A stretch of 64,000 bases of DNA from Alcanivorax sp. (GCA_013823245.1 PNLU01000005.1:1-64000); one strand, 5' to 3'. Positions 1 through 64,000 are shown, counted from the stretch's first letter. Numbers and translations: made by a program. The notes: generated from the letters alone by a model not told the origin.

Positions 1-201
1 ATCCAGATCCAGCCGGTGCACCACGCGGACCTCGGGGTCTTCCTGCTGCAACCGCCAGGTGACGGAATCGCGATTCTCGGGCCCGCGACCGGGCACGGAC
101 AGCAGCAGGTGGGGCTTTTCCACCACCCACACGCTGTCGTCGCGATAGACGGTGCGCACCGGCTCATGGCACGGCGGCACGATGTAGTATGGCTGTTCCA
201 T
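1..201 (-). CDS. RluA-type pseudouridine synthase, N-terminal part (truncated by window edge)
   Basis: Reverse strand from ATG at 201 reads MEQPYYIVPPCHEPVRTVYRDDSVWVVEKPHLLLSVPGRGPENRDSVTWRLQQEDPEVRVVHRLDLD, with the VVEKP...VHRLD pattern typical of RluA family. Confidence 0.8.
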   Translation of the reverse strand, partial: MEQPYYIVPPCHEPVRTVYRDDSVWVVEKPHLLLSVPGRGPENRDSVTWRLQQEDPEVRVVHRLDLD

Positions 202-212
202 GGTGGTTTGCG

Positions 213-2594
213 TCAGCGCCCGAAGACGGCATCGTACACGGCCTGATAGTGGCTGGCGAAGTGTACGGTCATTCTGGCGCGCAGATGCTCAGGCAGCTCG
301 TTATAGTCGCGCCGGTTGGCTTCCGGCAGCACCAGCTCGCGAATCCCGGCGCGGCGCGCGGCAATGACTTTTTCGCGGATACCGCCCACCGGCAAGACCT
401 GGCCGGTCAGGGTTAGTTCACCGGTCATGGCGAGCTTGCGCTTGATCGGACGACCGCTGGCCAGGGAAATCAGTGCCGTGGCCATGGTAATGCCGGCACT
501 GGGCCCGTCCTTCGGCGTGGCGCCCTCCGGCACATGCAGATGCACGAACGCGTCCTTGAACCAGTCTGCGTTGCCGCCAAACTCGGTGATGTGGCTGCTT
601 ACGTAGCTGTAGGCAATTTCGCTGGATTCGCGCATCACTTCGCCGAGCTGTCCGGTTTGCCGGAAGCCGCGGCCATGATTGTGCACATGGCTGGCTTCCA
701 CCGGCAGGGTGGCGCCACCGAGGGATGTCCAGGCCAGCCCCGTGACCACGCCCACGCCCCGTTGCGGTGTTTCCTGGCGGAAGTAGGGCATGCCCAGGAA
801 GTCCTCCAGGTTCTTGCCGGAGACGGAAATACTGCGGCGACCATCGAGCAATTGCACAGCGGCCTTGCGCACGATCTTGTTCAACTGCTTTTCCAGATTC
901 CGAACCCCGGCCTCGCGGGCATAGCCGTCGGCAATCTGGCGCAGCGCGGCATCGGAGATCTTCAGTTGCGACGCTTTCACCCCGGCCCGTTCCAGCGCGC
1001 GGGGCCACAGATGCCGACGGGCAATGGTGACCTTTTCATCAGTGATGTAACCGGCCAGGCGAATCACTTCCATGCGATCCAGCAACGGGCCGGGGATGCT
1101 GTCCAGGGTGTTGGCAGTGCACACGAACAGTGCCCGCGACAGGTCCACGCGCAGGTCCAGGTAGTGATCCAGAAAGCTGCTGTTCTGTTCCGGGTCCAGT
1201 ACCTCCAGCAGTGCCGAGGCCGGATCGCCCTGGAATGACTGCCCGAGCTTGTCGATTTCATCGAGCATGATCACCGGGTTGCTGGTGCCGCTGTCTTTCA
1301 GGGCCTGCACCAGCTTGCCGGGCAGGGCGCCGATATAGGTCCGGCGATGCCCCTTGATCTCGGCTTCGTCGCGCATGCCACCCAGGCTCAGGCGATAGAA
1401 GGCGCGACCGAGCGACTCGGCGATGGCGCGGCCGATGCTGGTCTTGCCGACGCCGGGCGGGCCCACAAGGAGCACAATGGCGCCGCGCATTTCACCGCGC
1501 ATGGCGCCCACGGCCAGAAATTCGATAATGCGATCCTTGACGTCGTCGAGCCCGGCATGGTGCTGTTCAAGCACCTTGCGCGCGTGTTTCAGATCCAGAT
1601 TGTCGTCGCTGTATCGGCCCCAGGGCACCTGCGTCAGCCAGTCCAGATAGTTGCGGGTTACCCCGTATTCCGGCGAGCCGGTTTCCAGCACCGACAGCTT
1701 GCGCAGCTCATCATCGAAGCGCTGTTGCACGGCGTCGGGCAGTTGCAGGGCCTCCACCCGCGCACGAAAATCCTCGACATCGGCGGTGCGGTCATCCTTG
1801 GCCAGGCCCAGCTCCTTCTGAATGATCTTGAGCTGCTCGCGCAGGAAGAACTGCCGTTGCTGACTGGAGATCTTCTCATTCACCTGCTCGTTGATACTGC
1901 CTTGCAGGCGGGCGACTTCCACTTCCTTCTTGAGCAGCACCAGCACCTTTTCCATACGCTTGAGCAGCGGTACCGTGTCCAGCACCGCTTGCAGTTCGTC
2001 ACCGCTGGCGGTCGTCAGGGCCGCAGCAAAGTCGGTCAGGGGCGAAGGCTCGCGCGGACTGAAGTTCTGCAAATAGGCTTTCAGCCCTTCGTTATACAGG
2101 GGATTCAGCGGCAGCAGTTCCTTGATCGTATTGATGATGGCCAGGGCGTAGGCCTTGATGGCATCTTCATCATCGTCGTTGCCGGGCTCGGGATAGTCCA
2201 CCTCCACCAGGTAGGGTGGCTTGCGGCTGAGCCAGCCGGTGATACGAAAGCGCGAAATGCCCTGCACGACCAGTTGCAGGGTGTTGTCTTCCTGGGCGGC
2301 GTTGTGCACCCGCACCAGGCAGCCGGTCTGCGGCAGTGTGTCCGGGTCCAGCGTATCGCTGTCAGCATGGCCAGTGTAGATCAGGCCCAGTGCGTGGTGC
2401 GGCGTTTTGCTGACGCGTTCGACGGTACTTTGCCAGGCGTCCTGGCCGAACAGCACCGGCTGCACCAGGCCCGGCATGAACGGGCGTTGCGTGACCGGTA
2501 GCAGATAAATCCGTTGCGGGCGCGCCTGGTCCGGCAGCATCAGTGCATGGCCAGCGCTTTCGTGTTCCTGTTGCAGCTCTGATTCGTCTCGCAT
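213..2594 (-). CDS. lon: Lon-type ATP-dependent endopeptidase La
   Basis: 793 aa; Walker A GPPGVGKTS, LGGMRDEAEIKGHRRTYIGALPGK, and catalytic PKDGPSAGITMATAL motif. Confidence 0.93.
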   Translation of the reverse strand: MRDESELQQEHESAGHALMLPDQARPQRIYLLPVTQRPFMPGLVQPVLFGQDAWQSTVERVSKTPHHALGLIYTGHADSDTLDPDTLPQTGCLVRVHNAAQEDNTLQLVVQGISRFRITGWLSRKPPYLVEVDYPEPGNDDDEDAIKAYALAIINTIKELLPLNPLYNEGLKAYLQNFSPREPSPLTDFAAALTTASGDELQAVLDTVPLLKRMEKVLVLLKKEVEVARLQGSINEQVNEKISSQQRQFFLREQLKIIQKELGLAKDDRTADVEDFRARVEALQLPDAVQQRFDDELRKLSVLETGSPEYGVTRNYLDWLTQVPWGRYSDDNLDLKHARKVLEQHHAGLDDVKDRIIEFLAVGAMRGEMRGAIVLLVGPPGVGKTSIGRAIAESLGRAFYRLSLGGMRDEAEIKGHRRTYIGALPGKLVQALKDSGTSNPVIMLDEIDKLGQSFQGDPASALLEVLDPEQNSSFLDHYLDLRVDLSRALFVCTANTLDSIPGPLLDRMEVIRLAGYITDEKVTIARRHLWPRALERAGVKASQLKISDAALRQIADGYAREAGVRNLEKQLNKIVRKAAVQLLDGRRSISVSGKNLEDFLGMPYFRQETPQRGVGVVTGLAWTSLGGATLPVEASHVHNHGRGFRQTGQLGEVMRESSEIAYSYVSSHITEFGGNADWFKDAFVHLHVPEGATPKDGPSAGITMATALISLASGRPIKRKLAMTGELTLTGQVLPVGGIREKVIAARRAGIRELVLPEANRRDYNELPEHLRARMTVHFASHYQAVYDAVFGR

Positions 2595-2657
2595 GCTCGC
2601 TATCCCTGAAGGGTCCAGTCCTGCAAAGATGGCGGTCGACGGGGAAAAATCAAGGGT

Positions 2658-3278
2658 TCAGGCTTTGTCGCCCTTGATCACCAGCAGGTCGGCTTCGGCG
2701 GGCTTCGGGTGGGCGGTGCGACACTCGACGATCTCGGCGCCGAAGGCGTCGGCGCACTGCTCTGCCAGCGCATAGAAGGGCGCGCGGCCGGGATCGGCGA
2801 TGATGATACGCTGCACGCCGGCCTTGCGGGCCCGGCGGATCATCTTGAACAGTACCGGGGTCAACTCATCCCAGAAGCACACATCCGCGCCGACCAGCGT
2901 ATGCACACCGTCGAAATCCCGTTTGGTCATCTTTTCGAAACGGCGCTGCAAGGGGGTGACTTCGACACCGTTGAGCTCGGCATGCAGGGCCAGATAGGGC
3001 AGCACGTCGGCGTCGGCGTCCACGCCGGTCACGCGCAGCCCCAGTTTTTTAGCGGCATAGATACCGAGGATGCCCCAGCCGCAGCCGATGTCCATGAAAT
3101 GGCTGCCCTTGGGAGGGCGCTTGCGGCGCAGGTAGTCCATCACCACAAAGCTGGAGTTCCACACCTTGTGACCATGAATCGAGGGCGCGTGGGCTTCACG
3201 CTTGAGGCGGCGAATTTCAGGATGGCCGTTTTTCAGGATGGTGATGCTGCGAGTGCGGATCAACTTGTCGGCCGCCAT
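2658..3278 (-). CDS. class I SAM-dependent methyltransferase
   Basis: FMDIGCGWGILGIYAAKKLGLRVTGVDAD SAM-binding motif; start taken at MAADKL (ORF extends to 3341). Confidence 0.8.
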   Translation of the reverse strand: MAADKLIRTRSITILKNGHPEIRRLKREAHAPSIHGHKVWNSSFVVMDYLRRKRPPKGSHFMDIGCGWGILGIYAAKKLGLRVTGVDADADVLPYLALHAELNGVEVTPLQRRFEKMTKRDFDGVHTLVGADVCFWDELTPVLFKMIRRARKAGVQRIIIADPGRAPFYALAEQCADAFGAEIVECRTAHPKPAEADLLVIKGDKA

Positions 3279-3391
3279 GCGGACCCCTCTGCGGATGGGC
3301 GAGAAGCACAAAACCTTACGAAGTCGTTGCCGATTGTTCAACAGTGAATGTGCCCTGTGCCCACCGACTTGGCTAGAATGCAGACAAAATA

Positions 3392-4693
3392 ATGACGTTG
3401 GAGGCCCGGTTGGCGGCCAGCAAACGCAATATCAGGATCAATCTCGGACCCTCGGCCGCACTCGGCACCCGTGCCCTGGGCGGACTGATCAGTGGCCGTG
3501 GGCGTTATTTCCGGGCGCTGACGACGTTTGCCGAAGTGCTGGCCATCTACGGCCGCATGAAAACCAGCCAGACGCGCACGCTGGAGCAGGCGCATCGCGA
3601 TGCCGCTGCACGGGTGGCGCGCCTTTGCCGCCGCAACGGCGCCACCTGGGTCAAGGCGGCGCAGTTCCTGAGCTGCCGACCGGACATCCTGCCGCAGGCT
3701 TACATCGATGCCCTGACGCCATTGCAGAACGATGCGCAGGTGGTGCACTTCGATCAGCTCAAACCGGCCCTGATCAATGCCTGGGGAGAAGACTGGACAC
3801 GTCACTTCGAGGCATTCGATCTGGTGCCGGTGGCCACGGCCTCCATTGCCCAGGTCCATCATGCGCGGCTGAAAACAGGGGAGGAGGTCGCCGTCAAGGT
3901 CCGCCTGCCCGAGGTGGCGGCGCAGTTCGATCAGGACGCCAGCCTGTTTCGCCTGCTGGCACGCCTGGCGGCACCGCTGGTGCGCGAACTGGATGTCATC
4001 CAGATCACCGAGCAATTGCTGACGATGACGGCCACCGAGCTGGACTTCCGCAACGAAGCCGGGAACCTGCGCCGCTTCGCCCGCCTGCCACATCCGCCGG
4101 GTATCCAGGTGCCACCTCTGTTTGACGAACTGTCCGGCGAGGCGACGCTGGTCACCGGCTGGGTGCAGGGGCAGCGTCTGCGCGATTACCTGGCGCAACA
4201 TCCCGACCAGGCGCAGGGGTTGCTGGGGCGTCTGGTCGGCAGCTATCTGCAACAGGTGACCCGCTTCGGGTTGTATCAGGCCGATCCGCACCCGGGCAAC
4301 TTTCTGGTGGACGAGCAGGGCACCATCACCATTCTGGATTACGGGGTGGTGGGGCGCCTGACGCCGGATGAGGTGCGGCGATACTCGCGCCTGTTGTTTG
4401 GCCTGCTGGGTTTTGAGGGCGAGGTCGATATGGCTGAGCTGTTTCGCGAGGCCGGATTTGTCGGCGGGGATGCTGCCACACTGGAGCAGCTATCGCGTTA
4501 TGTGCTGACCGATCAGCTCAATCGCGAGCATCCGGTGCAGGCGCTGCAAGCCCTGCAGGAGGCCCTGCGTGCCCAGCGTATCCAGATTCCTGACTCGTAC
4601 ATCGGTATTTCCCGGGTGCTGATTACTCTGGGTGGCTTGATGATGGCTTACGGCGTGCCGTTTGACTGGACGCCGCCGGAGCGGCGCCCTTAG
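3392..4693 (+). CDS. ABC1/UbiB (AarF) family atypical kinase-like protein
   Basis: VKAAQFLSCRPDILP, ASIAQVHHARLKTGEEVAVKV, ADPHPGNFLVDEQGTITILDYGVVGRL motifs. Confidence 0.88.
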   Translation: MTLEARLAASKRNIRINLGPSAALGTRALGGLISGRGRYFRALTTFAEVLAIYGRMKTSQTRTLEQAHRDAAARVARLCRRNGATWVKAAQFLSCRPDILPQAYIDALTPLQNDAQVVHFDQLKPALINAWGEDWTRHFEAFDLVPVATASIAQVHHARLKTGEEVAVKVRLPEVAAQFDQDASLFRLLARLAAPLVRELDVIQITEQLLTMTATELDFRNEAGNLRRFARLPHPPGIQVPPLFDELSGEATLVTGWVQGQRLRDYLAQHPDQAQGLLGRLVGSYLQQVTRFGLYQADPHPGNFLVDEQGTITILDYGVVGRLTPDEVRRYSRLLFGLLGFEGEVDMAELFREAGFVGGDAATLEQLSRYVLTDQLNREHPVQALQALQEALRAQRIQIPDSYIGISRVLITLGGLMMAYGVPFDWTPPERRP

Positions 4694-4699
4694 CTTGAT

Positions 4700-6106
4700 T
4701 CAGCGCAGCAGCCGCGCCCACAGGTCGTGCTCGTCACTGTCGCTGACGCGGGCGCTGACACGCTGTCCCGGACGCAGGCCGGTTTCGCCGTCCAGATAGA
4801 CCAGACCGTCGATTTCCGGTGCATCGGCCTGTGAGCGACCGACGGCGCCGTCTTCGGTCACCTCATCAATCAGCACCTCGATGTCCCGGCCCACCTTGCG
4901 TGCCAGACGTCGCTGGCTGATGCGTGCCTGCACATTCATGAAGCGTTCCTGGCGCTCGGCCGCCACCTCTTCGGGGACATGATCGGGCAGGGCGTTGGCG
5001 GGCGCGCCGTCCACCGGCGAATAGGTGAAACAGCCGACCCGGTCCAGTTCGGCTTCTTCCAGCCAGTCCAGCAGCATTTCGAAATCGTCGTCGGTTTCAC
5101 CGGGGAAGCCGGTGATAAAGGTGCTGCGCAGGGTGATGTCAGGGCAGATTTCGCGCCAGCGGCGAATGCGCTCCAGTGTGTTCTCGGCATGGGCCGGGCG
5201 CTTCATGGCCTTGAGCACGCGCGGGCTGGCGTGCTGGAAGGGGATATCCAGGTACGGCAGGATGTGGCCCTCGGCCATCAGGGGAATGACGTCGTCCACA
5301 TGGGGGTAGGGGTACACATAGTGCAGGCGTACCCAGGCGCCCATTTGCCCCAGTGCCTGGCACAGCTCCAGCATGCGCGCCTTGACCGGCATGCCCTGCC
5401 AGAAGCCGGTGCGGTATTTCAGGTCCACACCGTAGGCGCTGGTGTCCTGGGAAATCACCAGCAGTTCCTGCACGCCTGCCTTCACCAGCCGCTCGGCTTC
5501 ATCCAGCACATCGCCCACCGGGCGGCTGACGAGTTTGCCGCGCATGCTCGGGATGATGCAGAAGCTGCAACTGTGATTGCAGCCCTCGGAAATTTTCAGG
5601 TACGCGTAGTGACGCGGCGTCAGACGGATGCCCTGCGGCGGCACCAGGTCCACAAACGGGTTGTGATCGGCCCGCGGCGGCACCACCTGATGGACCGCGC
5701 TGACCACCTGCTCGTATTGCTGTGGCCCGGTGACCGACAGCACCTGCGGGTGCACCTTGCGAATGGTGTCTTCCTCGACGCCCATGCAGCCGGTGACGAT
5801 CACCTTGCCGTTTTCGCTGATGGCTTCGCCAATGGCCTCCAGGGATTCCGCCTTGGCGGCGTCAATAAAGCCACAGGTATTGACCACGACCACATCGGCG
5901 TCGTCATAGGTGGGCACCACCTCGTAACCCTCGGTGCGCAGCTGGGTCAGGATGCGCTCGGAATCCACCAGCGCCTTCGGGCAGCCCAGGCTGATAAAGC
6001 CGACTTTGCCGGGGGGCGGGTGACCGGGGGCCTTGTTATCGGGGTGGCTGCTGTGGCTGGACATGGGAGGCTCCTGTGGCGAGGGCGCGATTCTACAGCG
6101 CGTCAC
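4700..6106 (-). CDS. rimO: ribosomal protein S12 methylthiotransferase RimO
   Basis: [19 protein letters not shown], radical-SAM [16 protein letters not shown]-terminal TRAM-like region. Confidence 0.95.
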
Positions 6107-6665
6107 CGGTGAGTGGCCAGTGGGCTACAGGCTGGTAAACGGGGGTACCGGGCTGAGCGGCGGAGGGCGGCAGGCTCTGGTACAGGATCAGGGTGTCTGC
6201 ATGCAGGGTGTCCGTATGCAGGGTGCCCGTGACGAGGTCGGGGGCCGATGCGTGAGCCAGATCGTGAGCCAGGTCGCGGGCAAGCGTGATATGCGGCCGG
6301 AACGGCCGGGTTTCCACGGCCAGCCCCAGCTGCCGGCAGCCTTCGGCGAGCTGAGCCCGCAGGGCCGCGAGGGCGGGTGGGGCATCACCCTCGGCGACCA
6401 GAAAGCGGCCCTGGCGGTTGGGGAAGCGTCCCGCCCGGGTGATCGGCAGGGTCTGTGCCGGATGCTGCGCGCATATCTGCTGGCACAGGGCCATGAGGGG
6501 AGCTTGCGCGGCGGGGGGCAGATCGCCGAGGAAGACGAGGGTCAGATGCCAGTTCCGTTCGGGGACCCAGCGTGCCTGGAGGCCAGCCTGCTGCCAGCGC
6601 TCAACCTGCTGGCGCAGTGTCGTGACCAGCCCGGAATCCGGTGGCAAGCCAAGAAAGCAGCGCAT
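6093..6665 (-). CDS. thpR: RNA 2',3'-cyclic phosphodiesterase (2H phosphoesterase family)
   Basis: Two HxT motifs: [10 protein letters not shown] and RPHITLARD. Confidence 0.88.
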
Positions 6666-6683
6666 CGGGACCTCCTCAACGAA

Positions 6684-6708
6684 AAAAGCCGCGACAGGTC
6701 GCGGCTTT
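6684..6708 (-). terminator. Rho-independent terminator downstream of tRNA-Pro
   Basis: Minus-strand hairpin AAAGCCGCGA-cct-TCGCGGCTTT followed by T-run (plus strand gaaaaaagccgcgacaggtcgcggcttt). Confidence 0.65.
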
Positions 6709-6748
6709 CCGTGTTACCCGCCCCGGGACGGCATGGCAACCTTGCATC

Positions 6749-6825
6749 TGGTCGGAGTAGCAGGATTTGAACCTGCGACCCCTACGTCCCGAACGTAGTG
6801 CTCTACCAGGCTGAGCTATACTCCG
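6749..6825 (-). tRNA. tRNA-Pro (anticodon CGG), CCA encoded
   Basis: CGGAGTATAGCTCAGCCTGGTAGAGCACTACGTTCGGGACGTAGGGGTCGCAGGTTCGAATCCTGCTACTCCGACCA folds as cloverleaf; anticodon loop TTCGGGA. Confidence 0.96.
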
Positions 6826-6946
6826 AAGCGGCGTGCATTCTAACAATATTTTTCCGGAATGCCAGCCCTTGCTACCGTCTGCCGCGCGTTTGCCTGATTT
6901 ATGAGCAGTCGCCGGGCTGGCCGTGGCTGAGGCATAATCCGCGCCC

Positions 6947-8092
6947 ATGACTGATGCCCTGACAGAATTTTCTCACCCGCTTGCACGCCTGGTTCTGCAT
7001 CGCTACCCGAAGCGGCGCGGCGAGCGCCTGCGCGCCTGGGACGGTGCCGACCTCTACCTGCTGGACCTGTGGCTGGAGCAGGCCCTGGGTGGCGACCCGC
7101 ACGCGCCCGCGTCCGGCGCGCCGCTGGTGCTCAACGACAGTTGTGGTGCACTGGCGCTGGCCCTGCACGCGGCGGCGCCGGTGAGCAGCGGTGATGATGC
7201 CCTGGCCCGGGCGGCCTGGTGGGCGAACGCTGCGGATAACGGCCTGCCGGTGCAGGAGGAGGCCTGGCGCTGGCCGCAGGCACCCTGGCCGCAGGCGCCA
7301 TCACGGGTGCTGGTGCGTGTGCCCAAGGAAATGGCACTGCTGGAACAGCAGTTGGGCCGTCTGGGCGCCTTGCCGCCGGGGACTCCGGTGCATCTGGCCT
7401 GGATGGACAAGCATATGCCGGGCAACCTGCTGGCGCGGGTGCGGCATTACCTGGGCGAGGTCGAGCTGCTGCGGGGTCGCTACAAGGCACATGGCCTGAC
7501 AGGAAGAGTGCCGGGGTCAGTACCCGATGCGCCGTATCCGACTTCTGTGAAGGTGCCGGAGCAGGGCTGGGAGCTGGTCGTGCATGCGGGCGTTTTTGCC
7601 CAGCAGCAACTGGATATCGGTGCGCGCCTGTTTATGGATACCGTGCCGCAGGGCGTGCCGGGACCGATTGCCGACCTGGGTTGTGGCAACGGCGTGATCG
7701 GTATGGTGGCGGCGCAGCGCAATCCCGGCGTGCCGGTGACCTTCTGCGATGTCTCATGGTTGGCCCTGCAGAGTGCTCGCGAGAACATGGCTCGCTGGTT
7801 GCCGCAGGCACCCGCGCAGTTTCATCTGGGCAACGGTCTGGAAGGACTGGATACGCGCTTCGCTCTGATCTTGCTGAATCCGCCATTTCATCGTGGTCAT
7901 GCGGTGGATGACAGCGTGGCGCGCATGCTGTTTGCCCAGGCAGCGAAACGGCTGCTGCCCGGCGGGGTGTTACAGGTGATCGGCAATCGCCACCTGCGTT
8001 ACGACGTGCTGCTCAAGCGCCATTTCACCACCGTCACGCAGGTTGGAGGCGATCGCAAGTTTGTGGTGCTGGCAGCCAACGATCCGCGCTGA
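6947..8092 (+). CDS. RlmG/RsmC-like rRNA guanine-N2 methyltransferase
   Basis: Class I MTase with IADLGCGNGVIGMVAAQ and LILLNPPFHRG (NPPF) motifs, two-domain length 381 aa. Confidence 0.83.
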   Translation: MTDALTEFSHPLARLVLHRYPKRRGERLRAWDGADLYLLDLWLEQALGGDPHAPASGAPLVLNDSCGALALALHAAAPVSSGDDALARAAWWANAADNGLPVQEEAWRWPQAPWPQAPSRVLVRVPKEMALLEQQLGRLGALPPGTPVHLAWMDKHMPGNLLARVRHYLGEVELLRGRYKAHGLTGRVPGSVPDAPYPTSVKVPEQGWELVVHAGVFAQQQLDIGARLFMDTVPQGVPGPIADLGCGNGVIGMVAAQRNPGVPVTFCDVSWLALQSARENMARWLPQAPAQFHLGNGLEGLDTRFALILLNPPFHRGHAVDDSVARMLFAQAAKRLLPGGVLQVIGNRHLRYDVLLKRHFTTVTQVGGDRKFVVLAANDPR

Positions 8093-8094
8093 CG

Positions 8095-8778
8095 TTATCC
8101 CAACAGCCTGATGGCGGTGAAGTCGTTTACACGGGGGTGGTCGCAGGGCGGGGCGCTGCCGTCGCGGTCCAGCAGGGTGGTGTGCAGGCCCGCTTCCCGG
8201 GCGGCATCCAGTTCGGCGGAAATGTCCGAAAGAAACAGGATCAACTCGGCCGGAATCCCGATCTCCTCGGCAATCTTGCGATAGCTGTCCGCCGACTGCT
8301 TCGGCCCCGTCGTCGTATCAAAATAACCCGTAAACAGCGGGGTCAGGTCTCCCATTTCACTGTAACCAAAGAACAGCTTCTGCGCGGCCACGGAGCCGGA
8401 TGAATAGACATACAGCGCGATGCCGGCATCGTGCCAGCGGCGCAGCTGGTCTGCCACTTCCGGGTACATGTGCGCACGATAGGCGCCGTCTTCATAGCCG
8501 CGCTTCCAGATCATGCCCTGAAGCGCCTTCAGGGGCGTGGCCTTGCGGTCCTCACGAATCCACTGCTGCAACAGCTCGTTGGCGGTGGTGGCATCCGCCA
8601 CCGGGACGCCGGTCTCGGCCGCCAGCGCGCGAATCTGCACCTGCACGGCCTCGTCCTGCCAGTGGCGGGCCAGGAAGTCCGGCAGGGCCTGCGCGGCATA
8701 GGGAAACAGCACCTCCTTGACGAAGGAGATGCTGCTGGTGGTGCCTTCGATATCGGTGACGACGGCGCGGATACTCAA
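8095..8778 (-). CDS. mtnC: acireductone synthase (enolase-phosphatase E1)
   Basis: VVTDIEGTTSSISFVKEVLFPYA HAD motif; within mtn cluster. Confidence 0.93.
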   Translation of the reverse strand: MSIRAVVTDIEGTTSSISFVKEVLFPYAAQALPDFLARHWQDEAVQVQIRALAAETGVPVADATTANELLQQWIREDRKATPLKALQGMIWKRGYEDGAYRAHMYPEVADQLRRWHDAGIALYVYSSGSVAAQKLFFGYSEMGDLTPLFTGYFDTTTGPKQSADSYRKIAEEIGIPAELILFLSDISAELDAAREAGLHTTLLDRDGSAPPCDHPRVNDFTAIRLLG

Positions 8779-9320
8779 TTGTCCAGCCTCGGGAAACGGC
8801 TGGCGATATCACTGCCGGTAAAGTTGGCCACCCAGCCTTCCGGGTTGTTGAACAGACGGATGGCAATGAAATAAGGGTTCGGCCCCATGTCGAACCAGTG
8901 CGGCGTGTTGGCGGGTACGGAAATCAGATCGCCCTGTTCGCACAGTACTTCGTAAACATGGTCGCGGATATGCAGGCTGAAGAGTCCGGCGCCGCCGACA
9001 AAGAAACGCACTTCATCTTCGCTGTGACGATGCTCGTCAAGGAACTTGGTGCGCAGCGCGGCTTTGTCCGGGTGGTCCTGGTTCAGACTTACGACATCCA
9101 CGGTCTGGTAACCCTGTTCGGTCATCAGGCGATCAATATCATCGCGGTAGGCATCGATGACTTCGTCCTGGCTGGCGCCGGGCTTGACCGGGGCGTTCGC
9201 TTCCCAGCGCTCGAACCGCACTCCGGCATCCGCGAGAATCGCGGCAATGGTGTCGTGATCCCGGGTGCTCTGCACGGGCTCTTCCGGGCGCGTGTCGGCA
9301 TAAACGCGAAGCTGGCTCAT
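8775..9320 (-). CDS. mtnD: acireductone dioxygenase
   Basis: EHRHSEDEVRFFVGGAGLFSLH cupin motif; overlaps neighbours by 4 nt. Confidence 0.93.
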   Translation of the reverse strand: MSQLRVYADTRPEEPVQSTRDHDTIAAILADAGVRFERWEANAPVKPGASQDEVIDAYRDDIDRLMTEQGYQTVDVVSLNQDHPDKAALRTKFLDEHRHSEDEVRFFVGGAGLFSLHIRDHVYEVLCEQGDLISVPANTPHWFDMGPNPYFIAIRLFNNPEGWVANFTGSDIASRFPRLDN

Positions 9321-9988
9321 GATGTGTGTCCTCCTGCTGACAGGATGCGTCGCTGCACAGTGACAGCGAACAGAAATTCAAGGGCTTCCAGTTGACGATA
9401 ACAGGCGGCCATGGAGTCCGCCCAGGTGTAAACGCCATGGCCGCGAATCAGGTAAGCGTGAGTGATGTCGCCGGCATCCATGGCGGCGTCCACCTGCCTG
9501 GCCAGAGCATCAATGTCCTGCGTATTTTCGAACACGGGGATGCGCAGGGCGGTGTCGTGTGTGTGGATACCGCTGAAGGCTTTCAGCAACTCATAACCTT
9601 CCAGAACCAGCATGCTGTCCTGCGGATAGTGCATGGTCAACACGGTGCTGGCCTGCGAATGGGTGTGCAGCACGGCGGCGGCGTCCGGCAAGCGCCGGTA
9701 AAGCTGGGTATGCAGGCCGGTTTCCGCCGACGGTTTGCCGCCGGAGGCCGGTTGTCCCGCCATATCCACCACCATGACGTCGGCCTCGGTCAGCAGGCCC
9801 TTGTCGCGGCCCGAGACGGTTACCGCGCAAAAGTCGCCGTTCAGGCGCATGGAGTAGTTGCTGCTGGTGGCCGGTGACCAGCCTTGCTCATAAATGCGCA
9901 CGCCGGTGGCAGCTATGCTGCGGGCCGCTTCGCGGAACGCACTGGATGACCAGGGGCGTCGGCTGTTGCTGTGATCGGTCATGCTCAC
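9317..9988 (-). CDS. mtnB: methylthioribulose-1-phosphate dehydratase
   Basis: Class II aldolase-like; LHTHSQASTVLTM and RGHGVYTWADSM. Confidence 0.92.
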   Translation of the reverse strand: MSMTDHSNSRRPWSSSAFREAARSIAATGVRIYEQGWSPATSSNYSMRLNGDFCAVTVSGRDKGLLTEADVMVVDMAGQPASGGKPSAETGLHTQLYRRLPDAAAVLHTHSQASTVLTMHYPQDSMLVLEGYELLKAFSGIHTHDTALRIPVFENTQDIDALARQVDAAMDAGDITHAYLIRGHGVYTWADSMAACYRQLEALEFLFAVTVQRRILSAGGHTS

Positions 9989-11058
9989 ACCGTGTTCGTG
10001 TCGTGGGCCATGCGCTCGGCATGACGCAAATGTGCCGCCATTTTATCAGTGTCTGGTGCATGGATGACACCGTGTTCCGTGACAATGGCGCTGATCAGCC
10101 CGGCCGGTGTGACGTCAAACGCCGGGTTGGCCACGGGCACTTCATGGGGCGCCAGTTGCTGCTCGCGAACGCGGCGGACTTCGCCCCCGTCGCGCTCCTC
10201 GATCTCGATGCTCTGGCCATCGGCACGGGCCGGGTCGATGGTGGAGCAGGGTGCGGCAACAATAAACGGCAGGCCGTGATGGCGGGCCAGCACAGCCAGC
10301 GAGTAGGTGCCGATCTTGTTTGCCGTGTCGCCGTTGGCGGTGATGCGGTCGGCGCCGACGATGACGGCCTGTACCTGGCCACGTTGCATCAGGTGCCCGG
10401 CGGCGCTGTCCACCACCAGTGTCACGGGAATGTGGTCCTGCATCAGTTCCCAGCTGGTGAGGCGGCTGCCCTGCAACCAGGGGCGGGTTTCCCCGGCAAT
10501 CACGCCGCGAATACGCCCGGCGGCCCAGGCGGAGCGGATCACGCCCAGTGCGGTGCCGTGGCCGCCGGTGGCCAGTGCACCGGTGTTGCAATGCGTATAA
10601 ATGGTGCCGCCCTCGGGCAGCAGGGCGACGCCAAAGTCGGCCAGGCGCTGGTTCATGGCCTGGTCATCCAGATGGATGCTGCGTGCGGTGGTGTCCAGTT
10701 GCCGGATCAGCGTTTCACCTTGACCCACGCCCTGACCCTGCGCGGTATCGCGCATGCGGTCCAGCGCCCAGAACAGATTGACGGCCGTGGGGCGACTGGC
10801 TGCCAGGGTGGCAAAGGCCGGGCGCAGAGCCTCCAGACTGGCTTTGTCGCCCAGTTGGCGGGCCGCCAGCACGATGCCGTAGGCCGCCGCAATGCCGATG
10901 GCGGGAGCGCCCCGTACCACCATGTCGCGAATGGCCTGGGCAACGCCGTCGGCATCGGTGTACCGATGCCAGTGTGTCTCGGCGGGCAACAGGCGTTGGT
11001 CCAGCAGAGCGAGGGCATCGCCTTGCCAGTGCAGGGCGGGGCTGCGAAGGTCAGACAC
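9985..11058 (-). CDS. mtnA: S-methyl-5-thioribose-1-phosphate isomerase
   Basis: MVVRGAPAIGIAAAYG, IYTHCNTGALATGGHGTALGVIRSA, GADRITANGDTANKIGTYSLAV motifs. Confidence 0.95.
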   Translation of the reverse strand: MSDLRSPALHWQGDALALLDQRLLPAETHWHRYTDADGVAQAIRDMVVRGAPAIGIAAAYGIVLAARQLGDKASLEALRPAFATLAASRPTAVNLFWALDRMRDTAQGQGVGQGETLIRQLDTTARSIHLDDQAMNQRLADFGVALLPEGGTIYTHCNTGALATGGHGTALGVIRSAWAAGRIRGVIAGETRPWLQGSRLTSWELMQDHIPVTLVVDSAAGHLMQRGQVQAVIVGADRITANGDTANKIGTYSLAVLARHHGLPFIVAAPCSTIDPARADGQSIEIEERDGGEVRRVREQQLAPHEVPVANPAFDVTPAGLISAIVTEHGVIHAPDTDKMAAHLRHAERMAHDTNTV

Positions 11059-11066
11059 GGTCTCTC

Positions 11067-11522
11067 CTAGTCACGGTCATAGTCACGGTCATAGTCACGG
11101 TCAGGGTAGATGATCGGCGGCCGACCGGCACGGCGGCGCATCCAGTTGATGCTGTCATACACGGCGCGGCGGCGGATGATAGCGCGTTCGATCCGGTATT
11201 TCCCCGGAAAGGTGCTGATGGCGAGCCCGATCAGCACGGTCAGCAGGCCCTGGCCGGGCAGGAACATAAGGATGAACCCCAGCAGCACCAGCATCAGCCC
11301 CACCGCGTTACGCAGCACCCACAGCGCGGAATGCAGGGCGCGGGTCCGCATGCGCGGTTTGCTGCGTGGCAGAAAATAGTCAGCGGGCATGCGCACGATC
11401 AGCCAGGGCACGGCGATCATCGAGGCCAGCCCGATGACCAGGCCTGTGCCGATCAGCCAGGCGGTCCATGGGCCCAGGAACGGTTCAAACTGTTCGATGT
11501 AGGAGGACCACACTGTATTCAC
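11067..11522 (-). CDS. small membrane protein (PGPGW-like) with DRDY repeat C-terminus
   Basis: 151 aa; two hydrophobic segments, FLPGQGLLTVLIGLAISTFPGKYRIER; C-terminus DRDYDRDYDRD. Confidence 0.7.
   Translation of the reverse strand: MNTVWSSYIEQFEPFLGPWTAWLIGTGLVIGLASMIAVPWLIVRMPADYFLPRSKPRMRTRALHSALWVLRNAVGLMLVLLGFILMFLPGQGLLTVLIGLAISTFPGKYRIERAIIRRRAVYDSINWMRRRAGRPPIIYPDRDYDRDYDRD
11069..11102. repeat. 12-bp in-frame tandem repeat (agtcacggtcat, about 2.8 copies)
   Basis: agtcacggtcat agtcacggtcat agtcacggtc read directly. Confidence 0.9.
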
Positions 11523-11571
11523 CGTGATTTGCTAGACTGAAATGACGTCACCGACCTACGCAGGAGTACCC

Positions 11572-12042
11572 ATGTCGACCACCATGATCCTGATCCTCGC
11601 GGCCGCTGTCATCATCGCGTTACTGGTTGCCTACGCGATCTGGTTGTGGCGGCAGGTCTGGCAGCGTGAGCGCGCGGCGATGGAGCGGCAACATCAGACC
11701 CAGAAGGATCTGCTTGATCAGATGGAGATCGTCTGTCGCTCCTTGCAACAGGAACAGATGAATGTGACAGAAGGCGCCTTGCGTCTGGTGTATCTGCTCG
11801 ACAAGCTCACGGCGCGGCCGCCACAGCCACTGGACCTGGCGGCGATCCATCAACTGGCTGATGATGCAGGCGATCTGGCGATTGGCGCGGCGCGGCAGGC
11901 ACTGCCGAAGGGCGCGCGACGTGAACAGGATCAGCGTCGCGAGCAACTGGAGCGCGCACAGCAGGCTGCGGTGGTCGCTGCGGCCGCGCGTTTGCTTGAG
12001 GCATTACCCGCGTGGCGGTTGCATCTGCAACTGGCAAGCTGA
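11572..12042 (+). CDS. hypothetical single-TM coiled-coil-like protein
   Basis: MSTTMILILAAAVIIALLVAYAIWLW TM followed by charged/Q-rich region; start chosen at MSTT. Confidence 0.55.
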   Translation: MSTTMILILAAAVIIALLVAYAIWLWRQVWQRERAAMERQHQTQKDLLDQMEIVCRSLQQEQMNVTEGALRLVYLLDKLTARPPQPLDLAAIHQLADDAGDLAIGAARQALPKGARREQDQRREQLERAQQAAVVAAAARLLEALPAWRLHLQLAS

Positions 12043-12173
12043 GTCGTCGGGCTTTGCCATGGCTCTGGTGACACGAAATGGCCTCCTGTGGAGTCAATTC
12101 TGGCACTGCGGTACCGTACGGAACCCTTTACAATCCTCTGCCATTGATTTGTCTTTCCGGGGAATGGTTTCTG

Positions 12174-12842
12174 ATGGCATCTACCTTTTACGTGGCGTTT
12201 CCTGCGTCGGCGCGTCTGCAAGGCAATCTGCGCCGTTTTCTTGACGAGGTCGAGGCCGAACCGACCGTATCGCATCTGCACCAGCTTGAACCCATCGGTG
12301 AAGACTTCGTGTCGGACCTGCTGGCCTGTTTCTTCGATGCACCCATGGCTGCTGTGGGCGCCCAGGGCAGTGTGGCCAGCATGATCCAGAGCGGGGTCAA
12401 GGTGATCAACAAGGCCGCACGCGCCCTGTTGCGCAACCTGCTGAGCAAGGCCACGTTGCAGGATCAGGGCAAGCTGGCGGCGTATTTTGGTGCCATGGTG
12501 GTGGAGCGCGATGGTCGCATGATGCTGGCGTTTCCGCTTGATAATGCCCATGGCGCGCGCCTGGAGGCCGCCTATGCGGCGTTCCTCAATGGCCAGTCTG
12601 GCCAGACGCCTGCGCTGGTGGACGGGATGAAGGCCATTTGTGATGGCGCGCTGGTGCACTATCTGGACGGGATTGTGGGCTGTGTGAAGCTGAATGCATT
12701 CAATCGGGGCATGGTGGGTACGGCAAGGGCGACCATCCGCAAGGCCGGCATGATGGCGATTGAAAAGGGTTTGCCGGCCATGAGCCGGGAGCAGAAAGCG
12801 CCAGTGGTGGCGCACTTTCAGGGGTTGCTGGTCACCCGCTAG
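12174..12842 (+). CDS. hypothetical protein
   Basis: Intact ORF starting MASTFYVAFPASARLQGNLRRFLDEVEAEP. Confidence 0.65.
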   Translation: MASTFYVAFPASARLQGNLRRFLDEVEAEPTVSHLHQLEPIGEDFVSDLLACFFDAPMAAVGAQGSVASMIQSGVKVINKAARALLRNLLSKATLQDQGKLAAYFGAMVVERDGRMMLAFPLDNAHGARLEAAYAAFLNGQSGQTPALVDGMKAICDGALVHYLDGIVGCVKLNAFNRGMVGTARATIRKAGMMAIEKGLPAMSREQKAPVVAHFQGLLVTR

Positions 12843-12918
12843 CGGGGTGCATGCGGGGCTGTAGATCGCCAGCCGGGCTGTGCTCAGCCCGGCCGGCGTC
12901 AGGTCTTGCAGTCGGTGC

Positions 12919-13497
12919 TTACTTGGCGGCGGCTTTCTTTGCCGGTGCCTTGCGAGCAGCTTTCTTCTTCGCAGGGGCTTTTTTGGCCGCTGCTTTCTTC
13001 GGTGCAGCCTTTGCAGCGGCTTTCTTTGCCGGTGCCTTTTTCTTCGCCGCAGGCTTCTTCGCGGCTGGCTTGACCTTCTTCTCGATCTCGCGGGCGCGTT
13101 TTTCCAGGTCTTTCTCGTACTGGCTGATCACCTTGGCCAGGCTATGGGCCTGCTTGGCGGTGGCCTTGAGCACTTTGACCTCGGCCTCCAGCAGCATCTT
13201 GCGGCCTTCGGATTCGGTCACCCGGGTGCGCGCTTCTTCCACGCTCTTGCGAGCACGGTCCAGCTGCTTCTTCAGATTGGCGTTGGCCTTGTCACGGTAC
13301 TCGGCCTGGAGCTTCTCGAGGTTGCCAAGGTTTTCCCGCTGGCGCTGGATCTCCTGGCTGACCCGCTCACGGGCCTTCTCGAGTTGCTGTTCAAGGGAAG
13401 ATACCTGTTTCTCGCGCTCCTGATCGAAGCGCTCTGCGAGCTTGCGGATCTGCGCCTGCAGTTCATCTACGCGGGCTTTAACCTTCTTTGCAGCCAT
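12919..13497 (-). CDS. AlgP-like coiled-coil protein with Lys/Ala/Pro-rich histone H1-like tail
   Basis: MAAKKVKARVDELQAQIRKLAERFDQEREKQ... coiled coil, then (P)AKKxAAKKAPAKKKA repeats. Confidence 0.8.
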   Translation of the reverse strand: MAAKKVKARVDELQAQIRKLAERFDQEREKQVSSLEQQLEKARERVSQEIQRQRENLGNLEKLQAEYRDKANANLKKQLDRARKSVEEARTRVTESEGRKMLLEAEVKVLKATAKQAHSLAKVISQYEKDLEKRAREIEKKVKPAAKKPAAKKKAPAKKAAAKAAPKKAAAKKAPAKKKAARKAPAKKAAAK

Positions 13498-13651
13498 GGA
13501 TGACTCCTTTCCCCGATAACGGTACGTGGATGACGCGGCGCATGCTTCGACACGCGTCGCGATCACTTTATGCCAGAACAGCAGGCGCGACAACACGATG
13601 CTGCTATACTGCCCGACAATTACTGTTGGCTTTATGTTCCGGAGTACCGCC

Positions 13652-14560
13652 ATGCCGGTCAGCTTTGATGGCAAGCTGGTCATCGCTACCAGTTCCCGCG
13701 CCCTGTTCGATCTGGCAGAAAGCCATCGTGTCTATGAGGAGCAAGGGCTGGAGGCCTATCAGGCTTACCAGGTCGAGCACGAAGATGAAGTGCTGGAACC
13801 GGGTGATGCCTTTGCGCTGGTGAAGAAACTGCTGGCGATCAATGCACGCCTTGCCGAACCCCGGGTGGAGGTGTTGCTGTTGTCGCGCAACAGCTCGGAC
13901 ACCGGACTGCGTGTCTTCAACTCCATCGAGCACTACGGGTTACCCATCAGCCGGGCCGCCTTCGCCGGGGGCGCCAGCCCGCACCGTTACGTGTCCGCTT
14001 TTGGTGCACATCTTTTCCTGTCGACCCATGCCGACGATGTACGCGGTGCCCTGGATGCCGGCTTTGCGGCCGCGACCATTCTGTCCGGCGCAGCCCAGAC
14101 CCGGGAGGGGGACCAGCTACGCATCGCCTTCGATGGCGATGCGGTGCTGTTTTCCGACGAGTCGGAACGCATTTTCCAGAGCGACGGGCTGGAGGCCTTT
14201 GCTGCCAACGAAAAGCGCAGTGCCCGTGAGCCGCTCTCGGGTGGCCCCTTCAAGGGTTTCCTGCATGCGCTGCACCAGTTACAGAGCGAGTTCAGCCAGG
14301 ATGATTGCCCGATCCGCACGGCGCTGGTCACGGCCCGCTCGGCCCCGGCCCATGAGCGAGTGGTGCGCACCCTGCGGGCCTGGGATATCCGGATTGACGA
14401 GAGCCTGTTCCTGGGCGGACTGGACAAGGGCGTATTCCTGGATGCTTTCGGCGCCGATGTCTTCTTTGACGATCAGCAGGGCCATTGCGAGTCAGCGGCC
14501 CGCCATGTGGCGGCCGGGCACGTACCCCACGGCATCAGTAACGAGGCCAAACAGGGCTGA
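13652..14560 (+). CDS. 5'-nucleotidase (cytosolic 5'-nucleotidase I-like family)
   Basis: LVIATSSRALFDLAESHRVYEEQGLEAY, IAFDGDAVLFSDESERIF, LFLGGLDKGVFLDAFGADVFFDDQ. Confidence 0.82.
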   Translation: MPVSFDGKLVIATSSRALFDLAESHRVYEEQGLEAYQAYQVEHEDEVLEPGDAFALVKKLLAINARLAEPRVEVLLLSRNSSDTGLRVFNSIEHYGLPISRAAFAGGASPHRYVSAFGAHLFLSTHADDVRGALDAGFAAATILSGAAQTREGDQLRIAFDGDAVLFSDESERIFQSDGLEAFAANEKRSAREPLSGGPFKGFLHALHQLQSEFSQDDCPIRTALVTARSAPAHERVVRTLRAWDIRIDESLFLGGLDKGVFLDAFGADVFFDDQQGHCESAARHVAAGHVPHGISNEAKQG

Positions 14561-14610
14561 ATGCTGGCATCTTTTATACTCCAGACGCATACTGAGGTCC
14601 TGTCTTATAA

Positions 14611-15606
<996 letters not shown>

Positions 15607-15621
15607 CTGCCCTGGTTGCCG

Positions 15622-16359
15622 TTACTCGATATTAGTAATGTGCAGCCCGCATTCCTTTTTGGTGGCTTCCTCCCACCACCAGCGGCCCTCGCGCTCGTGT
15701 TGCCCCGGCAGCACGGGGCGGGTGCACGGCTCGCAGCCGATCGAGATGAAGCCCTTCTCGTGCAGCGGGTTGTAGGGCACCTCGTTACCCCGGATATAGT
15801 CCCAGACCCGCTGCGATGACCAGTTGGCCAGCGGGTTGAACTTGATCAGCGTGGCGCCCGGGGCGGCGAGGGCGGTGTCGCGCTGCACCAGAGGAATCTC
15901 GGCGCGGGTCGGCGACTGGTCCTTGCGCTGGCCGGTGATCCAGGCATCCAGCGTTGCCAGCTTGCGTTTCAGGGGTTCGACCTTGCGGATGCCGCAGCAC
16001 TCACCATGGTTGTCCTGATAAAAGCTGAACAGGCCCTTCTTCGTCACCAGATCCTGCACGGCGGTGGCGTCGGGAAACATGACCTCGATATCGATCCCGT
16101 AATGCTCACGCACCCGCTCGATAAAGGCATAGGTCTCGCTGTGCAGGCGGCCGGTGTCCAGCGTGAAGACGCGGATCGGTTTGCCGAGGCGTGCGGCCAG
16201 ATCAATCAGCACCACGTCTTCGGCACCGCTGAAGGAGATGGCAATGCGCTCGAAGCGCTCGAGGGCCTGCTCCAGCAGTTGTCGGGGGGAGGCCTTTTGC
16301 AGGGCTTCATTCCAGTCCGCCAGGGCGGCGTCGGTGAGCTCGGGGGTCTGTGTGGTCAT
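15622..16359 (-). CDS. cysH: assimilatory APS/PAPS reductase (Fe-S type)
   Basis: [30 protein letters not shown] plus [34 protein letters not shown]; start MTTQTPEL. Confidence 0.92.
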
Positions 16360-16550
16360 GGGGCCTGTATCACATCGTCGATCGGGGCAGAGCAGTCTAT
16401 CAGCGTGAAGGGGACGGCCCAACCACTGTCTGGTTCTATGCTTATAACGGATCGCCCGCCCCCGGGCACGGTTGTAATCGCCGGGGTGGAAGGCTAAATT
16501 GGCGCCCGTCTCAACCCATACCTGTCTAAACCAACCGCCAGGGGAAGCTC

Positions 16551-17159
16551 GTGGATATCGTTTGTCTTGATCTTGAAGGGGTGCTGGTTCCGGAAATCTG
16601 GATCAACTTTGCCGAACGCACCGGCATTGAGGCGCTGCGCGCCACCACCCGCGATATCCCCGATTACGATGTGCTGATGAAGCAACGGCTGCGCATCCTG
16701 GACGAACATGGCTATGGCCTGCCGGACATCCAGGCGGTGATCGACGAAATGGGGCCGCTGGACGGCGCACGCGAGTTCATCGACTGGCTGCGCGAGCGCT
16801 TCCAGGTGGTGATCCTGTCGGATACCTTTTATGAGTTTGCCCAGCCGCTGATGCGTCAGCTTGGCTGGCCGACGCTGCTGTGCCATAAACTGGAAGTCAG
16901 TGAAGACGGCCGCATCACCCACTATCGCCTGCGTCAGAAAGACCCGAAGCGCATGTCAGTGAAAGCGCTGCACAGCCTCAATTACCGTATCGTCGCGGCG
17001 GGTGATTCCTACAACGACACCACCATGCTGGCCGAGGCCGATGCAGGTATCCTGTTCCATGCCCCGCAAAACGTGATCGACGAGTTCCCGCAGTTCCCTG
17101 CGGTGCATAGCTTTGACGACCTGAAGCAGGAAATCCTCAAGGCGTTCGACAGCCTCTGA
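16551..17159 (+). CDS. thrH: bifunctional phosphoserine phosphatase/homoserine phosphotransferase ThrH
   Basis: [50 protein letters not shown]. Confidence 0.94.
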
Positions 17160-17177
17160 GGGACCGTTCCGCGACGC

Positions 17178-18332
17178 TCAGTCCAGCGCCGCCATCAGTT
17201 TTTCGACCTTGAACAGGCTTTCCCGATACTCCTGTTCAGGGTCGGAATCATGCACGATCCCGCCGCCGCCATGGCAGACGATCTCACCGGCGTGGCACTG
17301 TAGCGTACGGATCAGAATGGTCGAATCCAGGTCGCCGCGCGCATCCTGCCAGAAGAAACTGCCGCAATAGAAACCGCGTGGCGCGCCCTCCAGTTCAGCA
17401 ATGATCTCCATGGCCCGTCGTTTGGGCGCGCCGGTGATGGAGCCGCCGGGGAAGCACGCCAACAGCGCGTCCAGCGGCGCCACTTCCGGGCGCAGCTCGC
17501 CATGCACGCTGGAGACCAGATGCTGGACGTTGGAAAAGCGACGCAACTCGAACAGCGGAGAGGCCGTGATACTGCCCGGCACCGCCACCTGGCCCAGGTC
17601 GTTGCGCAGCAGGTCCACGATCATCAGATTCTCGGCGCGATCCTTGCTGCTGTGTTGCAATTGCTCCCCCAGCGATTGGTCTTCTGCGGCCGTGGCACCA
17701 CGCGGACGGCTGCCCTTGATCGGTTCGGTCAGCAGGGTCCCGCTGCGAATACGCAGGAAACGCTCCGGTGAGACTCCGAACACCTGCAGCCCGCCATCAT
17801 CCATATAGCTGGCATGCGGGGCTGGGTGCGCGGCGAGCAGGCGGCGCCATCCGTGCCAGGCGGCACCTTCGCAGGTGGCCCGGAAACGCTGCGCCAGGTT
17901 GACCTGGTAGCAGTCGCCAGCGCGCAAATAGTGACGCACCCGACCAATCGCCCCGGCATAGTCCTGCGCGGACCACTCCTGTGCGAACGGACGGGTCAGC
18001 CGGAAATCATCCCCGTCGGGGGGCAGGGCGGGCAGGGTTGGCAGACGGACTATCGAGCCCGGCTCATAGAGATGCAGCACCGCCACGGGCAGCGCGCCCC
18101 GCCGGACGCTCGCTGCACCGTGAAGCGCGGCGCCCGCTTCATAGGAGAGCATGCCCACCAGCAGGCGCCCGCTGTCGGGTTGGCCAAGGGCCTGCCCCGC
18201 GTCGCGCAACAGGGCAGAAAGGGCCGCAGGATCGGGGTGCGGCAGCACCCAGCGCTGCGCCGGCGCCGAGCAGACAAGCCAGCCTTCGCCATCATGGAAG
18301 GCGGCACTGGGCAGGTTGGGCAGGTCCGGCAT
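17178..18332 (-). CDS. pabB: aminodeoxychorismate synthase component I
   Basis: IKGSRPRGATAAEDQSLGEQL, ENLMIVDLLRNDLGQVA, FPGGSITGAPKRRAMEIIAELE. Confidence 0.92.
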   Translation of the reverse strand: MPDLPNLPSAAFHDGEGWLVCSAPAQRWVLPHPDPAALSALLRDAGQALGQPDSGRLLVGMLSYEAGAALHGAASVRRGALPVAVLHLYEPGSIVRLPTLPALPPDGDDFRLTRPFAQEWSAQDYAGAIGRVRHYLRAGDCYQVNLAQRFRATCEGAAWHGWRRLLAAHPAPHASYMDDGGLQVFGVSPERFLRIRSGTLLTEPIKGSRPRGATAAEDQSLGEQLQHSSKDRAENLMIVDLLRNDLGQVAVPGSITASPLFELRRFSNVQHLVSSVHGELRPEVAPLDALLACFPGGSITGAPKRRAMEIIAELEGAPRGFYCGSFFWQDARGDLDSTILIRTLQCHAGEIVCHGGGGIVHDSDPEQEYRESLFKVEKLMAALD

Positions 18333-18421
18333 GGCAGTTCCCGGCAAGGTGTGTGGCGGGGGAGGCGGCATTCTACTCCGCTGACGGGGTCAGGGCGAGG
18401 CTGATCCAGGGGAGTGTTCAG

Positions 18422-18438
18422 TGTTACCGATTGTAATC
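18422..18438. promoter_or_regulatory. putative operator TGTTAC-CGATT-GTAAtc upstream of filA
   Basis: Half-palindromic copy of TGTTAC-N5-GTAACA also seen at 19689 and 40178. Confidence 0.35.
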
Positions 18439-18690
18439 CTGACGGCCGTGCCAGCCGACGAACGGTCATCCACCCGAGCCTGGTGTTCATTGGGTGATAC
18501 TTATTTATTCTCTTTTTTATCAAAGAGATAGCGGATGGTCTGGCGCTAACACCGGAAAATGTAACGGTGGTTGTTGGTTTTGTATCTGTAGTGTTAACGT
18601 AGCCATGTCCTGATGGCATGTCGTCGGGACAAGGCTCGACCCAAAGCCAATAACAACAAGCGCCGTGCACGCGCGATGGAGATAATAACG

Positions 18691-19539
18691 ATGAAAACCT
18701 TCAAGAAACTTGCTCTCGTGTCCGCTATTGCAGCCCTGCCGATGACCGGCTTTGCCATGCAGCAGATGGATGATGAGGCGCTGTCCGGGGTTACAGGTCA
18801 GGACGGGATCAGCATTACGCTGGATATGGATGCAAACCTTGATGTGTGGATCGAAGACACTGATGGTGTTGCAGATAACGCTCCGTTGTGGACGGGTCTC
18901 GATAACGCTGGCTTCCTGGTTATCCAGAATATTGCCATCGACGGCATCGTCAATATCGACCTGGATAGCGGTTCAGCGGCTGGCACCAGTGGCGCCGGTG
19001 GTGTGCTGAACGTGGCAATTTCCATCCCGTCTCTGACCATTGGTGATGCCTCGAACCCGTTGGCCATCGGTGTCACCGGGTCGGATGCAGCCGCTAATGA
19101 CCGGGACTATCAGGACGGCTTGGGGCGTGTGGCCACTGCGGCGGCAGGCACCGTAACGAATGTCATTACGCTGTCTTCCATCGAGCTTGAGAACCTCGGC
19201 CTGAATATTCAGCTGGGTCCTGATGCGGAGCAGTTCCTGCACATCACCGGTGACGCCTTCGATATGGTTATCGAGGACTTCACTGTGAGCGACGCAAGTG
19301 CTGCAGGTGGCGGCGACTTCTATGTGCAGACGATGGCGATCACGAATATCGATCTTGATGGCACCGTAGCATCAATTACCGAAGATGGTCTGGCCCTGAC
19401 GCTGGGTACCCCGGCTGCAGGCATGGATATTGCCATGATGGGTGTGCGTCTGGGTGACAACACGGCAGCTACCCTGGGCAACGTCTACGTGACCGGCCTG
19501 AACCTGGGTGGTACCACGGTCACTGTTACCGGCCGTTGA
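18691..19539 (+). CDS. filA: FilA-like exported protein (putative pilus/filament system; MQxMDDExLSGVTGQDG N-terminus)
   Basis: Signal peptide MKTFKKLALVSAIAALPMTGFA followed by MQQMDDEALSGVTGQDGISITLDMDANLD; followed by C39 peptidase and OMP genes in Fil order. Confidence 0.75.
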   Translation: MKTFKKLALVSAIAALPMTGFAMQQMDDEALSGVTGQDGISITLDMDANLDVWIEDTDGVADNAPLWTGLDNAGFLVIQNIAIDGIVNIDLDSGSAAGTSGAGGVLNVAISIPSLTIGDASNPLAIGVTGSDAAANDRDYQDGLGRVATAAAGTVTNVITLSSIELENLGLNIQLGPDAEQFLHITGDAFDMVIEDFTVSDASAAGGGDFYVQTMAITNIDLDGTVASITEDGLALTLGTPAAGMDIAMMGVRLGDNTAATLGNVYVTGLNLGGTTVTVTGR

Positions 19540-19569
19540 TTGCTGACTCACGGATCACCACGATCCGGA

Positions 19570-19597
19570 AAAAGGCCCGGCTTTGCCGGGCCTTTTT
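19570..19597 (+). terminator. Rho-independent terminator between filA and filB
   Basis: AAAAGGCCCGGC-ttt-GCCGGGCCTTTTT. Confidence 0.85.
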
Positions 19598-19688
19598 CAT
19601 GGTTATGGCTTGGGGTGACCGGATGGCGCATCTGGCCCCTTGAGGTCTGGCCGTTTTACCGGGTACTATGCAACGGCCTGTGACGATC

Positions 19689-19705
19689 TGTTACTATCGG
19701 TAAGT
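19689..19705. promoter_or_regulatory. putative operator TGTTAC-TATCG-GTAAgt upstream of filB
   Basis: Same TGTTAC-N5-GTAA pattern. Confidence 0.35.
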
Positions 19706-19802
19706 GAGCGGCAGGATCCAGGCACTATAACGATCAGGAACCCGGACAGGGCAGGCGTCCGCCGGGCATAACAATAAAGATAACAATAAAAGGGCATCGT
19801 AG

Positions 19803-20615
19803 ATGCTTGAGGCAATTCTGGGCGTGGCCCTGATCTTTTTTGCTGTCAATCAGGCTGCTGTCGTGGAGGAGTATCCGCGCGGCTACGTCTATTACGAGCA
19901 CCCCACGCATCAGGGCCCCGTGGCTGAGCGGGATATTGCCCCGAAGCCGGTTTCCGAATTCCGCTATCGCAATGTCGTGCGCCAGGCGTATGACTATTCC
20001 TGTGGTTCCGCTGCGCTCACCACCATCCTCAACCACTACCTTGGCCGTCAGTTCGAGGAGCGGCAGATCATGGAAGGTCTGCTGCGGTTCGGGGAAACCG
20101 AGCGAATCGTCGAACGCCGGGGCTTCTCCCTGCTGGACATGCGTCGTCTGGCTACCGCCCTGGGCCACCCGAGTGCGGGTTACCGTGCCGAAATCAAGGA
20201 TCTGAAGACGCTTGACCACCCCGCGATCGTGCCGATCTCCTACGGGGGCTTCAAACATTTCGTGGTGTTGCGCGAATACCGTGACGGCCATATCTATGTG
20301 GCAGATCCGGCGCTGGGCAACATCAGCTTCACTGAAACCAAGTTCGAGGAAATCTGGGAACAGAATGTACTGTTCATCGTTTTCCCCAATGGCTTCGAAC
20401 CGCAGGAAGATCTCGCGCTCACCGAGTATGACCTCCGCATGATTGATGAGCAGACCATCAATCGTCTCGCTTTCCAGGAGTTTCCCGTCTTTACCCGCCC
20501 GATCGAGCAGTGGGCGGACAAGGCTGGCACCTTGCGGGCGGTACTGACTGAGGACGCGGAAGGGGTCGAGCGAGTGATCAATGTTCCCACGCGGACCTAC
20601 TTCCGCCGTAAATGA
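19803..20615 (+). CDS. filB: C39-family cysteine peptidase, FilB-like
   Basis: VVRQAYDYSCGSAALTTILNHYLG (Cys) and FKHFVVLREYRDGHIYVADPALG (His/Asp). Confidence 0.85.
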   Translation: MLEAILGVALIFFAVNQAAVVEEYPRGYVYYEHPTHQGPVAERDIAPKPVSEFRYRNVVRQAYDYSCGSAALTTILNHYLGRQFEERQIMEGLLRFGETERIVERRGFSLLDMRRLATALGHPSAGYRAEIKDLKTLDHPAIVPISYGGFKHFVVLREYRDGHIYVADPALGNISFTETKFEEIWEQNVLFIVFPNGFEPQEDLALTEYDLRMIDEQTINRLAFQEFPVFTRPIEQWADKAGTLRAVLTEDAEGVERVINVPTRTYFRRK

Positions 20616-21688
20616 GAATAACAAACAAGATGGACAGGCATATGATGTGTTTCCGGGGATGGTGCAGGCCCGCCGCAGCATGGCTGGCACTGGCAGGCAT
20701 GACGATGGGCGCGCCCTTGCTGGCGCAGGCAGACGACCGCGACACGGATGCAGCGCGTGCCGCCCTGCAGCAGCAGGAGGACGATGCCAGCGAAGAACGT
20801 AATCTGGAAGAAGTGTTTCAGGCGGCTGAACGGCAGTATTCGTTGCTGCGTTCGGGCAACATGGCGCTGAACTTCTCCGGCGATTACAGCTACTACCGTA
20901 ACGACCGCATCGATATTGCGATTGGCGACAATGGTAATGTCAGCCGTTTTCGCATTGAGAATGATGCGGAGCATTCGTTTGGAGCCTCGTTGTCGTTCGA
21001 TTACGGTATCTGGAACAACCTGACCTTCAATACACGGCTCCCGGTGCAGTACAAGTACGATACGCAGCGCGACACGCAGCAGGCATCGCTTGGCGATATC
21101 ACCTTCGGTCTGCGCTATCAGCCTTTCCCGGTGCGGCCGGGCGCTATCAACACCACCCTATACACCACGTTGTCCACAGCCACAGGTGACAGCCCCTACA
21201 CCATCGATCCCAACCGCGACCTGTCCAGCGGCAAGGGCTACTACTCGCTGGGTGGCGGCGTCAGCATGAGCAAGGTGGTGGATCCGGTGGTGCTGTTCGG
21301 TTCTGTGGGTTACACCATGGCTTTTGATGCGACAGGCCTGGACCAGAAACGCGGGCAGGATACCCTCAAGCGTGTAGAGCCCGGTGATAGCATCAGTTTC
21401 TCCATGGGTCTGGCGTACGCGCTGTCCTATGAGGTCTCGGTCAGCGCCAGTTACCAGCAGTCCTATAACTTCGTCAGCAAGTTCCGATTCGTGCGTGACG
21501 ATGAGCCATTTACGGCCAAGTCGGAAGACTCAACCTCCAGCATTCTCAACACCTCGCTGGGTCTGCGGACCTCCAGCAATCGCATCATCAATATCAGTTT
21601 TGGTTTTGGTCTGACAGAAGACTCTCCGGATGTCCTTCTTGGCATATCCCTGCCCATCGATATCAGCGGCCTGAAGCCCGGTGCCTGA
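20612..21688 (+). CDS. filC: outer-membrane transporter-like protein, FilC-like
   Basis: Signal peptide, coiled segment, then alternating beta-strand pattern (SFDYGIWNNLTFNTRLPVQYKY ... ISFGFGLTEDSPDVLLGISLPI); ATGA overlap with filB. Confidence 0.7.
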   Translation: MRITNKMDRHMMCFRGWCRPAAAWLALAGMTMGAPLLAQADDRDTDAARAALQQQEDDASEERNLEEVFQAAERQYSLLRSGNMALNFSGDYSYYRNDRIDIAIGDNGNVSRFRIENDAEHSFGASLSFDYGIWNNLTFNTRLPVQYKYDTQRDTQQASLGDITFGLRYQPFPVRPGAINTTLYTTLSTATGDSPYTIDPNRDLSSGKGYYSLGGGVSMSKVVDPVVLFGSVGYTMAFDATGLDQKRGQDTLKRVEPGDSISFSMGLAYALSYEVSVSASYQQSYNFVSKFRFVRDDEPFTAKSEDSTSSILNTSLGLRTSSNRIINISFGFGLTEDSPDVLLGISLPIDISGLKPGA

Positions 21689-21713
21689 ACAGACGTGCAA
21701 CGCCTGAGGTCAC

Positions 21714-23372
21714 ATGAAGAATAACAAGATAAAAAGCCTGGGACTGCTTGCAGGGCTGTTACTGGCCGGCACCGCCCAGGCACAGTTGGCCACCAACCTT
21801 GGCATTGATGTGCGTGCCATGAGTATGGGCCATGCCGTAACCGCTGATCCGCCGGGGATCATGTCCATCCACTTCAATCCGGCGGGTCTGGCGCGCCTGG
21901 ACGGTCGGCGCATGGACCTGCAGTTCCTGGGGGTGGATTTCAATATCGAGTCGGAGTACAGCGCACCGCCGGGCTATAACGTGTTCGGTTTTTCGGATGA
22001 CCCGATCATCTGTGCGGACGCACCCAACAATGGCTCGGATGTCTGTAACGATTTTCGTACCGGTCGCAGCACGATCAAGGGCGCGGCGCTTTACCTGCCT
22101 ATCGTCAATGACATTGTTGATTTGCCGCCTGGTCCACTGCTGGCGGGTCCCATTCCCGCGTTCGCGATCAAGCCTCCCGGCTCCAAGTTCACGTTTGCCA
22201 CGGCGACTTACCTGCCCATGGCGGCAGGTTTTTACCGCGACGAGAATGACCCCGGTAACTTTATGGGCAAACGCGTTGCCCTGACACGCATGACGTACCT
22301 GTCGCCTTCCGTGGGTTATCAGGTGAATGACACCTTGTCGATCGGGGCCTCCATCGGCTTCTCTTACCAGGGTGTGGGTCTTGAAACCGACATGCGCGCG
22401 CCGAACGAGCTGCTGGGCTTTACCCGCATTATTGACGAGAGCCTGTGTGCGCCTTTCAAGGGCGAGTCCAACTTTGCGCTGGATTTCGTGCTGTTCGGGA
22501 TCTGTAACCCGCAGGAAGGGCTTGGCCCGTTCAAGAACCTGGCCTCCATTGATGTGCAGATGGATCAGCGCTTCAGTCCGTCGTATAACCTTGGCATTCT
22601 GTGGGAGCCGAAAGACTGGTTCGCCTGGGGTGCGGTTTGGCATGCCCCGGTGGATGTGAACCTGCGCGGCAAATACAGGATCCAGTACTCCAATGCCGCT
22701 CAGGAAACCATCAACGGTATCGGCAGCAGCCCCACGGGCGCCATCGCGCTGGCGGTGCTGGGTATCCCCAGCAGCGTCGGCGCCGAGGATGTCGGCATGG
22801 TGAGCATGGATCTGACGATGCCGGCGCACTTCCAGACCGGGATCAAGATCAACCCCACTGAGCGCTGGCAGTTCAACGTGGATGCCGTATGGGTGGATTA
22901 CAAGCAGTGGGACGCCTTCACCATGGACTTCGACGGCCCCAATGCAGCGCTGGCGTTGGCGCGGCTGTTCTCGCCGGAGTCCACGCCCACACGACTGAGC
23001 TTGCCGCTCAATTATCAATCCACCTGGAACCTGGCATTCGGCACCGAGTATGCTGCCACCGACCGTCTGCGTCTGCGCGCTGGCTTCGAACCGCGCGCCT
23101 CGGCCATCCCGGATGACCGCCGGGCGCCGCTGGTGCCGATCAATGAGGCCCGTTATTACAGCCTCGGGCTGGGGTATCAGTGGGACAAGGACACCGAGAT
23201 CGACCTGGCCATCGCGACCCTGCGCAGCCGTGATAGCATTCCGGCCAATACCAGTTGTGCCGCCAACTGTACCGGCATCAACAACGTGATCTACAACCCC
23301 TACGCGGGACTCGACATTGAAACCAAGGCAACCATCAACATGGTCGGCATGGCGTTCCGCACCCGCTTCTGA
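21714..23372 (+). CDS. filD: OmpP1/FadL-family outer membrane protein, FilD-like
   Basis: AQLATNLGIDVRAMSMGHAVTADPPGIMSIHFNPAGLARLDG; C-terminal GMAFRTRF. Confidence 0.8.
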   Translation: MKNNKIKSLGLLAGLLLAGTAQAQLATNLGIDVRAMSMGHAVTADPPGIMSIHFNPAGLARLDGRRMDLQFLGVDFNIESEYSAPPGYNVFGFSDDPIICADAPNNGSDVCNDFRTGRSTIKGAALYLPIVNDIVDLPPGPLLAGPIPAFAIKPPGSKFTFATATYLPMAAGFYRDENDPGNFMGKRVALTRMTYLSPSVGYQVNDTLSIGASIGFSYQGVGLETDMRAPNELLGFTRIIDESLCAPFKGESNFALDFVLFGICNPQEGLGPFKNLASIDVQMDQRFSPSYNLGILWEPKDWFAWGAVWHAPVDVNLRGKYRIQYSNAAQETINGIGSSPTGAIALAVLGIPSSVGAEDVGMVSMDLTMPAHFQTGIKINPTERWQFNVDAVWVDYKQWDAFTMDFDGPNAALALARLFSPESTPTRLSLPLNYQSTWNLAFGTEYAATDRLRLRAGFEPRASAIPDDRRAPLVPINEARYYSLGLGYQWDKDTEIDLAIATLRSRDSIPANTSCAANCTGINNVIYNPYAGLDIETKATINMVGMAFRTRF

Positions 23373-24255
23373 CAGACGCGGCGGGTGCGCAGCCCTGCTC
23401 GGACTGTTTGGCCTGCTGATGCTGGCTGGCTGTACCACGTCGGAAGGTGAGCGCGGCCTTTACGTCTATATGGACGAGCAGGGCAACCTGGTGTCCGGCG
23501 AGGTCGAACGGCCGGTGACCCGCAGCCGCCCTGACGCACCGGCAGCGCCGGAAGCGGACGATGCGGACCTGGAGGCAGTGCGCGAGGACAAGGCCAAAGG
23601 GGAGAACCTGACTCCGGAAGGGGTCGACGACAGCGACCGCTTTATTACCTGGTACGACGCGGAAGGGCGTTTGATCCGCGAACCGGTGGATTTTGTCGCG
23701 GCTCGCCGGGCGGCGGCCGAGCGCGATCCGGGCTTCCAGGAGATCGAGGAACCCGGGGAGGAGGGCGACGAGGGTGGATTTATCGAGACCGTCACCCCGA
23801 TCAGCGCGGCCTGCTGTCGGGATATGCCCGAGCAGGCGCTGACCCTGCGCGGTGGTCGTGAGCAACTGCTCCGGTTGGCACCGGGCACGACACCCCGCCT
23901 GCAGGTGGGGGCCCGAGGCTATCCTGCCCAGATCGTGCGACTGGCCGACGATGTCGTGGCGGTGGAAGTGATCAGCTACAAGGGCCGCGAGGGTTACATA
24001 CACCCGCAGTTGCTGGTGCTGGACGAGAACGCCACGCCGGTGCTGCAGGTCAACAGTGTATTTACACGGCGCTACCCGGAAACCTGGTCGCGCTACGGCT
24101 ATATCACGGGAACTCTGCCCCGGGAGCCGGGTCAGCGCTATCTGGTGGTCTATCTTGGCTACACCGATGGCGACACACCGGGTTTCGTCCCGGAAAGTGA
24201 CAGCGCCCTGCGTGAGCAGGGTGAGGTGCTGCTGCGCGGCGTGCGTCGCCGCTGA
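23317..24255 (+). CDS. filE: lipoprotein, FilE-like
   Basis: Lipobox LLGLFGLLMLAGC; YVYMDEQGNLVSG and FITWYDAEGRLIREPVDF repeats; only a TTG start at the annotated 5' end, true start uncertain. Confidence 0.7.
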   Translation: MKPRQPSTWSAWRSAPASDRRGGCAALLGLFGLLMLAGCTTSEGERGLYVYMDEQGNLVSGEVERPVTRSRPDAPAAPEADDADLEAVREDKAKGENLTPEGVDDSDRFITWYDAEGRLIREPVDFVAARRAAAERDPGFQEIEEPGEEGDEGGFIETVTPISAACCRDMPEQALTLRGGREQLLRLAPGTTPRLQVGARGYPAQIVRLADDVVAVEVISYKGREGYIHPQLLVLDENATPVLQVNSVFTRRYPETWSRYGYITGTLPREPGQRYLVVYLGYTDGDTPGFVPESDSALREQGEVLLRGVRRR

Positions 24256-24338
24256 TCGGCTGGCCAGAGAATACTGCAATGGGCTACAGTGCCGCTCCGG
24301 CCCCCGCCGGGCCAGAACAGTTCAGAACGAGATGACCT

Positions 24339-26435
24339 ATGACAAAAAAGACAGGCGCCACCACCGCGATCAGGACCTCTTCACGCCGCTGGCTGGCCGG
24401 TATGGCCGTAGTGCTGGGTGCCGCAGGGCTGGCCAGCTGTAACGGCGGCGAGGACTTCTCGGATGTGAATCTGCCAGGGTGCGCTTTCGGCGCCCAGTGT
24501 ACCGAGAACCTGGCCGGTAACCGGCTGGTGGAGCTGGTCGGCCCCCGTGTCGACAATCTGCGTTACCGCTGCGGCACTGGCAACAGTGGCTCGATCAGCC
24601 ACCTGCGCGACGAAGAAGTGGTGACGGCTGCCGGCATTCGGGTGCCCGCCTTTACGGCCGTGTGCCCCGCCAGCGCCCGGAAGCTGGAGTTCTTTGTCGG
24701 TAACGGTTTCTTCGACAGCAGCACGAATTCGCCTGGGCAGGTCAAGGTGATCGGGACCATGTTTTTCCCGACCACGTCCCTTCAGGTGCCGCAGGGTGCT
24801 ACTCCACCGGTGCTGAGCGTGACCCTGAATGATCTGGTCGAGTCGGCCCGCAGGGTCGCGATTGACGAAGATAGTGTACGAAATCGTGGGTTATTGCTGT
24901 CGGCGCTGGATAGCGATACCGACGATGACGTGATCTATATTCCCGACGAGTTGCATACTCTGGTGGGTAACCGCTTTGATGACCTGATCGGCAACCGCAG
25001 CCTGAATACGTCTGACGCCATCGATTTCAGAAATGATTTCCAGCCACTGCTGGATGCGCTGAATGAAGAGCTGGCGCTGGTTGAAGGTGATGAGGGATTT
25101 CATGAATTCCCTGACGATCTGATTGATTTCAACGAGCGTCTGCAGGCGGCCATGAATCTTTCCCGAGCGGGCTACTATTCCATGGGCTACAACGAGAACG
25201 AAGGGATTCTGGAATTCCAGGGGACTACGAAAGATCCTAAACTGTCCAGCTTGGGCCGCTTCGGCGCGAGTGTGCTTGTTCTGCCTTCTGGGAATGTTGT
25301 CGGGATGGGCTCAGCTTTGATCTCCGTAGACCAGAGCGAAGAGCGTGAAACCCGACGTGATGCCGTCATCGCTAACGGCACGTTGGGTGACGAGCTGAAT
25401 TTTGATGTGATATTCAGTGGTTTACTCCCGATAATAGAGGTGACGAGTCTCGAGCTGTCGGGCCGCATGCTCGGTGAGATCATGTACAACGGTATTGCTG
25501 GTGTTAGTGGTGCCGGCAACTCGGATGTGAATATCGATCAGCCAGATATGCCGTATCAACCTGATGTTGTAGCAGATTTCGGTCGCCTGACAGGCGACTT
25601 TGTGGGTGTAGATACTGAGGCCATGATCAATGACGCAGACGATCAGGCGCCCGGCTTGCCTGTGCGTGCGGCGCGCCAGCCGCGCAGCGTGGTTCAGCTA
25701 GACCAGGAAATTCTTGATCTTCTTGATGGCTCCCGCTATCTCATTACCCTCAAGCGCGGCTGCCGTGATGATGAACTAGATGCTGCCGGTTGTGATGAGG
25801 AAGATAATCAGATCAGCGAGGAGGAGGCCGAGTTCTATCCGCGCAGATTTGAGGTTATTGAGGCGGTTGACGGTACAAGCGAGAGCACTGTTGAGCTGAG
25901 GTTCAGCTTCGATTTTGAGACCGCCCGAAGGAACGGCGATGAAGGTAGTGGCGCCGAAAGTGTTTGTATTGAGATACGCGAGGATAATGGTAACGGCATC
26001 ATTTATGTAGGCCAGGACTATCAGTGCCCGCATGTTTCTTCAGAAGAGTATGCCGTGGGTTATGTAACCCGAACGACCTTTACGGAAGACGATGTTCCCG
26101 AGAGCGTTGGTATTGTTATGTACCTTGCCGCCGATGCAACGGGACATGATCAGCTTGGTACCCAGATCGAAGGAAGAATATCGCTGCTCGAGTGCTCTCG
26201 CCCGCTTTACCGTCTGTCGCAGGATAACTTCGAGTCGGGCATTCGAGCGAGCTGGGTCGATAATTACCTGCCCGTATTGATACAGTACGAGCTGCTTGAA
26301 GATAGTGAGTCGCATGATTTCGGCGATATGACTGACCCCAAGAATCAACGCCTGATTTCAAATGTTCAGGGCTTGGTTGACCTTAAGTTTGATCCAACGA
26401 GTCCAGGAACGGACGCCTTCCCTGCATGTGAATAG
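24339..26435 (+). CDS. filF: large exported protein, FilF-like
   Basis: Signal/lipoprotein-like N-terminus (GAAGLASCNGG), 698 aa, last gene of Fil-like order. Confidence 0.7.
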   Translation: MTKKTGATTAIRTSSRRWLAGMAVVLGAAGLASCNGGEDFSDVNLPGCAFGAQCTENLAGNRLVELVGPRVDNLRYRCGTGNSGSISHLRDEEVVTAAGIRVPAFTAVCPASARKLEFFVGNGFFDSSTNSPGQVKVIGTMFFPTTSLQVPQGATPPVLSVTLNDLVESARRVAIDEDSVRNRGLLLSALDSDTDDDVIYIPDELHTLVGNRFDDLIGNRSLNTSDAIDFRNDFQPLLDALNEELALVEGDEGFHEFPDDLIDFNERLQAAMNLSRAGYYSMGYNENEGILEFQGTTKDPKLSSLGRFGASVLVLPSGNVVGMGSALISVDQSEERETRRDAVIANGTLGDELNFDVIFSGLLPIIEVTSLELSGRMLGEIMYNGIAGVSGAGNSDVNIDQPDMPYQPDVVADFGRLTGDFVGVDTEAMINDADDQAPGLPVRAARQPRSVVQLDQEILDLLDGSRYLITLKRGCRDDELDAAGCDEEDNQISEEEAEFYPRRFEVIEAVDGTSESTVELRFSFDFETARRNGDEGSGAESVCIEIREDNGNGIIYVGQDYQCPHVSSEEYAVGYVTRTTFTEDDVPESVGIVMYLAADATGHDQLGTQIEGRISLLECSRPLYRLSQDNFESGIRASWVDNYLPVLIQYELLEDSESHDFGDMTDPKNQRLISNVQGLVDLKFDPTSPGTDAFPACE

Positions 26436-26454
26436 TCCTCGGTCGCCCTAGGCC

Positions 26455-26536
26455 GGGCTGAGCGCCAGCGAAGCCCAGCATGCTTGAGCCTCTCGATGCA
26501 GGGGGGGAGGTGCAGGGCTTCGCTGGCGCTCAACCC
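26455..26536. repeat. REP-like long inverted repeat (22-bp arms, 21/22 match)
   Basis: gggctgagcgccagcgaagccc ... gggcttcgctggcgctcaaccc between convergent filF and HEPN genes. Confidence 0.85.
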
Positions 26537-26539
26537 AGC

Positions 26540-26953
26540 CTACTCGTTGGTTTGATTGAGGTGGGTGAGGATCTGATGGGCGGCACGTATGACCGCTGCC
26601 ACCAGAGCCTCGTCGATATCAAGATGGCCTTCGTACTCTGAGAGATTCCGCTTTCTGTGGGCATTATCCAGCACTCGCCAGCGCGGGGCGGGAAGGTCCG
26701 CTGTTTCCTTGAGAGTTTGAAATACGAGATACCGGTTTTCTGAACGAAAGCCTTTGCGCCTCAGTGCGGCCAGGGAAAGCGCGTGCGCTGCGTTGTAGGC
26801 CAGATCGAACCGACTTTCCAGTGACAGCTGCTCATTGGACGCATCCACGAGGCGGCGCTGACCAGACTCGATGAGGCCTGCAATTTCTTCAGGGGAGGGT
26901 GCCTCCACCTTCAACTGGCCGGTCCTGGCCAGATTGTCCAGATTTGATGACAT
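26540..26953 (-). CDS. HEPN-domain protein (putative toxin of HEPN/MNT module)
   Basis: MSSNLDNLARTGQLKVEAPSPEEIAGLIESGQRRLVDA..., RFDLAYNAAHALSLAALRRKGFRSENRYLVFQTL, HRKRNLSEYEGH. Confidence 0.75.
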   Translation of the reverse strand: MSSNLDNLARTGQLKVEAPSPEEIAGLIESGQRRLVDASNEQLSLESRFDLAYNAAHALSLAALRRKGFRSENRYLVFQTLKETADLPAPRWRVLDNAHRKRNLSEYEGHLDIDEALVAAVIRAAHQILTHLNQTNE

Positions 26954-27548
26954 CGTCCATGTGTCCTTTGAGTGGCAGGGTCGGGCCGTCCAGCACTGCT
27001 TTGAGGAAGGGGTTCCCGCTGTCCATGCGGTGAACAAATTCCTGCGAGGTGTACAGTGATGGCGAAATCGGGCGCCCCAGATTCCGTTCAGCGCTTTCCA
27101 GCGCCTCGTACAATGCTTCGAGGGTAAGGGTATCGGAAACCACCAGCAGGTCAATATCGCTGCCCGCATGGTCCCTGCCTTTTGCGGCGGAGCCGAACAG
27201 CATGCCCAGAAGGATGGCCTCATCCAACGGGACCAGGGCTGCCTTGATGACGTCCTTCAAACCGAAAGTTTTGCGGGCTATGCTGCACAGCTCCTGGTAT
27301 AGCGGGCTGTCCGGGTTGGCCTGGTAATGCTTCTGGTTACCGACTCGTGATAGCGTGATCAGGCCACTGCTGGTCAGGCGTTTGAGCTCGCGCTGCACGG
27401 CGCCTGTTCCGACACCGGCGAGTGAGATCAGCTCGTTAGTGAAGAACGAGCGGTCAGGCTGGCCGAATAGCAAGCCGAGTACGCGTTGCTGTGTGGCCGA
27501 GAACAGTGCGTCCGGCAGGCTGGTTTGGTGTTGATCGTTTATACCCAT
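26889..27548 (-). CDS. wHTH-nucleotidyltransferase (MNT) fusion, putative antitoxin
   Basis: wHTH ATQQRVLGLLFGQPDRSFFTNELISLAGVGTGAVQRELKRLTSSGLITL plus LFGSAAKGRDHAGSDIDLLVVS (GSx10DxD); start MGINDQHQ. Confidence 0.8.
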   Translation of the reverse strand: MGINDQHQTSLPDALFSATQQRVLGLLFGQPDRSFFTNELISLAGVGTGAVQRELKRLTSSGLITLSRVGNQKHYQANPDSPLYQELCSIARKTFGLKDVIKAALVPLDEAILLGMLFGSAAKGRDHAGSDIDLLVVSDTLTLEALYEALESAERNLGRPISPSLYTSQEFVHRMDSGNPFLKAVLDGPTLPLKGHMDDVIKSGQSGQDRPVEGGGTLP

Positions 27549-27578
27549 AATGGGTTTAAAGATACCCCTTTCGGGTAT
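27541..27578. promoter_or_regulatory. tandem operator-like palindromes ATACCC-N5-GGGTTT and ATACCC-N5-GGGTAT
   Basis: 27541-27557 and 27562-27578, 21 bp apart, at the start codon/promoter of the wHTH-MNT gene. Confidence 0.55.
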
Positions 27579-27597
27579 ATTGGGCAAGCGTTGAGCT

Positions 27598-27671
27598 TTT
27601 GTCTACAATCCACTTGCATTCCCCCTTCCGAGACTCTACAGTCACGCTCCGAACCCCCAATTGTCTACAAT
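27598..27671. promoter_or_regulatory. two GntR-type operator-like sites (TTTGTCTACAAT and ATTGTCTACAAT)
   Basis: 27598-27609 and 27660-27671, immediately upstream of the GntR gene. Confidence 0.6.
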
Positions 27672-27684
27672 CGGGTCGTGACTC

Positions 27685-28371
27685 ATGGAAGCCTTGCCCA
27701 CCGACGACAGCCGCACGCTGGCTGACCGGGTTTTTGCCCGGTTGCAGGACGACATCGTCCGCGGTGAGCTGTTGCCCGGCACCAAGCTGGGGGAGGCTGA
27801 ACTGGCCGCCCGCTACGGCGTCAGCCGGGGTCCGCTGCGCGAGGCTATCCGCCGGCTGGAGTCCCGCAAGCTGCTGGAGCGCGTGCCCCACGTCGGGACC
27901 CGGGTGGTCTCCCTGTCGCTCAATGACCTGATCGAGATCTACCATATCCGTGAAGCGCTGGAAGGCATGGCCGCGCGGCTTGCCGCCCAGCATATGAGCG
28001 ATGCAGAGATTGCCAGCCTGGTGGCGCTGCTGGGCCAGCACGAGCAGCAGCAGGATCTGCGTGAAGATGTGGCCTATTTCCAGCGCGAGGGTGATCTGGA
28101 CTTTCATTACCGGATCATCCAGGGCAGCCACAATCACACCCTGATCGACATGCTGATCGGCGGCATCTACCACACGGTGCGCATGTACCGGTATCAGTTT
28201 TCCACTGTCAGCAATCGGCCGCAGAAGGCCTTGCAGGAACACCGCCGTATTGCCGAGGCCCTGGAGGCCCGGGATGGCGAAATGGCCGAGATCCTCATGC
28301 GCCGGCATATCAGCCGCGCGCGCGAGAATATCGAGGCCAGCAACTCACAGACCCTGGAGCAGTCCCAATGA
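27685..28371 (+). CDS. GntR-family (FadR/FCD subfamily) regulator of methylcitrate operon
   Basis: [64 protein letters not shown]; head of prp operon. Confidence 0.9.
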
Positions 28372-29258
28372 GCAAACCCGTCAGCGCCGGTGCCCGCTTT
28401 CGCAAGGCCCTTGCCGAAGAGAAACCGCTACAGATCATGGGCACCATCAACGCCTACGCGGCGATGATGGCCGAGCAAACCGGCTATCGTGCCATTTATC
28501 TGTCGGGCGGCGGTGTGGCCAACGCCAGCTATGGCCTGCCAGACCTGGGCATGACCAGCATGAATGACGTGCTGGAAGACGTGCGCCGTATCTCCAGTGC
28601 CGTGGAAACGCCGCTGCTGGTGGATATCGACACCGGCTGGGGTGGCGCTTTCAACATTTCGCGCACGGTCAAGGAGATGATCAAGGCCGGTGCGGGCGCT
28701 GTGCATCTGGAAGACCAGGTGGCGCAGAAACGTTGCGGTCACCGCCCGAACAAGGAAATCGTGTCCCAGAGCGAAATGGTGGACCGCGTCAAGGCGGCGG
28801 TGGATGGCAAGACGGATGATGACTTCTTCATCATCGCGCGCACCGATGCATTCCAGAAAGACGGTCTGGAAGCCGCCATCGAGCGCTCCCGCGCCTGCAT
28901 CGAGGCTGGCGCCGACGGCATCTTCGCCGAAGCGGTGCACACGCTGGAAGATTACAAGGCGTTCAAGGAAGGGCTGGGTGGCGCACCGCTGCTGGCCAAT
29001 ATCACCGAATTCGGTGCCACGCCGCTGTTCACCCGCGAGGAACTGGCCGACGCCGGTGCCGACATGATCCTGTACCCGCTGAGCGCGTTCCGCGCCATGA
29101 ACGCGGCCGCGCTCAAGGTCTACCAGAGCATCCGCGAGCAGGGGCACCAGAAGGATGTAGTGGACATCATGCAGACGCGTATGGAGCTGTATGATTTCCT
29201 CAACTACCACGATTACGAGCAGAAGCTCGACGCGCTGTTTGCCCAGGGCAAAGGCTGA
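28368..29258 (+). CDS. prpB: methylisocitrate lyase
   Basis: [51 protein letters not shown]. Confidence 0.95.
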
Positions 29259-29308
29259 TTGACCAACCACCTGATTCGATCAGGACCGATTCAAGCAGGA
29301 GAAGCAAC

Positions 29309-30436
29309 ATGGCAGAAGGCAAGAAACTCAGCGGTGCAGGCCTGCGTGGCCAGGTAGCAGGCAAGACCGCTCTCTCTACCGTGGGCAAGACCGGCTCCGG
29401 GCTGACCTACCGCGGCTACGACGTGCAGGATCTGGCAGAAAACTGCCAGTTCGAGGAAGTGGCTTACCTGATCCTCAAGGGCAACCTGCCGAATCAGGCC
29501 GAGCTGGACGCCTACAAGGCCAAGCTCAAGAGCCTGCGCGGCCTGCCCCAGGCACTGAAAGAAGTGCTGGAGCGGATTCCCATGGATGCGCACCCGATGG
29601 ACGTGATGCGCACCGGCTGCTCAATGTTGGGCAATCTGGAAACGGAAACCGATTTCAGCCAGCAGGACGACGCTGCGGACCGGCTGCTGGCCGCGTTCCC
29701 GTCGATCATCTGCTACTGGTACCGCTACAGCCACGATGGTGTGAAAGTGGACGTGGAAACGGATGATGAATCCATCGGCGCCCATTTCCTGCATATGCTC
29801 CGTGGCGAGAAGCCGAACGCGCTGCACGAGCAGGTGATGAACGTCTCCCTGATCCTGTATGCCGAGCATGAGTTCAACGCGTCCACGTTCACCGCCCGTG
29901 TCTGTGCGTCCACGCTGTCCGACATTCACAGCTGCATCACCGGTGCTATCGGCTCTCTGCGTGGCCCGCTGCACGGTGGCGCCAACGAAGCGGCCATGGA
30001 CATGATCGAGAAGTTCAAGGACGCCGACCATGCCGAGCAGGAAATGATGGGCATGCTGGAGCGCAAGGAAAAGATCATGGGCTTCGGCCACGCGATCTAC
30101 AGCACTTCCGATCCGCGTAACGGCATTATCAAACAGTGGTCCGAGAAGCTGGCCAAAGACGTCGGCGATACCGTGCTGTACCCGGTATCGGTGCGTTGCG
30201 AAGAAGTGATGTGGCGCGAGAAGAAACTGTTCTGCAATGCAGACTTCTTCCATGCGTCGGCTTATCACTTCATGGGTATCCCGACCAAGCTGTTCACGCC
30301 GATCTTCGTGATGAGCCGCCTGACCGGCTGGGCCGCCCATGTGTTCGAGCAACGTGCGGACAACCGCATTATTCGCCCGAGCGCCGAGTATGTCGGTGAA
30401 GAGCCGCGCAAAGTGGCGCCGATCGCCGAGCGCTGA
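29309..30436 (+). CDS. prpC: 2-methylcitrate synthase
   Basis: Citrate-synthase fold: LRGPLHGGANEAAMDMI, MGFGHAIYSTSDPRNGIIK; operon context. Confidence 0.94.
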   Translation: MAEGKKLSGAGLRGQVAGKTALSTVGKTGSGLTYRGYDVQDLAENCQFEEVAYLILKGNLPNQAELDAYKAKLKSLRGLPQALKEVLERIPMDAHPMDVMRTGCSMLGNLETETDFSQQDDAADRLLAAFPSIICYWYRYSHDGVKVDVETDDESIGAHFLHMLRGEKPNALHEQVMNVSLILYAEHEFNASTFTARVCASTLSDIHSCITGAIGSLRGPLHGGANEAAMDMIEKFKDADHAEQEMMGMLERKEKIMGFGHAIYSTSDPRNGIIKQWSEKLAKDVGDTVLYPVSVRCEEVMWREKKLFCNADFFHASAYHFMGIPTKLFTPIFVMSRLTGWAAHVFEQRADNRIIRPSAEYVGEEPRKVAPIAER

Positions 30437-30518
30437 GGCCGGCAAACTCCCCGCCCCGGACGCAGGGCGGGGAGTGTTCCGAAGACCGCCCATTCATTCT
30501 TTCCGTACGAGCCAGGCC

Positions 30519-33110
30519 ATGAATACTGAATACCGCAAGCAACTCCCCGGCACCCAACTGGATTACTTCGACACCCGCGAAGCGGTGGATGCAATCCAGC
30601 CTGGCGCCTACGACAAACTCCCGTTTACTTCGCGCGTTCTGGCCGAGCAGCTGGTGCGCCGCTGCGAGCCCGGCATGCTGACCGATGCGCTCAAGCAGCT
30701 GATCGAGCGCAAGCGTGATCTGGACTTCCCCTGGTACCCCGCGCGCGTGGTGTGTCATGACATTCTGGGACAGACCGCACTCGTGGATCTGGCGGGCCTG
30801 CGCGAGGCTATCGCGGAAGAGGGCGGTGACCCGGCCCAGGTCAATCCGGTGGTGCCGGTGCAGCTGATTGTGGATCACTCGCTGGCCGTTGAGCATCCCG
30901 GCTTTGAAGAAAATGCGTTCCAGAAGAACCGTGACGTGGAAGAACGCCGCAATGCGGACCGTTTCCACTTCATCAACTGGTGCAAGACCGCTTTCGATAA
31001 TGTGGATGTGATTCCCCCGGGCAACGGCATCATGCACCAGATCAATCTGGAAAAGATGTCGCCGGTGGTGCAGGTGCGTGACGGTGTGGCGTTCCCGGAT
31101 ACCTGTGTCGGCACCGACAGCCATACCCCCATGGTCGATGCTTTGGGCGTGATCTCTGTGGGCGTAGGCGGCCTGGAAGCCGAGAACGTGATGCTGGGCA
31201 ACCCTTCCATGATGCGGCTGCCGGATATCGTCGGCGTGGAGCTGACCGGCAAGCTCAAGCCGGGCATCACCAGCACCGACCTGGTGCTGGCCATGACCGA
31301 GTTCCTGCGCCGCGAGCGCGTGGTGGGTGCCTATCTGGAGTTCTACGGTGAAGGTGCCGACGCGCTGACCGTGGGTGACCGCGCCACCATCGCCAACATG
31401 ACACCGGAATATGGCGCCACGGCGGCCATGTTCTATATTGATGGCCAGACCATCGACTACCTGAAGCTGACCGGCCGCGAAGATGAGCAGGTGGCGCTGG
31501 TAGAGCTGTACGCGAAACACACCGGCCTGTGGGCCGACACGCTCAAGAACGCGGAGTACGAGCGCGTGCTGAAGTTCGATCTGTCCACGGTGGGCCGTAA
31601 TCTGGCCGGGCCGTCCAACCCCCATGCTCTGTTGCCGGTATCGGAATTGCAGAACCGGGGCATCGCCAAAGCGTGGGAACAGCAGGATGGGCTGATGCCC
31701 GATGGCGCGGTGATTATCGCCGCCATTACCAGCTGCACCAACACCAGCAACCCGCGCAATATGATTGCCGCCGGTCTGATCGCGCGTAACGCGAACAAGC
31801 TGGGGCTGGCCCGCAAGCCCTGGGTGAAATCTTCCCTGGCGCCGGGCTCCAAGACGGTGAAGATGTATCTGGAAGAAGCGAACCTGCTGCCAGAACTGCA
31901 AACGCTCGGTTTTGATGTGGTGGCGTTTGCCTGCACCACCTGTAACGGTATGAGCGGCGCACTGGACCCGAAGATCCAGCAGGAAGTGGTGGAGCGTGAC
32001 CTCTACGCCACGGCGGTGCTCTCGGGCAACCGCAACTTCGACGGCCGTATTCACCCCTACGCCAAGCAGGCGTTTCTGGCGTCGCCGCCGCTGGTGGTGG
32101 CCTACGCCATTGCGGGGACCATTCGCTTCGATATCGAGAAAGATGTGCTGGGCCATGATCAGGATGGCAATCCGGTTACGCTGAAAGATATCTGGCCCTC
32201 GGACGAAGAGATTGATGCCATCGTCAAGGCGGCGGTGAAGCCGGAGCAGTTCCGTCAGACCTATATTCCGATGTTCGAGAAAAAAGGCAGCGAAGAACGG
32301 GCCATCAGCCCGCTGTATGAGTGGCGCCCGATGTCCACCTATATTCGTCGCCCGCCCTATTGGGAAGGCAATATGGCCAGCCAGCGTGCCCTGAAAGGCA
32401 TGCGGCCGTTGGCGGTGCTGCCGGATAACATCACCACGGATCACCTGTCGCCGTCCAATGCCATCCTGCTGGACAGCGCGGCCGGTGAGTACCTGGACAA
32501 GATGGGCCTGCCGGAGGAAGACTTCAACTCCTACGCCACTCACCGTGGCGACCATCTGACCGCCCAGCGCGCCACATTGGCGAACCCGAAACTTTTCAAT
32601 GAAATGGTCCGGGACGAAGACGGCAAAGTGGTACAGGGCTCGCTGGCCCGCGTTGAACCCGAAGGCAAGGTGATGCGCATGTGGGAAGCCATCGAAACCT
32701 ACATGGAGCGCAAGCAGCCGCTGATCATCATTGCCGGTGCCGATTACGGCCAGGGCTCATCCCGCGACTGGGCGGCGAAGGGTGTGGCCCTGGCGGGCGT
32801 GGAAGCGATTGTAGCGGAAGGCTTCGAGCGCATTCACCGTACCAATCTGATCGGTATGGGCGTGATGCCGTTGCAGTTCGAGGACGGCACCACTCGCAAG
32901 ACACTGGATATCGACGGTACCGAAACCTTCGACGTGGAAGGCGAGCCCGCGCCGCGGGCCATCCTGACACTGATCATTCATCGTCGGAACGGTAATGTGG
33001 AGCGGGTGCCAGTGATCTGCCGACTGGACACGGCCGAGGAAGTGTCGGTGTACAAGTCCGGCGGTATCCTGCAGAAGTTCGCGAAGGAATTCATGGCGGA
33101 GGCGAGCTGA
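30519..33110 (+). CDS. acnD: Fe/S-dependent 2-methylisocitrate dehydratase AcnD
   Basis: Aconitase motifs VGTDSHTPMVDALGVISVGVGGLEAE, AAITSCTNTSNPRNMIAAGL, GADYGQGSSRDWAAKG; next to prpF. Confidence 0.94.
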   Translation: MNTEYRKQLPGTQLDYFDTREAVDAIQPGAYDKLPFTSRVLAEQLVRRCEPGMLTDALKQLIERKRDLDFPWYPARVVCHDILGQTALVDLAGLREAIAEEGGDPAQVNPVVPVQLIVDHSLAVEHPGFEENAFQKNRDVEERRNADRFHFINWCKTAFDNVDVIPPGNGIMHQINLEKMSPVVQVRDGVAFPDTCVGTDSHTPMVDALGVISVGVGGLEAENVMLGNPSMMRLPDIVGVELTGKLKPGITSTDLVLAMTEFLRRERVVGAYLEFYGEGADALTVGDRATIANMTPEYGATAAMFYIDGQTIDYLKLTGREDEQVALVELYAKHTGLWADTLKNAEYERVLKFDLSTVGRNLAGPSNPHALLPVSELQNRGIAKAWEQQDGLMPDGAVIIAAITSCTNTSNPRNMIAAGLIARNANKLGLARKPWVKSSLAPGSKTVKMYLEEANLLPELQTLGFDVVAFACTTCNGMSGALDPKIQQEVVERDLYATAVLSGNRNFDGRIHPYAKQAFLASPPLVVAYAIAGTIRFDIEKDVLGHDQDGNPVTLKDIWPSDEEIDAIVKAAVKPEQFRQTYIPMFEKKGSEERAISPLYEWRPMSTYIRRPPYWEGNMASQRALKGMRPLAVLPDNITTDHLSPSNAILLDSAAGEYLDKMGLPEEDFNSYATHRGDHLTAQRATLANPKLFNEMVRDEDGKVVQGSLARVEPEGKVMRMWEAIETYMERKQPLIIIAGADYGQGSSRDWAAKGVALAGVEAIVAEGFERIHRTNLIGMGVMPLQFEDGTTRKTLDIDGTETFDVEGEPAPRAILTLIIHRRNGNVERVPVICRLDTAEEVSVYKSGGILQKFAKEFMAEAS

Positions 33111-33112
33111 CC

Positions 33113-34291
33113 ATGACGCATCAGCCACAGATCAGGATTCCTGCCACTTACATGCGCGGTGGCACCAGCAAGGGCGTGTTCTTCAGCCTGACGGATCTGC
33201 CGCCTGCTGCGCAGGTGGCAGGCGCCGCGCGCGACGCCTTGCTGCTGCGTGTCATCGGCAGCCCGGACCCCTATGGCAAACACACCGACGGCATGGGCGG
33301 CGCCACCTCGAGCACCAGCAAGACAGTGATCCTGTCGCACAGCGAGCGGCCCGGTCATGACGTGGATTACCTGTTCGGCCAGGTTTCCATCGACAAGCCC
33401 TTTATCGACTGGAGCGGTAATTGCGGCAACCTGACGGCCGCCGTGGGCGCCTTCGCCATCAGTAATGGCCTGGTGGCGGCCGATCGTATTCCGCAAAACG
33501 GTGTCTGCGTGGTGCGCATCTGGCAGGCGAATATCGAGAAGACCATTATCGCCCATGTGCCGATCACAGACGGCGCGGTGCAGGAAACCGGCGATTTCGA
33601 ACTGGACGGGGTGACGTTCCCGGCGGCCGAGGTGCAGATCGAGTTCATGGACCCGGCAGACGGGGAGGGTGCCATGTTCCCCACCGGCAATCTGGTGGAT
33701 GATCTGGAAGTGCCCGGCGTGGGCACTCTGAAAGCCACCTTGATCAACGCCGGGATTCCGACCGTGTTCGTCAATGCGGAGGATATCGGCTATCAGGGCA
33801 CCGAGCTGCAGGGCGATATCAACGAAGATCGCAAGGCGCTGGCCATGTTCGAGACGATCCGCGCCTACGGTGCCTTGCGCATGGGGCTGATTCAGGATCT
33901 GAAGGAAGCCGAGGCACGTCAGCATACCCCCAAGGTAGCGTTTGTTGCCGGGCCCAAGGCCTACACGGCGTCAAGCGGCAAGACCGTTGAAGCGGGCGAT
34001 ATCGACCTGCTGGTGCGTGCGCTGTCCATGGGCAAGCTGCATCACGCCATGATGGGTACGGCGGCGGTGGCCATTGGCACCGCCGCCGCCATTCCCGGCA
34101 CGCTGGTGAATCTGGCGGCCGGCGGCGGCGCGCGTACCGCGGTGCGTTTCGGGCATCCGTCGGGCACCTTGCGTGTGGGGGCGGAAGCACGCCAGGACGG
34201 TAGCGACTGGGTGGTGACCAAGGCGATCATGAGCCGTAGCGCGCGGGTGTTGATGGAAGGGGCTGTGCGCGTGCCGGGTGAAGTGGTGTAG
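33113..34291 (+). CDS. prpF: 2-methylaconitate cis-trans isomerase
   Basis: PATYMRGGTSKGVFFSLTDLP, DWSGNCGNLTAAVGAFAI. Confidence 0.95.
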   Translation: MTHQPQIRIPATYMRGGTSKGVFFSLTDLPPAAQVAGAARDALLLRVIGSPDPYGKHTDGMGGATSSTSKTVILSHSERPGHDVDYLFGQVSIDKPFIDWSGNCGNLTAAVGAFAISNGLVAADRIPQNGVCVVRIWQANIEKTIIAHVPITDGAVQETGDFELDGVTFPAAEVQIEFMDPADGEGAMFPTGNLVDDLEVPGVGTLKATLINAGIPTVFVNAEDIGYQGTELQGDINEDRKALAMFETIRAYGALRMGLIQDLKEAEARQHTPKVAFVAGPKAYTASSGKTVEAGDIDLLVRALSMGKLHHAMMGTAAVAIGTAAAIPGTLVNLAAGGGARTAVRFGHPSGTLRVGAEARQDGSDWVVTKAIMSRSARVLMEGAVRVPGEVV

Positions 34292-34302
34292 ATGCTGGTA
34301 GA

Positions 34303-34332
34303 TGCTGGGCTGAGCACCCGCGAAGCCCAGCA
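34303..34332. repeat. REP-like palindrome related to 26455 element
   Basis: TGCTGGGCTgagcacccgcgAAGCCCAGCA; GGGCTGAGC-N4-GCGAAGCCCAGCA core identical to that at 26455. Confidence 0.75.
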
Positions 34333-34516
34333 CCCCTCCATATCAACGACTACGCACGCCAAGTTAAACTTACCTTTCCTTTTTTGCTCTTTCTGTAATC
34401 TTTCTCCTGCAAAAAATGACCGAAATGTATGACAGCATTTTGTGCTGCCGGTCACACCAGTAATTCTCCTGTTTATTCATCCTCTGAGCTCCATCCATAA
34501 CGAGGGAGCGAAAATA

Positions 34517-34831
34517 ATGGCAGAGGATGCCGTCAACTATTACGTCTATGTAGCGACCAACCGATATCATTCCCGTCTCTATACCAGCACAGCTCGCGAT
34601 CTGCGCGGCCGCATGAAGGATCATCGCCGTGTTGCGGAGCAGGCCTTCGGTGGCCCTGAAGGGTGCAAGAAGCTGATCTACTTTCGCGGCACCCAATATA
34701 TGCATCAGGCGTTGTTCATTGAACGCAAGTTGCGCACTACACCGCGCCAGGCGCTGATTCGGCTGATCAACGAACAGAATCCGGAGTGGCGCGATCTGAG
34801 CAGCGAGGTGCCGGTAACGCCTCGGAAGTAG
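34517..34831 (+). CDS. GIY-YIG nuclease-family protein
   Basis: NYYVYVATNRYHSRLYTSTARDLRGRMKDHR... with C-terminal IERKLRTTPRQALIRLINEQNPEWRDL, YhbQ/UPF0213-like. Confidence 0.75.
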   Translation: MAEDAVNYYVYVATNRYHSRLYTSTARDLRGRMKDHRRVAEQAFGGPEGCKKLIYFRGTQYMHQALFIERKLRTTPRQALIRLINEQNPEWRDLSSEVPVTPRK

Positions 34832-34892
34832 ATGGCGTGCACCGACAACTCTCTGGCACTTTTTCCCTGTTTTTATAAATATCCGCATTTCT

Positions 34893-34927
34893 CCGCTGGC
34901 AGATATTCGCATGGAAGCTGCCAGCGG
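34893..34927. promoter_or_regulatory. 10-bp perfect inverted repeat upstream of cassette 1
   Basis: CCGCTGGCAG-N15-CTGCCAGCGG. Confidence 0.5.
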
Positions 34928-34970
34928 CCATGGCTAGTCTGCACCTGACGCATTACAAGAATAATAAACG

Positions 34971-36311
34971 GTGCATAACATGGTCAGGCCGTCCCTCCTC
35001 ATGCTTTGCCTTGCCCAATGCTGCATGTCGGCATCAGCCAGCATGGTGCCGCTTGAAGAATCCGAGCTCTCCGACGTATCCGGTAGCGGGCTGGCGCTGG
35101 GTTTCGAGGACTTGCGCGTGGTGATGTCGCCCACGGGCTATATCGAGGCCACCGGTGCCAATGTCCTGCCAAACCTGCCTTATAAACGTGCCGATGCCCG
35201 CTGGTATGGTGTCAGCCTGACTGCGGCTTCCAGTGCCGGGGGAGACGGCTATCACTTCGATGGCACACCTTGCGTGAGCAACGACATCAGTTGTCCGATT
35301 TCCGCACAGGGCTTTCTGGTACCCAACGACAACCCGCTGATTCTGCGGGTGTGGGATTATCAGGGCACCAGTAGCAGCGGACGGCAGTACCTGCGCCGTG
35401 ATGGCACGGGCACAGATGTACCCACCGTACTCGAACTGTTGTTCCCGGACTGGCATCAGCCTTTGAAAGGTGCCTTCTGGGGTGAGATCGCGGTGGGACT
35501 GGACCAGGGTATTGCCGCTGAAGGCGGTACCGCCAGCGGTCATTATCTGCAGAGCCTGACGATTCTGGATAACGTGTCGCTGGCCGGAACCAATGTCCGC
35601 TGGATGCAGTTCGATCAGCGCACCAACCCCTCAGCGGTCTCGGATACGACCTTCGGGCTCACCGCCAATCTGCGGATTACCGGTGACATGCGCTTCGCCG
35701 TCAACCAGGCGGAAGGCAGCGAAAACCGTTTGGGTATGGTGCCAAGCTTTACCCATCGGGAGGGGCTGTACTTTACCGATGTCGATACCTTCCTGCCGCT
35801 GGGCTCGCTGCACTATCAGGCACTGATTGGTGATCAGGTGCCGGGGGGCGGTGATTTTATCCTCGAGCTGACCGGTATCCCGAATGTCGAGGCGGTGTGG
35901 CAGGACTTCTATGCCCATGCCCCCGGAGTGGCCACGCATCTGGGCTACGAGCGCAACAATCGCCCGGAGCGCTACGGCGAGACGCACGGCCACTGGCGTA
36001 TCGGCGATCAGGACCCCTCGACCAATACCTGTATGTCCCCCGGTAATTGCCCCGGCCAGAGCGGTATTGTCTTCCGCTCGGCGGGCGAAGCGTCGACGTT
36101 CACGGTGTTCTCAGACCGCCCCAGCGAAAACATCAATGCCTGGGAGAGCAACTGTACCGGCGCGGATAGCTGCAACCCGCCGCCACGCCTCGATAATCCA
36201 CGAAACAGCACGGCCTACCATCAGGTCAACCTGGGTGACGTCAACGTGGAGGGCATCCTCATGCAGCAGCTGCGCATAACGACCTGCTCAACGGTTAACG
36301 GAGCCTGCTGA
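34971..36311 (+). CDS. cassette 1 protein A: exported protein, FilA-like N-terminal signature
   Basis: Signal peptide; MVPLEESELSDVSGSGLALGFEDLRVVMSPTGYIE; homologous to 40425 gene (EGLYFTDVDTFLPLGSLHYQ...GDFILELTGIPNVE). Confidence 0.75.
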   Translation: MHNMVRPSLLMLCLAQCCMSASASMVPLEESELSDVSGSGLALGFEDLRVVMSPTGYIEATGANVLPNLPYKRADARWYGVSLTAASSAGGDGYHFDGTPCVSNDISCPISAQGFLVPNDNPLILRVWDYQGTSSSGRQYLRRDGTGTDVPTVLELLFPDWHQPLKGAFWGEIAVGLDQGIAAEGGTASGHYLQSLTILDNVSLAGTNVRWMQFDQRTNPSAVSDTTFGLTANLRITGDMRFAVNQAEGSENRLGMVPSFTHREGLYFTDVDTFLPLGSLHYQALIGDQVPGGGDFILELTGIPNVEAVWQDFYAHAPGVATHLGYERNNRPERYGETHGHWRIGDQDPSTNTCMSPGNCPGQSGIVFRSAGEASTFTVFSDRPSENINAWESNCTGADSCNPPPRLDNPRNSTAYHQVNLGDVNVEGILMQQLRITTCSTVNGAC

Positions 36312-36964
36312 TGACGAGACGATACCGCTCGATAACGATGGCAGCGGTTCTTACTGTGACAGCTTCCATCAGCAATGCCATGCAGCCTCTGGATGATGCC
36401 GCGCTGGCTGCCGTGTCAGGGCAGGAAGGGGCAGTACTGGAGATCAGTTTGCGCTGGAATACGGACGCACATGGTGCGCCGCGCACCGAACTGCCGGAAG
36501 CAGAGCGCCGTTTTGCCTTGCGTTATGACGGGCGCCCGCATGACTGGCTGGTGGCGACGGATTTCTACCTGTATCTGGATATTCCTGCCTTGAGTATCGA
36601 CTCCGGAGACGGCCCGACATTGGCCGAATACCAGTCGATGCCAGCCTATAACGCCCCTGGCAAGTCATCAAAACTTGGCAGCTTTGATCCATACGGCACG
36701 CCACTTGTCGAGCTCGGCTTCAGCGAAGGGCTGTATCTGGGCATGAACAATGGCATAGCAATAACCCGCGACATTCTTAGCGGCGGCGACATTCAGGAGT
36801 ATGGCTGGGAACGTCAAGACCTGACCCCCTTTGTCGGTATTCGTATCGGCGATTCAGCGAATCAGCCGGGCTCTGCAACACCTGTTGTGGGGACTGGCAC
36901 CGGGCCGACGCATTTGCGTCTGGACGGCACGGTGCACTTCTTCGGTTTCGGGGCTGAGCTATGA
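36311..36964 (+). CDS. cassette 1 protein B: exported protein with MQPLDDAALAAVSGQEG signature
   Basis: Signal peptide then MQPLDDAALAAVSGQEGAVLEISL; TGATG stop/start overlap with A. Confidence 0.75.
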   Translation: MTRRYRSITMAAVLTVTASISNAMQPLDDAALAAVSGQEGAVLEISLRWNTDAHGAPRTELPEAERRFALRYDGRPHDWLVATDFYLYLDIPALSIDSGDGPTLAEYQSMPAYNAPGKSSKLGSFDPYGTPLVELGFSEGLYLGMNNGIAITRDILSGGDIQEYGWERQDLTPFVGIRIGDSANQPGSATPVVGTGTGPTHLRLDGTVHFFGFGAEL

Positions 36965-38055
36965 AACGACTTTCGACTATATTGCTGATCTCCTGGTTTT
37001 TTCCTGCGCATGCATCGGTGCCTGAAGGGTTTCAATTGCTGGATGATGAAGCGTTGGGCGATATCCACGGCCAAGCCATGTTTGTATCGGATTATCGTCG
37101 TGGTAGTGCAGACGACGGTGTGAGTGACAATGACTTCGGTTTTTATCGTCTGATGCTCAATGCCAATCTCGAATTCAATCTAAACATTGACAAGCTGCAA
37201 CTCGGCTGCGGCGGCGTCAACGAGGGTATCCGCTCCGGGTGTGATATCGATATTGACTATCTGCGCTTGATGGGTAGCTTTCAGGGTACTGGTAGCAACC
37301 CCTTGCAACCGCAGGGGGCAGGGCAGGCTGGTGACCCGGTGGAAAGCCTTTTCAGCTTGCTGAGGCCCTATGTGGAGTTCGCAGTGACTAATCCTGAGCA
37401 GCATGCGTTCAGGGAGATTGCCGGTATCAAGATAGGATCGCAGCAGGGGGATGGCTTCCTAAGTATCGGCCGTTATGACACCGGCTTGCCGGGTTGCTCC
37501 AATCCGCCTAACGATCCGAACTGCCATATGGGTATCAATCAGTTCAGCGGCAACATGGATGTTTTCATGCAAGGTGAAGTAGCACTCAGGATATGCACTC
37601 TGCCGCTTATCTGTGCGCCCGTCACCGGGGACCTTGAGTTCAGCCAGAATCAACAGGTAGTGGGCACGCGTATGCGGTCACCGGTGTTCGCGGTTCCAGC
37701 CAGTGGTGATCTGAATCTGTTTGGTGGTATACCAGTGACGATCTTTTCGTTGTTCCAGTCCGATCTGCGGATGATCCATGGCATCAAACTGGACAATACG
37801 CAGGACTTTTTCATGTCGTTCCAGCGTGAGCGGATTACTTACCCCGCTTTTGAGGAGGGCACTTGGGCAGATGTGCCTGCCAACGCAGGGTGGTGGATGA
37901 ACCTCCCGGGGATCGAGTTGACCGGTCTGGAGGTGGCATACCAAACCAATCTGTTTTCTGCAGTGGGTTCCCTGTTTGGTACCACTCAACTGGTCAATTA
38001 CGACGTGGGGCAGCGCCCGGCCAATAACTGCTGGGGAGCGGCACAGTTTTGTTAA
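36961..38055 (+). CDS. cassette 1 protein C: exported protein, C-terminal NCWGAAQFC
   Basis: LLDDEALGDIHGQAMF; LNANLEFNLNIDKLQLGCGG...CDIDIDYL; ATGA overlap with B. Confidence 0.75.
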   Translation: MKRLSTILLISWFFPAHASVPEGFQLLDDEALGDIHGQAMFVSDYRRGSADDGVSDNDFGFYRLMLNANLEFNLNIDKLQLGCGGVNEGIRSGCDIDIDYLRLMGSFQGTGSNPLQPQGAGQAGDPVESLFSLLRPYVEFAVTNPEQHAFREIAGIKIGSQQGDGFLSIGRYDTGLPGCSNPPNDPNCHMGINQFSGNMDVFMQGEVALRICTLPLICAPVTGDLEFSQNQQVVGTRMRSPVFAVPASGDLNLFGGIPVTIFSLFQSDLRMIHGIKLDNTQDFFMSFQRERITYPAFEEGTWADVPANAGWWMNLPGIELTGLEVAYQTNLFSAVGSLFGTTQLVNYDVGQRPANNCWGAAQFC

Positions 38056-40175
38056 GCATTCCGCGTTACCTCATGGTTCTGGGCTGCTTTGCCACCTCAC
38101 ACGCAGTGGTGGCGATGCAGCCGCTGGATGACGACGCCTTGGGCGCCGTGAATGCCCGCGACGGCCTGGTGCTGAATATCGGTTCGGAGGAGGGTATTCG
38201 CGCCGAGAGTATTCGCTGGCAACTTGATGCTGGCAGCACCCTGGGCGATTACGGTGTCTCCGGGCCCACAGCGGCGGACAGCCTTGAGTCATCGCTGTTG
38301 CTGGAAGATCTTCACTGGCATGGTATCGCCCCGGACGGCACCAGCGCGGATGCGCCGCCGCTTCGCGTGATGACGTCACTCGATGTTGGCCAGAAACCCG
38401 GTGGCCCGGCGTTGGGCATCAAGGTGGATATCGAGCGCGCCCGGCTGGCCATTGAAGATGTGCGGCATGACGGTCTGCCGGGCAGCAGCCTTGGCAGTCT
38501 GGCCCTGGACATGCCGCTGGATTTTGAATTCAGCGGCATGCTGGATCACAGCCGTGACGATGCCCGCCTGCGCGTGGCCACTGAGGACGGCACCTTGTTC
38601 TACCGGCAGGGCGCACCGGGTTCACCGGAACTGCTGGTGGATGAACTGACCTTCCGCATTGACTTCGATCAGGGCACGGTCGGCATGGACGATCAGGGCC
38701 TGGTGGTGTCTGCACCGCAATCCGAGTTTGTCGTGTTCTTCGACCTGAAGCACCGTGGCGACGTGGGCAGCGATCCGCTGGATCATTTCAATCGCAGCGA
38801 TGCCCGGGGCATCCTCGGGTTTGGCTGGGAAGGCACTGTGGAGGATCTGCTGATCCGTCTGGGCGGTGGGGGTGCCTGGTATGGCGATGACCCCGATAAC
38901 CGGAGCGAAGGCCTGCAGTTGCTGATCCAGCATGACCATGGGGCCGATTATGCCTGGGTAGTGGGTGAGGCAGGCAGCACTGGCATCGTCGACCCGGACG
39001 ATGCCGCCGTGTTTGATGCACCGCTGACCCTGGTGCGCTTCGATAACTGGCAACGCCTGGATGGCGCGCCGCTGGGCAGCACCGGGACGCCTTCGTTCCG
39101 GTTGCCGGTCACTGTCGACGTGCTCAACGCAGGGCAGGGGACCGGCGGCCTTTGCTTTGGCGCCGATGTGGCCCCGGAGGCGGCTGCCTGCGCGGCAGGC
39201 CAGCATGTGGAAATCCCCGCACGGGACGGTGCGTTGGCGCTGATGGTGCGCGACGCGTTCCTGCATGCCTATCCCACTCGGGTGTATGTGGACGAGGGGG
39301 GCGATTACGTGCCTGGTGGTCCGGTGGGGCCGGAAGACACCGTTCTGAACTGGGGGCTGATCGTGACCCTCGGGGACATGGATGCGGATGTGCTGCTGTA
39401 CCCGGGCGGCCCGAATGGTGACCGGGGGCTGCACCTGGACGCGGTGGTCACCATCCAGTCCCACGGCAGTACCGAACCCGGCTCGAACGGTTGGCAGCAG
39501 AACACCCATCTGATGATTGCCGACACCGACCCGGACGTGATGCGCGGTATCGGCCTGATCAATGCCGACATTTTGCTGACGGTCGAGCAGCTGTATCTGG
39601 AAGTGACTGAAGCCGGCATCAGCCTGCACAGCGACCAGGGCCTGCGTTTTCAGGTGGATGGCCTGTTCGGCGGTGGCGACCTGGATAACCTGGAGCGCCC
39701 GGCCCTGGTGGAAGGCTGGCGTCAGAGCATCAATCTGGAAGCCGAGAACATCCGCCTGGATATTGCCCCCGGCGAAGAGGTGATGGTGGTGGCCGATGGC
39801 AGCCGGATCGGCAATACCTACCTGGGATTCTCCGGGCACATCCGGCTGGATCAGGGCGGCGGCAGCTATATCTCGCTGGCTGAGCCGAACTACCCCGAGA
39901 TCGATCTGCGGCTGGCCAACCTGACGGGTGATATCGCCATTGTTGAGGGTCGTCTTGACCTGCTGTCCGCCAACCAGGATCCGCATAGTGTGGATAACCC
40001 GGAGCCGCGTCTGGTGATTGCAGCAGACACCTTGCTGGGCCGCAGTGCGGGGCTGGCTATCCCGGGCAGCGCCGAGCCTGCGCTGCGCGGCAGCGTGCAA
40101 TTTGGCGGGGACACGCTGATGGACATGGTGATTCCGGGGGGCTCGCTTGATGTCAGCCTGACGTTGCGCCAGTGA
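38049..40175 (+). CDS. cassette 1 protein D: large exported protein, MQPLDDDALGAVNARDG signature
   Basis: AMQPLDDDALGAVNARDGLVLNIGSEEGIRAESI; TTG start overlapping C, ATG alternative at 38073. Confidence 0.75.
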   Translation: MLSIPRYLMVLGCFATSHAVVAMQPLDDDALGAVNARDGLVLNIGSEEGIRAESIRWQLDAGSTLGDYGVSGPTAADSLESSLLLEDLHWHGIAPDGTSADAPPLRVMTSLDVGQKPGGPALGIKVDIERARLAIEDVRHDGLPGSSLGSLALDMPLDFEFSGMLDHSRDDARLRVATEDGTLFYRQGAPGSPELLVDELTFRIDFDQGTVGMDDQGLVVSAPQSEFVVFFDLKHRGDVGSDPLDHFNRSDARGILGFGWEGTVEDLLIRLGGGGAWYGDDPDNRSEGLQLLIQHDHGADYAWVVGEAGSTGIVDPDDAAVFDAPLTLVRFDNWQRLDGAPLGSTGTPSFRLPVTVDVLNAGQGTGGLCFGADVAPEAAACAAGQHVEIPARDGALALMVRDAFLHAYPTRVYVDEGGDYVPGGPVGPEDTVLNWGLIVTLGDMDADVLLYPGGPNGDRGLHLDAVVTIQSHGSTEPGSNGWQQNTHLMIADTDPDVMRGIGLINADILLTVEQLYLEVTEAGISLHSDQGLRFQVDGLFGGGDLDNLERPALVEGWRQSINLEAENIRLDIAPGEEVMVVADGSRIGNTYLGFSGHIRLDQGGGSYISLAEPNYPEIDLRLANLTGDIAIVEGRLDLLSANQDPHSVDNPEPRLVIAADTLLGRSAGLAIPGSAEPALRGSVQFGGDTLMDMVIPGGSLDVSLTLRQ

Positions 40176-40177
40176 AG

Positions 40178-40194
40178 TGTTACGACAGGTAACA
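40178..40194. promoter_or_regulatory. perfect palindrome TGTTAC-GACAG-GTAACA upstream of cassette 2
   Basis: tgttacgacaggtaaca read directly; related half-sites upstream of filA and filB. Confidence 0.5.
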
Positions 40195-40424
40195 GTTTGT
40201 AGCGGCAGAATTGTTCATGCGGGCCCTGCTGGCCCGAAACGGAGCAAAAAAGGAACAAAAGCTGATGTAACGTATTGATTTAAAAGGTTTCGACATACGA
40301 ATATTGCCCCATTGGGTGCGCACCTGTAGCCTGGTTGCATAAATGTGGTCGGGCCGTTGTTATGCCTGAGTCGCCCGGCCCGTACAAGCACGCCGTATAA
40401 CGACTACAAGAACGAGGCATAACG

Positions 40425-41780
40425 GTGCGTATTTTGGGTTCCCCGGGGGCATTCCGCCATTTCCTGTATACCGTCCTGCTCGGTGCAGTGCTTTTGCCTG
40501 CGTCGGGTTTTGCCATGTCTGCGCCTGGGGGCATGGTGGCCCTTGAGGATGATGAGATGGCGGGGGTCAGCGGCGCCGGACTCGCTTTCGTGATGGATGA
40601 CTTCAGCATGCGCTGGGCGCCAACCAGTTATATTGAGCTGACTGGGGCGACTCCGGATCCTGCAGCGCTGGATGAGGGGTGGCGGCGCGGCGATGCCCGT
40701 TACTACGGTTTGTCCATTACGAATGGTGGTATTGCGGGTGCCGACTGGTACGGTAACGGCTGTAGCGGTAGCGCGGCTTTTGGGAACGAGGCGTTGGCTT
40801 GCCCGCTGGGCATCGATAATAACTACGGCATTACCTCGTTGGCTTCCATCTACGATCCTTATGTGCTCCGTGCCTACCAGTACAGTGGGCACGACTACAC
40901 GGGCCAGTACCGCGACGACCCAAGCGGTACGAATCAGATGCCTACAGTGATGGAATTGATCGGCCCCAGTTATACCGACCCTTGGCGCTGGGCCTTCTGG
41001 GGCGAACTGGAGGTGGATCGGGAAAACAATGTCTCTGCCATTGGCGCGAGCAATAATAGTGTGGTCGGTGGTGGCGGCGCGGATTTTCTGCAAAGCCAGA
41101 CCATTATTCACGGCAAGCCCACCACAATGGGTGTTTATGACGATGTAACGAACACTTGGCTTGAAGCACCCAAGCCCACCATCCTGCGCCTGATGCGCAC
41201 CACTGGGCAGGGTGCCGAAGCAGACACCTTTGGTATTACCTACCAGAGCGCGCTCTCTGGCGACTTCCGCTTCTCCGTGCGGCAAACCGCTAATTCACCA
41301 GACCTGCTGCACACGGTACCGGACTTCGACGACAAAGAAGGGATGTACTTTAAAAATGTAGATGCTTTTTTGCCCCTGGGGGTACTTCATTATCAGACCA
41401 TCAACTTTGATGCTGTGCGTGATGGCAGCGGCAATGCTACTGGTGACTTTGTTATCGAGCTGACCAGGATCCCCAATATTCCTCATATCTACAATCATTT
41501 CTATTGTGGGGCTATTGAGAATAGCGGTGACTGTGCCACGACGAATGGCGTTCTTGATTCTCCCAACGAAGAAACCCGTGGGTATGTGCGCTGGGGGGAT
41601 TTTACGGGGGTGAATATGGCGACGGGAGCCGGTTTGCCTACAGCTGATTCCGTAACTAACGGTATCTACTTCGTCGGTGGGGATGTCGGCAACGAGCAAG
41701 TCACCAATATCGGTATTTCACGCATCGAAGGCATGCGTATCCATCACCTCAAGATCACCACCCTGGGGGCCGCGCCATGA
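40425..41780 (+). CDS. cassette 2 protein A': exported protein, paralogue of 34971 gene
   Basis: MVALEDDEMAGVSGAGLAFVMDDFSMRWAPTSYIE; EGMYFKNVDAFLPLGVLHYQ...GDFVIELTRIPNIP; GTG start. Confidence 0.75.
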   Translation: MRILGSPGAFRHFLYTVLLGAVLLPASGFAMSAPGGMVALEDDEMAGVSGAGLAFVMDDFSMRWAPTSYIELTGATPDPAALDEGWRRGDARYYGLSITNGGIAGADWYGNGCSGSAAFGNEALACPLGIDNNYGITSLASIYDPYVLRAYQYSGHDYTGQYRDDPSGTNQMPTVMELIGPSYTDPWRWAFWGELEVDRENNVSAIGASNNSVVGGGGADFLQSQTIIHGKPTTMGVYDDVTNTWLEAPKPTILRLMRTTGQGAEADTFGITYQSALSGDFRFSVRQTANSPDLLHTVPDFDDKEGMYFKNVDAFLPLGVLHYQTINFDAVRDGSGNATGDFVIELTRIPNIPHIYNHFYCGAIENSGDCATTNGVLDSPNEETRGYVRWGDFTGVNMATGAGLPTADSVTNGIYFVGGDVGNEQVTNIGISRIEGMRIHHLKITTLGAAP

Positions 41781-42535
41781 TGATGTCTACTCGCATATTG
41801 CCTGTGCTGGTTTGTGTTCTCCCCCTTGGTTTACATGCTGCGGGGCTGCAGCCCCTTACGGAGCAGGAGATGGGTGCGGTGACCGGGCAGGAGGGCGTAC
41901 TGGTCAGCCTGGAGTATTACTACAACAGCATCCCTCCCCACGAAGGCAGTGGCAATGAAGGCCCGGGCAATACCGATATCGGCGCCGCTCATGCGGATTG
42001 TGAGGGTTTGGCCAGCCCCAATTGCCGCCTCGGCGTGCAACTGGAAAATCGTACTGACGAGTGGCTGGTATTCAAAAACGGTCATGCCTCTTTGGTGATC
42101 AACCGCCTGAGTCTGGATGCTTCCAGATTGAGCGAGGCATCGTCAGCCACGGCAATGACAGCGCGTAACTGGGATAAGTTTCGTGATGAAGGTGGCGTCT
42201 GTCTGCTTGGCTCAGGCAACTGTACAGACGCCTACCTGAACGATATGCCCGCCGTTAAAGCCCATTACCCTGGCACTGGCGCAGGCAGTTATAGTTATGA
42301 TCCAGACACACGTCATGGCGTCAGCAGCGGCTATAACGACGTTCGTTTCGGTATGTATTTTGAAGGTCTGGCTGTGGAAAGCAACACGGCGGACGCACAA
42401 AACACGGCGGCGGACGTACAGAATGGTTTTATGCAAAATGCCAATGGCTCCTTCATGGGGGGTAGCATCGCCGACAACAATGGCCACCAGGCCATGATTA
42501 ATTTTGGTGGTAACTTCTTCATGTACGGATTTTGA
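41777..42535 (+). CDS. cassette 2 protein B': exported protein, paralogue of 36311 gene
   Basis: LQPLTEQEMGAVTGQEGVLVSLEYYYNS; ATGA overlap with A'. Confidence 0.7.
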   Translation: MMMSTRILPVLVCVLPLGLHAAGLQPLTEQEMGAVTGQEGVLVSLEYYYNSIPPHEGSGNEGPGNTDIGAAHADCEGLASPNCRLGVQLENRTDEWLVFKNGHASLVINRLSLDASRLSEASSATAMTARNWDKFRDEGGVCLLGSGNCTDAYLNDMPAVKAHYPGTGAGSYSYDPDTRHGVSSGYNDVRFGMYFEGLAVESNTADAQNTAADVQNGFMQNANGSFMGGSIADNNGHQAMINFGGNFFMYGF

Positions 42536-44868
42536 CTATGGCACAGCGCAAAGCAATGAAAAATGCAGCCACGCTTAGCCTCCTTGGTGGCCTGGCAATC
42601 AGTGCGTCTGCTTTTGCCATGCAGCCTCTGGACGACAGTGAACTGGCTGGCATCAACGGGCGGGATGGCCTGGCGTTCAATATTCAAGCCCCCTCTGGTT
42701 GGCACGCTGATTCGCTGGTGCTGGAGACCGATGGTGGTACGGCCTATGCATCGCGGCTGAGTGTCAACGATATCAGTCTCACCGGGATTAACGCCGATGG
42801 TAGCCTTGCTGGCGCCAGCGCTGCTGCCGCCACTTTTGCACTGGATGTCGGTAGCAACAGTGCTGGCGAGGGCATGCTGGGAATCTCGCTGTACACCGAC
42901 AGTCGCATTCGCCTGCGGGCCGACTCCCTCACCATACCGACCGGCAACAGCACAGATTCCATGGGGACCTGGGCCTTCGATTTTGAGGGGGGCATCGAAA
43001 TGCAGAACCAAGGCTTGTTCAACATGGATTATGATCAGGCCCGGCTCTATGGCGAAATCAATAATGCGAACCTGTTCTATCGTCAGGGCGATGACAGCAA
43101 TGCCTGGATGGTGATGCGCGATTTCAACCTCAAATGGGAAGTACCGGAAGGCACCATCGGTATCGATAGCCAGGGCATTGTGCAGCGAACCGGCACCCCG
43201 GGTTCACCGGCTGGCACATTAGCAGAATCTGACTTGATCAACTTGACGCTGGATTTTGAACTCGCCTTGGGTCGTTCAACGGCTATAGGCAATCCGGATC
43301 AGGAATTCGTGATCCAGGAGTACTCTCCCGGTGATCAGGCTGATGAACAAAACACTCACGGGCTGATGCACTTCGGTTGGGATGGCAGCATCCGCGACGC
43401 GGAGGTCAGATTCATGGCCGGTGGCGCTTGGGCAGATGGTGATGATCCCTACAGCGAGTATAGCCAGGGCTTACGCTTCAGCTCGCAATGGGACTACGTC
43501 ACCAGCGACGACCCAGTGGGCGAGGAGTTTGTCTGGCGGCTGGGCGAAACCGCTACCGTCGGCAGCAGCGATCTGTCCAGCGTTAAATTCGAGCTGGGCG
43601 ACTGGAGAATGTGGGGCACTCGAACTGCGGCGAAACCCTCGCCTCATTACTTTCCACTGATCGCCATTGATGTGGTGAACGGCGGTAGTGGTGATATCGC
43701 GCCGCATACACTGGAATGGCTGTGCCGGGGCACCAGTGGCTGTGAAACGGTAGAAATCGGCATTGAGCCCAGCGACGATGGTGCTCTGGCCGTGCTGGTG
43801 CGTGACGGCCAGCTGCAGGCTTATTCCAACAAGGTGCGGTTTCTGGAAACCGATGCCGATGGTACCACCACAACCCGTGAATTCGACTGGGGTCTTATCT
43901 ATTCCCTGGCGAACCTGGACGCCAATATCTATCTATACCCGGATGGTGATGGGGCAGATGCCGGGCTCCGTGCCGACCTGCTGGTCCGTTCACAAACCTT
44001 TGACGCTGATGACCCCACCGTGCAAGGTAATAATTGGGATCACGGCACTCATCTGATGATTGCAGATACCGAGGCGCAGATGGGTATTGGCTTCATCGAC
44101 TCCAGCTTTATCGTTGCAGGTAAAGACGTTCGTATAGCCTTGAAAACCGCCGATCGAGACGGGGCAGGGGAAATCACTGATTTCTATTCCGGCGGTCTCG
44201 ACTTCTACTCCCCCGATGCCCGCTTCAACTACCGCGCGACCTTCGGCGGCGGTCTGCTGCCGGAACACGATGATTACGGTGACACCAGCAAACCGCAAAC
44301 CGTTGTCGGTGCCGACCTCGACATGAACCTGGAAGGCATGGTTAACTTGCGCTTCTCTCCGGCTGACCCGAACTCTCCGGCCGGCAGCAACTACCTCGGC
44401 TATAGCGGTGCTTTGCGCCTGGAAGGCGGCGATCGAACCAGTAGCATTATTAACGGCGTGACCACCCTGGAGACATGTGGAACCACAGGTGACCAGAGTT
44501 GCGGCACCTATCTGTCCCTGGCCGAACCCAGCCAGCCAGACGCCGCTGTTAAGCTGGCCAACATCCATGGTGATATCGCGTTTGAGAACGGCAAAGTGGA
44601 TATTATCGGAAGTGGAGAACGCGGTAACAGTGGCCTTGATGCTAACCCGGCCCTCAAGATATCCAACAACATCCTGGTTGGTGAAGCAGCGGCATCAGGA
44701 ACACAAGACTGGAATGCCCGTATGAATGTCGGCAACTTCGGCCAGCCGATGATGATCGATAACCTCATGCTTGGCCCGGACAATTTGGGCAGCATTGCCG
44801 TTCCCTCTGCGCGTATTTACTCCAGTATTACTCTGGAGCCGCAAAGCGCAGCGCTTCCGTTCCCATAA
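42532..44868 (+). CDS. cassette 2 protein D': large exported protein, paralogue of 38049 gene
   Basis: AMQPLDDSELAGINGRDGLAFNIQAPSGWHADSL; NLFYRQGD...GTIGIDSQGIV; GTHLMIADT; TTG at 42532 or ATG at 42538. Confidence 0.75.
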   Translation: MTMAQRKAMKNAATLSLLGGLAISASAFAMQPLDDSELAGINGRDGLAFNIQAPSGWHADSLVLETDGGTAYASRLSVNDISLTGINADGSLAGASAAAATFALDVGSNSAGEGMLGISLYTDSRIRLRADSLTIPTGNSTDSMGTWAFDFEGGIEMQNQGLFNMDYDQARLYGEINNANLFYRQGDDSNAWMVMRDFNLKWEVPEGTIGIDSQGIVQRTGTPGSPAGTLAESDLINLTLDFELALGRSTAIGNPDQEFVIQEYSPGDQADEQNTHGLMHFGWDGSIRDAEVRFMAGGAWADGDDPYSEYSQGLRFSSQWDYVTSDDPVGEEFVWRLGETATVGSSDLSSVKFELGDWRMWGTRTAAKPSPHYFPLIAIDVVNGGSGDIAPHTLEWLCRGTSGCETVEIGIEPSDDGALAVLVRDGQLQAYSNKVRFLETDADGTTTTREFDWGLIYSLANLDANIYLYPDGDGADAGLRADLLVRSQTFDADDPTVQGNNWDHGTHLMIADTEAQMGIGFIDSSFIVAGKDVRIALKTADRDGAGEITDFYSGGLDFYSPDARFNYRATFGGGLLPEHDDYGDTSKPQTVVGADLDMNLEGMVNLRFSPADPNSPAGSNYLGYSGALRLEGGDRTSSIINGVTTLETCGTTGDQSCGTYLSLAEPSQPDAAVKLANIHGDIAFENGKVDIIGSGERGNSGLDANPALKISNNILVGEAAASGTQDWNARMNVGNFGQPMMIDNLMLGPDNLGSIAVPSARIYSSITLEPQSAALPFP

Positions 44869-44879
44869 GGATAATAAAG

Positions 44880-46277
44880 ATGAGAGCGATCGAAATAATA
44901 GCATGTAGAGGCGCTAAAGAATTGGCTGCTTTCTTTCGTGTCGGGCGCATGAGCTGCTTTCTCCTGGTCAGCTTAAGCTTGATCTTCGGTGGTGTATTTA
45001 CACCGGCTGTGGCAATGATTGAGCTTGATGAAGATGAGCTATCGTTGATCTCGGGCCAGGCATTAATGCAGATGGAGAAGCTGGCGGGGAGCGGAATATC
45101 TAGTGATATTACGTTCTACAAAGCAGGGCTGGATGTCATGCTCGAGCTGAATATGAATATTGAAAAGTTGCAGCTTGGATGCACGGGCAACCAAATTAAC
45201 GGCCAATATTGTGATATTGATATTGATCATCTGAGTCTCAGCGGACCGGAGGATTGCCCGGGAGGCCGTCCTGGATGCTCTGCACAATTGCTTAGGCCTT
45301 TCTTCCAATTTGCCATAAAAAATGACGATCAGCCTGCTTTTCGCGAGGTCGTAGGATTACGTTTGAGCGCAGAGCAAGCTACTGGCCTTTTGACGGCAGG
45401 CTATCAAGATGATGGTATGACCCGCGATGAAAGTCGCAGCGGCATAAATAGTCTCAGCGGCTACATGGAGCTGGCATCAGCCACGGGCACGGGCATGACC
45501 GCGCAACGTAACATGAGCTATTCCGATACGAACATGGCTCTACAAGGGGTGGTGGAGATGTGTATTGGTTTTGTGATAGGGAGTAGCTGTATCGGTGGTT
45601 GGGGTCCGATTAACTATACTTCTACAGATTACAATATTCGAGTAAACCCGGCATTGGCGAGCTTCGTGACTGCGCCTACTTCAATATATGGTAAGCGTAT
45701 GACGTCGGCTCGCCTCACCGCAGAGGCGGACGTTGGTAATATCAGCATTCACTGTCCCGATGGGCCGAGTGCCACAAATTGCTTGGTGGCCACAGCACTG
45801 GGCTTGCCTTTGCGGCAAGGGGTCTCAGGTTATATTTCAGGGGTCAAAGCGGCAGTAGAGTTCGAGCAGGCCTTGAATCTTTTCCATAATATACCGGTGA
45901 ACAACCCCTTCTCCCTTTCTATGCAACAGCAGAGCGTGCTGTGGCCAGACGCGGCAGTTCCAGCAGAGGCGGGCTGGTGGATGGCGTTCGAAGACCCGGT
46001 GGAAATTGGTGATGTATCAGCTGCTGATCCCATCGTCATTACCAATGATGTACTTGCTCAGCTTGTCGCGCCTATTAATGCGGTTCTTGGTGCGCCTCCT
46101 CATCCTCGTTGTAGCATTACTGGGTGCCTGTTTGGAACGGTTATTAATGTGGGGCAGATTAACTTGTCTCCCTATTTTAGCAATCCGGCGAATTATGTGA
46201 ATATGCCGCTGAGTGATCTAAAGCTATCAGCGCAGAACGTAACGCCGAATTGCTGGGGTGGTGCGAGGTTCTGTTAA
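44880..46277 (+). CDS. cassette 2 protein C': exported protein, paralogue of 36961 gene
   Basis: MIELDEDELSLISGQALMQ; LELNMNIEKLQLGCTG...CDIDIDHLSLSG; C-terminal NCWGGARFC. Confidence 0.75.
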   Translation: MRAIEIIACRGAKELAAFFRVGRMSCFLLVSLSLIFGGVFTPAVAMIELDEDELSLISGQALMQMEKLAGSGISSDITFYKAGLDVMLELNMNIEKLQLGCTGNQINGQYCDIDIDHLSLSGPEDCPGGRPGCSAQLLRPFFQFAIKNDDQPAFREVVGLRLSAEQATGLLTAGYQDDGMTRDESRSGINSLSGYMELASATGTGMTAQRNMSYSDTNMALQGVVEMCIGFVIGSSCIGGWGPINYTSTDYNIRVNPALASFVTAPTSIYGKRMTSARLTAEADVGNISIHCPDGPSATNCLVATALGLPLRQGVSGYISGVKAAVEFEQALNLFHNIPVNNPFSLSMQQQSVLWPDAAVPAEAGWWMAFEDPVEIGDVSAADPIVITNDVLAQLVAPINAVLGAPPHPRCSITGCLFGTVINVGQINLSPYFSNPANYVNMPLSDLKLSAQNVTPNCWGGARFC

Positions 46278-46436
46278 TTTATCTACTTTTTCGTACGGAA
46301 AAACTTTTAATAAAGTAGGTCTCGACTTTGTGTTTTTTCGGTATGACATTACGTCGGCTGTGGGCCAGAAAGCGCTGCTTAATGCGGTAATTGCTACCTC
46401 GTTAGCTGATATATTCAAAGGGGTTGGAATCGAGCT

Positions 46437-46812
46437 TCATTTGCTTTCTGGGCGAGCGATGAGGCTCTGCAATCTAGGCAGAAAGGCACAGGCAAAGTCG
46501 TATACCTTCTCGGCCAGGTGCTCCTTATAGGCGTGCGAGGACAAGTTGCGCATATCGATGGCCTCCAGCCAGAGTTGGACATCATCTATGTAGCCACTCT
46601 GAGCCATTTCACGGACCACGTCTTTGGGGGCTGATGTGGTGATCCCTCTGGACTTTTTGGCGGTTTTCCATGCTAGGTCGACGCTGACACCCGAGGCGTC
46701 GGATAACAGCGTCGCGGATGAAACAGCATTGCTCCTGACGGATAGCTTCTTCAAGGCGGCTGACAGCCTTCTTGAATACATCCAGTTGCACGTATGGCAC
46801 CCCTTTCTGCAT
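46437..46812 (-). pseudogene. HI0074-like nucleotidyltransferase substrate-binding protein, frameshifted
   Basis: N-terminal part in one frame (LDVFKKAVSRLEEAIRQEQCCFIRDAVIRR) and remainder in another (VDLAWKTAKKSRGITTSAPKDVVREMAQSGYIDDVQLWLEAIDMRNLSSHAYKE); 1-nt shift around 46680-46695. Confidence 0.75.
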
Positions 46813-47162
46813 TGGTCGTGAAGCGAAGCATAGCAAACTTCGACAAGGGTGTTACAAATCTTCCCGACCGTTGATCGCCACCGGTCCTGCTATAAGGATC
46901 ATCCTTAAAAGTTAATTTAAATCATATGGTTAGGGATTGCATTGCGTGATTGCAGTCTCTCGCCACTGCGCTACACTGAATTGGCACGACATAACCAGTT
47001 TGCGTCACAAGCAGTCTGGCTGAGGATTGCCGGGCGCCGGGGGGTGTCCGGCGTGGCCCAGGGAGAGCGCCAACAACAATAATGACAGGCCGATAAACAG
47101 AGCCCTGGTCCACTCCGCCTTGTCTGGGACGGCGCGTTTTCGCATCTCAGGGGGAGAGACCC

Positions 47163-48119
47163 ATGCGTATCGGCATTGTGGTGGATTCAACATGTGATCT
47201 GCCGGCAGAGTTCTATTCACAGCACGACATCCGCGTTATGCCCATTTCCATCCGCCTCGGCGACGAGTTGCTGGTGGATGAGCGCGATGAGAAAGCCACC
47301 CGGCGGTTCTACGCCGAGCAGCTGGACACCAAGGGCATTGATTCCGAGTCCATCCCGTACACCAGCGAGCAGGTACAGGCCGTGTTCCTGGATCGCCTGG
47401 TGCTGGATTTCGACCTGGTGTTCTGTATCACCGTGTCCAGCAAGCGCAGTCAGGTTTTCGATAATGCCTCGCGCGCATCTTTCGCTATCCTCAAGCAGTA
47501 TCGAAAGGCGCGTGAAGCTGCGGAGGTGTCCGGCCCGTTTTCCATGCGGGTGATCGATAGCAAGACAATATTTGCTGGCTCAGGTGTGCTGGTGGCCGAG
47601 GCGGCTCGGCTGATCGCCCAGGGTATGCACCCGAATGAGGTGCGTTTGAACCTGGACAATATGATCCCCGAAATTTGCGGTTTCATGGTGCCTGCCGATC
47701 TCGGCTATGTGCGCGCGCGCGGCTTCAAGAAAGGCGAGCGCAAAAGCTTCAGTGATACGCTGCGCGGCGCGGCCTTGGCAGTGGGGTCGGCGCTGTCATT
47801 GCATCCGATCATCAAGATTTACCGTGGTGAGGAGGACCCGGCCACGGTCAATATGAGCTATGAAAAGTCGGTACGGCGGATGCTGGAGCATGTGACCGCG
47901 CAGATCAAGGCCGGCAAGGTGACGTCGGGCAGCGTTTGCCTGAGCTACGCCGGTGACCCGTCGGCAGTGCCGGACATGGCAGGCTTCCGGGAACTGGACG
48001 CCGTCGCGCAGGAAGCGGGACTGGACCTGCACCTGTCGACCATGAGCGCCACCGGGGCGGTGAATGTCGGGGCTGGGTGCCTGTTTGTGGCCTACGCCGG
48101 GGAGCCCGGGGAACTGTAG
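47163..48119 (+). CDS. DegV-family fatty-acid-binding protein
   Basis: MRIGIVVDSTCDLPAEFYSQHDIRVMPISIRLGDE; FCITVSSKRSQVFDNA. Confidence 0.88.
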   Translation: MRIGIVVDSTCDLPAEFYSQHDIRVMPISIRLGDELLVDERDEKATRRFYAEQLDTKGIDSESIPYTSEQVQAVFLDRLVLDFDLVFCITVSSKRSQVFDNASRASFAILKQYRKAREAAEVSGPFSMRVIDSKTIFAGSGVLVAEAARLIAQGMHPNEVRLNLDNMIPEICGFMVPADLGYVRARGFKKGERKSFSDTLRGAALAVGSALSLHPIIKIYRGEEDPATVNMSYEKSVRRMLEHVTAQIKAGKVTSGSVCLSYAGDPSAVPDMAGFRELDAVAQEAGLDLHLSTMSATGAVNVGAGCLFVAYAGEPGEL

Positions 48120-48123
48120 CGCC

Positions 48124-48942
48124 CTATTGCAGGCGCCGCTTGATCCCGGTCTTGGCCAGAATGCGGGTCGAGATCTCTTCAATAGAGAGCTCGGTCGCGT
48201 TCAGGCTGGGGATGTTGAACTTGTTGAACAGGGCCTCCAGGGCCCTCACTTCCATGTCGCACTGGCGCGGGGAGGCGTACTTGCTGCCCGCCTTGCGCTC
48301 GCTGCGGATCGCTGCCAGGCGGTCCGGGTCGATGGTCAGACCAAAGATTTTGTCCTTGTAGGGCATCAGCGACTGCGGCAATCGCAGGTCGTCAAAGTCG
48401 TCCTCGGTGAGCGGGTAGTTGGCGGCGTAGAGACCAAACTGCAGTGCCAGGTAAAGGCAGGTGGGGGTCTTGCCGCTGCGTGACACCCCGACCAGGATGA
48501 CATCCGCCTTGTCGTAGTGGCGCGTGCGGGCGCCATCGTCGTTGTCCAGCGCGTAATGCACGGCGTCGATCCGGATCCGGTAGGCCTCGTGGTCACGGAT
48601 GGCGTGGGTTTCGCCCACCGTGTGGCTGGAGCGCACCCCCAGCTCACTCTCCAGCGGACCCACAAAGGCTGCGAACATGTCCAGAACCAGGCCCTGGCAC
48701 TGGCCCAGCATGGCGCGGTGCTCCTCATCCACCAGGGTCGAGAAGACGACAGGGCGCTGCCCGTCGCGCACGGCGGTTTCGTTGATCCGGGCCACGGCGT
48801 TCTCGGTCGTCTCCCGGGACTGCACATAGGGCAGGGTCACCTGGGCGAACTCGACCCCGCGGAACTGGCTGAGCATGGAGTGGCCGAGGGTCTCGGCGGT
48901 GATGCCGGTGCCGTCAGAGACGAAGAAGGCGGTGCGTTTCAT
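48124..48942 (-). CDS. ppsR: PEP synthase regulatory protein (bifunctional kinase/pyrophosphorylase)
   Basis: MKRTAFFVSDGTGITAETLGHSMLSQF, VILVGVSRSGKTPTCLYLALQFG; divergent from ppsA. Confidence 0.93.
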   Translation of the reverse strand: MKRTAFFVSDGTGITAETLGHSMLSQFRGVEFAQVTLPYVQSRETTENAVARINETAVRDGQRPVVFSTLVDEEHRAMLGQCQGLVLDMFAAFVGPLESELGVRSSHTVGETHAIRDHEAYRIRIDAVHYALDNDDGARTRHYDKADVILVGVSRSGKTPTCLYLALQFGLYAANYPLTEDDFDDLRLPQSLMPYKDKIFGLTIDPDRLAAIRSERKAGSKYASPRQCDMEVRALEALFNKFNIPSLNATELSIEEISTRILAKTGIKRRLQ

Positions 48943-49152
48943 GGGCGGGTCATACTCGCGGTGGAGGCTGGGGAACAAGGCTGTCGAGCAAGGCTAGCGG
49001 GGCGGCGCCGGGCTGGCAAGGGCGCGCCGGGCCCGGGATTGACACCTGCCCCGAAAGTCGAATCATTTCGGGCGAGAAACGGGGCGGCTTTTTGAGTAGA
49101 ATACCCCCCGCGACACATCCATCCATATCCGGAACATGTAGGGAGCAGGACC

Positions 49153-51528
49153 TTGGCGGAGTACGTAGTCTGGTTTGAACGCCTGGGCAAGGGCGACGTG
49201 GAGACGGTCGGGGGCAAGAATGCGTCCCTGGGCGAAATGATCAGTAACCTGGCGGCTGCGGGCGTGTCTGTCCCCGGCGGGTTTGCAACCACGGCGCAGG
49301 CCTATCGTGATTTCCTCGAGCACAACGACCTGACCCGCAAGATCAACGACGCGCTGGCCAGCCTGGACGTCAATGACGTGGTGGCACTGGCCCGTACCGG
49401 CGAAGAGATCCGCCGCTGGGTGGTCGAAGCCCCGTTCCAGCCCGAGCTGGAGCAGCAGATTCGCGACGCCTTCGCGCAGATCAGCGACGGCAACGCCGAA
49501 CTGGCTGTGGCGGTACGCTCCTCGGCCACGGCCGAAGACCTGCCGGATGCCTCCTTCGCAGGCCAGCAGGAGACCTTCCTCAATATTCGCGGTGTCGACA
49601 ACGTCCTGGTGGCGGTGAAAGAGGTGTTTGCCTCCCTGTTCAACGACCGGGCTATCAGCTATCGCGTACACCAGGGGTTCGAGCACGCTGGTGTGGCGCT
49701 GTCTGCGGGTATCCAGCGCATGGTGCGCTCCGAGACCGGCGCCGCGGGCGTGATGTTCTCGCTGGACACCGAATCCGGCTTCCGCGATGTGGTCTTCATC
49801 ACTTCATCCTACGGCCTCGGCGAGATGGTGGTGCAGGGCGCGGTCAACCCGGACGAGTTCTACGTCCACAAGAAAACCCTGCTCAACAAGCGCCCGGCCA
49901 TCCTGCGCCGCAATCTGGGCTCCAAGCTACAGAAGATGGTCTACGGCAGTGAGGCCAGCGCGGGCAAGTCGGTGCAGACCGTGGACGTCAGCCGCGAGGA
50001 CCGCATGCGCTTCTCGCTGACGGATGAGCAGATTGCAGACCTGTCGCGTCAGGCGATCGAGATCGAGAAGCACTATGGCCACCCGATGGACATCGAGTGG
50101 GCCCTGGATGGCGACGATGGCAAGTTGTACATCGTTCAGGCACGCCCCGAAACCGTGAAGAGCCGTTCCGACGTCTCCGTGATGGAGCGTTACCTGCTCA
50201 AGGAAAAGGGCGCCAGAGTGCTGGTGGAAGGCCGCTCGATTGGCCAGCGCATCGGCGCGGGCGTTGTGCGCGTGATCACCAATATCAAGGAAATGGAACG
50301 GGTTCAGGACGGCGACGTGCTGGTCACCGACATGACCGACCCGGACTGGGAACCGGTCATGAAACGGGCCGCTGCCATCGTCACCAACCGTGGTGGCCGT
50401 ACCTGCCACGCGGCCATCATTGCCCGTGAGCTGGGCGTCCCGGCCATTGTCGGTTGCGGCGATGCCACCGAGATTCTCAAGGACGGCCAGGAAGTCACGG
50501 CCTCCTGTGCCGAGGGCGACACCGGCAAGATCTACGAGGGTCGCCTGTCGTTCGAGATCCAGCGCAACTCCATCGAATCCATGCCGAAGCTGCCGTTCAA
50601 GATCATGATGAACGTCGGCAACCCGGATCGCGCCTTCGACTTCGCCACACTGCCGAACCAGGGCGTGGGCCTGGCCCGTCTGGAATTCATTATCAACCGC
50701 ATGATCGGGGTGCACCCGAAGGCGCTGCTGAACTACAACAGCCTGCCGCGTGATATCCAGCAGACGGTGGACAAGCGTGTTGCCGGCTATGGCGACCCGG
50801 TGGAGTTCTACGTCGAGAAGCTGGTGGAAGGCATCAGCACGCTGGCCGCAGCGTTCCACCCGGAAAAAGTGATCGTGCGGCTGTCGGACTTCAAGTCCAA
50901 TGAATACGCCAACCTGATCGGCGGCAAGCTCTACGAGCCGGAAGAAGAGAACCCGATGCTCGGCTTCCGTGGCGCTTCACGCTATGTCAGCGAGAACTTC
51001 CGTGATTGCTTCGAGCTCGAGTGCCGGGCGCTGAAGAAGGTCCGTGAGGAAATGGGCTTCACCAACGTCGAGGTGATGGTGCCGTTCGTGCGGACCGTGG
51101 GTGAGGCCGAGCATGTCATCGAGCTGCTGGCCAGGAATGGTCTCAAGCGCGGCGAAGAAGGTCTGCGTGTGATCATGATGTGCGAGTTGCCGACCAACGC
51201 GCTGCTGGCCGACGACTTCATCCAGCACTTCGACGGTTTCTCCATCGGTTCCAACGACCTGACCCAGCTGACTCTGGGTCTGGATCGGGATTCCGGTATT
51301 GTCAGCCATCTGTTTGATGAGCGCGATCCGGCGGTGAAGAAGCTCCTGAGCATGGCCATTGAGGCCTGCAACAAGGCGGGCAAGTACATCGGCATCTGCG
51401 GCCAGGGTCCTTCGGATCACCCGGATCTGGCCAAGTGGCTGATGGAGCAGGGTATCTCCAGCGTGTCCCTGAACCCGGACTCGGTGCTGGATACCTGGTT
51501 CTATCTGGCCGAGAAGCACGGTAAGTAA
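49153..51528 (+). CDS. ppsA: phosphoenolpyruvate synthase
   Basis: [69 protein letters not shown]. Confidence 0.96.
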
Positions 51529-51552
51529 TCCCGTGCCCGGAACGGCTGCTGA

Positions 51553-51585
51553 TGGCCGGGCCCGCAAGGGTCCGGCCTTTTTGCT
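51553..51585 (+). terminator. Rho-independent terminator after ppsA
   Basis: tGGCCGGgCCCgcaaGGGtCCGGCCttttt. Confidence 0.75.
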
Positions 51586-51879
51586 ATGACATTCCATCGT
51601 CTGTTACGGCTTGATCAGGTGCACGAGGGTCTGAAGACCCGGTTCCGCATCGGCCGCCATGAGTTGCTGCTGGTGTCGGTGGGTACACAACTGTTCCTGC
51701 TGGATGCGCGCTGCCCGCATGCAGGCAGTGATCTGGGGCGGGGCACCCTGACAGGTTACCAGCTGCGCTGCCCGGGGCATGGGCAGGTATTCGATCTGCG
51801 GGAAGCGGGTCGCCCGGGGCAGCCCGCGCGTTATATCGTTGAGTATGACGGTGCCTGGGTCGGTGTCAGCCTGGATTAA
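51586..51879 (+). CDS. Rieske (2Fe-2S) domain protein
   Basis: CPHAGSDLGRGTLTGYQLRCPGHGQVFDL (CxH...CxxH). Confidence 0.85.
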   Translation: MTFHRLLRLDQVHEGLKTRFRIGRHELLLVSVGTQLFLLDARCPHAGSDLGRGTLTGYQLRCPGHGQVFDLREAGRPGQPARYIVEYDGAWVGVSLD

Positions 51880-51900
51880 GGCCCGGGACCGGGGAGCAGG

Positions 51901-52527
51901 TCAGCGGATCGCCAGGCTCGGATCCGGGCTGGCAAAGTGTTGCTGATAGCGCGGCAGCAGTTGCTGGACACGCTGGATGTAGCCCTGGGTTTCCGGGAAC
52001 GGGGGCACGCCGCCATGGCGGCGCACATTGCCTTCGCCGGCGTTATAGGCCGCCAGGACCAGCTCCAGATCGTCAAAACGCTCCATCAGGTAGTTGAGGA
52101 AGCGCGCGCCCCCGGCGATGTTCTGCCTCGGATCAAAGGCGTTGTCCACCTCAAGGAAGGCGGCCGTGCGCGGCATCAGCTGCATCAGGCCCTGGGCGCC
52201 GACCCGCGACACCGCGTGACGATCGAACAGGGACTCGGCGTGGATCACGGCCTTGATCAGGCCCGGGTCAATGCCGTACAGGCGCGCCGCGTGGCGGATT
52301 TCCGGGTCATAGAGGTCGCGCAGGTCGGCGCTCAGGTGACCGCGGCGCTCCACCCAGCCGCGGCGTACGTTGAGCAGCTCATAACCGGCGGGCATACGCT
52401 CTCGATCCGTAAACATCGGCACCCCGTCGGGCGCCCGATAGGTATAGATGGCGTCTGCACAGGCATGGCCCGGCGCCAGAGCGCTGGAGGCCAGCAAGGC
52501 TAGCAAAAGAGTGACAGGTCCCCGCAT
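51901..52527 (-). CDS. SLT-type lytic transglycosylase
   Basis: IKAVIHAESLFDRHAVSRVGAQGLMQLMPRTA and LAAYNAGEGNVRRHGGVPPFPETQGYIQRV; signal peptide from 52527. Confidence 0.9.
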   Translation of the reverse strand: MRGPVTLLLALLASSALAPGHACADAIYTYRAPDGVPMFTDRERMPAGYELLNVRRGWVERRGHLSADLRDLYDPEIRHAARLYGIDPGLIKAVIHAESLFDRHAVSRVGAQGLMQLMPRTAAFLEVDNAFDPRQNIAGGARFLNYLMERFDDLELVLAAYNAGEGNVRRHGGVPPFPETQGYIQRVQQLLPRYQQHFASPDPSLAIR

Positions 52528-52597
52528 GTCCCGATCCCATGCTTTATTCTGATATGTGGACTGCCAAGTATGCCTTAAATCCGAGCGAGGAGAAAAG

Positions 52598-53986
52598 ATG
52601 TACGATCTGATAGTCATCGGGGCCGGCTCCGGGGGCGTGCGCGCCGCCCGCATTGCCGCCGGTCTGGGCGCCCGCGTCGCGATTGTGGAGTCACGCTTCT
52701 TCGGCGGAACCTGCGTCAACGTGGGCTGTGTGCCCAAGAAGCTGTTCGCCTATGCGGCGGAATTCCCCGGATTGTTCGAGCAGGCGCGGGATTTCGGCTT
52801 TGAGCCGGGTGCAGCGGACCAGGCTCCAGAGCTGGACTGGGCCCGTCTGCGCGATAACAAAAGCCGTGCGATCGAGCGCCTGAACGGCATCTACGAGCGC
52901 ATGCTCGTTCAGGCGGGCGTCGAGATCTTTGTCGGTCATGGGCGTATCGAGGCGGCGAACCGTGTCTCGGTGACGGCAGAAGACGGCACCTGTGAGATGC
53001 TCACCGGGCAGCATCTGCTCATCGCCACCGGCGGCAAGCCCCATGTGCCTGATGTGCCGGGCCGCGAACTGGCGCTGATTTCCGATGATCTGTTCTTCCT
53101 GCCGCAACTTCCACGCCGCGTGGCGGTGGTGGGGGGCGGTTATATCGCCACCGAGTTTGCCTCGATCCTGCATGGCCTGGGGGTTCAGGTACAGCAGTTG
53201 TATCGCGGTGAGCTGTTCCTGCGCGGTTTTGATGAGGATATCCGCACCTTTGTCGCCGAGCAGATGCGCGAGCGCGGTGTCGCGCTGCATTTCAATACCG
53301 ATGTGACCGCGATCAGTGAAACCGCAGAGGGCGGCCGCCGCCTGACCCTGGCGGACGGTAGCCAGCGTGACGTGGATGCGGTCTTCTATGCCACCGGTCG
53401 GGTGCCGAACGTGGATGATCTGTTTGCGCCGGGCGTGGCGCCGTCCTGCGGCGACAGCGGGGCCTTGCGTGTGGATGACGGTTACGCCACCAGTGTGCCG
53501 GGCATCTATGCGGTGGGGGATGTCACCGATCGCGTGCAACTGACACCGGTGGCGCTGGCTGAGGGCATGTGGCTGGCGCGGGCGCTTTTTGCCGGACAGA
53601 CCACACCGGCCGTCAGCTACGAGAATATCCCTACAGCGGTATTCTGCCAGCCGAATATCGGCACGGTGGGGCTTACGGAAGCGGACGCCCGGGCTCGTTA
53701 TGGCCGTTTGCGCATCTATACGGGCAACTTCCGGCCGCTGCGATACAGTCTTGGCGATATCCAGCACCGATCCCTGGTCAAGCTGATTGTCGACGATGCC
53801 AGCGACCGCGTTGTCGGGTTGCATATGGCGGGTGATGAAGCCGGGGAAATCGTCCAGGGCTTTGCGGTGGCCGTGAATATGGGCGCCACCAAGGCTGATT
53901 TTGATCGCACGCTGGGTATTCACCCGACTTCGGCGGAAGAGTTTGTCACGTTGCGCGAGGTCACCAGAACAGTGGAAGGGGGCTGA
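52598..53986 (+). CDS. gor: glutathione-disulfide reductase
   Basis: MYDLIVIGAGSGGVRAARIAAGLGARVAIVESRFFGGTCVNVGCVPKKL; C-terminal GIHPTSAEEFVTLR. Confidence 0.94.
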   Translation: MYDLIVIGAGSGGVRAARIAAGLGARVAIVESRFFGGTCVNVGCVPKKLFAYAAEFPGLFEQARDFGFEPGAADQAPELDWARLRDNKSRAIERLNGIYERMLVQAGVEIFVGHGRIEAANRVSVTAEDGTCEMLTGQHLLIATGGKPHVPDVPGRELALISDDLFFLPQLPRRVAVVGGGYIATEFASILHGLGVQVQQLYRGELFLRGFDEDIRTFVAEQMRERGVALHFNTDVTAISETAEGGRRLTLADGSQRDVDAVFYATGRVPNVDDLFAPGVAPSCGDSGALRVDDGYATSVPGIYAVGDVTDRVQLTPVALAEGMWLARALFAGQTTPAVSYENIPTAVFCQPNIGTVGLTEADARARYGRLRIYTGNFRPLRYSLGDIQHRSLVKLIVDDASDRVVGLHMAGDEAGEIVQGFAVAVNMGATKADFDRTLGIHPTSAEEFVTLREVTRTVEGG

Positions 53987-54002
53987 CGCGCCCCCGTTCA
54001 CC

Positions 54003-55352
54003 TCAACGTCGACGCAGCCGGATCGGCAGCTTGTCTTTCGGCACCGGCAGGCTGGTCATGTCCAGCGGCATGCGGTAATCGGGGTCCACCGACCATTCGA
54101 ACTGCTGCACCAGCTGGTGCAGCACCGCCTTCACCTGCAACTCGGCAAAATGAAGCCCGATGCACTTGTGGGCGCCGCCACCGAACGGCACCCAGGCATA
54201 CGGGTGCACCTTGTCCTCACGCCGATCCTCGGCGAAACGCTCGGGATCAAAATTGTCCGGGTCTTTCCAGTACTCCGGCATAAAGTGGGTAAAGAAGGGA
54301 CTCAACGAGACCAGGGTGCCTGCGGGAATATAGTAGCCGTTGAACTCGGTATCGCGCACCGTGCGCCGGGGAATGGACGGCACCGGCGCGCACAGGCGCA
54401 GGGCTTCTTTCATGGCCAGTGAGGCGCTTTCCATCTGTTGCAGATCGTCGTAATCCAGTTGCGTCTTGCCCAGGGCCAGGCTTTCTTCACGAATGCGCTG
54501 TTGCCATTGCGGATGCCGGGCCAGCCAGTAGATCAGGTTGCACAGGGTGATGGTGGTGGTGTCGTGGGCCGCCATCATCAGGAAGATCATGTGGTTGACC
54601 ACATCATCGTCGGTGAAGGATTCACCTTCTTCCGTTTCGGCACGGCACAGGACACTGAACAGGTCCGACGCCTCACTGTTGCGCTTGTTCGGCAACTCGC
54701 GACGGAAGAAGTCCTCCAGCACGCGACGCCCGCGCAAGCCTTTTGACCAGCGGCCGCCGGGCAGGTTGAAGCGCACGAGGGCGGTGCCTGCGCGCACAGT
54801 ATCGACAAACGCCTTGTTGATCGCGTCCGCTTCGCCACCGAGCTTCTGGCCCATAAACACGTCGGTGGCCAGGTCCAGTGTCATTTGCTTGATGGCCGGG
54901 AATGCCATGAACCGGTCGCTTTCCTGCCACTGGCCCATGGCGCGTGTGATGCCCGGGCCCATCCGCACGATGTAATCGCGCAGGACATCGGTCTTGAAGG
55001 CCTGCTGCATGATTTTTCGGTGCCAGCGGTGCTCATCGAAATCCAGCAGCATGATGCCGCGGTGGAAGAACTTGCCGATGAAGTAATCCCAGCCCTGGTG
55101 ATTGGAGAACAGGTCGCCCTTGTTGCGCAGCACGAATTCATTCGCGTCCGGGCCGACCATGGACACCATGCGCAAGCCGAAGGCGCTGGCCCAGGAAATG
55201 GCGCCGTAACGCTCGAACCGCTCGCGGCCGACCTTGAGCGGATCGCGCATCAACTGCAGTGTGTAACCCACAACCGGAGGTCCGGCATCGCCGGGAATGG
55301 GTTTCAGGCCACTGCCCGCCGGGGCGGGGGCGTAAGGGACGGCGCTGCTCAT
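54003..55352 (-). CDS. cytochrome P450
   Basis: I-helix AAHDTTT, ExxR KEALRL, heme loop FGGGAHKCIGLHFA. Confidence 0.94.
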   Translation of the reverse strand: MSSAVPYAPAPAGSGLKPIPGDAGPPVVGYTLQLMRDPLKVGRERFERYGAISWASAFGLRMVSMVGPDANEFVLRNKGDLFSNHQGWDYFIGKFFHRGIMLLDFDEHRWHRKIMQQAFKTDVLRDYIVRMGPGITRAMGQWQESDRFMAFPAIKQMTLDLATDVFMGQKLGGEADAINKAFVDTVRAGTALVRFNLPGGRWSKGLRGRRVLEDFFRRELPNKRNSEASDLFSVLCRAETEEGESFTDDDVVNHMIFLMMAAHDTTTITLCNLIYWLARHPQWQQRIREESLALGKTQLDYDDLQQMESASLAMKEALRLCAPVPSIPRRTVRDTEFNGYYIPAGTLVSLSPFFTHFMPEYWKDPDNFDPERFAEDRREDKVHPYAWVPFGGGAHKCIGLHFAELQVKAVLHQLVQQFEWSVDPDYRMPLDMTSLPVPKDKLPIRLRRR

Positions 55353-55536
55353 GGCGGACCTCCTTGGGGTATATAACGTGTATTCTTTTTGACATCATAG
55401 GCTGTCATGGTGGCTCGGCAAGCGTTTTCCTGCGGGAGTAAACAGCTTTCTTTGTCCTGTTTGGGGAGGGCTGCTTCTGTGCATGAACCGGCGACGGCGG
55501 TATCATGCGCCCGAGCCGGACAAGGAGATCAATGGA

Positions 55537-56319
55537 ATGCGGCGAGTGGTGTTCAACCAGAAAGGTGGCGTGGGTAAATCCAGCATTACGGTGAATCTGG
55601 CGGCGATCAGCGCCAGCCAGGGGCAACGGACTCTGGTGCTGGATCTGGATCCGCAATGCAACGCCAGCCAGTACCTGCTGGGTATGGCGGCTTATGAAGG
55701 CGACGGCCCCTCCCCGAATGTGGGTACTTTTTTTGCCCAGACGCTGTCGTTTCGTCTGAAGGAAAAAGACCCGCAGGAGTATGTGCACGCCACAGCGTTC
55801 GAGAATCTTTTCGTGTTGCCGTCGAACCCGGAACTGGGCGAGATCGAGCATATGCTCGAAAGCAAGCACAAGATCTACAAGCTGCGCGCACTGGTGAAAG
55901 CCCTCGAACGGGAGTTCGATGTCATCTATATTGACACGCCCCCGGCCTACAACTTCTATACCCTGTCGGCGCTGATTGCCGGGGACCGGGTGCTGATTCC
56001 CTTTGATTGCGATGCATTTTCCCGCAAGGCGCTGTACACCCTGCTGGACAATATCCGCGAGGCGCGGGACGACCACAATGAGGCACTGGAAGTCGAGGGC
56101 ATCGTGGTCAACCAGTTTCAGCCCCGTGCGCGTCTGCCGCAGCAGCTGGTGGACGGCCTCAGCGAGGAGGGGCTGCCGATCATCGGCAGCTACCTGTCTG
56201 CCAGCGTCATCATGCGTGAATCCCACGATCTGGCTAAACCACTGATTCATCTCTTGCCACGGCACAAGCTCACGCAGGAATTTGTTGCGCTGCATGCCGC
56301 GCTGGCTGGCGCTCAGTGA
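55537..56319 (+). CDS. ParA-family ATPase (orphan)
   Basis: MRRVVFNQKGGVGKSSITVNLAAI, LVLDLDPQCNASQYLL, IYIDTPPAYNFYTLSAL. Confidence 0.9.
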   Translation: MRRVVFNQKGGVGKSSITVNLAAISASQGQRTLVLDLDPQCNASQYLLGMAAYEGDGPSPNVGTFFAQTLSFRLKEKDPQEYVHATAFENLFVLPSNPELGEIEHMLESKHKIYKLRALVKALEREFDVIYIDTPPAYNFYTLSALIAGDRVLIPFDCDAFSRKALYTLLDNIREARDDHNEALEVEGIVVNQFQPRARLPQQLVDGLSEEGLPIIGSYLSASVIMRESHDLAKPLIHLLPRHKLTQEFVALHAALAGAQ

Positions 56320-56870
56320 ATACCGCGCGACCCGGTTACGCTCCGCCCTCGGCGCCGCCAGGGCGGGCCGCGCTGGAGGCCGAATGGCCGGAGGTGTTTT
56401 CCGGCAGCCAGCGTATCGGTCGATTGCGGATGTGCTGCTATCAGGTCACCGGGGCCCTGGTGATCATGCTGCTGGCCGCCTTGCTGGTGTTGCTGGCCCC
56501 GTTGTCCCCGGTGCTCTCTGCCAACGACCTGCTGCTGTCATGGGGGGCGCTGGTCGCGGCCGGGGTACTGATGACGGTCTGGATGCTGGTACTGACGCGT
56601 CGGCGCCTGCACGATGTTGACCGGACTGGCTGGTGGGCCCTGCTGGTTCTGGTTCCGGTGCTTAATCTGCTATTATTTGTCTACCTCCTGTTGGTGCCGG
56701 GTAGCGACGGCGCCAATCGCTACGGCGCCCCGTCGGGCCCCAATGGTGTTTTGGTCACCCTGTTTGGTGGCCTCATCTGGGTGATCAGTCTGGTGTCGCT
56801 GTTGGCCAATGTCCTCGCCCTTGGGGTGTTGCTGTGGGTACCGTCGTATCAGGCCCAGTGGTTGCCGTGA
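56316..56870 (+). CDS. DUF805-like inner membrane protein
   Basis: Multi-TM; RRRLHDVDRTGWWALLVLVPVLNLLLFVYLLLVPGSDGANRYG. Confidence 0.82.
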   Translation: MNTARPGYAPPSAPPGRAALEAEWPEVFSGSQRIGRLRMCCYQVTGALVIMLLAALLVLLAPLSPVLSANDLLLSWGALVAAGVLMTVWMLVLTRRRLHDVDRTGWWALLVLVPVLNLLLFVYLLLVPGSDGANRYGAPSGPNGVLVTLFGGLIWVISLVSLLANVLALGVLLWVPSYQAQWLP

Positions 56871-57002
56871 CCCTGAGCGATCCTGCGGTACCGGGAAGCA
56901 GGTGAGGGCACGGCACCGGCCCGGCGTGACACTGCCGTGAGCACGGTTTACCCTGCCTGGAGTGTTGTGGGCAGAACAATAATGATTCGGGAGAGACCAA
57001 CA

Positions 57003-57776
57003 ATGACCAGACTGTCTGTTTATCTGCGAGCCTGGTATGCGGGGATACTGCTGCTGCCCATGATGTTGATGCCGACGGCAGCGATGGCGGCGATTGACCA
57101 GTCGCAACTGGAAAAACTGCAACTTGATATCTGGCGCGTTCGTGCCGATTTTCACATGTATACCGTGATGGCAGGCGACCGGCAGTATGCGCGTCAGCTC
57201 AACCAGAGTATCAGTGCGGCCCAGCGTGGCTTCCAGTCACTGAGCGGCACGGCAGAAAGTGATGCCGAAGTGGCGCTGGTGGATACCCTGAACGACAGCT
57301 GGAGAGATTTCGCCAGCGCGGCGGGCAACAACACTATTGCCGAGCTGGGCTACACCGAGACCTACGCAGCGCAGGACGTGAACCGTCTGGCTGCGGTGAT
57401 GAGCAATCAGCTGAATAATTTTTCGCCTTCGGCGGAGGGCGAGTACCACGACCTCTGGGCTCTGGCGGCTTACATGCAGCGCATGGCTTCCGAGTACCTT
57501 GCTCTGGCTGCTGACCCGTCCGGCGGTATGGCGGTGGACACCGGCGAAGGCCGTATCGAGTTCCGTGATACGGTGCCGGCGTTTGATCGTATGTTGTCTG
57601 ACCTGCGCCGCAAATATCGCGACGACGACGCCGTCAACCGGGCACTGGAACAGGTCGCCAGCAAGTGGGGTTTTATCCGCGAATCGCTGGTGAAGTTCTA
57701 TGAAAATGCGGTGCCTTTTCTGGTGCACCGTTATACCCAGCAGATCGTTGAATCCATTGACCAGGTAGCGGACTGA
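57003..57776 (+). CDS. exported hypothetical helical protein
   Basis: Signal peptide AWYAGILLLPMMLMPTAAMAA then helical soluble region; start chosen at MTRLSV. Confidence 0.6.
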   Translation: MTRLSVYLRAWYAGILLLPMMLMPTAAMAAIDQSQLEKLQLDIWRVRADFHMYTVMAGDRQYARQLNQSISAAQRGFQSLSGTAESDAEVALVDTLNDSWRDFASAAGNNTIAELGYTETYAAQDVNRLAAVMSNQLNNFSPSAEGEYHDLWALAAYMQRMASEYLALAADPSGGMAVDTGEGRIEFRDTVPAFDRMLSDLRRKYRDDDAVNRALEQVASKWGFIRESLVKFYENAVPFLVHRYTQQIVESIDQVAD

Positions 57777-57779
57777 CTT

Positions 57780-58229
57780 TTGAATCGACTGGATATCTGT
57801 CGCCGTTTTGTCGCCTCGGTGCGCCATTCTGTTGAATTGGGCATCGAGGTGCTTGAGGCTGGCGACAACAACGTGCGGACGCGCATGGCCTCACGCCCGG
57901 AACTGGTGGGCAACCCCGATACCGGCGTGCTGCACGGCGGGGCCGTGTTTGCACTGATGGATCAGGCCGGTGGCCTGGCAAATGCCTGCACCATCTTTCC
58001 CGAGTTCGAGATTACCCCGACCATCGACATGCGCGTGGATCACCTGCGTGCTCCGGCGACGGGCAAGGCGGTGATCTGCGATGCCGAATGCTATCGGTTG
58101 AGCCAGCATGTGGCCTTTGTGCGCATGACCGTGTTCGAGGAAGGAGACGAGCAGGGCGAGCCGCTGGCCACCGGGCTGGCCACCTACATGCGCATGAAGT
58201 TGCCCGGCGCTCGCCGGGTCGTGGAGTAA
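57780..58229 (+). CDS. PaaI-family hotdog thioesterase
   Basis: NPDTGVLHGGAVFALMDQAGGLAN; TTG start. Confidence 0.85.
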   Translation: MNRLDICRRFVASVRHSVELGIEVLEAGDNNVRTRMASRPELVGNPDTGVLHGGAVFALMDQAGGLANACTIFPEFEITPTIDMRVDHLRAPATGKAVICDAECYRLSQHVAFVRMTVFEEGDEQGEPLATGLATYMRMKLPGARRVVE

Positions 58230-58232
58230 GGA

Positions 58233-58688
58233 ATGGATGGATTGCGTGATCTCGTGGCGGCCTGCCGCGAGGGCAGGGCGCCTTACCAGTCGCTGGTCGA
58301 CCGGGTGCCTTACGCCAACTTTCTGGGTATCGAGATTACCGCGCGCGGCGAAGAGTTGACTTTCGTGCTCCCGCAGCGCGACACCAACCTTGGCAATCCC
58401 ACGCTGCCAGCCCTGCATGGCGGTGCGGTGGCGGGTTTCATGGAGCAGGCGGCGATCATTTTCCTGTTGCTGGAAATGGGCGAGCCACGGGTACCGAAGA
58501 CCATCGATTTCACCATGGATTACCTGCGTGCCGGGCTGTTCCGTGACACCTTCGCCGAGTGCCGGGTGACGCGACTGGGGCGGCGGGTGGCCAATGTGCA
58601 TATCAGCGCCTGGCAGGGTCGACGCGCCGAGCCGATTGCCATTGCGCGGGCGCATTTCCTCCTGTCGGAAGAAAACGCGGAGGCCTGA
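58233..58688 (+). CDS. PaaI-family hotdog thioesterase (second, tandem)
   Basis: NPTLPALHGGAVAGFMEQAAIIFLL. Confidence 0.85.
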   Translation: MDGLRDLVAACREGRAPYQSLVDRVPYANFLGIEITARGEELTFVLPQRDTNLGNPTLPALHGGAVAGFMEQAAIIFLLLEMGEPRVPKTIDFTMDYLRAGLFRDTFAECRVTRLGRRVANVHISAWQGRRAEPIAIARAHFLLSEENAEA

Positions 58689-58803
58689 ACGGCTGCGCTG
58701 ATTACCAAATCAGCACGCTTTCCCGTCTGTTTGTTACGCACGAATTCTCGCGCGAGCTGTACGATGGTCCCATTCGACAATAACTCGCGATGGGACAGCG
58801 TGC

Positions 58804-61260
58804 ATGCAACGTGCCTTCCTGCCACTTCTGCTGCTGTGCGGGCTCAGTGCCTGCGGCGGCAGCAGTTCCGTATCCTCCCCGACCACCCCGCCGGTGACGC
58901 CGCCTGGAGCACCGGGGGAGCCTGTGCCGAACAGCCATTTCGCGGATGCCCGGCTGGCAGAATGTGTGCTGGACAGCGACAAGCGCCAGGTGGGCGAGGG
59001 GCTGGACGCGCCGGGGCTGCGTCTGGATGTGCCAGTGCCGGCGATGGGTCGTGCGGCGGGTCCTTGCGCGAACAACCAGCGTTTTCGTGTCGGGACCGGC
59101 CTGTTCGATGTGACCGGCCCGGTGGCACTGAAAAGCGGCGCAGGCTGGGAAGACCCGACCCAGGTGATGCGCGGTTTGCATCAGCGCCAGTACGCGCGCG
59201 CCTACGCTATCGAATCGCCCTGCAATGGCAAGCGTGTGATGTTCGTGTCCGCAGATATCGGCCTGATGTGGGGCAGCCTGCGCACCGGTGTGCTGGATGC
59301 GATTGCCGCCGACGCTGAATTGCGCGCGCATTATTCTGCGGACAACATCATGTTGTCGGCCACCCACACCCACAGTGGCCCGGCGGGGTACTCGCATACC
59401 GAAGCCGGTAACGCGCTGCATCTGGGTTACGACGATCTGGTCTACCGCACGCTGGTGGACGGGATGGTCGAGGCGATTCGCCGTGCCCACGCCAATATTC
59501 AGGCGCACCCGGCGCCGATGTCGATTGATCTGGCCAGTGGTGAATTGCTCAACACCAATATCAACCGTTCGCGGCCTGCTTTTGCCATGAATCCGTTGGC
59601 CGAGCGCGAGCAGTTTCTCGACAGCCGTGGTGAGGAAGTCGACGTCAACAAGCTGATGGTGCAACTGAACCTGCGGCGCGATAACGGCAACCCGATCGGG
59701 ATCGTCAACTGGTTCGGGGTGCATCCCACCGTGATTGGCCCGGAAACCGACCTGGTCAGCAGTGACTGCAAGGGGTTTGCCTCGCTGGGGTTCGAACGCA
59801 TCATGCGCACCCGTTACGACCGGCCTGCGGGGGAGGACACCTTTGTCGCGGCGTTTGCCCAGGCGGACGAGGGTGACTCCTCGCCGAATATTTTCATCAA
59901 CAAGTTCCCGCACCCTGACCCGCGCCGGGGCGGTGGCATGAGCGTCTACGAGTCCAATGCCATTTCCGGGACCAAGCAGCTGGCACGGGCAATGGAGCTG
60001 TGGCAGGAGGGCGAGCCGCTGTCCGGCCCGGTGGATTACCGGCTGATCCACGTGCGCATGAATCAGGTCACGGTGACGGATCCGGTGGTGCTGGCCGGGC
60101 TGAATCATCCGCCGGAGCTGGACAGCCCGGTCAAGCGCACCTGCAATGCGGCGCTGGGGGTATCGTTTCCAGCTGGCGCGGAAGATGGCCCGGGGCCGAT
60201 CAGTCGCGAGGGGGTAACCTGTGCCGCCGACAGCGCGCTGCTGCGCGCTATCGCGCAGGATTTTGCCAGCATGACGGACCTGGCGCTGCCGGTGGACACG
60301 GTATCCAGTCTGTTGCTGTGCAACACCCATTCCCTGCCGTTGCTGGGGCTGGACTGCCATGCGGAAAAGCCCGTGCTGCTGCCCACCAATCTGGGCGATT
60401 CCGTGCTCGGTGTGCCGGATCTGGTGCTGAACCTGCTGGGGCTGACCCTCAACTTCGAGTCGTCCGTGCAGCCGCTCCAGGTCTTCCGGGTCGGCAACCT
60501 GGCCATTGTTGGCTTGCCCTGGGAGGTCACGACCATGTCGGCGCGCCGCCTGCGCGCGCTGGTGCTGGACGAACTGGCGCCCGTGGGGGTGGATACCGTC
60601 ATTATCGCCGGTCTGGTGAATGACTTCGTGCATTACCTGACCACACGCGAGGAATACGCCAGCCAGCAGTACGAGGGGGCTTCCACAGTCTATGGTCCGT
60701 GGAGCCTGGCGGCGGTCATGCAGGAAACGCGACGTCTGGTGGTAAGCCTGCGGGAGGGGGACAGTCTGCCGCGTGGCCCCGCGTATCCGCGCAGCACACC
60801 GGTGTTGCGGCGCCCGCCCTATGTGCCGTCTGACAGTACCGGGGGCGGACGTTACGGCGATCTGCTCGACGATGTGCCGGCCACCGCCACCGGTGGCGAC
60901 CGGATCAGCGCGCGTTTCCGCGCCGGACATCCGCGCAATGACCTGATGCTGCAGGGCAGCTATGTGTTTGTGGAGCGTCTGGAGCGGGGCGAGTGGGTGA
61001 CCGTGGCCACGGATCGGGACCCTGAGCTGTGGTTCCTGTGGTCCCCGCCAGTACTGCCGCCGTTGCCGCTGGATCCGCTGGTGGTCGGGCCTTCCACGGC
61101 CGAGGTGATCTGGCATGTGCCGCACGATGCCCCGGATGGCTTCTATCGCCTGCGACATCAGGGCAGGGCGGCGCCCGGGGGAGCCTATGAGGGCGTATCC
61201 GGGCCGGTGGCGGTGACCGGCGCGCGAGCGGCCTGTCCGGACTTGCCGATCGGATTGTGA
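58804..61260 (+). CDS. neutral/alkaline ceramidase-like lipoprotein
   Basis: Lipobox LLCGLSACGG; FVSADIGLMWGSLRTGVLD, NIMLSATHTHSGPAGYSH, NWFGVHPTVIG. Confidence 0.8.
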   Translation: MQRAFLPLLLLCGLSACGGSSSVSSPTTPPVTPPGAPGEPVPNSHFADARLAECVLDSDKRQVGEGLDAPGLRLDVPVPAMGRAAGPCANNQRFRVGTGLFDVTGPVALKSGAGWEDPTQVMRGLHQRQYARAYAIESPCNGKRVMFVSADIGLMWGSLRTGVLDAIAADAELRAHYSADNIMLSATHTHSGPAGYSHTEAGNALHLGYDDLVYRTLVDGMVEAIRRAHANIQAHPAPMSIDLASGELLNTNINRSRPAFAMNPLAEREQFLDSRGEEVDVNKLMVQLNLRRDNGNPIGIVNWFGVHPTVIGPETDLVSSDCKGFASLGFERIMRTRYDRPAGEDTFVAAFAQADEGDSSPNIFINKFPHPDPRRGGGMSVYESNAISGTKQLARAMELWQEGEPLSGPVDYRLIHVRMNQVTVTDPVVLAGLNHPPELDSPVKRTCNAALGVSFPAGAEDGPGPISREGVTCAADSALLRAIAQDFASMTDLALPVDTVSSLLLCNTHSLPLLGLDCHAEKPVLLPTNLGDSVLGVPDLVLNLLGLTLNFESSVQPLQVFRVGNLAIVGLPWEVTTMSARRLRALVLDELAPVGVDTVIIAGLVNDFVHYLTTREEYASQQYEGASTVYGPWSLAAVMQETRRLVVSLREGDSLPRGPAYPRSTPVLRRPPYVPSDSTGGGRYGDLLDDVPATATGGDRISARFRAGHPRNDLMLQGSYVFVERLERGEWVTVATDRDPELWFLWSPPVLPPLPLDPLVVGPSTAEVIWHVPHDAPDGFYRLRHQGRAAPGGAYEGVSGPVAVTGARAACPDLPIGL

Positions 61261-61360
61261 TTGTGCGCCAGATCCGGCCGGGATTGTCATTTCGCGACAT
61301 TGCCGGTCGGTCCCCCGAAAGGCTAGCGTTGGGGCATAACCCAACAAGAGGTGCGCTACG

Positions 61361-62473
61361 ATGGAAATCAAGCGGCTGGATACGGCCCCGACCGACATTA
61401 CCTATTACGAGAACTGGGATGGTCCCGGTGCAGACGATATCGAACACCGCATGACCGCTGACCATGTGCGTGATGTCGTCGAGATCTTCCAGACCCCGCT
61501 CACTGGCCATTACAACTGGGACTACAGCTCGGCCGACGGCCGTATTCGCAAGCTGTATCGTCTGGGCAAGGAGCTGAACTGGAATGCCGACATGGACGTG
61601 GACTGGAGCAAGACCTTCCCGCGTTCCGAAATTCCCATGGACCAGAGCTTCAACCCGTTCGCTGGGTGGGAGCCGTTCGAGCAGTTGTCGGACGAAGAAA
61701 AGCTGCGTTTCGGCTGGCACAACCTGGCCTGGATGCTGGCGCAGTTCATGCACGGCGAGCAGGGTGCACTGCTGGTCGCGTCGCAGCTGGCGTCCTGTGC
61801 GCCGACCTACGATGCGAAGCTGTATGCGGCGTCGCAGACCTTTGATGAAGCTCGCCATGTCGAGGTGTTCACCCGCTACCTGCAGGAAAAGATCGGCATC
61901 CTTTACCCGATCAATCCGAACCTCAAGGTGCTGCTGGACAAGATCCTGTCGGACCCGCGCTGGGACCTGAAATTCATCGGCATGCAGATCATCATCGAGG
62001 GGCTGGCCCTGGCGGCGTTCAATACCCTGAAGATGACGGCACAGGATCCGCTGTTGCGTGACATCATCCAGCTGGTGATCCGTGATGAAGCCCGCCACGT
62101 GACGTTCGGGGTGAATTACCTGGAAGACTTCGTCAGCACCTTGACCGAGGAAGAGAAGGAAGAGCGCGCCCAGTTCGCGTTCGAGGCCTGTGTGGTGATG
62201 CGCGAGCGACTGATTGCCACCGAGGTGTTCGTCGAGTTCGGCTGGGAGCCGGAGCAAGCCCGTGAGCAGGTGCTGTCCTCGCATATCATGGCGCAGTTCC
62301 GCAACCTGTTGTTTACCCGCATCGTGCCGAACCTGAAGCGTATCGGCCTGCTGACGGACAAGGTGCGGCCCAAGTTCGAGGAGCTGGGTATTCTCCAGTT
62401 CGAGAATCTGGTTGATGACGGCGAGATCGACTGGGCCGAGCTGTCCCGTCCGCTCTACGGCACGGCATCCTGA
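61361..62473 (+). CDS. ferritin-like di-iron protein
   Basis: Two DEARHV motifs (FDEARHVEVFTRYL and RDEARHVTFGVNYL) in a helical protein. Confidence 0.78.
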   Translation: MEIKRLDTAPTDITYYENWDGPGADDIEHRMTADHVRDVVEIFQTPLTGHYNWDYSSADGRIRKLYRLGKELNWNADMDVDWSKTFPRSEIPMDQSFNPFAGWEPFEQLSDEEKLRFGWHNLAWMLAQFMHGEQGALLVASQLASCAPTYDAKLYAASQTFDEARHVEVFTRYLQEKIGILYPINPNLKVLLDKILSDPRWDLKFIGMQIIIEGLALAAFNTLKMTAQDPLLRDIIQLVIRDEARHVTFGVNYLEDFVSTLTEEEKEERAQFAFEACVVMRERLIATEVFVEFGWEPEQAREQVLSSHIMAQFRNLLFTRIVPNLKRIGLLTDKVRPKFEELGILQFENLVDDGEIDWAELSRPLYGTAS

Positions 62474-62547
62474 TCCCTTCTGCCATTGACCCGTACCCGG
62501 CGGCGCTGTTTTGATAGCGCCGCTTTTTTTCTTTCCTGGCGGACACC

Positions 62548-63762
62548 GTGACCGAACTTGCTGCGCGCCGTACCCAGGCCATGCTGTTGACCGCTGTGGC
62601 GGTGACCGGCATGGGCCAGACGCTTGTTTTTGCCATCCTGCCTTCTCTGGGACGTGCCGCAGGCATTGCCGACGTCAAGGTCGGCCTGATCATCAGTTGC
62701 TCGTCGCTGATGTTTGCGCTGGCCAGCCCGGTCTGGGGGCGCACCAGTGAATACCTGGGCCGCAAGCCAGTGCTGGTGATTGGCCTGGCGGGGTATGCCG
62801 TGGGCACGGCGCTGTTTGCCACCGCCTTCTGGTTCGGCATTCGCGGGGTGATGACCGGCCTGTTACTCATCACGGCGCTGATCGCCAGTCGCGTGCTTCA
62901 GGCCAGTATCATGGCCGCCACACCTCCGGCGGCGGCGGCCTATATGGCGGATACGTCCAGCCCGGCGACGCGTACGAAAGCCATGGGGCGTATCGGCGCT
63001 GCCCATAACCTGGGCACGGTGGTGGGCCCTGCGGTCGGGGGGCTGATCGCGGGTATCAGCCTGGTGGCGCCGCTGTATATGGTCGCAGTGATCACTGCCG
63101 TCATGGCGCTCTGGGTCTGGCGCGCGCTTCCGGAGTCGCCGTATATCCTCCAGCGTGGTCGCCCGAAGGCGCCTTTCTCGTTGTCGGCCACCTTGCGTTC
63201 CAGCTTTACCGCCTACACCGACCGGCGCCTCACCGACATCCTGCTGGTCGGCCTGATGCTGTTTGTCGCCTTCGCCATCGTCCAGCAGACGCTGGGATTC
63301 CTGTTCCAGGACCGGTTGGCCATGTCGCCCCAGCAGGCAGCGGGCGGGGTGGGCATTGCAATGATGTGCGCGGCCCTGACCTCGCTGCTGGCGCAGGCCG
63401 TGATTGTGCAGCGTCTGGGTTGGTCGCCGGAGGCGATCCTGCGTCTGGCGGTGCCCATGATGGGCTCGGGGGTGCTGCTGTTGCTGTGGGCGCCTGATCA
63501 GCTCTGGGTCACGGTCTCGGTGATGTTGCTGGGACTGGGTCTGGGGCTGGGTATGCCGGGCGTGAGCAGTGCGGCCAGTCTGCGGGTCGGGGTGGAAGAA
63601 CAGGGCGCGGTGGCGGGCCTGATGAGCGCCTGCCCGGCGCTGGGTTTTATTTTTGGCCCGGTTATCGGCACGGGGCTGTACCAGTTGCAGCCCCACTGGC
63701 CCTATCTGCTGGTGCTGGTGTTGTTCGTGCCGCTTATGCTGGCGGTGTGGCGGCTACGTTAA
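62548..63762 (+). CDS. MFS transporter
   Basis: 404 aa, about 12 hydrophobic segments; ASPVWGRTSEYLGRKPVLVIGL motif. Confidence 0.9.
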   Translation: MTELAARRTQAMLLTAVAVTGMGQTLVFAILPSLGRAAGIADVKVGLIISCSSLMFALASPVWGRTSEYLGRKPVLVIGLAGYAVGTALFATAFWFGIRGVMTGLLLITALIASRVLQASIMAATPPAAAAYMADTSSPATRTKAMGRIGAAHNLGTVVGPAVGGLIAGISLVAPLYMVAVITAVMALWVWRALPESPYILQRGRPKAPFSLSATLRSSFTAYTDRRLTDILLVGLMLFVAFAIVQQTLGFLFQDRLAMSPQQAAGGVGIAMMCAALTSLLAQAVIVQRLGWSPEAILRLAVPMMGSGVLLLLWAPDQLWVTVSVMLLGLGLGLGMPGVSSAASLRVGVEEQGAVAGLMSACPALGFIFGPVIGTGLYQLQPHWPYLLVLVLFVPLMLAVWRLR

Positions 63763-63778
63763 ACAAACAGGGATAAAA

Positions 63779-63810
63779 AACAGGAAGCAGGGCGGGCCCT
63801 GCTTCCTGTT
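63779..63810 (-). terminator. Rho-independent terminator (T-run on minus strand)
   Basis: acaggaagcaggg-cgggcc... ccctgcttcctgt stem, minus-strand TTTTTT tail. Confidence 0.75.
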
Positions 63811-63831
63811 CCGGGTAGAACCTGCGCTGCT

Positions 63832-64000
63832 TCAGCGAGTGTAGGGCAGCAGGGTCAGTTCCACACGGCGGTTCTGCGCACGACCGGCGGCGGTGTCATT
63901 GGTGGCCGTCGGCTGGTGGGGACCGAAGCCGACGATATCCATGCGCACCTGCTCAACACCGTAGCCTGCCAGCGCGTTGGCCACAGACTGGGCGCGCTGT
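63832..64000 (-). CDS. OmpA-family C-terminal domain protein (truncated by window edge)
   Basis: Reverse strand QRAQSVANALAGYGVEQVRMDIVGFGPHQPTATNDTAAGRAQNRRVELTLLPYTR*. Confidence 0.88.
   Translation of the reverse strand, partial: QRAQSVANALAGYGVEQVRMDIVGFGPHQPTATNDTAAGRAQNRRVELTLLPYTR

Follow-up and report, generated by a model that had tools for sequence, protein, structure and literature searches.

The stretch of DNA analysed here (the window, 64,000 nucleotides; PNLU01000005.1:1-64000) comes from an oil-degrading marine bacterium of the Alcanivorax group. It contains eight adjoining, tightly packed open reading frames (ORFs), all on the + strand and lying where an earlier note on this DNA had placed them (Table 1). 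They form two four-gene cassettes, ordered A-B-C-D in cassette 1 and A'-B'-D'-C' in cassette 2. The stop/start overlaps described in that note were also found: A and B overlap by 1 nt (TGATG), B/C, A'/B' and B'/D' by 4 nt each, and C/D by 7 nt. D' and C' are separated by 11 nt and the two cassettes (D to A') by 249 nt. Scans for promoters and terminators in the window gave signals no better than chance. An 11-pair hairpin was noted between the two cassettes, at 40329-40354.

Table 1. Genes of the fil operon and of the three cassettes. Positions are those of the window, except for the third cassette, for which they are those of locus L001 (contig C2 of the same genome).
Gene	Position	Strand	Leader	Description
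filA	18685..19539	+		Fil pilus subunit homologue, 284 aa; NF050077 full length, E 9e-43; leader motif score 36.8
filB	19803..20615	+		C39 peptidase, 270 aa; NF050078 E 2e-91; FapD model E 2e-34; Peptidase_C39 75 bits
filC	20612..21688	+		Outer-membrane channel, FapF-related; NF050079 E 2e-106; FapF model E 6e-21
filD	21714..23372	+		OmpP1/FadL-family outer-membrane protein; NF050080 E 3.5e-232; Toluene_X 238 bits
filE (by position)	23317..24255	+		Lipoprotein-like N-terminus; syntenic ORF, present in relatives; no family match
filF (by position)	24339..26435	+		Lipoprotein-like N-terminus; syntenic ORF, present in relatives; no significant family match
A (cassette 1)	34971..36311	+	MVPLEESELSDVSGS	446 aa
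B (cassette 1)	36311..36964	+	MQPLDDAALAAVSGQ	217 aa; DUF6160 E 8e-7
C (cassette 1)	36961..38055	+	FQLLDDEALGDIHGQ	364 aa, Cys-containing
D (cassette 1)	38049..40175	+	MQPLDDDALGAVNAR	708 aa, TTG start; N-terminal ~140 aa FilA-like
A' (cassette 2)	40425..41780	+	MVALEDDEMAGVSGA	451 aa
B' (cassette 2)	41777..42535	+	LQPLTEQEMGAVTGQ	252 aa
D' (cassette 2)	42532..44868	+	MQPLDDSELAGINGR	778 aa; DUF6160 E 8.5e-7; FilA model E 3e-10
C' (cassette 2)	44880..46277	+	MIELDEDELSLISGQ	465 aa
A'' (third cassette)	3719-5527			
C'' (third cassette)	5539-6834			
B'' (third cassette)	6844-7488			
D'' (third cassette)	7478-9574			

Positions 18685-26435, 8.5 kb upstream of cassette 1, are occupied by a fil operon in which filE and filF are assigned by position; prp (methylcitrate) genes stand between the operon and the cassette. 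filA, filB, filC and filD are adjacent and in order (18685-23372), and their products give near-full-length matches to NF050077-NF050080, all of which score below the curated cut-offs. The catalytic motifs of FilB (Q..CG, H and D) are intact, and QAYDYSCG, KHFVV and ADPALG are conserved in its relatives. The closest solved structure to FilB is 6mpz, a "double glycine motif protease" (E 3.5e-7), with which the catalytic motifs align. FilB has a hydrophobic N-terminus and is predicted to be periplasmic, on the strength of this N-terminus and by analogy with FapD, whose action is periplasmic and depends on its Cys (PMC5557850).

Compared with two relatives (G001 and G005), FilB, FilC and FilD of this genome are 84-99% identical, and FilA, FilF and the A, C and D proteins of cassette 1 are 40-89% identical. 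Other genomes of the family repeat the order fil-prp-cassette; in most of those with FilB, the distance from filB downstream to a cassette gene of the same strand is 13-18 kb. Two genomes (G200 and G067) have filB and filC with no filD detected, which suggests that FilB and FilC form the core pair of the system.

The earlier note had paired the eight genes as paralogues and proposed that the cassette was duplicated as a unit. BLASTP aligned A with A' (36.5% over 345 aa, E 2e-55), C with C' (36% over 206 aa, E 2e-26), D with D' (28% over 813 aa, E 1e-75) and B with B' (24%, E 6e-6). With the first 50 residues removed, z-scores against shuffled sequences were 61 for A, 40 for C and 93 for D; these three pairs are homologous along most of their length, well beyond the N-terminal motif. 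The direct pairing of B with B' is weakly supported past the N-terminus, since z is only 3.6 once those residues are gone; profiles built with relatives place both proteins in one family. A third cassette, which the earlier note did not contain, is present in the same genome (L001:3719-9574), with the order A''-C''-B''-D''. In trees, cassette 1 is nearest to the cassettes of L059 and L051, and cassette 2 to those of L005, L056 and L071. The two cassettes of the window are thus old paralogues, their nearest relatives sitting in other species, and we rejected the idea that cassette 2 is a recent tandem copy of cassette 1. The paralogy of the cassettes, as the note proposed it, holds.

A survey of gene neighbourhoods bore out the proposal that the four genes are a conserved unit. 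Loci fetched from Alcanivoracaceae yielded 42 complete A+B+C+D clusters in five gene orders (ABCD 23, ABDC 9, ACBD 7, DABC 2 and BACD 1). In a comparison of 58 genomes, that of the window and those of its relatives, A, C and D co-occur in Alcanivoracaceae and are missing together from other members of the family. Pairwise tree distances correlate between the four genes (r 0.39 to 0.85, a level reached by 0 of 1,000 permutations), which indicates that the genes travel together. Larger profiles detected C-A-B(-D)-type cassettes elsewhere in the order, in two further families (L116-L121); a third such family has a B-C-D cluster (L122), and one genome from outside the order has C-A-B (L125). The named full-length relatives all belong to Alcanivoracaceae: Alcanivorax sp. 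PBR18_bin07 (72% over D), A. limicola, A. quisquiliarum and A. jadensis T9.

Families A to D have only their first ~40 residues in common. This segment, whose presence in all four families the earlier note likewise did not see, consists of a Sec signal peptide, in agreement with the proposed export of these proteins, followed by a 12-residue motif, [LM]-x-[DE]-x-E-[LM]-x-x-[VI]-x-G-[QART]. Profile comparisons among the four families gave alignments of 32-61 columns that cover essentially the N-terminus and mostly end at the motif. The motif was found in all 189 distinct A-D relatives collected, and none of the 189 had an above-threshold motif beyond residue 250. Numbered from its C-terminal end, the conserved positions are L/M at -12 (96%), D/E at -10 (99%), E at -8 (48%), L/M at -7 (99%), V/I at -4 (90%) and G at -2 (88%, otherwise A). 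Residue -1 is Q in 50%, A in 21%, R in 15%, G in 2% and S in 1%, and T also occurs; family A has A at this position in 36 of 49 members, and B, C and D have mostly Q or R. An AxA-like site lies immediately upstream of the motif, most often exactly three residues before L-12. FilA carries the same Sec-plus-GG-type leader as the cassette proteins. A second conserved Gly was seen just past the motif.

The spacing of these positions is that of double-glycine leaders. In the crystal structure of a C39 peptidase with its leader, V-4, L-7 and L-12 occupy a hydrophobic groove, and the characterised C39 peptidases cut after GG, GA or GS (PMC6363468). The A-D leaders have hydrophobic residues at -12, -7 and -4 and Gly at -2 with canonical spacing; the Gly, Ala or Ser expected at -1 is found mainly in family A. 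We compared 64 leader segments with 43,686 curated models (NCBIfam and Pfam). Besides FilA/DUF6160, the segments matched mainly double-glycine leader families, repeatedly, with individually weak scores (best E 0.02 to 0.5): bacteriocin_sig was matched by nine members, mersacidin by six, and VP1, lichenicidin, class IIb bacteriocin, type-A lantibiotic, lactococcin and ComC by one or two each. Three unrelated models (PEP-CTERM, DUF1127 and DUF1858) were also matched. Shuffled segments gave no matches to double-glycine leader families among the same models. The leader segment alone matches DUF6160 (PF19657) in 52 of 64 cases. With the whole proteins, B (29.8 bits) and D' (29.6) exceed the 27-bit cut-off of this model, B' (26.6), D (22.7) and A (18.6) fall below it, and C, C' and A' are unmatched.

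We estimate at roughly two in three the probability that all eight proteins travel as cargo along a little-studied, Fil-type export route, Sec to FilB to FilC, and probably build surface fibres. On this reading, the Sec signal peptide would carry A-D across the inner membrane, and signal peptidase would remove it at the AxA site. The new N-terminus would be a leader of ~15 residues displaying [LM]-12, [DE]-10, E-8, [LM]-7, [VI]-4 and G-2, which FilB, from its predicted place in the periplasm, would bind and probably cut close to the G-x end or right at it. FilC, which resembles the FapF channel of the outer membrane, would then let the body out, and all four proteins of one cassette would act jointly in the extracellular space, most probably as subunits of a fibre or coat. 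Which bond would be cut is uncertain for B, C and D, because residue -1 is mostly Q or R there; A-type sites (GA, GT) fit better. A displaced cut, a different S1 pocket in FilB or binding of the leader without cleavage may account for these residues.

The leader is not confined to the cassettes. One distant genome (G200) has a single strong FilB, paired with FilC, and 16 leader matches scattered over many contigs, mostly on proteins of 100-180 aa. Among 14 of these proteins that were read, 5 of the 91 possible pairs are related downstream of the leader; since the bodies are mostly unrelated, the leader behaves like a sorting signal. This bears on an alternative in which the motif stays on the mature protein for assembly or targeting, for example as a docking site for FilC or the adjoining subunit, and FilB acts on something else, as has been proposed for FapD with FapE or FapF. 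Such retention would fit the Q or R at -1, which is poor for known C39 cleavage, as well as the second conserved Gly, and mass spectrometry of the Fap system pointed to FapE or FapF and not to FapB/FapC (PMC5557850). We nevertheless consider it unlikely, as register and spacing equal those of C39 leaders, the other leader families matched are mainly of that class, and a motif on small, mostly unrelated proteins does not look like a subunit interface. The FilA-type N-terminus recognised in the earlier note is borne out and is the central feature of the locus, best described as a portable Sec plus double-glycine-type leader that ties the cassette genes to the fil machinery.

The leader and FilB track each other across genomes, with few exceptions. 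Among 36 Alcanivoracaceae genomes, leader matches occur in all 20 with FilB (5-18 each) and in 3 of the 16 without it (G011, G014 and G020), or 4 of 16 if G034 is counted for one match at E 0.005 (Fisher p 2e-7, or 1e-6 with G034, phylogeny ignored). Within a set of 243 Gammaproteobacteria, DUF6160 is present in exactly five genomes, the same five that have a FilB match above 200 bits (p 1.5e-10, phylogeny ignored); the next FilB match scores 130 bits. Across 379 genomes of the phylum, all nine with a strong FilB, two of them shared with the gammaproteobacterial set, have DUF6160 (p 1e-16, phylogeny ignored), and two genomes have DUF6160 without FilB (G471, weak, and G401). When the leader profile was applied to 30 further chosen genomes, 12 of 12 with a strong FilB were positive, as were 2 of the 18 others (G037 and G401). 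Genomes with only distant FapD-like C39 matches, including ones of the same genus, were negative with this profile, and a link general to all C39 peptidases was rejected on this basis. The genomes that are leader-positive without a strong FilB (G011, G020, G037 and G401) are mostly incomplete; G014, a draft that is 96% complete, has cassettes but no FilB match, and its cassette contig carries no fil genes in the part read. Genome sampling was phylogenetically clustered, and the repeated joint presence or joint loss of FilB and leader inside single genera (g241 and g29) is a better argument than the Fisher p-values.

These distributions also make it improbable that the cassettes, encoding surface or periplasmic proteins, are tied to fil only by chromosomal neighbourhood and shared ancestry, with a vertically inherited leader. 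Given the conserved order fil-prp-cassette, the genes could stay together through linkage alone, and the clustered sampling would favour the same impression. The third cassette and many others, however, lie far from fil and still follow the presence of FilB, FilB and leader are lost or kept jointly inside single genera, and the leader proteins of G200 are dispersed over its contigs.

Beyond the leader, only D extends the similarity to FilA (profile comparison, probability 97%, 105 columns); the bodies of A, B and C showed none. Sequence searches with A-D returned no credible solved relatives, and no Fap subunit model in NCBIfam matched A-D or FilA. The predicted structure of A was unusable (pLDDT 44). 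That of D (mean pLDDT 63) consists almost only of strands, which are long, and had no significant structural match in PDB or BFVD; its weak, non-significant fold matches include BPI/LBP-type lipid binders. A filament made of cassette products is plausible, since D resembles FilA. That A-D instead remain in the periplasm or outer membrane as beta-rich handlers of lipid or hydrocarbon tied to FilD, forming no fibres, is very improbable: the almost all-beta prediction for D, its BPI/LBP-type matches, the FadL-family FilD and the Fil fimbriae of triacylglycerol-grown Acinetobacter Tol 5 (PMC3498257) would suit it, but the D model is of low confidence, its fold matches are not significant, and D shares its aligned columns with a pilus subunit. 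For exported cassette proteins, contact with oily substrates is a reasonable guess at their role, because triacylglycerol-grown Tol 5 cells are covered by these fimbriae (PMC3498257) and FilD belongs to the FadL family.

The Fil operon, Fap secretion and the naming of FilB as a C39 peptidase by NCBI are already known. The system of the window resembles Acinetobacter Fil (filABCDEF) in having filA-D orthologues in order, a FilA/DUF6160 N-terminus on the cassette proteins and a FilA-like segment in D; it differs in that the Fil models score below their cut-offs, the A, B and C bodies are not FilA-like, and the cassettes are separate four-gene units, three of them in this genome. With Pseudomonas Fap it shares the Sec route, a C39 peptidase (FilB, related to FapD) and an outer-membrane channel (FilC, related to FapF). 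Unlike the Fap proteins, which are without canonical C39 sites (PMC5557850, PMC6173800), each predicted substrate here has a C39-type leader. No FapC-type amyloid repeats were noticed on informal inspection. The leader resembles those of bacteriocins, ComC and lantibiotics cut by the C39 domains of ABC transporters (L-12, E-8, L-7, V-4, G-2, with a C39 catalytic motif in the enzyme), but here it follows a Sec signal, the peptidase is stand-alone and of exported type, the cargo is 100-800 aa long, and residue -1 is usually Q, R, A or T and not G. As in PEP-CTERM-type sorting, a short tag on many unrelated proteins follows one processing enzyme (as in G200); here the tag sits at the N-terminus and goes with a C39 cysteine peptidase.

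In open-access PubMed Central we found no report of the FilA/DUF6160 N-terminus as a double-glycine-type leader behind a Sec signal, of a leader that tracks FilB or of four-gene cassettes bearing it, and no paper on FilB processing. On balance we lean slightly towards reading DUF6160 as a bipartite Sec plus double-glycine sorting leader and not a domain, and Fil as a general Gram-negative secretion pathway with predictable substrates. If so, the FilB-FilC route would take proteins ranging from ~100 aa (G200) to the 700-800 aa surface proteins of the window. The export reading also gives a likely role to DUF6160 and to four unnamed families, which occur in Pseudomonadales that degrade hydrocarbons and in other members of that order. 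Two papers describe the target of FapD, a stand-alone C39 peptidase that serves amyloid secretion from the periplasm of Pseudomonas, as not yet determined (PMC5557850, PMC6173800). FilB, its homologue, is accompanied by proteins whose C39-type leader has the right register and, by prediction, the right compartment, so that the question of the FapD-type target becomes directly testable. A list of candidate substrates can be predicted for each genome from its sequence; in the window's own genome there are exactly 13 leader matches, namely, the 12 cassette genes and FilA.

The distant gammaproteobacterium G200 carries one FilB-FilC pair and about 16 small, scattered proteins bearing the leader (loci L127, L134, and L136 to L147), and it offers a compact model for the proposed export pathway. 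Cassettes also were found in the draft Alcanivoracaceae genome G014 (contigs C32 and C44; loci L049, L094, and L095), where FilB had no match and where fil and prp were missing from the stretch that was read. Either filB has been lost from G014, or it is unassembled, or another C39 protein (L047) serves instead.

The genes lying between fil and the cassettes, together with other features of the region, are listed below. The GIY-YIG gene is kept at the same position in several relatives, and fil adjoins prp also in another family of the same order (loci L128 and L129). The hairpin is a possible terminator; in the terminator scan, the number of such sites was not above chance.

Features flanking the fil operon and the cassettes
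Feature	Position	Strand	Remark
Short partner ORF of nucleotidyltransferase	26540-26947	-	No Pfam match
Nucleotidyltransferase gene	26889-27587	-	Polbeta/NTP_transf_2 domain
GntR regulator and methylcitrate (prp) genes	27685-34291	+	Between fil and cassettes
GIY-YIG domain gene	34442-34831	+	Between prpF and cassette 1
Hairpin	40329-40354	+	11 pairs, short T-rich tail; between cassettes 1 and 2
NTase_sub_bind/HepT-like gene	46437-46781	-	Directly downstream of cassette 2

The nucleotidyltransferase gene and its small partner, situated between filF and prpR, look like an MNT-type toxin-antitoxin pair (26540-27587). Because filF and prpR are close together in the related genome G001 (locus L050), this pair may be an insertion in the window's genome.
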